A stretch of 64,000 nucleotides of DNA, from positions 13,354,516-13,418,515 of the forward strand of contig CM046861.1 of the NCBI GenBank assembly GCA_025617745.1, given 5' to 3'. Of the stretch, positions 1 to 64,000 are shown piece by piece. The position numbers were made by a program, and so were the translations under genes. Each line of letters begins with the position of its first letter. Position 1 is the stretch's first letter. Origin of the DNA: Heliocidaris erythrogramma. Its lineage: Eukaryota; Echinodermata; Echinoidea; Camarodonta; Echinometridae. The notes below the pieces were generated by a model. It saw only the letters and a program-made list of their open reading frames with translations, did no database searches and was not told where the DNA came from.

Positions 1-2982
1 CCGGATTTTGTTGTTACTAGGTCTCAGGCTCGTAGGGCTGAACAGGATGATGCGGATTCTATGGATGTGGAGGAGAGTACTGATGTCTGGTTAGCTGAAA
101 CCTTTTTCAAGGATTTGGATGGGGATAATGTTGAAGGCTCTGTTGCAGACAATGATGGGTTGTTTAGCAAATCTTCCCTTGTACAGGCACAACAGGCGGA
201 CCCAGAATTGAAAGGCTTGTCACAGACGGCATGTTCTGAGGCTGAGGCTGATAAGGTTCCTGAGTGCTATTATGTCAAAGGTGACATATTGATGAGGAAG
301 TGGAGACCTCCCCGGAGACCAGCTAATGAAGAGTGGTGTGTAGTTCACCAAGTTGTTGTTCCTCCCTGTTACCGCATAGAGATTCTGAGGATGGCTCACG
401 AGTTGCCTATGGCAGGTCATTTAGGTATTCGGAAGACAGAGGATAGGGTCATGAGGCACTTCTATTGGCCGAAGATGCACAAGGATGTTGTGCAGTTCTG
501 TAAGACATGTCATACATGTCAGGTTGTTGGGAAGGCACAGCCTTCTATCAAGCCGGCTCCCTTGATACCGATACCTGCATTTGATGAACCATTTACTAGG
601 GTTCTTGTTGACTGTGTTGGACCCTTACCCAGAACTAGGTCGGGTCACAAGTATCTTCTTACGATTATGGATTTGTCTACACGTTTTCCAGAGGCAATAC
701 CGTTGAGAAGTATCACTGCAAAGACAGTAGTACAGGCGCTAGTGCAGTTTTTCACTAGGTATGGTTTGCCCAAGGAAGTTCAGTCAGACCAAGGATCGAA
801 TTTCATGTCAGGAGTGTTTCAGCAAGTGATGCATGAGTTAGGGATAAAGCAGATCAAGTCATCCGCTTATCATCCACAGTCCCAAGGTGCATTAGAACGC
901 TATCACCAGACCCTGAAGACCATGCTTAGGGCTTATGGTGAAGAGTATCCTGATGACTGGGATAAAGGTATCCCATTCTTGCTGTTCGCGACCAGGGATT
1001 CCCCAAATGAGTCGACAGGTTTCAGTCCATTTGAGCTGGTCTATGGTCACGAGGTTAGGGGTCCCCTTAAGCTGATCAAAGAAAAGTTCATGGGTCAGAA
1101 TGATGAGGTAAACCTTCTTGACTATGTGTCAAAGTTTCGAGAAAGGCTCTCAAAGGCTTGTGAGGTAGCCAAAGAACACTTGAAAGTGTCGCAAGCTAAA
1201 ATGAAAACACAGGCAGACAAGAAGGCAAAAGAGCGCAACTTCAAGCCTGGAGATAGGGTGTTAGTGTTGTTGCCTTTGCTAGGTGAGCCCTTGAAAGCTA
1301 GGTTCAGTGGTCCCTACACTGTCAAAAAGAAACTGAATGATGTCGACTATGTGATCAGTACCCCTGACAGAAGAAAGAGTCAAAGAGTATGTCATGTAAA
1401 CATGCTGAAAGAATACTTTGAACGTGAGGCTAATCAGCCAGTAGGTGTAGCACATGTTGTAAAAGAAGAGAAGCTAGAAGATGTAAATGAAGGCAATGTA
1501 GAGACAGAGAGTGAATTGTCTCACACAGATGTGTCTACAAATGAACCATGTGGAGTGAAATTGTCTAACTCAGAAATGTTAGAAAATTTGGATGATGCAC
1601 TGAAGCATCTCTCTGATGAACAGAGAATTGACATATCTGGCTTGTTGAAAGATTATAAGCATGTGTGTAAAGATAGACCAGGTCGTACTGCCTTGACTGT
1701 ACATGATGTAGATGTAGGTGATGTAAAACCTATCAAACAACATCCATATAGACTTAATCCAAGCAAGTTGGAAAAAGTGAATGAGGAAATCCAGTTCATG
1801 TTAGATAATGACATAATTGAACCAAGTCAGAGTAGTTGGAGTTCCCCTATTGTAATGGTCCCAAAGCCGGATGGCTCTCAGAGATTTTGTATAGATTACC
1901 GCAAGGTAAATACAGTCACTAAGACCGACTCATATCCAATTCCTAGGTTGGAAGATTGTATCGATAGGGTTGGGAACTCTGCCTTTGTCACTAAGATAGA
2001 CTTGTTGAAGGGATATTGGCAGGTGCCACTGACTGACCGAGCCAAGGAAATATCAGCCTTTGTAACACCGGATGGCTTATTTCAATGCAAAGTCATGCCT
2101 TTTGGAATGAAAAATGCACCAGCAACCTTTCAAAGATTGACAAATCAGGTGATTGCTGGGCTTGACAATTGTGTTGTGTACATAGATGACATCTTAGTGC
2201 ACAGTGATACATGGAATGACCATCTCAATCATTTGAGATTACTGTTTGACAGACTAGATGAAGCCAACTTAGTAGTTAATCTGATGAAGAGTGAATTTGG
2301 CAAGGCAAAGGTCACTTATCTTGGTCATGTGGTTGGTCAGGGGCAAGTGCTACCGAGAGAAGCAAAGATTCAGGCAATCTTAGACTTCCCCATTCCCACA
2401 ACTAAGAAAGAGTTGCTCAGATTCCTAGGTATGAGTGGATTCTACAGGAAGTTCGTTCCAAATTACAGTACTGTGGTTAGTCCACTGACAAACTTGCTGA
2501 AAGCAAAAGTGAAGTATGTATGGTCTGATGCATGTCAGAGATCATTTGAGAAGTTGAAGGCCATTTTGGTGAATGAGCCTGTTTTGGCAGCTCCAAACTT
2601 CACAAAGCCATTCAAGGTGGCTATTGATGCCAGTGATGTTGGAGTGGGAGCAGTGTTGCTCCAAGAGGATGAAGAAGGCTTTGAAAAATCAGTCTGTTAC
2701 TTCTCAAAGAAACTCAACCAATATCAGAAGAAGTATTCAACTATCGAAAAAGAGGCTCTGAGTCTTGTACTCGCTCTCCAGCAGTTTGAGGTGTACCTAA
2801 CCAACAGTAATGGTGATATCATGGTCTACACAGACCATAACCCTCTTGTGTTCTTGGAGAAATTCAAAACAAAGAACCAAAGACTGTACAGGTGGAGCCT
2901 TATGCTCCAACCTTTCCCCTTGAAAATTGTACATATTCGTGGAAAGAATAATGTGATTGCTGATGCTCTTTCAAGGATGTAA
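1..2982 (+). CDS. Gmr1-type Ty3/gypsy polyprotein, 3' part (integrase, then reverse transcriptase and RNase H)
   Basis: The frame is open from base 1 and ends at a TAA after the conserved end NVIADALSRM, so the N-terminal gag and protease parts lie outside the window; the first ATG is at 61. Counting from that ATG, the integrase HHCC zinc finger is near residues 110-156. The DDE core follows: D in VDCVGP (~184), D in SDQGSNF (~242), E in LERYHQT (~278). Reverse transcriptase comes after integrase, with FCIDYRKVN (~610) and catalytic YIDD (~708). RNase H follows with AIDASDVG (~855) and TDHNPLV (~924). In ordinary Ty3/gypsy elements integrase comes last. Integrase-first order is the hallmark of the Gmr1 group described in deuterostomes. 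No stop or frameshift interrupts the 973 codons, so the copy may be young. It copies element RNA into DNA and inserts it. Confidence 0.93.
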   Translation, partial: PDFVVTRSQARRAEQDDADSMDVEESTDVWLAETFFKDLDGDNVEGSVADNDGLFSKSSLVQAQQADPELKGLSQTACSEAEADKVPECYYVKGDILMRKWRPPRRPANEEWCVVHQVVVPPCYRIEILRMAHELPMAGHLGIRKTEDRVMRHFYWPKMHKDVVQFCKTCHTCQVVGKAQPSIKPAPLIPIPAFDEPFTRVLVDCVGPLPRTRSGHKYLLTIMDLSTRFPEAIPLRSITAKTVVQALVQFFTRYGLPKEVQSDQGSNFMSGVFQQVMHELGIKQIKSSAYHPQSQGALERYHQTLKTMLRAYGEEYPDDWDKGIPFLLFATRDSPNESTGFSPFELVYGHEVRGPLKLIKEKFMGQNDEVNLLDYVSKFRERLSKACEVAKEHLKVSQAKMKTQADKKAKERNFKPGDRVLVLLPLLGEPLKARFSGPYTVKKKLNDVDYVISTPDRRKSQRVCHVNMLKEYFEREANQPVGVAHVVKEEKLEDVNEGNVETESELSHTDVSTNEPCGVKLSNSEMLENLDDALKHLSDEQRIDISGLLKDYKHVCKDRPGRTALTVHDVDVGDVKPIKQHPYRLNPSKLEKVNEEIQFMLDNDIIEPSQSSWSSPIVMVPKPDGSQRFCIDYRKVNTVTKTDSYPIPRLEDCIDRVGNSAFVTKIDLLKGYWQVPLTDRAKEISAFVTPDGLFQCKVMPFGMKNAPATFQRLTNQVIAGLDNCVVYIDDILVHSDTWNDHLNHLRLLFDRLDEANLVVNLMKSEFGKAKVTYLGHVVGQGQVLPREAKIQAILDFPIPTTKKELLRFLGMSGFYRKFVPNYSTVVSPLTNLLKAKVKYVWSDACQRSFEKLKAILVNEPVLAAPNFTKPFKVAIDASDVGVGAVLLQEDEEGFEKSVCYFSKKLNQYQKKYSTIEKEALSLVLALQQFEVYLTNSNGDIMVYTDHNPLVFLEKFKTKNQRLYRWSLMLQPFPLKIVHIRGKNNVIADALSRM

Positions 2983-3160
2983 AGAGAGAAATTACTTTTT
3001 TGTGGACAGTTTGTCATTTATAATTGCATTTTTCTTTTTTGATGGTCCTTAAATACATATATGACTTGTAATGCCTTTGTACAGGATGAAAGGCTTATCT
3101 GGATAATTTGAGACAGGTTGAATCTTAAAGAAACCTTTACTACGGTAAAGCTTTCTTTTT

Positions 3161-3174
3161 CCCGGTGGGGGAGG
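3161..3174 (+). promoter_or_regulatory. polypurine tract of the first LTR element
   Basis: A G-rich run (GGTGGGGGAGG) lies directly before the TGTCAT start of the 3' LTR. This is the usual site for priming plus-strand DNA synthesis. Confidence 0.6.
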
Positions 3175-4216
3175 TGTCATATAATTAAGGAATCTTCTAG
3201 AAGGAAGTTATTTTTCCAGTTTTCTATATGATTTTATGAACATAGAAATTTCCAGAAGAGAAATTATTATTTATATGTGAAAAGTGAATGTGCTGTGTAG
3301 CAGTGAAAGAATCATAATGCACATCCAGTAGAGGAAGAACATTCTAGATCATTGTGTGTGATGTGTGATAATTACAATGTACATGCAAAACATGTTGGAA
3401 TGTGTTGTTTACATGTATCCTGACCTTTACATGAACCTCTTAGTAAGAGTGTAACATTGCAATGGGTCTATTTATAGAAAAGGGGAATCCCCTTCCTTTG
3501 TTTGTTACAACTAGAACTATATAGAACTTACAAGAGAGTTCCAAACCTTCATGAATATTGTAGTAGAATCTAGAAAATTCTAATTAAGGGTTGAGATTGT
3601 ATATAAGCTGGGAGCTTGCACAGAAATTTCAGAATTTATACCCTGAGTACATCGTGGAGCATATATTGCATAAGTTCTCAGTTAACACCATCTGATATTG
3701 ATATCAACCTGTGGAGATCATCTTGGACCTCATCTTGGACTTCATCTTGGACATCATCCTTGACATATCTGACGTCGTGTTCGACATCATTATTGGCATC
3801 GTTATCGACATTGTGGTCGACATCGTCATTGACATTATCGTGTACATCGTCATCGACATCATCTTGGACATCGTCATCGACATTATCGACATCGATGACT
3901 TCCTGAATTATTTTGGACATTCTTCGGCTGGATCTGGAATCTTCTTTTGCCAGTTGGACAACATACCGTTTGGATTCAATATTTGTGGATTAGCAGCCAG
4001 CTTACTCTACACTTCAGGAACATTCTGGACTAATAGGAATTTCCCAGCTGAGAAATTGTAAGTCTTTACCAGTTTAAGTACATGTAGTGTATTTGTAACT
4101 AGAATCTGTAATTCTGTTATATCTGATGTTGGTAAATATTTAAATTAAACCATAAATCATCTAAAGTTAATATCTTTTGTTTGATTCTTATCTTTTGTGG
4201 ATTTTGGATCATAACA
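3175..4216 (+). repeat. 3' LTR of the first Gmr1-type element
   Basis: It starts with TGTCATATAATTAAGG right after the polypurine tract and probably ends at ATAACA, which mirrors the TGT start. The right edge is inferred because the partner LTR is outside the window. A TATA-like CTATTTATAG lies near 3468. A degenerate minisatellite fills 3711-3905. Confidence 0.6.
3711..3905 (+). repeat. GACATCGTCATC-type minisatellite inside the LTR
   Basis: About 195 bases are built from degenerate 9- and 12-base units of the type GACATCNTC and GACATTATC. Because units are multiples of three, the array is open in several frames on both strands, including an Asp/Val-rich minus-strand reading. These readings are probably by-products of the repeat, not genes. 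Confidence 0.8.
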
Positions 4217-5233
4217 CCGTATTAAAAATGTGTAGGACATTGTACATAATTATATACAGACGCATATTAACGGCTGTGCACGCGTTTATGACCAATGCAA
4301 AACTTTCGTTCGGCAAGCTCAGATGGATGAGAACATTGTTCAAAAGAAAAGCTAAAAACAAAACAAGAGCTGTATATTTGGGCAAAAGCGTTTTCTGATC
4401 TTGTAGAAAATATATTGCTAATTATTATTCACTCCTAAGATTATATTGATTAATTTCCTTTTTCCATAAATTGTCCATTGAACAGAGGGGTCAAATACCG
4501 CATTCTGTGTACAGTATTATATGCTGCAGCCTGCAGATCTTGTGCCTCTTACTTTTCATACGTCACTTGGGGGTTAGCCAATCAGCTCACTAGTTTTAAG
4601 GAATGGTCCCAAAACCTCTACTTTTCCCCCTTTTTCGCCAAAACGAGACATAATTTGGACAATCGATTGGCAGATTTGTGATTAGAAGGCAAAACTACAT
4701 GGAAAGAGCACCCATTTTCTCTCTAATTTAGTAAACCTTTAAATAGCTCATTTGCCATATAAGGTCAAGCACGAATACAGAACCCCAACCCACTTTTCCA
4801 GATTAACCAAGGAAGCACCTTTCTTACTGAATCATGCCCCCTACAAGTTAAATACGCAACATTCACAATTAAAGCTGCTTCTGCTACCAATGATACAAAA
4901 GGTCATCAACCCATCGGTTGTCTTTTTGTTCGATGGCCCGTGGTCTTGATGGTTAGTTAGTGTTAACATTTTTTGGTGTAAATCTGTATTATTGCTTGGC
5001 GAACAACCATGACCTCAACGCTTCCACGCTCATTGATTATGTTATTATCACTGTTTTTGTCTTTGATTATTTACTTTTGCCCATTCAAATATCTGGTGCC
5101 TATCATCAAACCACTTCCTCAAGCAAATGTATTAACACAATGAACACAATGTGTATTTTAAACTCTTATTACTATTTCTAGATACTCACTGTTAGATGCA
5201 TGGCCTTGTCCTGAGACTAGTTTTATACAGTCG
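4217..5233. other. no gene seen between LTR element and LINE A
   Basis: Short unsupported frames only. The right part may belong to the 5' untranslated region of the LINE that follows. A T/G-rich tract runs from about 5240 to 5280. Confidence 0.4.
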
Positions 5234-8200
5234 TTGCCTTTGTTTTTGTTTTTTTGTTTGTTTTTTTTTGTTTGTTTTTTAAGTGATGTTCTCTTGTCTC
5301 TTAAATATCTGTTCTCTAAATGGTGTATCCATGTACGTTGTAACAGTATCCCTCCCTACCAGACCCTACCCCTACCCCCTTCCCCTCAGGTGGCCCAAGA
5401 TCAATCTCTTTATGGGGATGATAATCTTACATAATGGTAAATAACGGTAATAATGATAACATACCCGGCAATAACTTAACCAATGATGAATTCTTAGATG
5501 CCTTCCAAACGTTATTAGACTCTCAAACTCGCAGTCCTGATACTAAATTTGTTAATGATATGATCACTACTCTAAATTCGAATGCCAAAGATTTTGATGT
5601 ACCTTTTGATGACTATGAACATGATAAAGCCAAATCATCCTCTTATTACTCTGAAAATCAATTTGCTTCACACTTTTTAAATATGGATACGGCTGAGTTT
5701 TCTTTGTTTCATGCTAATATTAGAAGTATGAATAGAAACTTTGAGTGTTTGCGTAATCTTCTTGAACGGCTTAGTTTTAAATGTTCTGTAATTGGCCTAT
5801 CAGAAACATGGCTTTCAGATACCCCTAATTCTTTGTTCACAATTCAGGGTTTTGATTTAATAGTGAATAATAGGACCAATAAAATCGGGGGCGGTGTTGC
5901 GCTATATATTTCCTCAGAATATAAATATAATAATAGACCTGTATTGAATTATGTGAATGATTCCATAGAAACACTTTTTATAGAAATTGATTTTGTTAAT
6001 AGAAAAAATATCGTTATTGGAGTCATATATAGGCCTCCCAAATCTAGCCACAATGATTTCTTAATAAGCCTTCAAAATATTCTCTCAAACCCAATACTGC
6101 GGGGCAAGGATTGTTTTTTAATGGGAGACTTCAATATTAATTTATTGAACTACCATTCTGATGCTCTTGTTCATGAATTCTATGGAACGCTTCTAACTTC
6201 CTCATTTATACCACTTATTTCTAAACCAACTCGCATCGCAGAACAATCTTCCACCTTAATCGACAATATATTTAGTAACATGCATCCCTTTCCCCAAGCG
6301 GGCGTTGTAGTATCAGACTTAACGGATCACTTCCCCATATTTGCACATTTCCCAATCTTGCAGCAAACACAATGCCCTTCTATAATATACAAACGGAAGT
6401 TGTCTGAAGGTAATATTAATACTTTCAAAGACAGACTAAGCATAGTAGATTGGAATGATATTTATGATATGACTGATGTAAATAATAGTTTTGATGAATT
6501 TATGGCCAAATTAACTAGCTTGTTTAATGAATGTTGTCCTATGAGAAAAATCAATCTTCAAAATAGGAAAAGAATTCCAAAATCTCCATGGATAACACCG
6601 GGCTTATTAAGATCAATAAATAGGAAAAATAATCTTTATTTGAAATATAAAGCGAATCCCACTGAAAGTTCTAAATCGAAATATTTGAATTATAAAAATG
6701 CATTGACAGGGTTGCTATATACGTAGAGAAAAAAAGATATATTTTTCACGTCAATTTATGAACTGTAACAAAGATGCTAAAAACACATGGAAATTAATCA
6801 ATGAAGTTCTGAATAAAGAGAAAAAGAAAAGTACTATTTCTAATATACAAATTGATGAAAAAACTATTGATGAGTTACAAGATATTGTTGATCACTTTAA
6901 TGATTATTTTGTTGAAATTGGTCCAAATTTAGCAAGTAAGATACCAAACTGTGATAGAAAATTTTATGATTACTTACAAAACCCTAACCCTAATTCTATG
7001 TTCTTTACTCCTGTAAATGAAGGTGAAGTCCTTGACATTGTGAACAATTTTATAAGTAAACGCAGTTGTGGACATGATGATCTGGATAATTTTATAATTA
7101 AGAAAATAATAGCAAGTATTGTTGAACCATTCACTTATATATGTAATCTATCTCTGAGCACAGGTGTTTTTCCAAACAAAATGAAATTAGCTAAAATAAT
7201 CCCTATTTTTAAGAAGGGTAATCCGTTATCGCGATCAAATTACAGGCCAATATCTTTGTTAACCACTTTCTCCAAAATACTTGAAAAAGTAGTTTTTACT
7301 CGCACAATGATGTTTTTGAATAATAACGATATTTTACATGAATCTCAATTCGGATTTAGAAAACACCATAATACAACACATGCTCTCCTCTCTCTAATCA
7401 ATAATATTACAAGTTCTATTGATAACGGTACCCACACAATAGGAATGTTCTTAGATTTCTCTAAGGCATTCGACACTATAGATCATGAAATTCTCTTAAG
7501 CAAACTTTCACATTATGGCATAAGGGGCATTGTTTCAGACTGGTTTCGAAATTATTTATACGAACGTCAGCAATATGTCTGTATTGAGAACTGCATGTCA
7601 CAATTAAGAAATATTAATTGTGGTGTTCCACAGGGTTCTATTCTAGGCCCTTTACTTTTTATCATGTATGCAGATGACACTAATCTATTTTTCTCGCATA
7701 AAAGCCTAGAAACTATATGTAATGTGATTAATTCTGAACTGGATTCAGTTGCAAAATGGATTAAGGCTAACAAGTTATCACTAAATCTAGAAAAAACAAA
7801 TTACATGTTATTTAGTAATACTTTTAACGAACTTCCTCATCCAATTCTCATAGATAATATACAAATACAGAAGGTGATTGAAACAAAATTTCTAGGCACT
7901 ATAATAGATAATAAGCTATCATGGAAGCATCATATTGATAATGTATGTAAATTGATATCCAGAAACATAGGTATGATTAACAAACTCAAATGGTCTTTTC
8001 CGCCAAACATACTTCTATCACTATACTCCACACTAGTTTTACCATATCTTAATTATGGAATATTAGCCTGGGGAAACAGTGCGGCATGCCTGTTAGACAG
8101 AGTTTTTCTATTACAGAAAAAAGCTATGCGAATTATAAGTAATGTTAATTATCGCCACCACACTGATGGTCTTTTTCACTCTAATAATGTACTAAAAATT

Positions 8201-9119
8201 TATGATATTTACCGCCTCAATCTTGCTGTACTTATGTTTCAGTATCATAATCATGAATTGCCAACTGTCTTCAATAATATATTTACAGCAAATAATGAGA
8301 TCCATCATTACCCCACCAGACAAATCAATCTATATCACTTGCCAAGAACTCGTACAGCATTAACCCAGAATACTTTTTCATATACAGCTCCTAAATTTTG
8401 GAATTCACTCCCTTTAAATATACGAGACAGTATAAGTTTAAGTACACTCAAACGTAAATTGAGAAAATCACTTATTGCTTTTTATGAACTTTGATCCATC
8501 AATGGTGATTCTTGTTTAATACCTGTGTAGCAAAATATATAGATTAAATGAAACCTTCCAGATCCTGCCCCTCCATCCCACCCCCCCCCCCCCCTTCCTC
8601 GCCCCCAGTCACTTTGTCCTTCTTCTGTCTTTTATAAAATTTACTCCTTTCCATTGTTACTATTCCCAGCTGTATTATTTCTCAATGCTTTCTCTTCGAT
8701 GGAAAGTGTGTTATGATTATGATTTTGTTTGCTTTCCATGGCCATGTATCTGTCTTCTTCTTTTTCCCTTTTATTGGGCATTTTATGCATGGTTGCCCAG
8801 ACTAGTTTTTTATGTGCTGTATTCATGATTTATCTTTTGCCAGGGACCAGCGCTTCTACAAGCTATGCTTCTATGCTGGTCTCTGTTTTCATTATCATTT
8901 TCATAAAATTAATCTAATGTAGTCTTCATTACTGTTACTTTTTTCTTACAACTCAAACTTTAATGCACATTATTTTGCTTGTAATGATCAAAAACGTTTC
9001 TGCACTAAGTTGTATTGTCAATATTGTTGATTGCATAATACATATTGTTATATACATGTACTTTGAAAAATGAAAGTGTAATGAAATAAAAAATCTGAAA
9101 AAAAAATCTGAATCTGAAA
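5234..9119 (+). mobile_element. LINE A, CR1/jockey-type non-LTR retrotransposon
   Basis: One endonuclease plus reverse transcriptase gene is followed by an untranslated tail that ends in AATAAA-like sequence and short TCTGAA repeats at about 9087-9119. This is the usual 3' end of this LINE group. No separate ORF1 is evident. The 5' edge is approximate. Confidence 0.75.
5434..8494 (+). pseudogene. LINE A ORF2 (APE endonuclease and reverse transcriptase), broken
   Basis: The first part (5434-6726, 430 aa) is an APE-type endonuclease, with SETWL, YRPP, GDFNIN and SDLTDHFPIF motifs. It ends at a TAG caused by a one-base-type frameshift near 6718-6724. The reading continues in another frame through 6758-8494 (578 aa). 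That part holds the reverse transcriptase: YRPISLL, FGFRKHHNT, LDFSKAFDTIDH, GVPQGSILGPLLF and MYADD. Compared with the related LINEs at 21.7-24.8 kb and 43.8-45.4 kb, about 17 residues are missing in frame between GPLLFI and YADD. Frameshift and deletion together suggest a dead copy. The endonuclease would nick target DNA and the RT would prime from it. Confidence 0.88.
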
Positions 9120-9124
9120 GTATG

Positions 9125-9655
9125 AGTTAACGCCCTCCTGGCTCCAAACAAACGTTATCATGCATGTGACACCTGTTCTACATACATTTTCACATCATAG
9201 CAGTGAAGGGATGTTCTTTAGACTACCAGAACCATTGTGAAGGGTAGAATGAGGGGCTGTTTATTTTGTCCACTCCCTTTGTCCGTCATGTTCATAGTGA
9301 ATTTGGAATCATCTAAACGATACGAAATCGACTCATTCTTGCTGGAAGTCACATGCACTGCACACAGAAATGTGCATATGGGACTACGGGCACATGTAGC
9401 ATGAAGAAGTTGGTCCAAACTTGTCAGCTATCTCTCGTCAAATTTCGAATATTAGGGCAGTTGAGCAATTATTTTCAGGGGACATTTTTGAAATGATATT
9501 CTTTTCAGCTATTTCTCGTCATATTTTGAATACTGGGCCATTATAAGAGCAATCCTTTACAGGAGTCATTATTAGTGTGATTCTTCCGAACTGGCATAAA
9601 AAGAATGAGAAAGCTCACAAATTACATTTCACCTTTACCCGTCCTCAACCTTCTA
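9125..9655 (-). repeat. dispersed repeat R2, copy 1
   Basis: It shares GAGAAAGCTCACAAATTACA-type sequence, a CATATGGGACT block and a TCGTCAAATTTCGAATA block with copies near 55515-55905 (opposite orientation) and 60130-60760. It is noncoding in every copy. It lies just downstream of the last exon seen in the secreted-protein gene. Confidence 0.6.
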
Positions 9656-9706
9656 TTAATAGTTCAAAGCTAATCGAATGTGCATGTGTGACATATAATT
9701 ACTAAC

Positions 9707-9897
9707 CTCAACTGCTATTTCTGATTCTACTAGCTGCCACTGTGTCTCATTAGACCTTCCAGTTGGGGCTGGGGTGGTGGTAGGGGGCTGGGTTGGGGTG
9801 GGGGCTGCAGGCGTGGTAGGGGTTGTTTGGACTGGTGGTGTAGTCGGCGTGGTCATGGGATCAGTGCTGTTGTCCGTGGTAGCGTTTGTTGCTAGAG
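9707..9897 (-). CDS. exon 10: Thr/Pro-rich stalk
   Basis: Acceptor CTCCAACAG. It encodes a mucin-like stretch (TTPTTPPVQTTPTTPAAPTP) and then SNETQWQLVESEIAVEV. GAG|GTTAGT is a possible donor, so a membrane anchor or further exons could lie to the left. If it is not spliced, translation stops about 16 codons later at 9656. Confidence 0.68.
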
Positions 9898-12800
9898 CTG
9901 TTGGAGGAAGCAGAAATTACTTATGATGTACATGTACATGTTACAAGTGGTTGCTCAAGATCTCACTTTTCATTACCTTAATTTCTTTTAAAATATATTT
10001 GAGTAATAGATGTAGTGTCAAATAATCAGATTCGATCAACATTCCTTTTCATATCACTGCTAATTCCATCCCTAATCATGTGTCCCCCCCCCCCCCCCCT
10101 CCCCCTTCATCTTGAATACCAATATTGCCAGGTTGCATGCATTGTTACTCTGGTAGTTACTACCTAATTATTTAACTTTCATTACTACATGTATGCTTAA
10201 TACTTTGCTGTGAAATGTTATTTTGAAAAACCTGCTGAAAATACAAATTCTGTCTTACAACTACTGATGTTTTGTTTAATTTTAAATAGCAATGACCCAA
10301 TCCCTTTACTCCAAACTTCATTCTACAGAAGTTCCACTTCCGATAGAAGTGTCTGTCAAGCTAAAAACAGTATAACATCAGAGAATTATAATACCCAACC
10401 ACGGATGTATCTACCTGCAGTTACTGTAGTGACAGCCGGTGCTGGGGTGGGTCGTTTGAAGACATCATCCGGTACCTCGCATGTAGGGTTGGCGGCTAGC
10501 TCAAGGCCCTGCTCGTAGGACATGACAGGATCCACGTAGCAAGCATAGGTAATGGTGCCCTCTCCCGGGGTCAGGACCGAACCAAGGACCAGGAAGACAC
10601 TGATGCGTGGATTGTTGATGGAGGAGACAGATGGGATGAGGGTAACAGAGCTGGTCTCTCTCTGGAAGATAGCTGGTTCTCCTGTAAAATCATGATGGAA
10701 TTAATAAAATATTTTGGATATTTTTTTTTTTTTTATAAATGTTGATAAGTTTTTTTAAAAATATAACAGAGATGATCACTGATCAAGAAGACCTAGGGGA
10801 GGAGGATGATAGAGCTGGTCTCTGTCTGGAAGAAAGCTGATTCTCCTGTAAATCAAGATGAAATTGATGGTATGAATGATGATGAAAGTTTTTAATGCAA
10901 CAGAGATTAGGTGATCTTTGGTAGAGGAGATGGAGCAGGGAGGTTGAGGGTAGCAAAGCTCATCTTCAGCAGTCAGATGTGGGGATCATCGAGGGGAGGA
11001 GAAGGAGGAGATGGATAATGGTACATGTAAGTGTCCCACTATTAAGGCATAAACAATATACAAATTAAATGCTAGACAAGCTCTTAGGTTACAAACTTAC
11101 AGTAAAATCAGTACTGCAGGACAAATTGCTTTCGCAAAATTTATATCGTAATCTACAAACTGTTAATTCAGACAATTAAATTTCTTGCAAGTTTATTCAA
11201 AACTTTTCCTTGTCCAATATTGCATATTAAGCTAATTCCTCGTGCAGTAACATTCCTGAGATAGAAATATAACCATATTGCATCTAGGACATGCTGTTAC
11301 AGTGAAACCTGTATATAAAGACCGCTTAAGGGAGACAAGAAAAGCGGTCTCTATGAGCAGGTGGTCTTTATAGACAGGTTCCTCTAATACATGCTTCAAT
11401 GAGAAACACTGTTCAAGGGAAACAAAAAACTGTGGTCTTTCTATACAGGTGGTCGCTAAAGCAGGTTTGACTGTACCTTGTGATGTATTTTGTAGATACT
11501 GGCTGCCTTGTTCAGATACTCCATAACAAGCGACCTGCACAATGTCTCCTAGCTTCCCAATGTCATATGGAATCTGACAAGAAGATAGAAATGAATGAAT
11601 AAATTCAAATCAAATACATTGTATTATGGAGGGTTTTGAGATGCAGAAATAAATTGAAGGAAATGTGTCGATTCAATGAAAAACTAGAAACTTTCACATA
11701 TACAGTGAAACCGGTCTATAAAGACCGCTCAAGGGAGACAAGAAAAGCGGTCTTCATGAGCAGGTGGTCTTTATGAACAGGTTCCTTTAATACACATTTC
11801 AATGAGAAACACTTTTCAAGGGAAACAAAAATTGTGGTCTTTATAGGCAAGTGGTCTTTCTATACAGGTGGTCACTAAAGCAGGTTTGACTGTAAAAACG
11901 GTTCAACGTTCTTACTAACGTAAACTAGTTTCCCAAATTCAAATCTTGGTAAATCTGGACTATTGGCAAAATTTGCGCAGCTTTCTGGTTTATCAGTACA
12001 CAGAACTTGGTGAGAAAGAGAAGGCAGGAATGATGTGCCAAGAATGAAAGATCAAATTTGTAATCAATATACCCAAACTAATAACATCCCTTAGAGCAAT
12101 CCTCGTTCCTCGAATTAAGACTTTTTTTTTCATACAGAAAGGATGAACTCTCTGAAAACCACACAAATAAAAACACATAGGAACAAGAGACCATTCATGT
12201 AAAATTTGAAACTTTCCAGTGCATGTTGCAATATTGCAGCACAATTTGCAATAGTATTGTCATGGAAACAGCTTTTGTGATTTGCAAAAGTTTCCTGTGG
12301 TAGTAATTAAGAAAGTACACTGTCTTACTATTACATCTGTTCTGCTGCCTGGCTCCACCGCCGTATCCTGGAAGTCAAGCCGCAAGGAATTGTTGGCTAC
12401 AAAAGGAAATGATAATATCATCTACATTAGAATCAAATCATGGCATACTGCAACAGCTTAACAACAGGTTATTCTTAAAGGCATGATAACAATTCTTATT
12501 TCAAAAGAGAGGACAAAATCTTTCAGGATACTATGGAACTATTTTAAAGGAAAATGTCATGAAATACATGTGTTATTTCTTAGCCCTGAAGATTACCTAA
12601 AGATTACATTACCCATGAATTTAAAATCTATAATAACTCCCCAAGTCCTTACTCTAATGGTTTACTTCTATTTCATAATGCTATTAATCATCTAATGTGA
12701 TTATGATTTTGCATATCATCTGATAGCAGAAGGGAGAAATACCTACTGTGGATTTTCTTTCATTACAGGATGATGCGCTACGATAAAATATCTCAATTGA

Positions 12801-15800
12801 ATCTTCTACATTCCACTTTTTCTTCTTCATTCTCCTTATTTTGTTTCTTCAATTTCTTCTTCCAGGATTCAAGCTGATTAGTTTGAGTCATAGTGTTGTT
12901 TCTTTGAAATATACTACTTTTTGCAAATACAGCAAATCACATTGAAAACTGCAAAATATTTTGCACTGATACAGTTCACAGTTCATGTGCATACTACAGT
13001 GTACCTATTGGCAATCACTTGGACAGCAGTGCAACTATAGGCATCTTACTATCAAAGCAGTGTAAGTTTGTTCAGCATTGTACAACATCCATGCATAAAG
13101 GTAAGGCATCATTCACTTTTCATTTCATTTCTGTAAGCTTACACGTACAATGTAGTTCTATGTTTACTTATAAAGCAGAATCGCGATGCAATTAAAGTGC
13201 AAGTCATCGGTAGCATGCCTAAGCTGGTGTAAAGAATTTCTAAAAGCATTAATGGCATGGTTCGCTCAAACTGTACAGCATATAACATACACCTGTACAT
13301 TATTAAACAATAATTACATAAACGAAGAAGCTTGACTGGGGAGGAATTAATTTGTAAACAAATCTTTAGGCATTTTTACTCCCAGTGTTAAAGATCGTAT
13401 GCTCGATCTGTAATGAAAAACACAAGTCAGAAAAAATTGGAACCAGCGGGATTCGAACCTGTCTTGCCGGGCAGCGACTTAACCACCAGGCTATTCTGGT
13501 TCACGGCCAAGTCACGATGAAACTAGAATCAAATACCCAAGATCATCTTCTTTCGGACTCATTAATATTCATTTTTAACGGTCCGCCGTAGACAATGGTT
13601 AGTAAACGAAGAAGCTTGACTGGGGAGGAATTTTTAATTTGTAAACAAATCTTTAGGCATTTTACTCCCAGTAAAATGGCCCGGCAAGCAGTAGATGACA
13701 GGTTCGAATCCCGCTGGTTCCAATTTTTTCTGACTTGTGTTTTTCATTACAGATCGAGCATTCGATCTTTAACACTGGGAGTAAAATGCCTAAAGATTTG
13801 TTTACAAATTAATAATTACATACTCTATAAATTTCATGGTCACATATCGACTTTCTGGTTCTACTTATGTCATAGAGGTGTCATGGTCTAGTGGATACGT
13901 CATTGGACTGTGCATCACTTGATTAGCGGTTCGAGTCCCGCTGCGGAACTAATGTCCTTTGCCAAGACATTAATCTACATTTGCCACTCTCCACCCAGGT
14001 GAAGTAAGTGAGTACCCGGTAGTAAGAACTTCCTTGAATGCTTTAGCGCCTTATCATGGCAGCTTGGCTAAAGCCAGGGTAATAATATGATACTTTGTAA
14101 AGCGCAGTAGAGTATATTTGTATAGTAGATGCGCTGTATAAATGGACAATATTATTATTATTATCATAATTATTATTATAATGCAACTACGAACTGTTCT
14201 ATTAATGTACATGATGGCTCTTAAATCCCAACTAAATGACATTCTACAGACCTGAGTATAACTATTGCTGATAATAATACATTTGGCATTATATTTCCAA
14301 TTGCATTTCCACACACATTGTTTTTTTTTTTTTCCTTTTAAAGAAAACAGCTTTTATTCAATCCAACTCTAATCCAACTCTAATCCAATTCTAATCCAAT
14401 TACACCGTTTACATCAAATTTTGACATTCTGAAATTGTCTCTGAAAGTCCAGCTTATAAAGATGCCATGTAGTTATGAAAACAAAACAAAATTGTACAAT
14501 TTTGACAATATAATGTAAGTATATATCTCAGTATTAGTAAATTTCATGTGTTATGAGTAGGTGAACACTTTATTGTACGCATGCACATTTTTCAAATTTT
14601 CGTTCAGAAATGATAACATGGGGGAGGGGGATGGGCAGGGATTGTCCAACAGCAAACTCCTAGCCCTTTAAGGATCACATGCATTAGTTACTTACACATA
14701 ATAAACATCCAGATATACATGTATAACATCATATACTTAGATGTATGAATGACTATGAAATCATGAACAGTGTGTAGCTACATGTAGACTTGATACTACT
14801 GATTGGATTCTCACTAGAATAAAGTTACAAGTACATGCATCTGTGTCAAAAAGCAATCAGTTGTTACAGACATATTGTTTAATCATAAAACCTTTGAAAG
14901 ACCTGCTTCATTTTGTAAAAAGAAATGAATAAGTTTGAAAGTTTTATACCTACGATATTCTTAGCTAAGAGCAAGACTGGTTGATTAACACTACTAACTA
15001 CATGTAGGCTCTTTGTTTAGCTTATTTTCAATGGGGTGGGGGGGGGTATTTTGATCTGCAGTCACATGGCAGTCAAGGCTAAGGTACAGGCAGTCAAATT
15101 GATCCTACTTACCCAGTAAAAAAAAAATGGTTATACAATTTACATGTAAAATGGGTCATTGTTATGTCTGCAATAAACGAAAGATACATAGCCTGTGGAA
15201 AAAAATGCACATTATCAGTCAGGGCTTTTGTTACTTTAAAGCAGTAAATGTTAGCTCATTAAAACTCCTGAAAGCATACCAACCCCACATCTATGATAAG
15301 TTTTACCAATGGAGACAGGCAACAGCAATATTGCAACAAGCTTTTATTCCTTTCTGGACAGGGCTCGACAGGTCGACAGATCCAGTATTTACCCCTTCAA
15401 GACAATTGACCTCATTTTGTGGATTGGCTCTGTCAATAACTTTTGATTCAGAGCTCTAAAAAATATACCAGATGCATGAGTAGAAAGAACAAAAATTTCT
15501 GCACACACTATGTCCATTTTTGTTGCATGCCAGGAATTTTGAATAGGAGAGTATTAGCTTTAAAATCCTTAAATTGGCAACACATTGAGATTTTTAAAAT
15601 CATTATTTTTCATGAAAACTGGCAATTTTTCAACTTTTCAACAAAATTCCTAACCATGTGTACTGTTTTCAAAGACATTACACCTTATTAGAACCATATA
15701 ACACTTAAAAGAAGACACCACTGACAAATTTTGAAAAAATATGTTGTTCTGCATGTCCCTAGGAACTAATCAGTATCGAAATTGTAATTTTTGAACAGCC

Positions 15801-18800
15801 TACAAGTGCGTATATTTTGATATAAAAAGTATGTTTTTGCCACTGTCGATACGCAAATTGGCTCGTGTCGGCCAAAGCTGTGACGTCTTTGCAGCACTTT
15901 GAGTTTCCACCACAATGCGTGTGCGTTACGCGTCCGTAAAAGCAGACGATATTCGCATGCATACAGCTCAATAGTATTCGTGGAGTTGCAAAAATGCTGT
16001 TGTGCCAGGCAATTTACTGTTCGAATCGTCATGAAAATTGTCCGGGAAAATCCTTTTTTGCCATCCCTGATCCGAAGAAGGATAGAGAAAGGTGTGCTGT
16101 ATGGATAAGGAACATTGGAACAACCAAATTCAACGTCAAAACGTACATTTATTCCCGTTTTCGAGTGGTCTGTGAAGACCATTTTGACGGCGAAGACGAG
16201 GAGCAAAGTCATATGCCACTGGACCATTTCTTCGCCCAGAAAATCCCTCATCTCCTTAGCTTAAATTACAAGCTTATTGAAGAATGTGATCAGATTTTAC
16301 TTGGAGATTAACCAGGAATTTATGTTAATGTCGTACTTGCTATCTATATCGCGAACGTAAGAACGTAAACAATGCAGCTTGCTGCATTAGCTTTCTGCGC
16401 GTGCCTTAACCCTATTCCTACTGGGGGGGGGGTCAATTTGACCCCCCCTCGACATTTTGCGTGATAATTCTGCAACGCGCAAAGATTTTGCCGCGCCATT
16501 TCATGACTTTTTTCTTTGAAGTCTCCCGCATATTTTGAGACCAAATTTGCGACCAAATTTGCGATGTCCGGGTAGACCGTTCCGAAATTACATAATGTTT
16601 TGTACATGCACGTCGGCCCCAAAACAGCTCAAATTTGTGATTTTGTTTTTGTTTTTCTGTTTTGGGGTTAAATTGATATTAATTAGATTATTTCAAATTT
16701 AAATCATTGAAATTAATTTATTCTAATGTAAATAAGCTTGAAAAACTGTCCCCAACAAATTTCGGCAAAAAAACAATAGAAAACAAAAGATCGAAAAAAC
16801 AATAAAATACATAAGAAATTAATTTTGATTGTCGATTTTTTTTGCAAGGAAATTGTTCAATGTGTCTTGAGGAATACTGACACAAAAAATTAGCGTTCTT
16901 TCAGCCTTTTTTATGGAGTTACAGGCAAAAACATAAATTCATGCATAAATTTGCATACTTAATTAATTAAAACTAGAAAATCAATAATTTCCTTAAATTT
17001 AACTTTATAATCTTGTAGCTTACATCCGGCTCTATGTTCAGGCAAAATTTCGCGGCAATCGCGCGATCAGCGGCCGAGATCTGAAGGGGGGGGGGGTCAA
17101 TTTGACCCCCCCCAGTAAAAACAGGGGGTCAAATAGCCCAGTTGGAATAGGGTTAAAGTACACGCGTAAGGGGAAGCACGTACGAACGATGACAAACAGT
17201 AGTGCCCATTTTAATTTTATGAATTTGATCAATTGTAAAAAAAATTTGGTAAAGCACTTTATTTTTTCAGCAGATAATATTCAAAAATACAAAATTTTGT
17301 CATGCAAAATTGTCTCACAAATAGCATTTTTATAGGCGCTGTGAAAGCGATCTGTGTATTGCTCCATATCGGCATTACCGTGATTTGCCGTGGTTTTTGC
17401 AGTAGTGCTGCAGTGACGTAACAGATTTTTGCGGCTCGTACTAGTAGATATTGTAATATTTCTTTTTTAAAAATCGAGATCTATGATTTTATTGACCTGA
17501 GCGATGAGTTTTTTGGTCAATCTGACTAGTTTTATAACATTAAAAATTGTAAAAGTGCTAAAATTTGTCAGTGGTGTCTTCTTTTAAAAAGAAAAATATT
17601 ATGGTTGCCAATTTGAGGAACAAAACGTGATCAATTATGCTCTTAGATAATTCCTGTCCTGAAAGACACGGTTAAAAGAAATCCCTCAAATTTCCCTCCG
17701 GACTCTCTAATTTTCGAAAAATTTATCATGGGTCCATTGTACACATTTAGTGTAGAGCCCTGATTTCAATCATTTTTTTATTAAATGCAGAGTGGTTTAT
17801 GGCAAACCCAAGAAAGTTCAAAACACCAAAAGTGCCCCAAAATCACCTCACACATCCAATTTATCATATCCTTCACATGAATTGTTGGAAAAGTTCATCA
17901 GGACAGTTTAAATCTTTGAGAAATAGTCTGAAACACAGGCGCCCAGACTGTCGTAGTTATTACCTTTTCGAAAGGGTCATAGGACTATTTCTCAAAATTT
18001 TCCTTAGTAGTTTGTTATATTTCTATATTTGCACAGTGATAATGTTGATAATGATTTTATAAAAAAATTGCTTGTACAGTAAAGAAGGATGTACATGCAA
18101 TTGGATCTGACAAAATAAGAAGTAATACAAAATTTATAGCTTTTTTTTTAATTTAAAAAATATCTGATCGAAATCACTCAATACCGTCCCAGATTATATG
18201 CATTATAACAAATCATGAATCTTTGTGTAGCATTCCATCTTTAGTACAGAACTTTTATAAACAGAGGCAGAGAAGCTTTTATGAATGAATAATCATGCAT
18301 GCGGATTAAAATGGCTAATAAGCATAGGTTTTTGCTTGAAACTTGAGCAAGAAATGCATTCATAAGTTTCCAACATTTTCCAATAAAGACAAACAAGCAT
18401 CTAGAGTTAATGATCAAAAAGCAGCTAATGTGATGATACATTTTTTTTATTTTTGTTTACCGCCTGCAATAAATATTCCATTTTCTGAAAAGAAGAGGGA
18501 GAAATGGTAAATGAAATAATGATGAAATAGTGATGAAGAGCCACATACGTTATACATTTCATTCAACAGGATGATATGTGTGTAATAGACCACTTCGGTA
18601 ATGTATGCAAATTTTATACATACCTTTCAAACAAAGGTTGTTCTTGACAACCTAAAAGCTGTTCTTGACAACCTGAAGCTTGCCATAGGCTTGCCAGACA
18701 TATCAACAAATGTATGCAAACTGGATTCCAAGCATTGGGGCTCATTTATAAAAAGCAGGTTCATGGAATAGCTCGTCACTAGGTGCTCAGAGAATATATG

Positions 18801-19997
18801 TGCATAAATTTGTATACATTACTGAAGCGGTTATTTGAAGTAGAAATGTATTAAATATATACATGACCATCTACTGTTAACCTGAACTCAATAATATATT
18901 AATATCAAAAATTGTAAATGTAATCTGGATTAGGTAAAAGACATAAACATAAAACCTGCACTAGCAACCAACTGAATAGAAAAGACAGTGTTTTGCATAG
19001 ACACCTACATGTACAGTGTGTTTCTTTAAAAAGGAAACCCAAATTTCTCCAGTAACATCTCATCAAATATACATAACTACATTTATTGTACTACATCATA
19101 AAAAGGCAAATTTTATCCCCTTCTATATGATACTACAATGTACATTTGTGATGATAGAGCCTGGATGAGTGAACTAAAACAATTTTAAACCAGCTAAGTA
19201 AAAACTGATTTGCACATAAAAGGGGGATCTATTCATCCATGCAATGAATGTCCATTCACTGAACCTCACTCTGCTTTCATTTCCTTTTTGTCTTATTTTT
19301 TTTTTTACATTACCTGCATGGGCAGACAGTGCCATCATCTGGAAGGATATTGGGGCTTATTTTTTTACTCATAGCGCATCCAATTTTGCATGCATGTTAA
19401 AAAATGAGCAAGGAACATTATAAAATATCACTTCTCTTTGCTTTGTGTCTTTATCACTTGTGTAGTTTCTTTGCATTGCACTTAACGGAATTACAAAATG
19501 CATTACATCTGTGGGCAAACTACTTTTGACATCACTTACTTAAAACCTTTCAAATTCATTCATGCATGACAATATCATAACATATTTGATATCATATGAA
19601 AGAGGAAGAAATAGGTTTTCTTTTTTTAAGAAACACAATGTATATTACATTATAGTAACCTGTATGTAAGGATACCTATAAGCAGTCTTTATGTATACAT
19701 ATCATAGGATATGATTCAAAATGGAGTGGGTAAAAATGATGGGTTGAGCTACAACAAGAGAAAAGACAGAGACTGAAGAGATGGATAAAAATAAGAAAGA
19801 TAAAGACGGACTTGTCTAAAGGGCTGTCTACGCTGGATGTTAAGCCTTTTTTAAAATTGTCTAACTGATTAGATTCACTCAAGTGAGACTGTGATACATT
19901 CATGAAAAAAAAAGAAAAACAGTTTGGAAGCAACAAGCACTGAGTTTTTGAATCCATCATATCAAGCTCTTCAGAATCTTGGGCAGATAAGAGAGGT

Positions 19998-20046
<49 letters not shown>

Positions 20047-23000
20047 CAAGCCCACTTCAGGGGATGTGCAATTTAGAATAACAGTACACAATAAATGAAT
20101 CATTGGAAATTCACTCTTCTCATTCTTTCTGGACCCCCCCCCCCCCCCCCAACAAAACAAAAAAAGTAAAAAATTGAAAATAAACGAAATAAATGAAAAA
20201 ATAAATAAACAAATAAAATAACAATAACAAACAGACATGAAAACAAATTTTAAAAAAACACTGGCAAAGTACTCTCGTCTTATAATTTTACCCAATTAAC
20301 TTGCATACAGAATGCTCCAAATCTTACCATCAATGACTCCTATGATGTCACATGATACGGTGACCCGATAGTCAACCACAGGTTCACTTAAAAAGAAGAT
20401 AAAAAACAGACTGATAAAATACAGTATAATCCAGTAACACTTTATACAACAGTAAAATAAAATATTAAGTTAAAAACTGCCAAGAATTAATTTGTGCATC
20501 GATCGCATGTAAACAAGAAGAATTTCCATACATACATTACGGAAGATTAACATACATTACGGAAGATTAACATACACATCGATTTATTATCAAAAGGTAG
20601 AAAATGGCACTAAAAAAGGAAAATTGCTGTGGCTCACAAAGCCTTTTATAAGTGCTGAAGACGCGCAAATACTTGCATAAACTAAACAAAAATCGAGGCA
20701 ATACAATTTTAACAGGCATATGTAATGTTTGAATATGAATAGCAATGCATACAGAGGGTTGGCAAAATAATCCTTGCTATTGATTATACATGGTCAGATT
20801 TGACATTCATGCTCCATTTTTTATGTTCTTCATTTAAATGTTATAAACAAATATACAAACCATTTCATAATTTTCTTACATGTAAATGATCATACACTGT
20901 ATTCTATTCACACTTTATTTGACCTTGTGCAAATAGTTGAGGTGATACCATCTAGTTGAATACAAACTCAAGACTCTGTATTCCATACTTACCTCAATTC
21001 AACCTGTACAACAGACGATGTTACACCACTTGAGATTGGGACAAAGATTATCGGCTCGCAAAAACTGACCACTGGACTTTTCTTCACCACGAGAAAACTG
21101 TAAGGGGGTGGTGAAAGAGAGGGGTAAAAGATAATTTGCAAATTCAAAGGGGTTAGCCATGTCAGCATAAGAAAGAAAAAAATCATACCAATTTTTGTGT
21201 CTTTCCGGGGTAGAATTGAAGAGGTTATTCCTCAGGGTTACATTTTCGCCAAAGTACATGTATGGTGTTCAGAAGATTTTGTATTATTTCATTTCATTTC
21301 ATTTATTTCCACTTCCAACAATATAAAATACATAGGTTTACATCGTACATAGCAAATCAATGAAACTTACAATTATTGTTTACAGCGTACAATATAGACA
21401 TAGAAAAACCAAAACCAAACTAGGTTGGTAGCGGAGGGGACTGCTAAAAAGCTAGGCTTGTAGATTGCAGCCCCCGATAACTTATAATTGAAAAATAGTG
21501 TATCGTTGAAAAGGGAACATATTTGCACATGAACCGGATAAACAAAACATAACAGGAGTGAGAGACAGAAAAGGAAGGGAGAAAAGAACGAGAGAGGGTA
21601 GGACTCTTACCAAGGAACACACACAACACAACACAGACCGACCAGAACACGGATGACAGCATAAATTGAATAGGAACGTAATCGTGTACAATGTTGTTTG
21701 AAATAATTTGAAGATTGAGGGATGATGAGTTTTAAAGAGCCGAGGTTTGAGAACAGTTACTCAGAAGAATTGTTTTCAATTTAAATTTAAAAGAGTTTAA
21801 ACTAGGGGCATTCTTGATGCTATTATCAAGAATAGTCCAGAGCTTCGGGCCTGTGAAAGTAAAGATGGATTTAGAGAGCATAGTTCTAGTTAATGGCAGA
21901 TGAAATTCGTCTGATTGTCGAGTGGGGTATTGATGTATAGTTTTGTTTTTATTGAATATTATATTGAAGATTGAGGGTAGAGCATTATTATTCAATTGGT
22001 ACATAAACTGACCGAGATTATAGCGATATAAGTCAGATATCTTCAAGATTTTATTTTCTATAAATAAGACATCAGTATGGGATCTCCATGAAGTGTTACA
22101 AATAACACGCATGGCTTTCTTTTGTAGAAGCAATATTCTATGAAGATAGGAATTGTGTGTATTTCCCCAAACAATAATACCATAATTTAGATAGGGTAAA
22201 ATTAATGTCGAGTAGAGCATTAGTAGTGAATTAGTTGGCAGAACAAATTTAACCTTATTTATAATTCCTATATTCCGGGAAATTGTTCGGCAAATTGTAT
22301 CAATGTGTACTTTCCATGAGAGTCTATCGTCTATTGTCAAACCTAAAAATTTCATTGAAGAAACGACTTCAATATCAGTACTATCTAATTTAATGTTATG
22401 TGGCAAGATATCTATAGAATTGCTAAAGAGCATACATTTTGTTTTTTGTAAATTTACTGACAACTTATTGGCTCTTATCCATTGTAACAATTTGTCTAAT
22501 TCAATATTTAGGGTATTAGTCAAAATATCAGGATTTGGATGTGAGAGGAGCACATTAGAGTCATCTGCAAATAACATAAAAGAGAGGATATTAGATGAGT
22601 TATGGATATCATTGATATAGATTATAAATAAAAGGGGGCCCAGTAAACTACCCTGCGGAACACCACAGTTTACATCCTGCATAGAAGAACATTGGTCATT
22701 TATACATACAAATTGCTTTCGGTTTGTTAGATAGTTGCTGAACCACCCCAAGGCCTTGCCACGAATTCCATAATTGTTCAATTTGTAGAGAAGTATTTTA
22801 TGATCTATGGTATCAAAGGCCTTGGAGAGGTCCAGGAAAACGCCCACAGTATGATTTAATTTATCAATAGCTCTTGTAATTTTTTCGACAAAGGCAAGCA
22901 CAGCATGGGATGTATTATGCCCTCGGCGAAAGCCAAACTGAAAATCAGAAATTATGTTATTTTTATTAAGGAAATTTAGAAGTCTTTTGTATATTATTCT

Positions 23001-26000
23001 TTCCAGAATTTTTGAAAGAGCGGGTAGAAGAGAAATTGGTCGAAAATTACAAATATGACATTTTTCTCCTTTTTTGTAAACCGGAATAACCTTGGAAATC
23101 TTCATACAATCAGGAACAACACCGCTAGACAAAGACAAATTAAATATATGCACCAACGGATCGACTATGTAATTTATGACGTTTTTCAATAAAATGTTAT
23201 CAATACCATCGTGTCCAGTACTCTTTTTATTTTTCAAATTGTGAACTATATCTATTAACTCATTTCTATGTACAGGGACAAAAAACAGCGAATTGGGATT
23301 TGGCTGGTGTATGAAATCTGAAAATTTCTTTTGCGTTGGAGGAATATTTTTTGCAAGATTATGTCCTATCTGAGAAAAATATTGGTTGAATACATTAGCT
23401 ATTTGTACTGAATCGTGGATTTCTACATTGTTATGTTTAATATTTGTTACACGTGATTTATCGTTATTCTTATTAATAACACTATTTATGATTTTCCATG
23501 TTTTACTAATATCGTGTTTAAAGAGAATCAACTGATTTTGAAAATATTTCCGTTTTTCAATTCGTAATATTTTGGTGAGAATATTTCTGTAAGAAGTATA
23601 TTTACGGTGAGACTTTACAGAACGCTGAATTTTGTTGGCGTAATATAAGTTGTTTTTTCGATTTATTGATCTTAAAATTGATTTAGTTATCCAAGGAAGT
23701 CTTGGGCTCTTTTTATAATTAGAGGATTTATTCACTAGTGGAATATGCCTATCTAAATGGGACATGAAACTCGTCATAAAAGTATTGTAAGCTGTATTTG
23801 TATCGTGCGAACTATAAACATCAGCCCAATCAGCACCTTCAAGACTTACTTTCAATTGCGCTATTTTATTAGGTGTTATTCTTCTAAATCTTTCCGACGG
23901 GATATCTTTTTTATTAAAACTACAAGGACTTCGTGAAAAAATTGGGTAGTGATCTGATATGTCAGATAAAACAATTCCTGATTCAGGTAAAGGAATAACA
24001 TTACAAAAGATGTTATCTATGAGGGTTGCTGTTTGGTTGGTAACCCGAGTTGGTTTAGTAATTAAAGGTAAGAAGGATGCAGAAAACATGGTATCCAAAA
24101 ATTCTTGTGAAGTATTAATAGAAGAATTAGATATATCTATGTTAAAGTCTCCTATAATATAACAATCTTTGTTTGTAAATAGAGGATTGTGCAATAAATC
24201 TTGCAGATATTCTAAGAAGTCATGAATATTTGAATTAGGAGGTCTGTAACATACCGTGATCAAAATGTTCTTGGAATTTGGTACTCTAATTTCAATGACA
24301 ATTGATTCAGCAATTTCAGTCATACAGTTAAGATCACTATGAATAAAATAGTCAAAATGTTGTTTAATATAGAGAGCTACCCCACCTCCCCTTCTATTAA
24401 TTCTATTATTCTCTACGAAAGCATAACCGGGGAGTGAGTATGAGCTAGCAGATTCTTGAGTTAGCCATGTTTCGGTCAAAGCAATTATAGAAAATGAGTG
24501 ACCAGGAGTATCCATTAGAAAGCGCAAGTTATCAAAGTTACAATTCAAACTTCTAATATTCAAGTGCATTAAAGAAAATGTAACAGGTGTTATTTCAAGA
24601 GATTTAAACTGATTCATAGTAAAGTAGTTTGAGCTTATATAGTTGTTGTCCGTATCTTCATTTAAGTCAGTATAACCCAATGACAGAAGTAATGGTGACT
24701 GGTGGTTCCTTTTCAATTTACAGTCTGGGCTTTTCAGGTGTGTAGGGGGCACATATGGCCCTCAGCTTCTGTGTAATTCTTTTGCCGTGTCTTGCAGCCT
24801 TTATGTGATAAAATAACCTTCCTATACTGGTTAGACTAAGGTAATTGGATAATTGTTTAGGTGTTGGTATAAAAAAAGAACAAAAAGATTTCAAATATCT
24901 TGATAAAAACAAGTGCCTCGCCGAAGAGTACTGAGGACCATATCTTCTCACAATTTTTCGGTTCTTACATTTTCTTATTTCCCAGCACTTCTGAAATGCT
25001 GTAGCCATTTGCACCACAACAATGATTAAGTAAAAATATCTCTGTTTTCCTCCACTTCTATTTCCCTCAATCTTCCCTGTCAAACATGAAAGTATGCACT
25101 GACATATATACTGGCCCAAATTGAACGAAGGTAAATCCACCATTACATAAATCATCCCATCCCATAACTTATCAAACACTTGGCACTTGGCAGGACAACT
25201 GTACATAGGGTTCTTGCCAGTACTTACATCACACCCTTGGTGCGAATACCAAGTGTAAGGGACTTCAGTTAAAATAAACCAAGTGTAGATTCTCCCCGAC
25301 AAGGGTGCTGACAAGGGTAATAAATCTGTCAAAGCATACTTTCAACCTCCAAGGTTGTTTTGGTTCTCCCATACAAATCACCTCCCTGGGATGCCATAGG
25401 GCCACAGTTCGTTCATTTTGGGCCAGTATATATGTCAGTGCAAAACATGCAAAATTTCTTTGATCCTCTCAAATCGCCCCATGGGATTCCAACTGGACAT
25501 ACCCTGTAGGTCCTGCTGAAGTGTCGAAGCTGAAGTAGGACGTGGTCCCAGTATTATCAGGTGATGTCTCACCACTGCACTGTATCTCAACTCTTCTACC
25601 TTGCTCCTCAATGCTAGAAATTAAAAAAATTAAAAGGTCACAGAGTCAACCCATTCACGACAGGAGTTGTTTACAGGATAAACTGATCATTTTTTTTGTC
25701 TGCAAATTGGCAACACAATATTTTCTCTTTTTTCTTGCTACTTTGTTCTATGGCAAGTCTAAGGTATTAAGTCACTTGCAAAATTCCATTTTGTACAAGT
25801 TGCAATCCCATGAGCTACTGCTCACACAAATGTCAGTTTTTTACAGGAATTTCCAAAGCTCTTTTGGAGCGAATAGGGACATTATGTCATAATGTTATAT
25901 GTGCATAGAGGGTTCCCAGAAGCAGCCATGCTGGGGGACTTAACAATAAAAACCTTTGCACTAGACCATGACAACAATGGCTTTTCACAGTCTGATGCAC

Positions 26001-29000
26001 AGGTTTTTATTATTATGTCCTCCAACATGGCTGCCATGAGAACCCTCTATACAAGAGCAGAGCATTACTATTATTACTAATCAACCAAACTATAATCTTT
26101 TCCTACCTGAAGTCAATTGTGCCTGACTCAGCGAATGATGGAATGACATCCTCCATAAATACGACCCTGGAGTCTCCATTTTCATAAGGGGTGATTATAC
26201 TGCACATAACAACTACCTGTAAGTAAGAAGGAATAATATGGTACATGTAAGAGGGTATTTCAAATACATCAGTCTCCAAAGAATAAACCATGCTTTTTGG
26301 TACAGACATATTGAGTCACTGAGGTACTGGGACACTAAGAAGCTAGCGATACACTGATTAAAGGTAATGTCGAGTCAAAAACTTTTCGTCAGATTTCTTA
26401 GATTTTGGTTGATAAATAAGCAAGATACTAAACTATGACACTGTGAAGATTTTTCCTCCTAAAGTTTAATATTAAACATTAAATCACAAAGGTTTGGAAA
26501 ATCTTCACGGAAGATATTTCCCTGGAACCATGAAGATAATAACAATAAAATCCTCTAGATGCATCCTGGACTATCACACTAGTCTGTAAGCACAGACCCT
26601 TGTATGACACTTTATTACTTTATTATGATTGTGTCTTAACTGAAGCCTAACAGGTTCCTACTGGTTGTGCAAGGAGCAGCTATAGTACATAAACTATGTT
26701 AGTCTCAGTTCAGACCATCAGTTACTGTACACATTACGACCATTTGTTACACGTTACGACAGACTACATGTAAGGGTTTGCACCTGTAAACTACTATCAC
26801 ATATCCCATCTCACTACCCCATGGGTTATTGTTGTTTGAGGGCTAATACATACATATATAAGAATAATATTTTCCGGGGCATAAAAGTATGGGGGGTCAT
26901 CATCCTCACATGCATCAACACTGAATTTGATTAAATAATCATATATCAATACCAACTGCCATTAAAGTATCTCCTTAAAAATTTGAGAGAATTTAACATA
27001 ATATTGCTTACGTCTTCATCGATGAATGCAGTGCTATTGACGCTTGGCGTGTTGGTGGCGCTGTCGTAGAGGAAAAGGCTGACATTAACGAAACCTCCAT
27101 CTTGGTTGACAGAGACGCTCGTTAAGGGGGAAAGACTGAGGCTTACTACTCCAAACAGAGTTTCTAAAAGAAAGAGAGAGAGAGAGAGGAGGCCACACTG
27201 TAAATGTTAATAGGAAAGAAATCAGCACGTTCACCTACTCATGGGCCCAAAGTTATGTTCGACTATGGCAAACATGTACATTGTATGGTACTGCTGTGCA
27301 AATGAACACCAAAATCAATTTAAGCTGGATTTAATTTACATCAATTTGCTAGATGACTCAATTATTATTCTTTGCTTTGACCCTTTTATCTTCTGATTTC
27401 TGATTTTTCCATTAAATATTATTTGTTTTTATCCTTATATCATCTATTTCTGTTTTTTTCAAATGTTATATCCTTATATATCATTTTCTCTTTCCACATT
27501 TCCTCATGTAATTCTTTCTTTGCTTACTTTCATCTTCATTTGCTCTCATTCCTTTATAGGTTATTCTGTTTTTACCCTTCAGTCTTCTCATTCTATTTTC
27601 CTTTGGTCAAAAGGTAATCCCGTGATAAAACGTAGTTTTCCCCATATCAATTGACCCGAGAAGAAAAGTTTGTGACCTTGACGGAATAGTACTTATGTGT
27701 TTCGCTGATCTCTTCAGTCCATTACAGAGTCGCAATGCGTGATCAATAATTTGGGTACGTGCAAAATGAAAGTGTGTGACCTCTACGAATAGTCAAAATG
27801 AAAAGTGTGTGACTTTTACAAATAGCTCCATAGGCGTACTAAAATAAGCGCGCATTGCCCAATCATGTGCTTAAAATGATAACACAATTGTGCGCACCCA
27901 GGTATTGGTACGGTTTACGGTGGTTTTAACATCTTTTGTGAATTTAATCATAATTGTCTTTTTCGAGAAGTAGACAATAATTGTCTTTCTCGTACCAGTT
28001 AAATGTTTCAGATGTGGATTATAAAGCAAATAATCACCTTTTGATTTCAGGCAATGAGACATAGAATCACTTCCTCGGCGATCTGAACATATAACGCTAT
28101 CTTTCCTCAGCTTCTCTTCGGAAAGATAGCTACATCCAGATCGCCTCGGAAGAGATAGTTTGTCCCATCACCTTAACCAACGGTACTTATTTGCTTATTA
28201 TTCTCCATCTATATATGTCTTTTTTCCTTTTTCATACTTTTTTTCTCCAATCTTCTTTTCTCTCCTTTTTTTATTCCTTGTTTTCATCTTCCCTTTGAAT
28301 CTTTCTTCATGTACATGTATTTTTTGTCTCTCTCCTTTTATATTTCTTTTCTCTACTTCCTTACATTATCCTTTGTTCTTTATCCTTCTATTTCTATATT
28401 TTCTTGTGTTATTTTTGTTTTTCTGCTTGTCATCTTCTCTAACTTTCCTTGTGTATTTCATTATTTTTCTGGTTTTCTTTCTTCACTCCTTGTTATCCTT
28501 TGTTTTTATTATTTTATCTTTATATCTTTAAGTATCTCAATTCCTTATTTTTCTCCTGATTTCTTCTTTTTCTATAAATTTCTATGTACATGTATTTCTT
28601 TATCTTACCTTTCAATCTTCTTCTCTTTCTCTTTCCTTATGTTATTCTTTGTTCTTTTTCACTGTATCCTCTTTCAATCTTTCCTTATTCTTTTCTTTTC
28701 TTTTCTTCTTCTCTATTTTCCCTTATCCTGCTTATATTCTTTTTGCTCCCTTCTTTCATCTTTTCTCTCCATCCTTCATTTTGTATTGCTTCATTTATCC
28801 AGTCTTATCCTTTTTTTCTCTCATTCCTTAATCTTCATATTTTTTATTTTCTGTTTCTCCCCCTTTCCTTATCATTATGGCAATCTTTATTTTGCTCCTC
28901 TCATTCCCTATGCATTTCTTTATTTTGTCTCTTTATCTCCAACTATACTCTCATACAGTGTATCTAATTGATACAGGTCTGTACATGTCTGTATCTGACT

Positions 29001-32000
29001 GATACACATCTGTAAAAGCCCAATTACATGTACACAAACACACATTCTTCTATTATTTCCCATGTATACAATACCTACAATGTATTTACAGACCCCATCA
29101 TCAATTTGACCGAGAACCGGCGTCTGACAAGGACACATAGACTTTCATTGCGACACGTCGCTAAAAACAATGTACAAAATTAATTTAAAATGTATGTTAA
29201 ACTTCCAATTTTACGTTATACATGTACATGTATTTACAAGAAATTGATTGCTTGGATCATCATCATCATCATCTGATACGGGATATGAAGGGGTTAGCCT
29301 GTAATTCCCGGTATCTTCGTCTAAGAAATTTAAGTTATTGCTTTGTGTGCTTGCGGGAGGAGTTATGGAAACTCAAAGTGCTTATTCCACCAATATTTAT
29401 CTATACTTCTTTTAAATTTTATCAGTTGTGGTTATTTGTACTATGTCTTCAGGTAAGCTGTTCCAGTCGTCCATGATTCTTCTGCTAAAAGGCTTACTTC
29501 TTACGTCCAGTTTACTGTGAGACTTTGATATTTTCATAGAGTGTCCTCTAGTTGAGCTATTGACAGGTTGGGAGAAGAAGTGGTCTGGGGGATGTCGATT
29601 AGTCCATGCATAATCTGGTAGACAGTGCTCATATTTCCTCCTCTCCTTCTGTAACATAGGGAATACAGATTGACTTCCATATGGGAAGTCCTTTAGCTCC
29701 CTCACAAGTTTGGTTGCTTTCCTCTGGACTCTTTCGATCTTTTTGGCATTCTCCTTGTACATGTATCTCCCATTCCAAAGAACACTCCCATATTCTAGGT
29801 GAGGTCGTAAGTTAGGAAGAACTTTCCATATTTCCAGCAAAATCAAAATTCAAAAGTCAAAATCATGCCCAAAACCAAAGAAATCCCTGCCGATTTGTTT
29901 CGCGATCGCGTGTTGTTTACATACCGCCGATGTCTTAGACTAAAATCGGCCAATAAAATTTTTGTCCACGAAGAAACTCGGGATCGCAAGCGCACATCGT
30001 TCTCTACGATCGCGCACACAGAAAATCAGGACTTTTCCGTGTACGGGATAGGGACCGAATTTTTAGCGACAAAATTCTTTTGGGGAGATGTCAGCGCCCG
30101 CAGCGACCAGGAAATGGACACAATGACTCCGATAGCTGTTTCGCGAGAACCGACAGTAAATTACAGATTATCGGTGAGTTGAATTTATTGTATTTCTTGG
30201 ATATATTTAGGTATGTTACAAAAATTTGAGAAATCTTATTTCAAGCATATAATTGATTCCATCAAATAGAGCTTAATGAAAGCTTCAATTTGATACCTCA
30301 TTCAGCTCTGTAGCTTTTTCTATTGTTTTTATAGGAAAAAAAAGTCAAAAGTTGTGATCTCGGACCATCCATTCAAACACAAAAACTTTTATAACTTTCT
30401 TAAAATTAAAGCTAACAAGATGAAACTTTCAGCAATTACAGATAATAACAGTATGAACATTATGTGAAACTGTCTCATAAAAAAACAAAGGATAACCATT
30501 AATTAATTAATTAATTAGGTGATTATTTTTTCTTTTCGTTCCATATTAAATGTATTTATCTGGTTTTTATATACGTGTATATATATAATATACTGATTTC
30601 CGCTCGAAATCTCTTTTATTTCACCAATCTTATTTTGTAATGTTAGATCAACTGTATATAATATGTTTTGTGTAGTAGTTTTCTCCCTCTCAAACAATTA
30701 CTTTAATTAAACAAAAATCTTTTTTTTAATATATAATATTGTATCATTCGTTTTATAGGGGGTCTACATCACACAAGCTAACCTTTTTAGTAGATCCCTC
30801 CACATATCCTTTTGTCATCTTTCTATGTCATATCCATGTATTCTGTTTTTGCAGTGTTTGTAACTTGTACATATTGTTGTAATTTCATTGTAAATGTGGA
30901 ATCTGAATAAAATAAAATCAAATTATTTTGTGACTGCATATGTTTTTGTGTATGTAAAAATGAAGCGTTTACTGAAATTATCAAGTCATCGAAGTCAAAT
31001 GCAGGATATTTGTAAATGGAACAGACAAGGACATTGGTTCTATCATCTGGTAAGGATCTTGTTGTATACTTAGTTAATTAATACCATAATTAGTTATTTA
31101 ATTAAGTAGCAATTTTCATCAATAAGTTAACTAAATACTGCAAATTTGTCGAAGAACTGAAGTTGAAAATTGTAATTGTGGATAAAAAATATTGACCGAA
31201 AATAGGTGTTAATATTCTTTTAAAAAAGATAATTACACTAATTAATACATAATTATGAGAAAACTATTGCAATTTATTGTCTGCAGGTTTTCAGTTCAAA
31301 ACTTTAAATTATCATCTATTTTGTCAAAGCAAATTTACATGCATTTTTGCAAGGCTTGGAAAAATTAAAGGATTTGAATTTCTTCCTGAATTAAATCCAA
31401 ATGATTAGTAATTTAAGCAATAAAATACATGTACAGTAAAATTTAGAATGACATTCAGAGATGTTATTTACTTCAAAATTATGTTTCTATTCTAAAAAAT
31501 ATGATTATTAATCTCCTCTGCATTATTTTCAACTCACATTGTATGATTGGGGGGGGGCCTACAGCTACGCACTTTGTTTTGTATGTGGAGCGCATTATTC
31601 TCCCCCACCCATGGACTGCAATATAAAATGCACACATGCAATCGCACGCTCAGGGGAGCGTTTCATCAAGCGATTTGTCAGTGATTTTCACTGACAAATT
31701 TGCTCTCAGCCAATCAGATGCAAGGATTTCAGTAGCTTATAACAGTTGTCGGTAAAAATCACTGACAATACGCTTGATGAAACGCTCCCCCGGATCGCAC
31801 AGAGCAAAGCGCATGCATCTCCCAGCGGGAAGCCATCGCTTCGCCGTGTCAACTTTGCAATGACATCCCTCAACTTCGCAACTAAAAAAACACATTTCTT
31901 ATCGTAGAATTTTCACACAAATTCACCAACATCAAGAAAACATGTATAGAAAACATCCATTATACCTTAAATTGAATCCATTATCCAAGATTTATGAGAA

Positions 32001-33511
32001 AAAAAGCACTGACAATCAAGCTCTCGGGAAAAAGTGGTGTGCTGATCGCAACGATGAAAAATTGCATACATGTTGGGTATTGAATGAAAGCTTATACATT
32101 CAGCTACAGCTTGAAAATAACGTCACATGACAAAAATGCTATCAGCCAATGCAAAGGCAGTATTTACGGGGAGTCCCCACAGCCATACGCAAATCGCCCG
32201 AACAGCCGCTCGGGAGAATTTACTGCCGCGAGAGCGCACGCATTGTAACGTACCTAATATTTTGGGGTCGGTTTTTGAAAATTAAATGCCGATTTTGAGT
32301 GAATGTTGGTGACTTTTGTGCAGTGGTGTTTGAAAAAGTTGAGCCGTATGACTGCCTAGATTCTACACACGAAGTATAGGAATGTAGCTATGAGTGCATT
32401 TAGGGTCCAATTTTGAGGTGCTCGGACGAGCATGGGTACCACCACTCATAGGTACATTCCTATACTTCGTGTGTATAATGTAGGCAGTCATACACCTCAT
32501 CTTTTTAAAACACCACTGCACAAAAGTCACCAATATTCACTCAAAATCGGCATTTAATTTTCAAAAACCGACCCCAAAATATCCAAGAAATACAATAAAT
32601 TCAACTCACCAATGTTGGAAAAGATATTTACAAAAATGAAATCCGCAATTTACTGTTGATTCTCGCGAAACGAGCTATCGGAGTCATTGTGTACATTTCC
32701 TGGTCGCCGCGGGGGCTGACATCTCCCCAAAAGAGTTTTGTCCTCAAAAATTCGGTCCCTATGGCGTACACGGAAAAGTTGTGCCCTTGCGATCCCGAGT
32801 TTCTTCGTGGACAAAAATTATATTGGCCGATTTTAGTCTAAGACATCGGCAGTTTGTAAACAACACGCGATCGCGAAACAAATCGGCGGGGATTTCTCCG
32901 GTTTTGGACAAGATTTTGACTTTGGATTTTGCTGTAAATATCAAAAGTTCTTCCTAACGGCCATTTGAGGTAGGAGTGAGATTTTTAAGGGCTGAATTTG
33001 AAAGCAAGTATTTAAAATATTTATCTTATTTTCCCCCCCATACCTTTAGTACATGCGACAGAAAATACCAACTATTTTACAGTAATGTACCCGTGAGTGG
33101 GTACCACTAACTTACTAGATCAGATGGGTACTTCAGTCTGCGACCCCCCCCCCCCCCCCCCCCCCCCCCGGATTTGCACAAGCGCAAATCAAGTTTTACC
33201 TCAGGCCTAAGCTTACTGTACTGTCTGAATACCATTCTGATTTCAAATCACACCATTATCGAACACAAAAATTAAGCTGAACCCTTGACCAAATAACAAA
33301 AACGACACAAGTCAATATCAACGTGGGCGTGGAACATGAGACTCTTCAGAGTGCACAAAAATAAGTGGATGGGACTGGGACAGCGGGGACTGGGCTGAAA
33401 ATATTGCACCAATAAGCTTCACAATTTTCATTAAAATCAATTCAAGGATTGCCTACCTTGACACGATACAGCGTGCAGGAATGCCAGGACTAGAGCAATA
33501 TGAAAATACAT
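9707..33511 (-). CDS. secreted or surface modular protein, unrecognised family (10-exon gene model)
   Basis: Exons in transcript order: 33511-33457, 27163-27012, 26216-26107, 25613-25503, 21097-20993, 20386-20328, 12396-12329, 11573-11477, 10681-10415, 9897-9707. Every junction has AG/GT signals and all codon phases join, giving 1215 bases and 405 codons. The first 18 residues (MYFHIALVLAFLHAVSCQ) form a signal peptide. Then come three modules of about 100-120 residues that share V-x-V-x-C patterns (VVVMCS, VEIQCSG; VTVSCD, VQVACYG; ITYACY, NPTCEV), suggesting disulphide-linked beta-sandwich domains. A Thr/Pro-rich stalk (TTPTTPPVQTTP) resembles mucin linkers. NVS, NNS, NTS, NAT and NST offer glycosylation sites. 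The last exon either splices onward at GAG|GTTAGT or reads on to a stop at 9656-9658. I know no named family for it. The function is unknown; an extracellular role is inferred. Confidence 0.72.
10083..10107. repeat. poly(C) tract
   Basis: A run of C interrupted once by T, inside the last intron of the secreted-protein gene. Confidence 0.9.
10415..10681 (-). CDS. exon 9: module 3
   Basis: 267 bases, the largest exon, with acceptor GATTTTACAG and donor GTAGAT. It encodes a whole module, including ISVFLVLGSVLTPGEGTITY, ACYVDPVMSYEQ and NPTCEVPDD, and starts the Pro/Thr stalk (PTPAPAVTTV). Confidence 0.75.
11298..11475 (+). mobile_element. MITE with TACAGT ends, copy 1
   Basis: Ends are TACAGTGAAACCTG and the inverse CAGGTTTGACTGTA, with TA at both edges, as in Tc1/mariner-type MITEs. 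The inside repeats GGTCTTTATA-type motifs. A second copy lies about 400 bases to the right. Confidence 0.75.
11477..11573 (-). CDS. exon 8: end of module 2
   Basis: 97 bases with acceptor TTCTTGTCAG. It encodes IPYDIGKLGDIVQVACYGVS and ends TSQ plus one base. Its donor GTACAG falls on the edge of a MITE (11298-11475). Confidence 0.72.
11701..11894 (+). mobile_element. MITE with TACAGT ends, copy 2
   Basis: Same ends and internal AAGACCGCTCAAGGGAGACA block as copy 1, in the same orientation. Both copies are intronic. Confidence 0.75.
12329..12396 (-). CDS. exon 7: module 2
   Basis: 68 bases with acceptor CTTTTGTAG and donor GTAAGA. It encodes NNSLRLDFQDTAVEPGSRTD, then VI, ending in phase 0. 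The intron before it is almost 8 kb and is full of transposons. Confidence 0.72.
12397..13344. other. intron sequence without recognised feature
   Basis: AT-rich intron between exons 6 and 7. No exon or repeat could be supported here. Confidence 0.4.
13345..13811. repeat. inverted pair of tRNA-derived SINE copies
   Basis: The segment at about 13345-13478 returns as its reverse complement at about 13672-13811. A direct copy of the outer block (AACGAAGAAGCTTGACTGGG) also occurs at 13321 and 13605. The transcript could fold into a hairpin with arms of about 135 bases. Confidence 0.75.
13438..13502 (-). repeat. tRNA-like head of the SINE
   Basis: The minus strand reads an A-box-like TAGCCTGGTGGTTAAG and then a B box GGTTCGAATCC at typical spacing. 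It has no complete cloverleaf that I could fold, so a SINE head is more likely than a working tRNA. Confidence 0.6.
13869..14165 (+). mobile_element. tRNA-derived SINE with ATT-repeat tail
   Basis: The head has A-box-like TGGTCTAGTGGATACG and B box GGTTCGAGTCC. The body contains TAAAGCCAGGGTAATAATAT and GCGCTGTATAAAT and ends in (ATT)n. The tail module recurs at about 34164-34280, where it also ends in (ATT)n. Confidence 0.75.
14166..15399. other. intron sequence without recognised gene
   Basis: Contains a short tandem of ATCCAACTCTA-type units near 14361-14400 and a poly(G) near 15032. No coding exon could be supported. Confidence 0.4.
15400..15708 (+). repeat. dispersed repeat R3, left part (interrupted)
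   Basis: It matches the reverse complement of about 62395-62745 over ATATACCAGATGCATGAGT, AAATTGGCAACACATTGAGA and neighbouring blocks. The copy continues after 17584, so it was split by the TTAA transposon described next. Confidence 0.75.
15994..16311 (+). CDS. THAP zinc-finger protein fragment from the transposon
   Basis: 105 codons. The start MLLCQAIYCSNRHENCPGKS fits the C-x4-C start of a THAP finger. It is followed by FFAIPDPKK, a tryptophan (AVWIRNIG) and the closing RVVCEDHF, which completes C2CH. The C-terminal part (about 30 residues) shows no catalytic domain. THAP fingers of transposases bind element ends; here the catalytic part is absent. It may be a DNA-binding relic or the first exon of a lost transposase gene. 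I infer the start from the usual THAP position at the N terminus. Confidence 0.72.
   Translation: MLLCQAIYCSNRHENCPGKSFFAIPDPKKDRERCAVWIRNIGTTKFNVKTYIYSRFRVVCEDHFDGEDEEQSHMPLDHFFAQKIPHLLSLNYKLIEECDQILLGD
16410..17152. mobile_element. TTAA MITE nested in the THAP transposon (piggyBac-like ends)
   Basis: Ends are CCCTATTCCTACTGG and the inverse of CCCTATTCCAACTGG, flanked by TTAA on both sides (16406-16409 and 17153-17156). Poly(G)-TCAATTTGACCCCCC palindromes lie inside both ends. CCY ends plus TTAA suggest piggyBac. There is no coding capacity. Confidence 0.72.
17651..18583. other. intron sequence without recognised gene
   Basis: AT-rich. The R3 repeat probably ends near 17650. Nothing else is supported. 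Confidence 0.4.
18584..18838. mobile_element. MITE with AATAGACCACTTCGG ends
   Basis: The ends AATAGACCACTTCGGTAATG and, inverted, AATAACCGCTTCAGTAATG are imperfect inverted repeats of about 33 bases. A 22-base unit (TGTTCTTGACAACCT) is duplicated inside. Confidence 0.6.
18839..19996. other. intron sequence without recognised gene
   Basis: No exon, RNA gene or repeat structure that I can support. Confidence 0.4.
19997..20044 (+). repeat. poly(G) tract of about 46 bases
   Basis: An uninterrupted G run in the intron next to exon 6. On the coding strand of the gene it is poly(C). Its length may be affected by assembly. Confidence 0.95.
20328..20386 (-). CDS. exon 6: module 2
   Basis: 59 bases with acceptor TTTTTAAG and donor GTAAGA. 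It encodes EPVVDYRVTVSCDIIGVID and ends in phase 1. Confidence 0.72.
20531..20570 (+). repeat. 20-base tandem duplication
   Basis: CATACATTACGGAAGATTAA occurs twice head to tail. Confidence 0.95.
20993..21097 (-). CDS. exon 5: start of module 2
   Basis: Acceptor CCTTACAG, donor GTAAGT. It encodes FLVVKKSPVVSFCEPIIFVP and then VTSSVVQVEL. LINE B sits in the intron between this exon and exon 4. Confidence 0.75.
21284..24760 (-). mobile_element. LINE B, CR1/jockey-type, intact ORF2
   Basis: It is inserted in the intron between exons 4 and 5 of the secreted-protein gene, in the same orientation. The 3' end is marked by AATAAATGAAATGAAATGAA-type pentamers at 21284-21308. The 5' edge is unclear and is drawn just beyond the ORF. 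Confidence 0.82.
21732..24752 (-). CDS. LINE B ORF2: APE endonuclease and reverse transcriptase
   Basis: 1006 codons without interruption. The endonuclease covers about residues 60-290: LNIRSLNCNF, LTETWL, CYRPPNSN, GDFNIDIS, SDISDHYPIF. Reverse transcriptase follows at about 500-800: NFRPISLLP, FGFRRGHNTSH, LDLSKAFDTIDH, CGVPQGSLLGPLLF and catalytic FADD near 727. The C-terminal part carries LPYLNYGIIVWGN and LLQKKAMRVI, typical of the thumb region in CR1/jockey elements. The enzyme nicks genomic DNA and reverse transcribes the element RNA there. The intact frame suggests recent activity. The gene-internal position and same orientation mean it would be transcribed within the host pre-mRNA. 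Confidence 0.92.
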   Translation of the reverse strand: MPPTHLKSPDCKLKRNHQSPLLLSLGYTDLNEDTDNNYISSNYFTMNQFKSLEITPVTFSLMHLNIRSLNCNFDNLRFLMDTPGHSFSIIALTETWLTQESASSYSLPGYAFVENNRINRRGGGVALYIKQHFDYFIHSDLNCMTEIAESIVIEIRVPNSKNILITVCYRPPNSNIHDFLEYLQDLLHNPLFTNKDCYIIGDFNIDISNSSINTSQEFLDTMFSASFLPLITKPTRVTNQTATLIDNIFCNVIPLPESGIVLSDISDHYPIFSRSPCSFNKKDIPSERFRRITPNKIAQLKVSLEGADWADVYSSHDTNTAYNTFMTSFMSHLDRHIPLVNKSSNYKKSPRLPWITKSILRSINRKNNLYYANKIQRSVKSHRKYTSYRNILTKILRIEKRKYFQNQLILFKHDISKTWKIINSVINKNNDKSRVTNIKHNNVEIHDSVQIANVFNQYFSQIGHNLAKNIPPTQKKFSDFIHQPNPNSLFFVPVHRNELIDIVHNLKNKKSTGHDGIDNILLKNVINYIVDPLVHIFNLSLSSGVVPDCMKISKVIPVYKKGEKCHICNFRPISLLPALSKILERIIYKRLLNFLNKNNIISDFQFGFRRGHNTSHAVLAFVEKITRAIDKLNHTVGVFLDLSKAFDTIDHKILLYKLNNYGIRGKALGWFSNYLTNRKQFVCINDQCSSMQDVNCGVPQGSLLGPLLFIIYINDIHNSSNILSFMLFADDSNVLLSHPNPDILTNTLNIELDKLLQWIRANKLSVNLQKTKCMLFSNSIDILPHNIKLDSTDIEVVSSMKFLGLTIDDRLSWKVHIDTICRTISRNIGIINKVKFVLPTNSLLMLYSTLILPYLNYGIIVWGNTHNSYLHRILLLQKKAMRVICNTSWRSHTDVLFIENKILKISDLYRYNLGQFMYQLNNNALPSIFNIIFNKNKTIHQYPTRQSDEFHLPLTRTMLSKSIFTFTGPKLWTILDNSIKNAPSLNSFKFKLKTILLSNCSQTSAL
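24718..25332 (-). other. 204-codon open frame upstream of LINE B ORF2, doubtful
   Basis: It overlaps the start of ORF2 by 35 bases, an arrangement that could suit a LINE ORF1. However, I see no zinc knuckle, coiled coil or RRM in it, and an inverted repeat at 25092-25447 overlaps it. It could equally be chance. Confidence 0.25.
25092..25447. repeat. inverted repeat, possible MITE
   Basis: GCACTGACATATATACTGGC near 25095 is matched in inverse at about 25424-25443, with the arms extended by CCAAATTGAACG versus CGTTCATTTTGG. No target duplication was identified. Confidence 0.5.
25503..25613 (-). CDS. exon 4: end of module 1
   Basis: Acceptor TTTCTAG, donor GTATGT. It encodes IEEQGRRVEIQCSGETSPDN and then SYFSFDTSAGPT, and ends in phase 2. 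Confidence 0.75.
26107..26216 (-). CDS. exon 3: module 1
   Basis: Acceptor CTTACAG, donor GTAGGA. It encodes VVVMCSIITPYENGDSRVVF and ends GTIDF plus two bases. It contains the first module cysteine. Confidence 0.75.
27012..27163 (-). CDS. exon 2: first half of module 1
   Basis: Acceptor CTTTTAG and donor GTAAGC. It encodes TLFGVVSLSLSPLTSVSVNQ and then FVNVSLFLYDS to FIDED, ending in phase 0. Confidence 0.75.
27170..27191 (-). repeat. (GA)n microsatellite by exon 2
   Basis: On the coding strand it is (CT)n directly before the acceptor of exon 2 and lengthens its pyrimidine tract. Confidence 0.8.
27400..28935 (+). repeat. long pyrimidine-rich tract
   Basis: Roughly 1.5 kb, strongest at 28190-28930, is made almost only of T and C on this strand, as TTCTTTTTC-type words. 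It generates long Phe/Leu/Ser-rich frames in all three readings, up to 220 codons at 28309-28971, which I regard as artefacts. Confidence 0.8.
28066..28157. repeat. hairpin in the pyrimidine-rich intron region
   Basis: CGATCTGAACATATAACGCT...AGATAGCTACATCCAGATCG pairs with interruptions, with arms of about 37 bases and TCCTCGG-type outer ends. It may be a small MITE. Confidence 0.45.
29412..29846 (-). pseudogene. LINE reverse transcriptase C-terminal fragment
   Basis: 144 codons begin near LRPHLEYGSVLW and include IERVQRKATKLVRELKDF and RRIMDDWNSLPEDIV. These are the thumb and C-terminal motifs of CR1/L2-type reverse transcriptases. The catalytic domains are missing. At its 5' side it abuts repeat X copy 1. 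Confidence 0.75.
29847..30206 (+). repeat. repeat family X, copy 1, with conserved frame
   Basis: The frame from 29865 (105 codons) includes EIPADLFRDRVLFTYRRCLR, LKSANKIFVHEETRDRK and IGTEFLATKFFWGDVSAR. The same protein words appear in copies 2 and 3. A GGTGAGTTGAATTTATTG block, a good splice donor, ends the conserved part in all three copies. Confidence 0.7.
30770..30925 (+). repeat. LINE 3' tail relic
   Basis: T-rich untranslated sequence ends in AATCTGAATAAAATAAAATC, resembling the 3' end of LINE A. No coding part remains. Confidence 0.4.
31653..31791. mobile_element. MITE family M, copy 1
   Basis: Ends GGGGAGCGTTTCATCAAGCG and its inverse. The inside contains CAGCCAATCAGATGCAAGGA and TCAGTAGCTTATAACAG, shared with three other copies near 55.0, 56.4 and 57.9 kb. 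Confidence 0.75.
32257..32582. repeat. palindrome at the edge of repeat X copy 2
   Basis: The arms of about 135 bases start ATATTTTGGGGTCGGTTTTT and return inverted at 32582. They include the CACACGAAGTATAGGAATGT block. The loop is about 50 bases. One arm alone is present in copy 3 at about 47285-47430. Confidence 0.75.
32583..32990 (-). repeat. repeat family X, copy 2
   Basis: Minus-strand match to copy 1, with KTGEIPADLFRDRVLFTN and LKSANIIFVHEETRDRK. It is frameshifted soon after. The end AAAGTTCTTCCTAACGGCC is identical in copy 3. Confidence 0.7.
33128..33170 (+). repeat. poly(C) tract
   Basis: About 25 C in a row at 33145-33169, in intron 1 of the secreted-protein gene. Confidence 0.9.
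33457..33511 (-). CDS. exon 1: start codon and signal peptide
   Basis: ATG at 33511, 18 codons plus one base, then donor GTAGGC. The hydrophobic core HIALVLAFL followed by SCQ is typical of a cleaved signal. The phase-1 end joins exon 2 to make GAA (Glu). Confidence 0.75.
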
Positions 33512-33670
33512 GGTAAAGCACCGTAATTCCACTTAAATTTTGTCATTTTATGCATATTTAAAAGGGACGCCACCGCGCAGAGATTGTTAGCAACAGAAAT
33601 ATTTTCAAGGCCCTCTATCGTCCGGATCTTACGAAGCCCTGAAAGGGCCGAATTGACGACGTAAAAAAAA

Positions 33671-33725
33671 AAATAACGTACGTACGTACGTGATAAATAC
33701 TACGTACATACGTGATAATATCACA
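33671..33725. repeat. TACG array, left outer arm
   Basis: Runs of ACGTACGTACGTACG separated by TGATAAATACT-type spacers. Each run is its own inverse. Confidence 0.85.
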
Positions 33726-34163
33726 CGTGAAAAAGTTTGAAATTATACAGCTGCTTTATTATTATCCGTCGATTCCCGGCGTTGATTTGCCACAATTGTG
33801 AGCCTGTGGGCTCTAGCTTGTCTAACTAGTGTGAAGAAACCTCAACATTTGTGTGGTGTGTGACCGGCAAGTCCGGTCCCAGACAAATCAAAACAGAATA
33901 AAGCAGTTCGACTCTGTTCGAGTAAAATCAAACAAAATGAAGTTATGAATCTTTATGACACTGAAAGCTACTGAAAACAAAGAAAATCACTAGACAAATT
34001 GGCCAGTTTGTCATGAATTTGTAACGTCCCATATCCTCATCCCATCAATGATTTTCCCAGAATATGATTTCCTCATAACTTGAACCTAATCATAGACGAT
34101 TTATAGTACAGTGCAATATGTTTTTACACGTAATATCCGGGGGAAAAAAGTCAGTGAGAACGC

Positions 34164-34280
34164 CGGAGCTAAAGCCAGGGTAATAATATCCAAAAACCCT
34201 TTGGAAGCGCATAGGGACGTTATATTATAATGTGATATGCGCTATCCAGAACAGTGGTATTATTATTATTATTATTATGA
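34164..34280 (+). repeat. SINE tail copy with (ATT)n
   Basis: TAAAGCCAGGGTAATAATAT and ATATGCGCTATCCAGAACAG precede (TTA)n, as in the SINE at 13869-14165. The tRNA-like head is missing. It lies in the unpaired 1.4 kb of the foldback left arm. Confidence 0.65.
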
Positions 34281-35527
34281 CATATTCCTAGTCATTGTTT
34301 ATTTTTTAAATTTTTGATCTTCATGCTATTAAGAAATTCCCTTTTTCAGTATTAACACACACATGCAAAAGTATATGAGTGAAATATAATTGCATTCAAT
34401 TTATGACGAAATCACAGGCCTATTCTTGGACAAAACGTAAAATGTTTTATTAATAGACCTGTAGGAAGCAGATAATTGCTTTTTTCGTCAGCACTGATCT
34501 TTATATAAGATTTTTTTAACGTGTATAGAGATCACTGAGTGGTCGTGAGGGAATGACGTCAACCCTCATGACTAAATTGTCTAGTGATTTTAATTTTTGT
34601 TCATATTTATTCATGCCTTTGAAAAAATTCACATGTTAATTTCTTATATGTCCGACTTTCGTCTATCCTTTTTTTAAACAAAATCTGCTTTCTCCACCTA
34701 ATTTTCAAAGCGTCTTTCAAAGTGTGTGTGTGGGGGGGGGGGGGGGGATGAGTAGGCCTACCAAAAAAAAAAAAAGACACCCGAGGGCACCCGCAAGGGG
34801 TGCATATAAAGCGACATTGGTATTATTATCAAGCGCCTTCTTATGGTGGTTCTGCTTCAGCTTCAGCTTCCACAATTAGCAGTTGTGTGCAATTGTCTAA
34901 TGATGCACGTGCGAGCCAGCAAAAATCTTAAGAATTTTTCTAATGTTCATGTTGTTATATATGCATTATTTACAGCGATAGTGAAAATGACAACAAATTA
35001 ATTTGGGTGAAATGTCGAATGATCTTTCATTTCTTACGTTAACCTTGTGGTTTTTCTTCCGGAGATATCAACATTGTTATGGTATCTGCTTGATTTCATA
35101 GGCCTGCTAGCAAGCTAGTCTTGGGACATTTTCTGAAAATATTGACCTTATTAAAGTGTGTAAGTTATGGGCACATTCGAGCTAGTGGAATATGAATTCC
35201 TTTGCTGGTGGGGGGGGGGGGGGGGGGGGAGCATTGTGCTACTCTAGATCTGCCTCCAGCTCCGCTGGCTTACATTGTAGTTGTAGTATGGGTAGGTACA
35301 TGTTGCTACATAAAGCCGCAATGATTCTTGAAGCTAGATATGACACTTTTTGTAAGAAACAAAGGGAAATTATAGGGATAAGGGTACACTTATTAGATGA
35401 AGAAAGTGAGCTTATGAGAGGTGGAAAGGGTCATTATAAGAGGTGAAAATTAAGTAGCTTTTGTGAGAAGAAGAAAAGGGCATATATTAGATAGTAAAAG
35501 TGACACTCAAAAGTAAAGACGGGGAAC

Positions 35528-35755
35528 CAGATTAAAAAGAGGCACTAGAAGGGGAAATGTGCACTTATTAAGGAAAAGGGGCACTTAACAGATTTAAAAA
35601 GAGGTACTTATCAGAAGGGGGAAATTTGCGTATTGGGGAAAAGGGGCACTTTTCATATTTAAATGAGGCACTTATCAGAAGGGGAAATGTGCACTTATTG
35701 GGGAAAAGGGGCACTTACAGTAGTAAAAAGGGCACCTGTCAGAGAGAAAGGGGGT
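35528..35755 (+). repeat. tandem modules in the left inner arm
   Basis: About three degenerate copies of a unit of roughly 70 bases, with GGCACTTATCAGAAGGGGAA and GTGCACTTATTGGGGAAAAG. The right arm has about one copy at 43600-43680. Confidence 0.8.
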
Positions 35756-35950
35756 ATTTTAAAAAGCGTGGTGGCACTGTGCCCCCTGCTCCAGGTGATT
35801 TTAAAAAAAAATTGTTTCTCGGAACGAACTTGACTTTTACTTATTGACGCTGGAGCCCCGAAGATTAATTTTTGAATTGGGCCTAATGAGATTGTACTGT
35901 TTTATCTTACAAAATACATGTAGCGGACATGGAAATATTTACATAATTAA

Positions 35951-36239
35951 GTTATTACGTACGTACGTAATAATACTACGTACGTACGTATTATTATTAC
36001 GTACGTACGTAGTATTATTACGTACGTACATAGTAAATATTACGTACGTATTGATGACGATCAATGGCAGCGGCCGATCGAGAGGGACAGACTCGTGCGT
36101 TTGTATTTTGAAATTGGTTTTACTCAGAGGGAAATACTGTATTATTTAATTCCCAAGCAAAAAAATAATCAAAAGCCACAGAACCCTTAAGCGTGTCTTA
36201 AAAGGCCTTGCATTATTTCGAAGAAAACCATCAATGTCA
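35951..36239. repeat. foldback centre with TACG arrays
   Basis: ACGTACGTACGTA runs at 35956-36046 separated by ATAATA spacers, then GCGGCCGATCGAG. This is the unpaired middle of the foldback. Confidence 0.8.
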
Positions 36240-36436
36240 GGCTCAGCATGACACTTAATTATGTAAATATTTTCATGTCTGCTACATGTTTTGCAAAACA
36301 AAACAATACAATCTCCTTATAGGCCCAATTCAAAAATTAATCTTTGGGGCTCCAGCGTCAAGAAGTAAAATTCAAGTTCGTTCCGAGAAACAATTTTTTA
36401 AAATCAGAAGTGGCGCACCCGGGGCAGGGGGCACAG

Positions 36437-37570
36437 TGTCAACTCTAGTTACTGGAATTTATCTAGGTAACACTGTAATAGATTTCGTTCTGATAAAGTG
36501 AAAGGGTAACTGCAAATAAGGGCGACTTCACACAAGAATATACATTTAATAATTTTTATTAGAGCGTCGAATTCCTGCTCTTGTTCAAAATCAAATAAAT
36601 ATATACATGTGGAAAATCAATACGAAACTTCATGTTGCACAATAACGTATACGACTGTTGAAAATTCATTTATACGAGTCGCAACAAACTATCATTAATT
36701 CAGAAAATACTAGGTTGTGGCAAAACAGTTGAACAGATTGATTATAAATTAGAGAATTACATTGGTTGTATAGCACCTGAAAAAGGGGGAGTTATAGGAT
36801 TCAGCACATCCGTCCCAAAGCCTTGAGTTCATAAGTCCAAGGTGCTGAACTACACAGAGTGATGTGGCCATTGTCTTGAAGAGTGAAGAATGAGAGATGT
36901 GATCGCTGTCTACGGCGTGAAGTAAAGACTGTTGATGGACGTATGCAATAAAAAACTGGCAGATGTCTACGAGGTGTATCGAACTACGTCTGACCGTATT
37001 TATGAATGGTGTCCTTGGCATGAAGATAACGGTGAAATCGATCATGAGCCCAGCTCATCCAGTTCATGAAGCGTTGACTCAAGCTGGGGAAAGTGGAGGT
37101 TTCTCTTGGCCTGTGGCTACCAAAAGTTGCACTAAAGCACAAAGTAGTAGTTTTGTCTGGCTCACAAAACTGTACACAAAATCAGTGTGCCTCATCCTCA
37201 GTGCCTCCAACAATCACACAACAAAACTCACACAGGAGCCTGTGGCAGCTCCCGAAACTTTGCAACCTGCTTCTATAAAATCATGGTGTCCACTGCCTAC
37301 AATCTTGCTAGCTTCATCTAACAATCAATACACTAACACTCCCTCTCATGCACAAACACAAAAGAGCCAACCTCCCATACAAAAGAAACAAGCTGTGTAA
37401 CCCATAACAAGTTATGTAAGGTATGCAAGCAATCTTGGCTATATGTAAATTACCCTATCCACTTAAGACTGGTGGCAAACCCAATTAATATGTAAACTGT
37501 ACATGGCTCACTAGTCCAGTTCCAGGAACAAAATGATAGGGGGGGGGGGTAAACTATTTACATTGTGACA
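36437..37570 (-). repeat. 3' LTR (1134 bases)
   Basis: TGTCA...TGACA ends. It differs from the 5' LTR by two substitutions (T/G near 36920, A/G near 37033), a two-base indel near 36790 and one base in a poly(G). Confidence 0.95.
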
Positions 37571-37586
37571 TATCTCCCCTTCCTTC
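37571..37586 (-). promoter_or_regulatory. polypurine tract
   Basis: The minus strand reads GAAGGAAGGGGAGATA directly before the 3' LTR. Confidence 0.75.
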
Positions 37587-37729
37587 AAGAAATTTCTATA
37601 ATTTCAAAATGGGACTAAATTAGGGAGAAATTATCCGTTAGTTTATACTTAAAGAAAAACATTTGAGCAAATTTAAATTTACATCAACAAGGAAAAAAAA
37701 AAAAAAACATCCTTTTTAGTGTTCAGTAT

Positions 37730-40700
37730 TCAGTCATCTGGAATCCTGCTGAGATAATCTGCACCAACGTTCTCGCTGCTCTTGATGGCAATGATGGTGA
37801 ATCGATATGGCTGTAGAGCAAGCGCCCATCGTAGGATCCTTGCGTTTGCCACTTTCGACTTCGCTATACACTTGAGTGGTTGGTGGTCAGTTTCCAGTTG
37901 AAAATGCTTCCCAAACAAGTAGGCTCCGAATTTCTGGGTTCCCCAAATAACTGCCAAACACTCTCGTTCCATGACTGAGTATCGCTGTCCTCGTGGAAGA
38001 AGCTTCCTGCTGGCATAGGCGATGGGGAATTTCCGTCCATCTCTCTCCTGCAGCAGTATTGCCCCTATACCAACGTCTGAGGCATCTGTCCTCAAGATAA
38101 AAGGAAGAGTCAGGTCTGGAAGGTGAAGGATGGGCTCTTTCTCCAGTTTCTGCTTCAATGTCTTGAAAGCCATCTCCTCCGCATCTCCCCATGTAACTAC
38201 TGTAGGCTCTCCTTTCTTCGTGCGATCGGTCAATGGAGCTGCTATTGCGGCAAAATTCGGAATGAATCTACGATAATAGCCTACCAGTCCCAAAAATGAA
38301 CGAAGTTGTTTCTTGGTCTTCGGCCTTGGTGCTTCCTGGACGTCGCTGACCTTGTCTTGTACTGGTCGAAGTTTGCCTTGTCCTACACAGTGACCAAGAA
38401 ATTCTATATTTCCATACCCAATGAAACACTTGGTTGGTCTTGCCGTCAGATTTGCCTTCTTCAGCCTTTCGAACACTTCCTTGAGAATGACTACGTGATC
38501 CTCAAATGTAGCTGTATGAATAAGGATATCATCAATGAAATTATCCACATTACTCAAGCCACGGAGTAAATCTCTCATAATGCGACTAAAGCTTGCTGGC
38601 GCATTCACCAACCCAAACGGCATAGTCAAAAATTGATACAAACCATCTGACGTCACAAAGGCTGTGAGTTCCTTAGCGTTATCAGTGAGTGGCACCTGCC
38701 AATACCCTTTTGCTAAATCGATCTTGGTGAAGTATTTGTCGCGAGCTAACTTTGCGAAGATTTCCTCTTGATCTGGAATTGGTTCTGCATCAGTCACAGT
38801 GACTTGATTCAGCTTCCTATAATCGCAACAAAATCTGATAGTCTCGTCTTTCTTCTTGACCATGACTATAGGTGATGCATACGGTGAAGAGGATGGTTCG
38901 ACTACTCCTAAATCAATCATCTTCTGAACTTCCTTTGTCACCTCACCTCGCAAGGCATGGGGTAATGGGTATGGTTTGCTCTTGATTGGTTCCTTGTTTA
39001 GTAGTTTGATGTCGTGCTTTCCCAAATTGGTCAATCCGGGCATGTCAGTCAGGACTTCCTGATACTCCTCAAGTAGAGAGTTGATTACCTGTTGCTGACT
39101 TTCATCCAGATGGGAGTTTATCTGCACATCTTGTAGAGATTCAGTTGGAGTTAGGGTTGGGAGATGAAGAAGATTCTTCTCCGATGCAGGCTGATTGTCC
39201 TTGTCATCTTCTCCCATTGTGCCCTCATCAAGAACTGATACACAAGCGACATCACTATCGTCATCGTTCCTTCTGAAAAACTTTTTCAGAAGATTTGCAT
39301 GGAAAGTTTTCACCTTTCCGTTCATGTCGATCTTGTAATCCAGGTATCCAACTCGCTGAACTACCTTGAATGGTCCTTGCCAATGCATCAACAGTTTGTT
39401 GCGGTCACTTGGGAGTAGGAGCAGAACCTCTTCACCAACTTCAAACTTCCTATTCTTTGCTTTGCGGTTGTATTGTCTGCGATACTTTTCAGACGACTTG
39501 CACAGATTCTCCTGTGCCAGTTGACACGTTGCCTCCAACCGATCCTTCAAATCCAAAACGTATTGGTACGTTGTCTTAGTATCCGGCTCGTCCACTTCTC
39601 CTGTCCACAACTCCCGAAGAATGGCGAGAGGACCACGGACTGTCCTTCCATATAGAAGTTCGAATGGTGAAAATCCTGTACTCTCCTGGACTGCTTCCCT
39701 GTATGCAAAAAGCAAAGGATTAATATACCTGTCCCAGTCTTTGGGTTTCTCTTCACACATCTTGCGAAGCATGGCCTTCAATGTGCCATTAAAGCGTTCA
39801 ACCAAGCCATTACACTGCGGATGGTATGGTGTAGTCGTCATCTGTCGAATGGACAACAATCGGCTAACCTCCTTCATCACGTCAGATGTGAACTGGCTTC
39901 CTCTATCTGTTAACACTTCTCTGGGTATACCAACTCTTGAGTAAATGTCAACCAATGCTTCAGCGACTGTCTGCGTATCGATTCGACGAAGAGCTACTGC
40001 TTCTGGATATCGAGTTGCGTAATCAACTACGGTAAGGATAAAGCGATTTCCTTTCGCAGTCGCTGGCTCAATCGGTCCAACAAGATCTATGGCAATACGC
40101 TTGAAAGGTTCATCAATGAGGGGCGTTGAACCCAAGGGCACCTTCGTCACCTTGCCCTTTGGAGCTGTTCGCTGACATGGCCCACATGAACGGCAGTATC
40201 GTCCCACATCGGCATGCATTCCTGGCCAGAAAAAGTGACATTGTATCCTATCACAAGTCTTTTTGTTGCCTAAATGACCTCCAAAGATGGACTCGTGTGC
40301 TAGTTTCATGACTTGATTACGAAACGGTAAAGGCACTACAACTTGCATTACAACATCTGATCCAGGGTTTACATCAACAAATTTCCTATACAGCACATTA
40401 TCCTTGTACAAAAACGAAGTAGTGTTGCCTTTCTTTGACATCCTTTGATCTTCCCCGTCCGCATGTTGTCTCAAAGATTTCAAAGATTCATCTTCCCTTT
40501 GGGCTTTCATTAGATCATTAACAGACACACTGCTTTCCAGTGGCTCAGGTACTCGAAGAGGAGGCCTTGTTCGTCTTGCCTGCTGCTTCTGCCCTCTTGT
40601 TTCCACTGCGTTGGCTTGATGCTCTTCCGGTGTCCAGTCTTCTTCTGGATCAGCCGGTTGTCGCGCTCCAGGAATGTTACCCAATACAATATCGTAAACA

Positions 40701-42181
40701 GGGGTTAATACACATAAGGCTTCAACCTTACCCTTGAAGTAGGGAGTGTCCAGATCGATCTTGGCAACTTGGAAGGTCCTCATCGTCTGATCGATGAGCA
40801 AGCATGTCCGCTGTTCTCCAGTGAACTGCTCCTCCAAAACCAAGTCACGTCGAACGATGACAGTTGTGCACCCGCTGTCACGAAGAACATCAACCAGCTT
40901 TCCATTCACCATTCCTTTGATGACTGGCATCTCCACTGGTGAACCGCTCGCTGCTGCTGACAGTACTGGAAGGGTATCGCCTGATGCTAACTTCACTCCG
41001 GTTCCGTCTTCGGTGAGGTTCTCTTCTATGATTAAACTCAAACCCTTCTGGTTCTCATGAGCTATCTCCTTCGCATCAGTAGATCCTGCTGGAGCATCGC
41101 CTCTGACTGATGAATCCTCTGACCTCCCGTTGACGAGACTTGAGCCCATCTCACGTCGACCTTTCTTAGTTGGGCAATTAAAAGAAAGATGTCCAAATTG
41201 ATTACAAGTGTAACACTTCCTACCATCAATTTGGGGCTTACTTGATTTTTCAAAACCACTTGATCCTTTATTATTATTATTAGTTGGATTAGTATGGCTT
41301 TGACTCTTATTGAAGTTACTGTTAGTATACTTCTTAGAACTGGACTGCTGGGCTTTCATCCCCCGAAATCTTATATCTGTATGAGCATCCTGATACTGAT
41401 CAGCTAAAGTTATAACCTCATTCAAATTACTAGGATTTCGCTCCTTAATGAACATCAATAACTCCTTACTACAAGTATCAAATATTTGCTCCTGAATCAA
41501 TAACGACTTAAGTCCCTGATAATCATCATTAAATGGACTAAGTTCCACCCACCTATCAAGATATTTCTCAATCCTGGATGCATATTGCACAAATGTCTCA
41601 CCCTGACAGAGTTTAGACCGCCTAAACTTTAACCTATACCCCTCCTCTGTTAAGTCATACCCCTTCAAGAGTGATGATTTGACAATTTCATAATCCTTAG
41701 CTTGCTCAGATGTGAGCCTAGAAATTATATCTAGTGCCTTCCCAGATAACAATGCAGAGAGTGCCAATGCCCAATCGGCCCCATCCCAACCTACGCTGGA
41801 AGCATGTCGTTCAAATCTACACAAATAACTGTCAATATCATCTTTACCTTCTTGAAATACAGGAAGAGGAGGTATACTTGGCCTTTGAGTATGCCCTAAC
41901 CTAGGTATTGGTCCCGACCCAATCTCTTTCCTAATCTCTTCTAACTTTATTTGCTTAGTCACCAACTCGGCTTCTACTTTCCTAGCAACTCTAGCTTCTA
42001 TCCTTTCCTCTCTAGCTTCTCGCGCACACTCATCAACATACTGTTTTAATTCTTGCCCACTTAAACCAAATTTTTCACCCTGAGCTATAAACTGTTCCCT
42101 CTCCATAATTATTGTTAGACACACACAGGATGAGATTACACACCTACCAATAAATTTCGGTTTTTGCTGTGCAGAAATCAA
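37730..42181 (-). CDS. gag-pol polyprotein, Gmr1 order (Gag, PR, INT, RT, RNase H)
   Basis: 1483 codons without a break. The more likely start is the second Met at 42106 (MEREQFIAQGEKF), as the preceding 25 residues look untranslated. Domains in order: Gag with a charged N terminus and a CCHC knuckle CYTCNQFGHLSFNC near residue 320; protease-like DSGCTT near 432; integrase HHCC near 627-670 and DDE (IDLVGP, TDRGSQF, LVERFNG) near 696, 758 and 793; reverse transcriptase from about 1055 with FCCDYRKLN and FIDD near 1213 (FIDD instead of YIDD); RNase H with LRTDASDVG near 1364 and the end LSRIPDD. Integrase precedes reverse transcriptase, as in the element at 1-2982, but the two proteins differ clearly in sequence. 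A single frame without gag/pol shift implies processing by the protease. Confidence 0.95.
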   Translation of the reverse strand: MISAQQKPKFIGRCVISSCVCLTIIMEREQFIAQGEKFGLSGQELKQYVDECAREAREERIEARVARKVEAELVTKQIKLEEIRKEIGSGPIPRLGHTQRPSIPPLPVFQEGKDDIDSYLCRFERHASSVGWDGADWALALSALLSGKALDIISRLTSEQAKDYEIVKSSLLKGYDLTEEGYRLKFRRSKLCQGETFVQYASRIEKYLDRWVELSPFNDDYQGLKSLLIQEQIFDTCSKELLMFIKERNPSNLNEVITLADQYQDAHTDIRFRGMKAQQSSSKKYTNSNFNKSQSHTNPTNNNNKGSSGFEKSSKPQIDGRKCYTCNQFGHLSFNCPTKKGRREMGSSLVNGRSEDSSVRGDAPAGSTDAKEIAHENQKGLSLIIEENLTEDGTGVKLASGDTLPVLSAAASGSPVEMPVIKGMVNGKLVDVLRDSGCTTVIVRRDLVLEEQFTGEQRTCLLIDQTMRTFQVAKIDLDTPYFKGKVEALCVLTPVYDIVLGNIPGARQPADPEEDWTPEEHQANAVETRGQKQQARRTRPPLRVPEPLESSVSVNDLMKAQREDESLKSLRQHADGEDQRMSKKGNTTSFLYKDNVLYRKFVDVNPGSDVVMQVVVPLPFRNQVMKLAHESIFGGHLGNKKTCDRIQCHFFWPGMHADVGRYCRSCGPCQRTAPKGKVTKVPLGSTPLIDEPFKRIAIDLVGPIEPATAKGNRFILTVVDYATRYPEAVALRRIDTQTVAEALVDIYSRVGIPREVLTDRGSQFTSDVMKEVSRLLSIRQMTTTPYHPQCNGLVERFNGTLKAMLRKMCEEKPKDWDRYINPLLFAYREAVQESTGFSPFELLYGRTVRGPLAILRELWTGEVDEPDTKTTYQYVLDLKDRLEATCQLAQENLCKSSEKYRRQYNRKAKNRKFEVGEEVLLLLPSDRNKLLMHWQGPFKVVQRVGYLDYKIDMNGKVKTFHANLLKKFFRRNDDDSDVACVSVLDEGTMGEDDKDNQPASEKNLLHLPTLTPTESLQDVQINSHLDESQQQVINSLLEEYQEVLTDMPGLTNLGKHDIKLLNKEPIKSKPYPLPHALRGEVTKEVQKMIDLGVVEPSSSPYASPIVMVKKKDETIRFCCDYRKLNQVTVTDAEPIPDQEEIFAKLARDKYFTKIDLAKGYWQVPLTDNAKELTAFVTSDGLYQFLTMPFGLVNAPASFSRIMRDLLRGLSNVDNFIDDILIHTATFEDHVVILKEVFERLKKANLTARPTKCFIGYGNIEFLGHCVGQGKLRPVQDKVSDVQEAPRPKTKKQLRSFLGLVGYYRRFIPNFAAIAAPLTDRTKKGEPTVVTWGDAEEMAFKTLKQKLEKEPILHLPDLTLPFILRTDASDVGIGAILLQERDGRKFPIAYASRKLLPRGQRYSVMERECLAVIWGTQKFGAYLFGKHFQLETDHQPLKCIAKSKVANARILRWALALQPYRFTIIAIKSSENVGADYLSRIPDD

Positions 42182-42400
42182 GTGAAGACTTGCCCTGAAG
42201 TATCAGCAATTGGTGAAGCCTCCTTTCCCCACTTGAGTCACTGCCCTCTATGAAGTGTAACCTGCATGTAACAATCCTCAATGGAGAGAAAAAAATAATT
42301 AGACAGGTGAAACAAAATCACTGAGTTTTCATATATAAATCTTGATTTGACAGGTTAACCATTCACTATTATTTAACCTAACCTATCACAAAGAAATAAA

Positions 42401-42418
42401 GTCCCTTCGTGGTCGCCA
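42401..42418 (-). promoter_or_regulatory. primer-binding site, probably tRNA-Arg
   Basis: The plus strand GTCCCTTCGTGGTCGCCA matches the 3' end of a tRNA including CCA. From memory of animal tRNAs this is tRNA-Arg. It is four bases inside the 5' LTR edge at 42423. Confidence 0.75.
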
Positions 42419-42422
42419 TTTA

Positions 42423-43555
42423 TGTCAACTCTAGTTACTGGAATTTATCTAGGTAACACTGTAATAGATTTCGTTCTGATAAAGTGAAAGGGTAACTGCA
42501 AATAAGGGCGACTTCACACAAGAATATACATTTAATAATTTTTATTAGAGCGTCGAATTCCTGCTCTTGTTCAAAATCAAATAAATATATACATGTGGAA
42601 AATCAATACGAAACTTCATGTTGCACAATAACGTATACGACTGTTGAAAATTCATTTATACGAGTCGCAACAAACTATCATTAATTCAGAAAATACTAGG
42701 TTGTGGCAAAACAGTTGAACAGATTGATTATAAATTAGAGAATTACATTGGTTGTATAGCACCTGAAAAAGGGGGAGTTAGGATTCAGCACATCCGTCCC
42801 AAAGCCTTGAGTTCATAAGTCCAAGGTGCTGAACTACACAGAGTGATGTGGCCATTGTCTTGAAGAGTGAAGAATGAGAGATGTGATCGCTGTCTACGGC
42901 GTGAAGTAAAGACTGGTGATGGACGTATGCAATAAAAAACTGGCAGATGTCTACGAGGTGTATCGAACTACGTCTGACCGTATTTATGAATGGTGTCCTT
43001 GGCATGAAGATAACGGTGAGATCGATCATGAGCCCAGCTCATCCAGTTCATGAAGCGTTGACTCAAGCTGGGGAAAGTGGAGGTTTCTCTTGGCCTGTGG
43101 CTACCAAAAGTTGCACTAAAGCACAAAGTAGTAGTTTTGTCTGGCTCACAAAACTGTACACAAAATCAGTGTGCCTCATCCTCAGTGCCTCCAACAATCA
43201 CACAACAAAACTCACACAGGAGCCTGTGGCAGCTCCCGAAACTTTGCAACCTGCTTCTATAAAATCATGGTGTCCACTGCCTACAATCTTGCTAGCTTCA
43301 TCTAACAATCAATACACTAACACTCCCTCTCATGCACAAACACAAAAGAGCCAACCTCCCATACAAAAGAAACAAGCTGTGTAACCCATAACAAGTTATG
43401 TAAGGTATGCAAGCAATCTTGGCTATATGTAAATTACCCTATCCACTTAAGACTGGTGGCAAACCCAATTAATATGTAAACTGTACATGGCTCACTAGTC
43501 CAGTTCCAGGAACAAAATGATAGGGGGGGGGGGGTAAACTATTTACATTGTGACA
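42423..43555 (-). repeat. 5' LTR (1133 bases)
   Basis: Drives transcription on the minus strand. The ends and length match the 3' LTR. Confidence 0.95.
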
Positions 43556-43749
43556 CACAGTGCCCCCACGCTTTTTAAAATGCCCCCTTTCTCTCTGATA
43601 GGTGCCCTTTTTACTACTGGAAGTACCCCTTTCCCCAATAAGTGCACATTTCCCCCTTCTGATAAGTGCCTGATTTTTCCCAGATACAAGTAAAAACATG
43701 TTGGATATGAAAGAAAACAATTGTGATGAGGATATCGGACGTTACAAAT

Positions 43750-45363
43750 ACTTCCCTACTTCCCCAAAGAACTTTGTTGATTTTTTGCCTGAGCCTACCC
43801 TGGACAGTTTATTTTTATTTCCTATATACTGCTGAGGATGAATTGTTTGATATTGTTAGATCTCTTAAAAGTAAGAAAAGCCCTGGCTTTGATTATATTA
43901 AGAATGACCTTATTAAACATGTCGTGAAAGGAATTTTGAAACCCCTCACTCATATTTTTAATTTATCTATGTTAAATGGTGTTGTACCTAGAAACATGAA
44001 AATTGCTAAAGTTGTACCTATCTATAAGAAGGGAGACCCTCAGTTATTATCTAATTATCGCCCTATTTCTTTATTGACATCTTTTTCAAAAGTTCTTGAA
44101 AAAATTGTTTATATTAGAGTCATGAAATTCTTTAATAAGGCTAACATATTTTCGCATTTTCAGTTTGGATTTCGTGAGAAGCACACAACTACACATGCTA
44201 TATTGCACTTTATTGAGAAAATTGGTGCTGCCTTGGACAATCATTTGCATACTATTGGTGTATTCTTAGACTTTTCAAAAGCCTTTGATACAGTCGATCA
44301 TAAAATTCTGCTACATAAATTATCCCATTATGGGGTCAGAGGCATTGCCCTGGACTGGTTTAGAAGTTATCTCACAAATAGGAAGCAATTTGTTTCTTTG
44401 AATAAGAATGATTCTAGTTTACAAAAGGTCACGTGTGGCGTACCACAAGGGTCCCTTCTGGGACCACTCTTGTTTATTTTGTATATAAACGATTTCCAGC
44501 ATTCATCAAGCGTGTTGTCATTTATATTTTTTGCAGATGATTCTAATGTATTTTTTTCTCACAAAGATCCTCAAACCCTATTAGAAACCGTGAATCTTGA
44601 ATTGGAAAATATTACCTCGTGGATTAATGCTAATAAGTTATCGCTTAATCTACAAAAGACAAATTATATGCTTTTTAGTAACTCAATGAAAATAGTACCT
44701 GGGGATGTCTTATTTAATAATGTTTGTATTGAAAGGGTAACATCAACTAAATTTCTTGGGCTACATATCGATGAGAAATTGAATTGGAAAATTCATGTAC
44801 ACAATCTTTGTAAATTGTTGTCAAAAAATGTTGGTGTAATATACAAACTAAAGTCAGTTTTCCCTAAAGAGGTTCTGCTTATATTGTATTCAACTCTAAT
44901 TTTGTCTTATCTTAATTATGGTGTGTTAGCGTGGGGAAACTCACTTAAAACAAACATGGAAAAGTTATTTATTGTTCAGAAAAGAGCTATTAGGAATATA
45001 TGTAATGTCCATTATCGTGCCCATACAAGTGTTCTTTTTTATGATAATCATGTGTTGAAAGTAGAAGATATTTATTTTATGCAGTTAGGATCTCTCATGG
45101 ATGATTTTTCTCTCAAGAAGCTTCCTGTAGCACTGGCGCAAATGTTTAAAATAAATAATGAGGTTCATAAATATAATACTAGACAAGCCACCTCCTTCCA
45201 TATATCTCGTGTAAGGACAACATTTACTCTTGACACAATAGTCTGTACTGGACCCAGGTTCTGGAATGCACTCGATTCTAGCATTGCACATGCTGCCAGT
45301 ATTTCTGTGTTTAAACGCAGATTAAAGTCTTATTTATTAAGTAAATATAAAGATGATTTGTGA
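43750..45363 (+). pseudogene. LINE C reverse transcriptase, truncated
   Basis: The first about 25 codons read in another frame (SPKNFVDFLPEPTLDSLFLF). After a one-base-type shift near 43826-43830 the frame runs without break to the stop at 45361: YRPISLLTSFSKVLEKIV, FGFREKHTTTHA, LDFSKAFDTVDHK, CGVPQGSLLGPLLF and FFADDSN. The thumb region LSYLNYGVLAWGN follows. It is close to LINEs A and B in sequence and retains the segment LINE A lost. Without endonuclease and with no 5' part it cannot move by itself. Confidence 0.88.
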
Positions 45364-45887
45364 AACCTTTTTAGTTCATGCACTTGTATACGGAGTCAGT
45401 TTTGTTATTTTTTATACTTAAATTATCATACAGTGTACTAGCAGACCCTTCCCCCTTCCCCCTCCATTTTGGGCTGGCTTGTGTTTCTGTGTGGCTTGTG
45501 TTTCTTGTGTTGTTTTGTGATTTTATCCCGTCCTCTGTCCTGTCCTTTCTTTTTTGTCATGTCGAACTGTGCCACATTGTCTTTTGTGTCTTTTCCATCT
45601 TCACCTCTTTCACTTACTTGTATCCTGGATTATACCAGTAAGTGATCTTATTTTTTTTCCGTGTTAATTGGAAATAGTTACTAACATGCCATGAGGGGCC
45701 TTAAGTTTACAAGCATTGCTTTCACCAAGGTCTCCTCGTCTTTCTTTTCAACTATTTACAGTATAAAAAAATTTTGCATTGTTCATTTGTTGTGCCTACA
45801 CTATATAAATTTCATGTTTTGCTATTTCACAATTGTACATGTACAATGATTTGAAAGACAAAATAAACTTGAAACTTGAAACTTGAA
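43750..45887 (+). mobile_element. LINE C, 5'-truncated, in the foldback right arm
   Basis: ACAAAT flanks both ends (43744-43749 and 45888-45893). The foldback sequence resumes exactly after it. The 3' end is AATAAACTTGAAACTTGAAA, a 7-base repeat tail. The endonuclease half is missing. Confidence 0.9.
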
Positions 45888-45947
45888 ACAAATTTATGAC
45901 AAAGTGGCAAATTTGTCTAGTGATTTTCTTTGCTTTCAATAGTTTTC

Positions 45948-46080
45948 AGTGTTATAAAGATTCATAAACTTTCAGACTATACAGTTGTCAGATAATTTTT
46001 AGTGTTATAAAGATTCATAAACTTTCAGACTATACAGTTGTCAGATAATTTTTAGTGTTATAAAGATTCATAACTTCATT
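45948..46080 (+). repeat. 53-base tandem repeat
   Basis: AGTGTTATAAAGATTCATAA starts at 45948, 46001 and 46054, so about 2.4 copies. It lies in the right outer arm of the foldback and explains part of the length difference from the left arm. Confidence 0.95.
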
Positions 46081-46345
46081 TTGTTCGATTTTACCCGAAC
46101 AGAGTCGAACTGCTTTATTCTGTTTTGATTTGTCTGGGACCGGACTTGCCGCTGGGAAAATGAAGCGACACACACGTGCACTTACACATCCACCAACACA
46201 CGTCACACACACACATCACACAAATGTTGAGAATTGACACTGCGGCTAGAGCCCATGCACAGGCTCACAATATTGTGGCAAATCAACGGGAATCGACGGA
46301 TATTAATAAGGCAGCTGTGTAATTTCAACCTTTTTCATGTATTAT

Positions 46346-46475
46346 TTATTACGTACGTACGTAGTATTATTACGTACGTACGTAATAAATATCACGTACG
46401 TACGTAGTATTATCACGTACGTACATATTATTTACGTAGGTACGTAGTATTATTACGTACGTACGTAATATATAT
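46346..46475. repeat. TACG array, right outer arm
   Basis: Six or so runs of ACGTACGTACGTA with AGTATTATT or AATAAATATC spacers. Longer than the partner array at 33671. Confidence 0.9.
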
Positions 46476-46522
46476 ATTTTTTTACGTCGTCGGTTTGGCC
46501 CTTTCAGGGCTTCGTAGGATCT

Positions 46523-47252
46523 GATGCAGTCGCTCAATCGACGTACCTGTACGTACCTGTAACTTTTTAAACAATGTTTTTTTCAACGAGCTGACTAGCC
46601 GAAAATAAATCCATTATTTCTTCAGAACAGTTACAAGTTACAGAGATCAGTGATAATTCAAGAGGTGTAACATGTCAACGGTAAGATTTGATTTTTCTCG
46701 AGAAAATGTCGGCAAAATGTCTTATTCACAATATGTCATGTACTGAAAAAGAATATTTGTAAAGAAGTTTCAACTCAGCGCTTTGGTGCAATAATGAAGC
46801 TTGGCTTCAACGAAGCGCTCGGGCTGGCGCTCGGGCTACAGCTGGGCAGCGACGGATATAGATCCCGCTTCTCGGCCCCGATGTTGCATGTTGACAGCCG
46901 ACTGTTTACGATCTACTCAACTCTTAATAAAGAGGGAAGTCCTCCCTGGATGTATTTGTTGTTGTTGTTGGTTTGATGGCAATTTCCATCGGTGAATTTA
47001 GTTTATCTTTAAAAAAGTACAAAAATTAGAGGAAAAAAATCAGTGAAGTTTGAGCGAAATCCTGTGATGTGAGAAATGAAGTTGAACTTGACATGACTTG
47101 AAGAATTAAGAAAGTTATGATTTTTTTAAAAACTTGTAACTTATACTTGTAGCAAGTTAGATCTAATCAATCGCAAATTGTATGCATAGAGAACATTTTT
47201 TACTTAGCCTAGCTGAATAAAAAATGAAATTACTTTGACAGTTCTTTTCAAG
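46523..47252. other. no gene seen right of the foldback
   Basis: Two short overlapping frames near 46794-46995 have no recognisable domain. Confidence 0.35.
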
Positions 47253-48250
47253 ACATTAATCAGACCTCACCTAGAATATGGGCAGATGCACTCATAGCTA
47301 AATTCCTATACTTCGTGTGTATAATGTAGGCAGTCATACACCTCAACTTTTTAAAACACCACTGCACAAAGGTCACAAACATTCACTCAAAATCGGCATT
47401 TAATTTACAAAAACCGACCACTAAATATCCAAGAAATACAATAAATTCAACTCACCGATGTTGGAAAAGATATTTCCAAAAATCAAATCCGTAATTTACT
47501 GTTGATTCTCGCGAAATGAGCTATCGGAGTCATTGTGTACATTTCCTGGTCGCCGCGGGCGCTGACATCTCCCCAAAAGAGTTTTGTCCTTAAAAATTCG
47601 GTCCCTATGTGGCATACACGGAAAGTCCCGATTTTCTGTTTGCGCGATCGTAAAGATCGATGTGCGCTTGCGATCCCGAGTTTCTTCGTGGACAAAAATT
47701 TTATTGGCCGATTTTAGTCTAAGACATCGGCAGTATGTAAACAACACGCGATCGCAAAACAAATCGGCGGGGATTTCTCCGGTTTTGGACAAGATTTTGA
47801 CTTTGGATTTTGCTGAAAATATCAAAAGTTCTTCCTAACGGCCATTTGAGGTAGGAGTGAGATTTTTAATGCCTGAATTTGAAAGCAAGTATTTAAAATA
47901 TTTATCTTATTTTTCCCCCCATACCTTTACTACACGCGACAGAAAATACGAACTATTTTTGCATTTTGTATTCGTAACTTAGTGGTCAATATTACCACTA
48001 TTCGTGGTGTGGGCAGATGGGATTGTCTTTTGGAACCACAGTCACCATGGTCACAGATACAAATAACAAGGAGGATGCCCAGAATTGCAGAAGATCAAAA
48101 GAGTTCAGAGAAAAGCAACCAAACTTGTGAGCATGGACATGGTGAGAGAGTTAAAGGACTTGGGCCCATATGAAAGAAGGCTCAGAGAACTCAATCTGTA
48201 CTTGCTGTACTACAGAAGGAGAAGAGTCATCACTGTCCACCAGATCTGAG
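47253..48250 (+). pseudogene. LINE reverse transcriptase relic split by repeat X
   Basis: The left stub encodes TLIRPHLEYG (47255-47284). After repeat X, 48081-48235 encodes LQKIKRVQRKATKLVSMDMV and then ERRLRELNLYLLYYRRRRV, the usual C-terminal motif of CR1/L2-type enzymes. The parts between are decayed. Confidence 0.7.
47285..47960 (-). repeat. repeat family X, copy 3
   Basis: It carries one palindrome arm at the left, the splice-donor block, and a 109-codon frame at 47825-47496 with KTGEIPADLFCDRVLFTYCR and LKSANKIFVHEETRDRK. The end AAAGTTCTTCCTAACGGCC equals that of copy 2. Confidence 0.75.
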
Positions 48251-50721
48251 ATCATGCGTGGACTAATTGACATCCCTTCAGAGTTCAGACCACTCGTATT
48301 CATTCTTCCAAGTAGGGTGGCTGCGGCCGCGGGGTTCACGGTCAGCCACTCGTGATCATGCATGCTTTTCAAATGCTCTGTAATTTCCATTGCCAATTAC
48401 TTTTCATGATAAATTTTACATGAGAACAATTGTTGTTTGTATTTATTTCTCTTACGTTTCACAAATGTAGTAGTGAAAGTCTGTATGTCTGATAAATATC
48501 CAGGAAATCTAGCGCAAGTTCACAGAGGTCACGTAGTAAAACGTATTTCGGAAGCAACTACTTCCGTCACTGGTCAGCTGGCCCTTTGTTTACATTTCCA
48601 CCTCACTTCTTGTGAATGAAATTTCATGCTGATGACATCACCTGAAAGGTGATAAGATTTTTCCTAGAATGATATGTGGCACATATGACAAAAAAGAGGC
48701 TTATTTTTTATTAAAACAATATATTTATCAAAAACACCTTTTTTCCTATAGTACTGTGCCATATTTCAAATAAAGGGGAAAAAAATCAACGATTTTTTTT
48801 TTGGTAACAAATTTGGATCGATCCAGTTAAGTTTTGCCAGGTGGCAGAAGCATTTTTTTCTTTTTTACGGTTTTCCTCCCGAGAACTTCCTTATAAGGTC
48901 AAGTCATGTGCTCATGGTGTAATATTCGGGTCTTCGGGTTTGCTGTAGATTTTCCTACTTAGTCTCAGAAACTAGACCGTTTTATTTTTTACAGTGCGTG
49001 CTGATTATATGCGAGCGGCCGCAGGCGCGTGATATACATGTACAAAATTATGCAGCGCAAAGGTGCGTATTATTATTATTAATTTAAGTCTTGGAACATA
49101 TGGGATGACAAGAAAAACTCCAAGCGGCGCGACAACATTACTGGCACTAGTCCATGGGCACTAATCCTGTCTAGGTTTGTTCCGCGCGAAAGCTAACTGT
49201 ATACATATATGTAAATAAATTTTAGGGTCTGCCAGGCGAATTTAGCTATACTAATAGTAACCAAGTCAGCGTGATCGTGATGACGTAATGTTTTGGTGGG
49301 AGATTTGAAAATTGGATTGTGGGATTGATATACATGCATGTGCAATGATTATATCAGCAGTGCATGTATGATTGAATATTTTTTATAGGGAAAATGGAAA
49401 TTTATGATTATTTTAAGGACATGGGTCATGGGGAACGGGAGAGGAGCTCGCAAGATACATCACAGAGTTGTCAAACTTGTGTTTTATTGATTACAACTGA
49501 TTACAAATTCATAACTTTCTTATTTCTTATCAGATTTTGTTCCAACTTTCTCCAATCTTTTTCTCTCATTTTTCTTCATTTATTCAAATCAACTTAATAC
49601 CAGGGTGAAGTTCAATTTAGTCCTTTGGTATCTTTATGTATTAAACTTTTTGTGACTTTTCATTTTTCATATTTATTATAGATGTAAAACTTACAGGAAT
49701 GCAGGAAAATCTAATGTCTATTGTCAGTGTAGATCTAGACAGATACTACCATTGTCTAGCATAATTAATTGATTATGATACTGAAAGAGGGTTCTATTAA
49801 ATGGGGAATTCTTTAAATTAATGACATTTCAGTACTTTGGCATTTTCTAAAAATATCTTATTCTCACTTGGAACTCACTTGATCCAGGATTATTCAGTCT
49901 TATAGATTGTTCCTATCCATGGTTTCCTACCATAACCTCACGTAGTGTATGTGGGTTTCCTTTGCCTTGGTTGGGGTTGTCGTCATATTTATCTGTGTCA
50001 TCTTTCCATCAGTTTTTTCCAGTCCAGATAAGAAGCGGTTGATTGTGGACTTTGTGGTACTTTCCATAACATGTCATCATTTTTTGTCATCAGAAACAAT
50101 GACACTAGAGTCTTTCAAAATAAAGCATCATTTATGTCTAATCATATTTTATGTCTAATCATGTTTGTTTCCATGAATAATGCAATTGGCCCCATCACTT
50201 ATTATTCTCTTGTGAGTTGTGATAAAAGAAAAAAAATGTCACCATATAGATCTGCAAAGATATGATACCTGTAAAGTTTATTCATGAGAAATAAAACTCT
50301 ATTGAGGTAGGTCCAATAGAAGTTCATTGCCATTTTCATAAATTAATTTTTACCTTCAAATATGAAGACGATACATGTATGTTTCAAGTGATGTATATTG
50401 CTAAATGTGCATGGGGGCTTAACAAGACTATAGATGTATAATAATATGATTTACGACATGAATATGGTATTGTGAATTGGAACTACAATGTTTCATTGGT
50501 AAACTTTATAGACTATCGATCCAGATTCCAAGTAGAATAAAATTACATGTACATGTATCTTTATTTGTCTACCAGCAACTCTACTGAACAGGTTCATCAA
50601 TCACTTTCACCTTCAAGTTTCAACTACTTTGAACAAGTTATAAGTGGAGCTCAAGTTACTGTTTGGCAGTAAGAATAGCATATTTTGCATACTGTGCAGA
50701 ATGATACTGGAATTTCAAGAG

Positions 50722-50752
<31 letters not shown>

Positions 50753-51631
50753 AGGGTAGGAAATAAGTATGTTTAGAAAATAGGTTGGCCTGTATAAATA
50801 CATGTATTTACATGAGGAAAATAAGTAATATATCCTCGTAGCATTGTGTAGCCCAAATTTTATGAACAATTTCAAATGAAAGTTTCTCTGTATTGATGCG
50901 AAAAATGTATACATGTACGTTTTTGTTGTAAGCATCCATAATGTTTTTGTTTGATTATATTTGTTTTTACAGATCTACACAATACTCAAGTGATAGGGTA
51001 TATTGATCAATTGCTTGATTGATTGATATCTTGATTGATTTTGTTTAATTTCATGTCAATTCTTTCTTTTTTTTAGGGGGGGGGGGGTCTGGTAACATAT
51101 TAGGGGTTTAGTGTTCCCTGAAGTAATAATTGAGGAAACATCTACTGAGCACAAATCATCATGGCCACTCAAACCGTTCAGATGGATTATCTTTCAGCTC
51201 AAGCCAGTTTAGACAAAGATTTACAACAATATTACATGTAATATTCTTCCCACAGCATATGGTTTTCAGCAAGGTCAGAGTACCCATGTCTACGCACAGG
51301 CTTATCTGCGCGATTCTGGAAAAAAAACTTGCAATAAACGCAAAACATAGATAACACACTTGGTGCTTATATCTAAAAGTGGTTGACTTCAGAACCCGGG
51401 GCCTAATGCTTTATAGTGCTCTGTTATCTTCATTAGATGTAGATGTATAAAAAGTCCTTGGTTTGGGTTTTTTTTTACATTTTAGGGTCTAGAGCGAAAT
51501 TTAGGGACCCCTAGTGTAGCGGAATCCTGTACTGTCTTGCCTGACTATATTGTTACACATGTACAGTTACATATCTTCTTTGATTATATTTCCCCCATCT
51601 CTCTCTCTCTCTCTCATTTCCTTGCTTGCAG
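48251..51631. other. no supported gene; probably upstream part of the TMEM gene
   Basis: The 5' exons of the TMEM134/230-family gene should lie here or further left, but I could not identify them. A 26-codon ATG frame at 51162 (MATQTVQMDYLSAQ) has no donor that joins. (GA)n followed by poly(G) occurs at 50722-50753 and (CT)n before 51615. Confidence 0.4.
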
Positions 51632-51726
51632 CCCTTGATAGACCCTACAGCACATGGCAGTTCTGCTGGTACCTTTAAAGTGGCAGAAGGGGACCCAGAT
51701 AGCAATGTAGACAAACCTGGCACGTG
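51632..51726 (+). CDS. TMEM-family exon a
   Basis: Acceptor CTTGCTTGCAG, donor GTATGT. Polar cytoplasmic part, ends in phase 2 (TG of Trp). Confidence 0.7.
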
Positions 51727-54700
51727 GTATGTAGTTTTACTGCAAGCATGTCATTTAGTTGAATTTAAGTGGCACATGGTCAATTTGGAATCTTTCAATA
51801 CTGCTTTTACGAAAGACCTAAAGGTAGAATGGTCCATATGCTACTTATTCTGTTAAAAAAAATTAAAGTCGGGTCAAACAAAAGGAAAACTTAGACCTTG
51901 GTCTAACTTTATTTGTTAAACTCGACTGTAGGCTGAGCTTAAACCCAGCATTATATTTAACTTTTAGTATAATACGGACCAAAGATTTTGAAGTAGAAAA
52001 CTTAAAATGTATAACAACAGAATATATATATAAATTGGGAAAAATTCTTATTTGTTGAGTTTGCAATTTCATTAAGGTCAGGCATATTAAAGGGCGAGTC
52101 AATTAGAATTACATTTCATGATAATATCAAAGTATTGTGTCAATATTGCTAGAAATCGCATATACTTTTTATTAAAAAGATCTGTGTACTTCTCTAAGCT
52201 TCGTTGAAATTGCCTAAATCGCACGTTTATCAGCTAGTCTGTCACGCCCCTCGAAAAATAGGGCCCAGTCACGTGCCTTGTCAGGTGACCTGTGACGTAC
52301 CATCGGGAACGTCTAGCTAGCGGACGACGCTTGTCTGTGTATATCCAGTGCAGGGAATTTTGGATAGGCATGATAGGAGTGCATATCTCAAGAAAATGCC
52401 GCGGAGATGTGTTGTTGCTGGTGCAGCAAAGGCACCAGCGATGGTGTCAGTCTGCACACCTTTCCTAAAGGTGATGCAACTCAAAAAATTTGGATTTCAA
52501 GGATCAAGCTGACGCGAGCTAGCTCAGTGGGATGGCCCTTCCGCTCACACTCAGTCACAGTACTGTTTGCAGTGACCACTTCAGGGAGGAGGACTTCGAT
52601 AGTCAGGCCCTCAGGCCAGGGGCTGTATGACCAGCTAGGATTTGCGCCCAAGAATAAAATGCTGCGGCCGACAGCTATCCCTGTCATCAGACTGGGAACT
52701 GAGGGCTGTGGAACTGGAAGCCAAACACAGGGAGCTAAAAAAAACAAGAGTCGGTCTGCAGTTCTGAAGCTGGAGTCACTGGAGAAAAAGAGGGTAGGTC
52801 TACCGTACCGTACCGTAGAGCCCCGGGGGGGGGGGGGGGGGCACTCAACCTGTTTTTGGATGTGGGTGTGCCGCTGCCAATCTCAAAACAGGGGGCTAAG
52901 GAGCTAAATGGTTAATTGAGGAAGCTCATTTTTGAGGGTCTAAGGAGAGAACGGGCTCATGGGCAGAGCTAATTTTAGCTGCTCACTACTCTGGTACACA
53001 TACGGTGCATGAACTGAGTCAGCGGTCGCAGCGCTGTTTTTAACGCTGTACATGCCGCGCCACTGCACTGGCTCGATGTCGCATGCAGATTGATCTCGCT
53101 GAGCCGCCGCTAGCACTAGTAATACCGTGTTCAGTTAGGGGGCACTAGGTCGCCCAGCTCCCCGCTGCGCTGGCCTGGGAGGCTAGGGAGCGACCGTTCC
53201 CGGACAATGGGCTGTGCGCATTGTTTTCTCATATTCTAGGGAGCGAGTCGGAAGCCAATCGAGGTGCGGTTAGTGAAAATCTGAAAATCGCATATCATGG
53301 GAGCGACCCGAGAAGGTTGAAAATGGGGGACGTCACAGCGGCACATACATGTGTGACATATATATGTGAGTGCCCCCCCCCCCCCGGGGAGGCAGCTAGC
53401 TTGCAGCACACGATTTTGCTGTAATTGTTGTAATATATTTAGACTTTCATCCAGTCTTTCAGTGTACTTGGTTGTTATCATAAGCACGCACATAAAGATT
53501 CGCAAGGTACGGTCAGCAGTAAAGCGACTGTCCACACGTCTACTTGTCTGTAAAATATTACGTTTTTCCAAAACATAAACCTAATCCAAAAGAGGAATTA
53601 TCATGGGTAAAGTGTTTGAAAAAATGCCAGACTTGTCATTTGACCTCTACTAAAATGTCTAAACAACCTATTCAAATCCTTTTGGGGGACTTAAAGATTG
53701 TCGAAATTGTATAAATAGTGATATGAAAATGGATAAATTATCATTCATTTACATTGCCAACATATTAGTCAACCTTAGTGGCTTCGCGGGGACTTCCCGA
53801 TGCTACGTCAAATCGCTCTAGCCAATCAGCTGTCAATTTTTGGGGGCGTTCCCAAATTAGTGAGTTTTTTGACCAATTTCTTGTTACTGGGCAATTTTTT
53901 TTCTTTAAAAATGTCAGAATTGTGTCATTGGACCTATGTACTACATTTTTAGCCCCAATGTTGATTCTAATTGACTCGCCCTTTAAAGGAAAACAAAATG
54001 CATTATAATGTGTGTCCCTAAAATTCCAGGATGCATGTACCAGGTACTTTTTACATGTACATGTATGTACCATACTATTTTGATTTTTATTTTGTAGGTG
54101 GTTCCAGAAAGCAGAACTCAAAGAGTACAGAAATTCTCTGCTGGTATCTTTTATATTGCTGGTAGTTGGTTCAGGTGAGATTGTTTCTATGTTGTTTTGT
54201 TGTTGTTTTTTATTGTTATTCAGGCCTAATAGTAATTCTTTATGTTAATTTAAAGAAGGGATGTAGGAAAAATAAGAATAGTGTTCTGTTATATTTTATT
54301 TGGATTTGTGAAGCCATTCACTGAAACTATAAATTCATGCAATACTGTACCAATATTTGTAAATCATGGTGTTGATGAGGTCATTCTTGGCCTGTGCAAG
54401 TTGTTATGTTGACCACTGAATGATCATGTTACCCTGCACGTTTACATCAGTGGTCCAACTGTGGTAGAAAATCCATGGCTGCAGCTTAGTGTACATGTTG
54501 AAATTTATGAATTTTGACCGTTTGCTCTTTTCTCCCCCTCTCTCTCTCTCTCTTTATTGTAGCCCTTATTCTCATTGGAATCGTACTTGAAATAGGCCAG
54601 ACAGGTAAGGTTGAGATTATTTTGAATTTGTACTATCTCACGTTCAATTTATTTGTGAAACATGTTTCAGTGAAGTAAAGCATGTTGTTTAGTCTGGCCT

Positions 54701-57589
54701 CCATATGGAAACACTATTTCTCCCCTCAATAACCATGACAATGAAATAATAAACTGGAGCAGTGATCAGCTCTGGAAAGCTGTGGAAAAAAAAAACCCAG
54801 AAAGAGCTCAGATGGTAAAAAACAATAAAAAAAAAACAAACACATAAGAATTGCTGTGAAGAAATATTGCTTTTACAACTGCAGATCTAATTTAATGAGT
54901 TCCTATGCACAGAAAAGTAATTTTTACCTTGAAACATGAGTGGACATTTAACTAAGTTTCACTAGTTCTATGACACATGCTCTGGTAGCAGTTGCTTTGG
55001 GGTCAATATCCTGGGAGCATTTCATTAAGCGTTTTGTCAGTGATTTTTACCGACAACTGTTATAAGCTACTGAAATCCTTGCATCTGATTGGGTGAGAGC
55101 AAATTTGTCAGTAAAAATCACTGACAAAACGCTTGATGAAATGCTCCCCACGTATTAACCAAATTCCCAACTCCAACTCTGAACTCTACCCCTAAACCCA
55201 GTTTGGCACTTTCCAGTTGTTCCAATCCCAAATATTTTGTATTTTTTTACATTGATTTAAGTGATCATAAACATTTCTTATTCATCATAACACGACATGC
55301 AATGTCATTCAATCGATTAACAGTCACTGCCTTTGATATAATCATTGAAAGAAGTTTTATCTTAATGATGAAAATTTCATTATGTTTTTCCCCCATAGGT
55401 CATGCAGCTGGTACTGTCTGTATTGTTGCGGGCGTTCTCATGTTTATTCCTGGATGTGAGTATCTTTTAGTGATCCCCAGTTGTCCCTTCATTTTGCTTA
55501 CTTTAGTCCAGGTTTAAAGGGAAGGTTGAGTTCTGGGAAAGGTCAAAAATCATTTGTGAGCTTTCTCATTCCTTTTATGTCAGTTTGGAAGGATATCATA
55601 GTCAAAATGTCCCCTGAAAAGAAATACTCCTCAAATGCTCTCATATTCCAAATATGACGAGAAATAGCTGAAGTGTTCAGGCCGAACATTCATGCCACAA
55701 GTGTGTACAGTCCCATATACCCATTTCTTTGTGCGGTGCAAGTGCTTTTCAGCGCAAATGTGTCAACTTCTTATCCTTTCAACGATTCGAAACGTGCACA
55801 GTATATACCGATTCTTATGTATACATGATCAACCTTTCCCAATTGCTTTGAGATAGTTTCTTTCACAGTGTAATCACATGACCAGAACTCGACTTTATCT
55901 TTAAACCCTGACTACGTGGGAAGTGTTTTGTCCACTGATTTATGAAGTGCTAAGTGTCAACCTCTTTTAATCCGAAAAAATTATCATGATTCTATAACTT
56001 AATGAACAAACAAAATTATTTCAAAATGAAAGCAATCTCTCATTTTCATTTCATGAATAAATTAATTCCATTTATTCATTTTGTTGTAGAATTACATTAC
56101 AGCCATTGGCAGATCCAGGAGATCCCCCATAGGATCTACGGCCGGACGTCCCCCCCCCCCCCCCCCCCCCCCCTTTTGGAAGAAAAGTATGCATTTTGAC
56201 CTTAGACGATCTGCCATTTTCTCGATTGTGCCCCCCCCCCCCCCCTCCCCCCTTTAGAATGAAGAAAAAAAATACGGGCCTACCTTTTCCAAAAGTGGAT
56301 AAACCGTCATTTGTGTGCCCACTCTCATACTCAATACTGGATCCGCCCCTGATTACAGCATATTGAGTTTGACATCTGGGAGGCATTTCATCAAGTGTCT
56401 TGTTGGTGATTTTCACCAACAAATTTGCACTCAGCCAATCAGATGCAAGGATTTCAGTAGCTTATAACAGATATTGCAACTTGTCATTGATGACAAGGTT
56501 TATGAAACAGGGCCCGGATACTCCATGAATCAGTGGATGAAGTTGAACACGATTTGAATCAGTCTACCATTATGAATATGAGCCAAGGATCCTGTATAAT
56601 ATAGATGCTACTATGATCATGCATTATGTTCAAGATAAATGAGCCTTCAAGTTAAAAAATCAAGGTCTGTGAATAAAAAAGTGAAATAGAGCATGGTGTA
56701 CATACATGTATCTCTTTACTACCAGTTGAATGTCAATGAATAGATCATAGGAGTTGTCATATAGTATGTATGTACATTTATTTTCATTTTTTTTTAATTC
56801 TCTCTTTTCTTGTAATGAATGTCCTTGTGTATTGTACTCGATAAATTTGTCGGATTTGATTTCATTTTATTCAATAATCATTTCAAGTAATTTATTTTCC
56901 TGTTTGATCTCTTCTATTTAGATGTTAAAAAAAATATCTGACCCCCCAAAATCATTACCCAGTACATAATTTATATGTGACAAGGCAATGCAGTGAAGTT
57001 GGTTTAAATTGCGTGATGAGGCTAATACCATTTATATCAAACAGAATAGTTGAAAAAACATTCAGACAGGCCCGCATTCAGATTAAAGTGGCAATACCGG
57101 TTTCTTTTCTTTGATCATGTAAATTATTAGTTGTCCTTGTACTCCTAGCTAGAAATCTATCAGTTTTAACTGCCAATTTCTTCTTCCATGGCCATAAATC
57201 AATGCTTTGATTTGCTGCATAGGAATTAAGAGTGGCATTATTACTGTTAATTTTGCAGGTCAAAGGTCATAGAGGTCAATTTCCCATGAAATGTCCGGTT
57301 GTTAGGACCGTTATCGCAATATCTCAAGAACTGTTAGAGATATGAACTTCAGACTTGGTACTAGTGTGTATCACCATAGGAAGACGATGTGATTATATTT
57401 TTTGGTGATAAGTTAAAGGTCAAATGTCATAGAGGTAAATTTCCATGAAATTTCAGGTTTTTAGCCATGTATTCTCTCTCTCTCTCTCTCTCTCTTACAG
57501 TATACTACACGGGCTACGCTTACTTTGCAACCAAGGGCTACCAGGGATTTGATCTGAGTAATCTGAAATACTTCCGACTCAGCAAATGA
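51632..57589 (+). CDS. TMEM134/TMEM230-family (DUF872) two-pass membrane protein, C-terminal exons
   Basis: Five exons join in phase: 51632-51726, 54098-54174, 54563-54604, 55399-55455, 57501-57589, ending at a TGA. They encode about 119 residues. After a polar N-terminal part (PLIDPTAHGSSAGTFKVAEG, DKPGTWWFQK) come TM1 (LLVSFILLVVGSALILIGIV) and TM2 (VCIVAGVLMFIPGLYYTGYA). The tail ATKGYQGFDLSNLKYFRLSK matches the G-Y/H-x-G-Y/F signature of this family, which in TMEM230 and TMEM134 follows a PGxYH motif. LEIGQTG after TM1 and the ending favour TMEM134. TMEM230 acts in vesicle traffic; TMEM134 is poorly known. Upstream exons are not identified. The first intron in the window carries a THAP transposon (52091-53982). 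Confidence 0.8.
52091..53982 (+). mobile_element. THAP-encoding TTAA transposon 2 (Kolobok-like)
   Basis: Inverted ends AGGGCGAGTCAATTAGAAT at 52091 and the complement ending at 53982, with TTAA on both sides (52087-52090 and 53983-53986). It is 1892 bases, almost the length of transposon 1, and again has the THAP region a few hundred bases from its left end. The ends differ from those of transposon 1, so it is another family. Confidence 0.82.
52397..52795 (+). pseudogene. broken THAP-domain gene in transposon 2
   Basis: It starts MPRRCVVAG at 52397, then loses frame by one base. It goes on with SKGTSDGVSLHTFPKGDATQ and KIWISRIKLTRA in the second frame and VCSDHFREEDFDSQALRPGA in the third, followed by LGFAPKNKMLRPTAIPVI. 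Together these are the cysteines, Trp and C-x2-H-F of a THAP finger and the usual AVP-like end. At least two frame changes kill it. A donor (AAGAG|GTAGGT) near 52793 suggests the finger was once the first exon of a transposase. Confidence 0.78.
54098..54174 (+). CDS. TMEM-family exon b: first membrane segment
   Basis: Acceptor TATTTTGTAG, donor GTGAGA. Encodes WFQKAELKEYRNSLLVSFIL and LVVGS. Confidence 0.8.
54563..54604 (+). CDS. TMEM-family exon c
   Basis: 42 bases after a (CT)n-rich acceptor, donor GTAAGG. Encodes LILIGIVLEIGQT. Confidence 0.8.
55013..55149. mobile_element. MITE family M, copy 2
   Basis: Ends GGGAGCATTTCATTAAGCG and its inverse. Inverted relative to copy 1. In an intron of the TMEM-family gene. 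Confidence 0.8.
55399..55455 (+). CDS. TMEM-family exon d: second membrane segment
   Basis: Acceptor CCCCATAG, donor GTGAGT. Encodes HAAGTVCIVAGVLMFIPG. Confidence 0.8.
55515..55905 (+). repeat. dispersed repeat R2, copy 2
   Basis: Starts AAAGGGAAGGTTGAGTTCTG and includes TTGTGAGCTTTCTCATTCCT and ATATGACGAGAAATAGCTGA. It ends GAACTCGACTTTATC. Confidence 0.7.
56149..56250 (+). repeat. two poly(C) tracts
   Basis: About 23 C at 56150-56173 and about 17 C from 56230, in the last intron of the TMEM-family gene. Confidence 0.9.
56378..56515. mobile_element. MITE family M, copy 3
   Basis: GGGAGGCATTTCATCAAGTG at the left, TTTATGAAACAGGGCCC at the right, and the shared CAGCCAATCAGATGCAAGGA core. 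More diverged than copies 1 and 2. Confidence 0.75.
57257..57470 (+). repeat. direct repeat with AGGTCA motifs
   Basis: AGGTCAAAGGTCATAGAGGT at 57257 recurs with changes (AAGGTCAAATGTCATAGAGG) near 57414. The first copy is a perfect DR1 (57257-57269) plus a third AGGTCA at 57273. Confidence 0.7.
57501..57589 (+). CDS. TMEM-family last exon
   Basis: Acceptor (CT)n-TTACAG. Encodes YYTGYAYFATKGYQGFDLSN and the C terminus, then TGA. Confidence 0.82.
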
Positions 57590-57853
57590 CGACATTATCA
57601 CCAGTTATAAGTACAGTATTAACAGAAATATTTAGTCATGGCCTTATAACCTATCTGACCTTTACATATCATATATGATTACATCTGTCTTTAATAGCTA
57701 CCTCCTCTATATAAAGGCCAAATGTCTGTTGTGATCACCTATGTTCTCTCTCTAGAAAGAAATATGCATTACAGAACCTGCCTAGAAAGGATACCTGGCT
57801 ACAGTGGCCATTTTCTCCCGGATGGCCTAGTAGACTGTGATTTGATGTGCTCT
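57590..57853 (+). other. 3' untranslated region of the TMEM-family gene
   Basis: Follows the TGA at 57587-57589. The true transcript end is not determined; AATAAA-like signals occur further down, one at 63298. Confidence 0.5.
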
Positions 57854-58000
57854 GGGCCCTGTTTCATAAAACTTATTATCAATAACAACTGCCACATATC
57901 TATGACAAATTTGCTCTCAGCCAATCATATGCAAGTATTTCAGCTTATAACTCTTATTGTAACTTGTTTTAGATATCAAGTTTTATGAAACGGGGGCCCT
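57854..58000. mobile_element. MITE family M, copy 4
   Basis: GGGCCCTGTTTCATAAAACT and the inverse AGTTTTATGAAACGGGGGCC-like right end. The core CAGCCAATCATATGCAAGTA is conserved. Confidence 0.75.
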
Positions 58001-58941
58001 GGCACTATTAGCTCCAGGCGTTATTCCTCAAAGATATAGAATGAAGGCTTGAGTCGAGGGATTTGGTGTTGGGTTAGATATAGGTTGGGTATGGTTTTAG
58101 ATGCAAGGTTGGAATTAGGCATTCAATAAGCCACTTCGGAGATGCAATCTGAGCATGAGCAGATAAAGGTCATCTGTACCAAATTCTAAAACCCACTGAC
58201 ACTAATATTCGATATGTGCTCATGAATGTCATGTAATCATTATTCAATTATGCACTAATGGTGCATTTCATGATATCCAGGTGGAAGTATTCTTTTTAAA
58301 GGGGGAAACAAAAGCTATTCATGAGGCACCTCTATCACTCCCAGAGTTATTTTTCTGAAGTGCACATAAAGGGCCCTCCATGTCTAAAATATCTGTGGAT
58401 ATTAATGGGGTCATTTGTACCATGCGCTAACCCCGAACTGGCTTAGTACTGTACAAAATGGCAATAGGGCAATTGCTACCATAGTGTGTGTCGTGTCAAT
58501 CTCCTATGTTTGGCTGTACATAAATTGTCATTCATAGACAATGCAGAGATTTATACTTCTTTTGTATTTCTTCTTCACCTTACTTCCATTGTAAAATGTC
58601 TGGTATTGCCTATTAATGCAGTTATGGTTTGTACAAGGAGAATAATGTATTTGTTCTTTTTCTCTAAATTGCATAAATTAAACATTTGAGTTAGTGTTGT
58701 ATGATGCAAATGCATACTCTACTCTTGCCACTTTTGAAATATGAATGAAATGAATCCTAACATTTACAGAATGTTGCCCTTTTATTGATATGGAAGGATA
58801 CTTCAATATATTTTATTTATGAAGTAAAAATTGAAGGAAATAATGGATTTCAACTTGAATCGTAGGGGGAAAATTATAGTTATTGACATCATTAGTAAGA
58901 AAGACATGTCAATCATCATTCGAACTCTTCTAAATGCCATG
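58001..58941. other. no gene seen downstream of the TMEM-family gene
   Basis: AT-rich sequence without supported frames. Confidence 0.4.
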
Positions 58942-59021
58942 TTAACCCATTAAAAACAAGAATTGGGTGGCTCCTGTATAATGTCTGTGGAAATCTGAGA
59001 ATTTAGTCGTCGATGGGTTAA
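58942..59021. mobile_element. 80-base TTAA MITE, copy 1
   Basis: TTAACCCAT at the left and ATGGGTTAA at the right. It shares GTGGAAATCTGAGAATTTAG with the copy at 59760. Confidence 0.6.
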
Positions 59022-59759
59022 ATGTAGACCATAGAGGTAAAGTGAATGCAGATGGATAGCTTTGGGTAGCTATGTCATTTTAAATTTGAACATTCTGGTT
59101 ACAAAAACTGCCAGAAGCATATATTGAATAGAAATTAGTCTTGAAATTAGTCTCACTCCAATTAAATGTGCCATATAAAGTATTGTGGTGTTTAACTTGC
59201 CTATTGCCTTCTAAAGACGCTCAATATAATTGAGGACAGCCACTGAACAAAGAAATTCATTTTGAATTTTCATGTTTAGATCAATTCCTTTAGCAATAAG
59301 AACATATCAGAAAATTCTGATATTAAGCAATATCAGGTTTACATGATGAAGGTTATTAAAAGTGCATTAAAGAACTGAAATTCATATATTGTTACATTGA
59401 AATTGTCATGCATTAATGAGGCACTTTGCTAGACCTTTTCGTCTGACCTAATATGCTGAAAAGTTTTCAGAAAATTTGCAAAGTGCCAAAAAAAATATAT
59501 ATCCTAACCTACGATGTCAAATTTTGCTGAAGGGATGAAGAAAATTTAATAAAAATAATCAGAAAATGTTTTTTTCTTAATTTTCTGACAATAATTCAGG
59601 ATTTGTCGACAGAAGTGGGAAGTGAGGTATCATCCCACCTCTCCCCCTCTGGCATAATAATTTATTGTCGTTTTTTCATAATACTCTGGATAATTCTGAC
59701 AAATCTTTGTTGTTGCTACAAAACTATACTGAATGCATAGTTTTTGTTTTTTGTATTTA

Positions 59760-59830
59760 TTAACCCTATACCTACAGGAACCAGATATTAAGCCTATGGA
59801 AATTAGAGAATTCAGCAGACATTGGGTTAA
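59760..59830. mobile_element. 71-base TTAA MITE, copy 2
   Basis: TTAACCCTATACCTACAGG at the left, CATTGGGTTAA at the right. The left end resembles the TTAA MITE at 16410. Confidence 0.6.
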
Positions 59831-60129
59831 GGAAGGATATTAAAACTTGGTGTTGATATTCAAAGGTGGTGGATTAAAGTGATGTGAATTTCAGTACTGG
59901 TAGATGGAAAAGTGCAATTTATATTAGACTTGAATATGGGTTTTCATTTGTATATATCTGGAACTACTTTTTATGCTGATTTATGTATATATTATGTGTG
60001 AAGAAGGTCGGTCGCATTTGCTGTACCAATGCATTCAGATTTTATGCATGTACCAGTAATTCTTCATCAGATGCCAAGTGAAAAAGTAATTGCATGAATT
60101 CACCTGTTAAGAGCTATTGTATTTTAAAG

Positions 60130-60760
60130 ATAAGGGCGAGTTCTTGTCATGATTACATTGTGAAAGAAACTGTTTCGAAGCAATAGACCTGTTTACTAAT
60201 GTATTTATGCACGTTTTCTCTCCAGAATCCTTAGTTACCAACTATTTAATGCACCTGCTATGCATAATAGTATCTCGGTAGATGGAACCATTTTGCATGC
60301 AGTAGTTTTTGCTATGTCGGGCAAGCCTTTAGCAAGCTCTTGAGTCGTCAAGAGAAACTTTTGTTCAAGAAGTATTCATAAAATTAGTGAACAGGTCTTT
60401 TGTGAAAGGTCGAATAGTAAATAAGAATAGGCCATTTTCGTAACACATTCAAATTTAATACTTACCTCTTTGTCAAACTTTGTCAAACTGTGAGGCTGTG
60501 GTATCATCAAAAGGAAAAGCATATGAACTTACACAGTAATGTTCATATGGGACACATGTGTCATGAATGTGTGGTCCAAATACTTCAGCTAGTATTTCTT
60601 GTCATATTTCGAATACCGGTATGAGGGGATTTGTATAGCAATCCTTTTCAAGGGACATTTTATTATGATCTTCTTCCAAACTGACATAAAAAAGAATGAG
60701 AAAGCTCACAGATTATATTTTACCTTTACCGAACTCAACCTTTTCTTTAATAGTCAGAAT
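60130..60760 (-). repeat. dispersed repeat R2, copy 3, interrupted
   Basis: 60130-60185 matches the far end and 60540-60760 the near end of copy 2. The sequence between contains a possible MITE. Confidence 0.65.
60186..60395. mobile_element. MITE inside R2 copy 3
   Basis: Ends ACCTGTTTACTAATGTATTT and, inverted, ACCTGTTCACTAATTTTATG. Arms about 26 bases with mismatches. Confidence 0.5.
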
Positions 60761-60824
60761 GCAGTTTACACATATTAGACATTGTTCTGTCAGACAAGCC
60801 ATACTGTTTGTCCTACCTAATATA

Positions 60825-61130
60825 CGTCGCCTGCCCGGCAGAAGGGCCTTAGCATGGAAGCGGTATGTGCATTTATGTTCCCGGCAGAAAGACCCTAACA
60901 GAAAGACCCTAACAGAAAAGTGGTTGTAGCGTAAAAACTACTCAACATAATAGATTCACATTTTGAAGAACAATGTAGAACAATATTTACTAAATTCAAA
61001 TAAATTTTCAGCCCTTAAGAATAAGAACTGTTTTTTTAGAGACATTCAAACATTAAAAATGTGATTATCTTGAAAAGCATTTTCTCATGCGCGCAACTGC
61101 TAGGGCCCTTCTGCGGGCAGGCAGAAGATA
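60825..61130. repeat. inverted repeat with GCCTGCC ends
   Basis: GCCTGCCCGGCAGAAGGGCC near 60830 against the inverse GCCTGCCCGCAGAAGGGCCC near 61105-61124. The inside has GAAAGACCCTAACA twice. Possibly a MITE. Confidence 0.5.
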
Positions 61131-62000
61131 CTAGATAATTTATCTAGTATGCAATCTTCATCATTCTGGCTATTGAAATTCATTGAATCAAACAGGTGAA
61201 TGTAACAGTTGTGTCACTAAGCAAACATGTATAGGTATGTGTAAAATATAGAAATATGCTGTTGCATTTACAATGTTTAATATAATATACAGCCCTGGAA
61301 AAAAACGATTAGACCAAGCTTCTGTAATATAGGTACTGCGATATGCATTCAACTAATGAAAATGATTTGTCTTTGTATTTCATTGAATGAATAACAAATT
61401 CCAGCAATTGTACCTTGCTTTTATGATATTTTATTTCCTTCTTACCACAAATATAACACTTTCAGTAATCATTCTTGGTCTAATAATTTTTTCCATGGCT
61501 GTATTTGCATGCATTCTATCGGCTGATTATATTATTCTATGCAATATCTTGTTGGTACTAATAGGGTGAAACTGTAGAAAGAGATATGGTACCAGTATTA
61601 ATCACCTTGTGTCTTCTCTGATATCTCTGATATCTTCAATTATTATTGCAAGCTTATAAAGGTTAAAGGTATTTCTGAAATCTAAGAAAAGCGCATAAAC
61701 CATCGACCATTTGGTATAAGAAACCTTTTTCTTCTCTGCCAAAGAACAAAAGTTTTTTAGAATATGTATCAGTTTAATACCTTTATGTTTCCATTTAAGT
61801 GTTTAAAGTGGATTCTTTTATTTCATTTACTACAAGATGATTCATCTTATCTATTTTTACAAAATCATACAAAATGTATTATGTATGCTTTAATATTTAG
61901 GGAGTTTTGAAAATATTTTAGTTAATACGATTTGTTCATGTGCTATACCTTGATCAACATTTGCCTTTATTTTCAAAAGTTATTCATGTTATTAGGTACA
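61131..62000. other. no gene seen
   Basis: AT-rich with short hydrophobic frames that I regard as chance. A poly(T) followed by poly(G) runs from about 62010 to 62041. Confidence 0.4.
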
Positions 62001-62394
62001 TCAAGCTTTTTTTTTTTTTTTTTTTTTTTTTTGGGGGGGGGTCTTTTTCAGCTGCTTTTAATTAAAAATGCCATGGTACTGTGTCTTATATTCACATTCT
62101 GTGTCTTTCAATGTTCCTATTGTAGTATCAAGTTGTAGACAGTACTTTCTCTTCTATTACTGCATATCGACTTCGTGTGCATCATTTAATTTTATTTATT
62201 GCAATACTCTTATGTAGCAGTGCTATTCATCAGGCTCATACTTGTTTTTAGACATCAAAGTTTATCTTAAGAAGAAGCAGTGGAAAGTGAAAATACATTA
62301 TGACGTTGGCCCTCACAGCAACATGAGGCTGTCTTTATGTAAAACCCCTTCAGGACAGGAATTATATAAGGGCTCAATTGATCACATTTCGTTC

Positions 62395-62745
62395 TTCAAA
62401 TTGGCAACACTAATATTTTTTCTTTTAGTGCTACATGGTTCTAATAAGGTCTAATGTCTTTAAAAACAATATACAGGGCTACAAATTTTGTCGACAAGTT
62501 GAAGAAATTGCCAATTTTGATAAAACAATGATTTTGAACCTCTCAATGTGTTGCCAATTTAAGGATTTTAAAGCTTATTCTCGTTTTTTAAATTCCTGGC
62601 ATCAAACGCAAAATGGACATAGTATATGCAGAAGTTTTTGCTCTTTCCACTCATGCATCTGGTATATTTTTTTGAGCTCTGAATCAAAAGTTATTGAGCC
62701 AAACCACAAAATGTGGTCAATTGTCTTGAAAGGGTTAACAAAAAA
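62395..62745 (-). repeat. dispersed repeat R3, uninterrupted copy
   Basis: Reverse complement of the repeat split at 15708/17584. It runs through the corresponding site as GCACTAAAAGAAAAAATATT without the transposon. Confidence 0.8.
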
Positions 62746-62910
62746 TAAGGCTGTCTTATGGATTAACAAAGGAATAAGGCTGTTTTATGTGGTAACAAAA
62801 TGAGGCTGTGTCTTATGTGGTAAAAAAAATGAGGCTGTCTTATGAGGTAACAGAAAATGAGGCCGTCTTATGTGGTAACAAAAATAAGGCTGTCTCAAAC
62901 ATAAGGCTGT
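62737..62910 (+). repeat. minisatellite of about 30 bases
   Basis: Six or so units of AATAAGGCTGTCTTATGTGG type followed by TAACAAA, some with TGAGGC in place of TAAGGC. Confidence 0.85.
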
Positions 62911-63297
62911 CTGTTCTGCCTTTATATAAGGTCGGTAAGACTGAGAACGCCATGTGGCATAAACTGACGCTTCAAAACGGAGGACCAAAATAGGAAATCA
63001 TGTTTATCTTTAATTTTTGTAAATCAGTCTGCATGACAACATATTTCTATTCAATCGCTGCTTTGTATTGTACCTTGAAAATATGTATTGGTGTCTTGAA
63101 ATAGTTGTACTGGATGTGTTATTGCCAAATTAAGTATTTAATTCTTCTTCCATTTATGTACAGTTCTGGAAAAGCATTACTCCTTCATGTTTAGGACATT
63201 GTATTTGATAAAAGCAGGGAAGTGTAACGCTTACCGGATAAAAGGGTGGATCTATTTATTATTGTACTTGGTAGTTGTATCATTATACCTTGTGTAG

Positions 63298-63303
63298 AAT
63301 AAA
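63298..63303 (+). terminator. poly(A) signal candidate
   Basis: AATAAA in TGTAGAATAAAGTTATGC. It could end the TMEM-family transcript, which would imply a 3' untranslated region of about 5.7 kb; earlier signals exist. Confidence 0.3.
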
Positions 63304-64000
63304 GTTATGCAAACTTTACAATTGAAGCAAAGTGTTCAAAAGCATTCTGAAATTATGGTGGAATCTCGGATTGTGAGAGGAGAAAGAGGGGAGAGAGAAA
63401 GAGACAGAATGACATAGAATATGGGAGAAGATGCATAGAGAGTGAGAGGGGAGGAAGACAGATCTCCATAGACATGGGAGAGGGGAGAGAGAGAGGAGGG
63501 GGGGGGGGTGATAAACCTGTGGCAGATTTGGAGAGAAATGGAAAGAGGGGCAGAGAGACACACACACAATAGTTTCTTTCATCTCGTTCCTCACAAGTCT
63601 TATTTCATTTTTTTGGATATGCTCTGCTAAACTATCTGCTCGCAAGAAGAAAAAAAATAAGGACGGTAAATGCAAAAACTCCAAAGTTGTAGACTTGTTT
63701 ATTGATTGACATAAGGCAGAGTTTCGTTCACACAAACATTGATGAAAAACATGTACAAATTTATCAAAATATATACAATACAATGATTCATTTACAAATA
63801 GTGGATATTGACATATGAACAGAGATATACAATGAGCATTCGATTGCTTGAGGCTAGACCAATATAAGGTAATTTTTTTACAGAAAGCAAACACGTTGAT
63901 TTAAGAAATCATCTTTCAGAGTTGTCCATGATCAACTGATGAATTACTAAATATCATCTCAATCTTTGTGTTCCTCAGGTGGGCTTCATTTTCAGAGCCT
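63304..64000. other. no gene assigned at the right edge
   Basis: A purine-rich GAGAGAG region with poly(G) at 63496-63508 gives artefactual minus-strand frames. An exon of another gene could lie at the very end but cannot be shown. Confidence 0.35.

Follow-up and report, generated by a model that had tools for sequence, protein, structure and literature searches.

A 12.9-kb segment of the sea urchin Heliocidaris erythrogramma genome, located at positions 33624-46522 of the 64,000-nt window (the whole stretch of DNA that we analyzed), raises the question of whether it is one transposable element and, if so, what kind of enzyme moved it. The birth of foldback elements and the enzyme that mobilizes them are still unsettled for some foldbacks; for Tetris, the account in PMC4079207 is that its authors could not find a transposase. 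We found that the segment is a single foldback transposon carrying nested, younger insertions and consider it, with a probability of roughly 0.77, to be a foldback DNA transposon that is non-autonomous and descends from an IS3EU-type element (i.e., one with an IS3/IS481-like DDE integrase). The limits and parts of the element itself are as follows:

33624-33629, no strand: left target site duplication (TSD) GGATCT, directly outside the left end
33630-33649, plus strand: left terminal inverted repeat, perfect over 20 bp, with a TA..TA terminus (end TACGAAGCCCTGAAAGGGCC, exact)
33630-34044, plus strand: left outer arm, made up of the terminal repeat, a TACG array and an arm domain
33676-33720, no strand: left terminal TACG array
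34045-35530, plus strand: left-only arm domain, without a right partner, common to other copies
35531-35735, plus strand: 65-bp tandem module, 3.2 copies
35661-35952, plus strand: left inner arm
35953-36050, no strand: central TACG array, 21-bp unit, 4.6 copies
36253-36441, minus strand: first part of the right inner arm, whose final bases overlap the start of the LTR element
43556-43749, minus strand: second part of the right inner arm, together with the beginning of the right outer arm
45888-46516, minus strand: right outer arm
45943-46073, plus strand: 53-bp tandem module, 2.5 copies
46346-46467, no strand: right terminal TACG array, 21-bp unit, 5.9 copies
46497-46516, minus strand: right terminal inverted repeat, perfect over 20 bp (end TACGAAGCCCTGAAAGGGCC, exact)
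46517-46522, no strand: right TSD GGATCT, directly outside the right end

The original prediction, one giant foldback element with identical 20-base inverted ends between two copies of GGATCT, is borne out by the ends, the duplications and the mirror-ordered arms. At up to 3 mismatches, the end sequence matched the window only twice, both times at the termini (0.02 matches expected), and two matches arose in 0 of 100 shuffles in the control for the end pair. The terminal bases are TACG..CGTA at both ends, i.e., TA..TA termini. The outer blocks pair in mirror order (33630-34044 with 45888-46516, plus 43722-43749), as do the inner ones (35661-35952 with 36253-36441 and 43556-43676). Specifically, the element contains 12 self-inverted matches totaling 1363 bits, compared with 0-3 matches (0-366 bits) in seven 12.9-kb stretches of the window that partly overlap, and no match in 5 shuffles. 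The mirror order was thus predicted correctly, but the arms are not symmetric, as the domain at 34045-35530 is unpaired on the right. The TACG arrays are real, and so are the tandem modules, though these have units of 65 and 53 bp and not roughly 70 bases. Long inverted arms, internal tandem repeats and a variable middle are all present, as in foldback architecture.

Into this framework, the following younger elements have been inserted:

about 34164-34275 (limits approximate), plus strand: SINE-like insertion of ~112 bp with an (ATT)n tail
36432-36436, no strand: left Gmr1 target duplication CACAG
36437-43555, minus strand: nested Gmr1-type LTR retrotransposon, with LTRs at 36437-37570 and 42423-43555
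43556-43560, no strand: right Gmr1 target duplication CACAG
43750-45887, plus strand: LINE, 5′-truncated, RT domain only

The retrotransposon is of the Gmr1 type, with integrase before RT in its minus-strand frame at 37730-42202 (integrase domains at 622-813 and RT at 1114-1270 of the frame). The LINE is flanked by ACAAAT at 43744-43749 and 45888-45893, where the AC may come from the tail of the LINE itself. Once the LTR element and the LINE are removed, 3,619 bp are left, in agreement with the ~3.6 kb first estimated; the SINE-like insertion had been overlooked. Three other copies (C8a, C2 and E4in) have empty sites for both the Gmr1-type element and the LINE. The SINE-like insert is absent from C8a, E1 and C2 and present in C9, an inverted duplicate of the window locus about 0.95 Mb away that is 95%, 97% and 88% identical to it in three long matches. 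The pair lies at 12.44 and 13.39 Mb. Because the two LTRs differ by two substitutions, compared with this 88-97% identity, the Gmr1-type insertion is younger than the duplication of the locus into C9; the SINE-like insertion is older. The claim that the ages of the insertions can be read directly therefore holds for these two relative to the locus duplication but not for the LINE, whose order with respect to the Gmr1-type element is unreadable from nesting because the two sit side by side.

The exact 20-bp end occurs 3,502 times in the genome. We rejected counting these as 3,502 insertions, since all six palindromes fetched (five of 136 bp and one of 134 bp) occupy one site of another repeat and have no TSD. 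The base preceding the end in these palindromes is C, and only 109 exact ends, which represent the family of foldback copies, have another base there. In viral and prokaryote collections, a scan with the exact end returned 0 loci, as expected for an animal repeat. Perfect 6-bp duplications flank 12 of 17 two-ended copies, four others agree at 5/6 positions and one (C8a) has none; in the control, only 7 of 850 shifted comparisons reached 5/6 or better. The genome thus contains copies that have 6-bp duplications but lack the Gmr1-type or LINE insert, to which the original prediction had looked for confirmation. Other copies share the ends and carry both arms, so that neither of the outcomes named beforehand as refuting arose. 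The arms of the window element share just 91.6% identity across the aligned domain and differ in length, as might be expected if the two halves were unrelated palindromic repeats, or an inverted duplication, that faced each other by chance; we regard this as extremely improbable, as it is refuted by the 6-bp TSDs, by other copies that repeat the same asymmetric arm order and by the grouping of the right arms. In a phylogenetic tree, the right arms of the window copy, C2, E4in and C8a form one clade (support, 0.999) apart from all left arms, and because of this clade we conclude that the arms travelled as one unit. Frames P0001-P0003 in copy C10 were rejected as the foldback transposase, as they belong to a separate 13.4-kb element inserted there.

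The foldback probably belongs to IS3EU because it combines TA..TA termini and 6-bp duplications with a decayed transposase N-terminus. IS3EU elements are described as having TA..TA termini and usually 6-bp TSDs (PMC10045372). The terminus found here is TACGA and not the TAYGG of the TAYGG..CCRTA ends described for a rust-fungus subset (PMC12730594), and for the whole superfamily the description in PMC10045372 gives only TA..TA. The transposase piece lies in the middle of the element:

36083-36227, plus strand: decayed transposase N-terminus split over two frames (HTH; P0005 type, residues 2-49)

This remnant adjoins the TACG array and begins at the protein's own N-terminus. In a search over the loci examined it matched with an E-value of 2.5e-10; 9 further loci also matched, and no match extended past residue 53 in this ten-locus comparison. 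Of the 17 two-ended copies, 10 have the N-terminal remnant; the sequence examined of E1, E2, E3, C14a, C19 and L055 (symmetric copies among these) yielded none, and L056 has only a short piece. The C8a peptide is 80% identical to P0005, a PF24764 protein (E-value, 1.3e-13), and the C15 copy, at 27919348-27935929, keeps residues 2-106 at 71% identity. Relatives of the full-length match carry PF24764, and all five tested hit the IS481 and IS3 transposase models of NCBIfam with scores under the cut-off; PF24764 proteins are putative IS3EU transposases. Genome-wide, 36 matches comprise the N-terminus only, and 27 of these are no more than 15 kb from a listed foldback end (the list covers 100 of the 109 ends not preceded by C), compared with 0.3% of random positions; with nine hand-picked arm matches added to the list, the number is 29 of 36. 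No catalytic core was found in any foldback copy examined. Nor did an intact transposase carrying these ends turn up: of 79 core-bearing matches (the 34 best to P0005 and 45 others), 0 are within 15 kb of a listed end, the nine arm matches included. The IS3 model NF033516 gave 73 matches in the genome, 0 of them over the cut-off; these were rejected as the partner transposase, the 8 loci inspected (L046-L053) holding gypsy-type retrotransposon frames.

Foldbacks often carry captured DNA, and the element could be a foldback of another DDE superfamily that merely picked up part of an IS3EU gene in its middle, a reading that would suit both the restriction to residues 2-53 (2-106 in one copy) and the 7 of 17 two-ended copies without a remnant match. 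We consider it unlikely, since the termini and TSDs fit IS3EU independently of the fragment, and the position of the fragment, its start at the N-terminus and the proximity of most such genome fragments to foldback ends speak against capture. A conserved repressor peptide was also considered and rejected: over 12 copies, the remnant has 15 synonymous and 39 nonsynonymous distinct changes, plus gaps that break the frame, and the synonymous share of 0.28 (0.25 expected) looks neutral. A structure model (mean pLDDT, 68.6) gave weak fold matches, none at an E-value of ≤0.001, headed by IstA, TnsB and a retroviral integrase in the first three places; a search of PDB sequences with alignment A1 returned no match.

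The element had at first been likened to the TU class of sea urchin foldbacks. TU elements share the plan of long inverted arms with tandem subrepeats, possibly in the same kind of host, but have 8-bp target duplications and 15-bp outer tandem repeats, compared with 6-bp duplications and 21-bp (TACG), 53-bp and 65-bp units here, a distinction drawn from description. Although a sea urchin foldback is named in the literature (PMC4079207), membership in the TU family is very doubtful and was not supported, given also the TA..TA termini and the IS3/IS481-like remnant.

Taken from its sequence features, the foldback is most likely an IS3EU derivative formerly mobilized in trans. An ancestral IS3EU element would have lost its catalytic core, and its ends and 5′ region would have been duplicated in inverted order to form the arms. 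A transposase encoded elsewhere would bind the TA..TA ends, possibly along with the 21-bp repeats, and the whole element would be excised and then joined to staggered cuts 6 bp apart. The element would have inserted at GGATCT, a SINE would later have entered the left arm, and the locus would then have been duplicated in inverted orientation ~0.95 Mb away. The Gmr1-type retrotransposon would have entered the right half after the locus duplication, and the LINE would have entered the same half at some stage.

Among known systems, IS3EU and GingerRoot share the TA..TA termini, the 6-bp duplications and probably, here as a remnant, an IS3/IS481-related transposase (PMC10045372, PMC12730594), but here there are long foldback arms, no catalytic core in the copies examined, and TACGA in place of the rust-fungus TAYGG. 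Tetris and the DAIBAM MITE of Drosophila virilis are described with multi-part arms containing tandem repeats, a non-coding middle of variable size and, as here, short ends common to a small palindromic element (PMC4079207). In contrast to the 6-bp duplications, 21/53/65-bp units and transposase remnant here, the same account gives them 8-10-bp duplications, 220-bp repeats and no transposase found. Galileo and Drosophila Foldback, of the P superfamily, also have long, internally repetitive inverted arms, but are described with a P-type transposase with a THAP domain instead of an IS3/IS481-like HTH remnant. Tm1 Mutator/Foldback of root-knot nematodes is likewise a foldback family placed in a DDE superfamily, Mutator in that case and IS3EU as proposed here.

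No earlier IS3EU foldback was found in the literature searched, and we see about even odds that this family is the first foldback to be traced back to a transposase of the integrase-like (IS3/IS481) type, with stages of birth and decay in one genome. If so, these stages coexist: long frames for a transposase of this type (in families known from frames, not ends), a ~106-codon copy, ~50-codon copies, symmetric and asymmetric arms, and same-ended 136-bp palindromes frozen inside another repeat. Many copies hold in their middle a decayed piece that names a superfamily, and the copies differ in decay; therefore, foldback origin and mobilization in trans become testable. Foldback arms can promote rearrangement, as stated for Galileo and DAIBAM (PMC4079207), and the inverted C9 duplicate may be an example.

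Comparison of the foldback element with its own inverse revealed 12 inverted matches (1363 bits), versus 0 to 3 matches (0 to 366 bits) in seven partly overlapping stretches of the window, and none in five shuffles of the sequence. The terminal 20 bp on either side form a perfect inverted repeat, the blocks of the element recur in mirror order, and two copies of GGATCT bracket it at 33630-46516. The original prediction, a single element with inverted ends, GGATCT duplications and mirrored blocks, was thus correct almost to the base, and its remaining length is borne out by the 3,619 bp left once the LTR element and the LINE are removed. The features inside the element are as follows.

34164-34275 (approximate): SINE-like insert with an ATT tail, a third insert missed in the original prediction
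36083-36227: remnant of a helix-turn-helix transposase N-terminus in two frames, with the central TACG array on its left and the right inner arm on its right
36437-37570: first LTR of the Gmr1-type element (1134 bp)
42423-43555: second LTR (1133 bp); CACAG lies on either side of the LTR element
43750-45887: LINE, in which an RT domain alone was detected; ACAAAT at both flanks

In the 1.06-Gb genome (G000), 158 matches to the left end were obtained (626 candidates, of which 40 were scored). The DNA examined comprised 20 stretches, one extension, eight stretches with palindromes or pairs, seven further pairs and one inner piece. Among the 17 copies with two readable ends, the 6-bp duplication was perfect in 12, matched at 5 of 6 bases in four and was absent in one (C8a); in the control, 7 of 850 shifted comparisons reached 5 of 6, and among lengths of 4 to 9 none but 6 bp yielded a full match. 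This count excludes C4 (damaged right end), C9dup (the window's own insertion), C10 and E5 (stretches that stop short of the right end; for E5, a listed end lies just outside), C6, C14b, C7b and C8b (one end each) and L038-L045 (a fixed site of another repeat). Copies C8a, C2 and E4in are uninterrupted at both the LTR-element site and the LINE site. The original prediction had called for copies with 6-bp duplications and without these inserts, and such copies exist. In one nested pair (L014/L015, G000:C3:30493900-30508700), E4in sits precisely within the terminal repeat of E4out, the duplications being GAAAGG and TATAAG, respectively. E4out also contains a 1519-codon open frame.

Exact copies of the end number 3,502 in the genome (reversed control, 0). 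All six palindromes sampled from contig C1, which are among L038-L045, lay at the same place within another, abundant repeat and showed no target duplication. This fixed-site palindrome (L038-L043, L044, L045; G000:C1) is 136 bp long and carries the foldback's ends and TACG array; in L044, a larger nested palindrome occupies the same repeat site. The base C precedes 3,393 of the 3,502 ends, as at the fixed site, and the fact that another base precedes only 109 suggests ~145 independent exact ends, assuming a random base before an independent end.

The counterpart of the transposase remnant in C8a is a single open frame of 62 residues. Searched with X padding, this peptide found one protein among three candidates, P0005 (282 aa, Pfam PF24764), with 80% identity over 81% of the query (E = 1.3e-13). 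P0005 has 1,379 relatives at E ≤ 0.001; among the 120 listed, the named ones are from fish, echinoderms, molluscs, an insect and a frog. D130, D189 and E230 are near-invariant in an alignment of 19 sequences, a pattern in keeping with a DDE core. The NCBIfam IS481 and IS3 transposase models matched all five relatives tested, at E-values of 3e-6 to 7e-3 that fall far short of the curated cut-offs, and no model matched these five better. The remnant match is present in 10 of the 17 two-ended copies. Among the loci examined, 10 (the window being one) carry matches at E ≤ 0.01 that all end at or before P0005 residue 53. The exception is L061 (copy C15), which retains residues 2-106 with 71% identity, preceded by the same inner arm and TACG array. 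No remnant match was found in two-ended copies E1, E2, E3, C14a, C19 and L055, and only a short piece in L056; symmetric copies without the remnant may have lost it or had their middle exchanged. Comparison of the remnant across 12 copies gave no indication of selection.

From 139 genome matches of P0005, we analyzed the first 34 (at least 210 residues matched), 45 further core-reaching ones and 36 restricted to the N-terminus, the last excluding two weak matches (46-47%) that are parts of longer broken genes. Within 15 kb of the ends listed (100 of 109) lay 27 of the 36 N-terminus-only matches (29 when nine selected arm matches of the left-end search were added), 0.3% of random positions, and none of the 34 long or 45 further core-bearing matches. 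The long matches (44-56% identity) fall into equal-score groups, e.g., C3:21510694-21511518, C8:29313381-29314205 and C1:39003809-39004636. Internal stops are absent from 33 of these 34, which suggests that related elements were recently active.

IS3EU elements are described as marked by TA..TA termini and 6-bp duplications (PMC10045372), and those of rust fungi by TAYGG ends (PMC12730594). Together, the TA..TA termini, 6-bp duplications and transposase remnant make an IS3EU origin the best reading for the foldback family. A transposase acting in trans would excise and insert the foldback, and its 21-bp repeats might provide extra transposase binding sites, in the manner stated for the arm repeats of Galileo (PMC4079207). 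In C15, the inner arm and TACG array directly precede the transposase start, suggesting that the arms could be copies of the ancestor's 5′ region. In the literature searched, which leaves out subscription papers and Repbase reports, "foldback" and "IS3EU" co-occur in a single paper, the former in a reference title and the latter as a table label, and "IS3EU" was not found together with "sea urchin."

In the arm-domain tree, the right arms of four copies (window, C2, E4in and C8a) group in one clade (0.999) apart from every left arm included; the asymmetric element thus transposed as one unit. The tree omits interrupted, partial or unfound arms (E3 right, both of E4out, C14a right, both of C9dup) and seven later copies (L054-L060). 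Arms within a copy are 98.6-100% identical in E1, E2, C19 and C4, and 91.6-93.7% in the four asymmetric copies. Block order in L056-L060 is that of the window (L057 and L060 in reverse orientation); the left outer arm is absent from L054, as is the centre from L055.

A second copy of the window's own insertion, L018 (C9:12437108-12441956), lies inverted ~0.95 Mb away. It includes both flanks and the SINE-like insert, which is absent from C8a, E1 and C2. Three long matches link the loci (33401-33753, 95%; 33750-35877, 97%; 46100-46689, 88%). The centre, the right inner arm, the LTR element and the LINE are all missing from the duplicate, and deletion could account for this. Its arm is split by a 2.1-kb insert (L018 about 5733-7835). 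Counted by eye, two substitutions and two small indels separate the LTRs of the Gmr1-type element. Two substitutions in about 1,130 bp are far below the divergence between the two loci, which places the Gmr1 insertion, by sequence comparison, after the locus duplication; the SINE insertion is older than the duplication. The expectation that insertion ages can be read directly therefore holds for these two relative to the duplication, but not for the LINE, which cannot be placed. The AC of the LINE's flanking ACAAAT may be its own tail.

In the frame of the Gmr1-type element, the integrase precedes the reverse transcriptase, as in Gmr1. Fragments at 349-2667, 57-58% identical to it in opposite orientation, are from an older relative. 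Two more LINEs with endonuclease and RT domains lie at 5425-8494 (split over two frames) and 21732-24761 (open for 1009 codons). Copy C10 hosts a separate 13.4-kb DNA transposon (L023 1227-9901 plus L029 1-4715; G000:C10, about 44306526-44319915) with inverted ends of about 125 bp (78%). No Pfam match was obtained for its frames P0001-P0003, nor a convincing match to solved structures for P0002; the P0002 type, possibly an unnamed transposase family, has 68 genome matches, some weak ones lying within open frames of up to 1612 residues.
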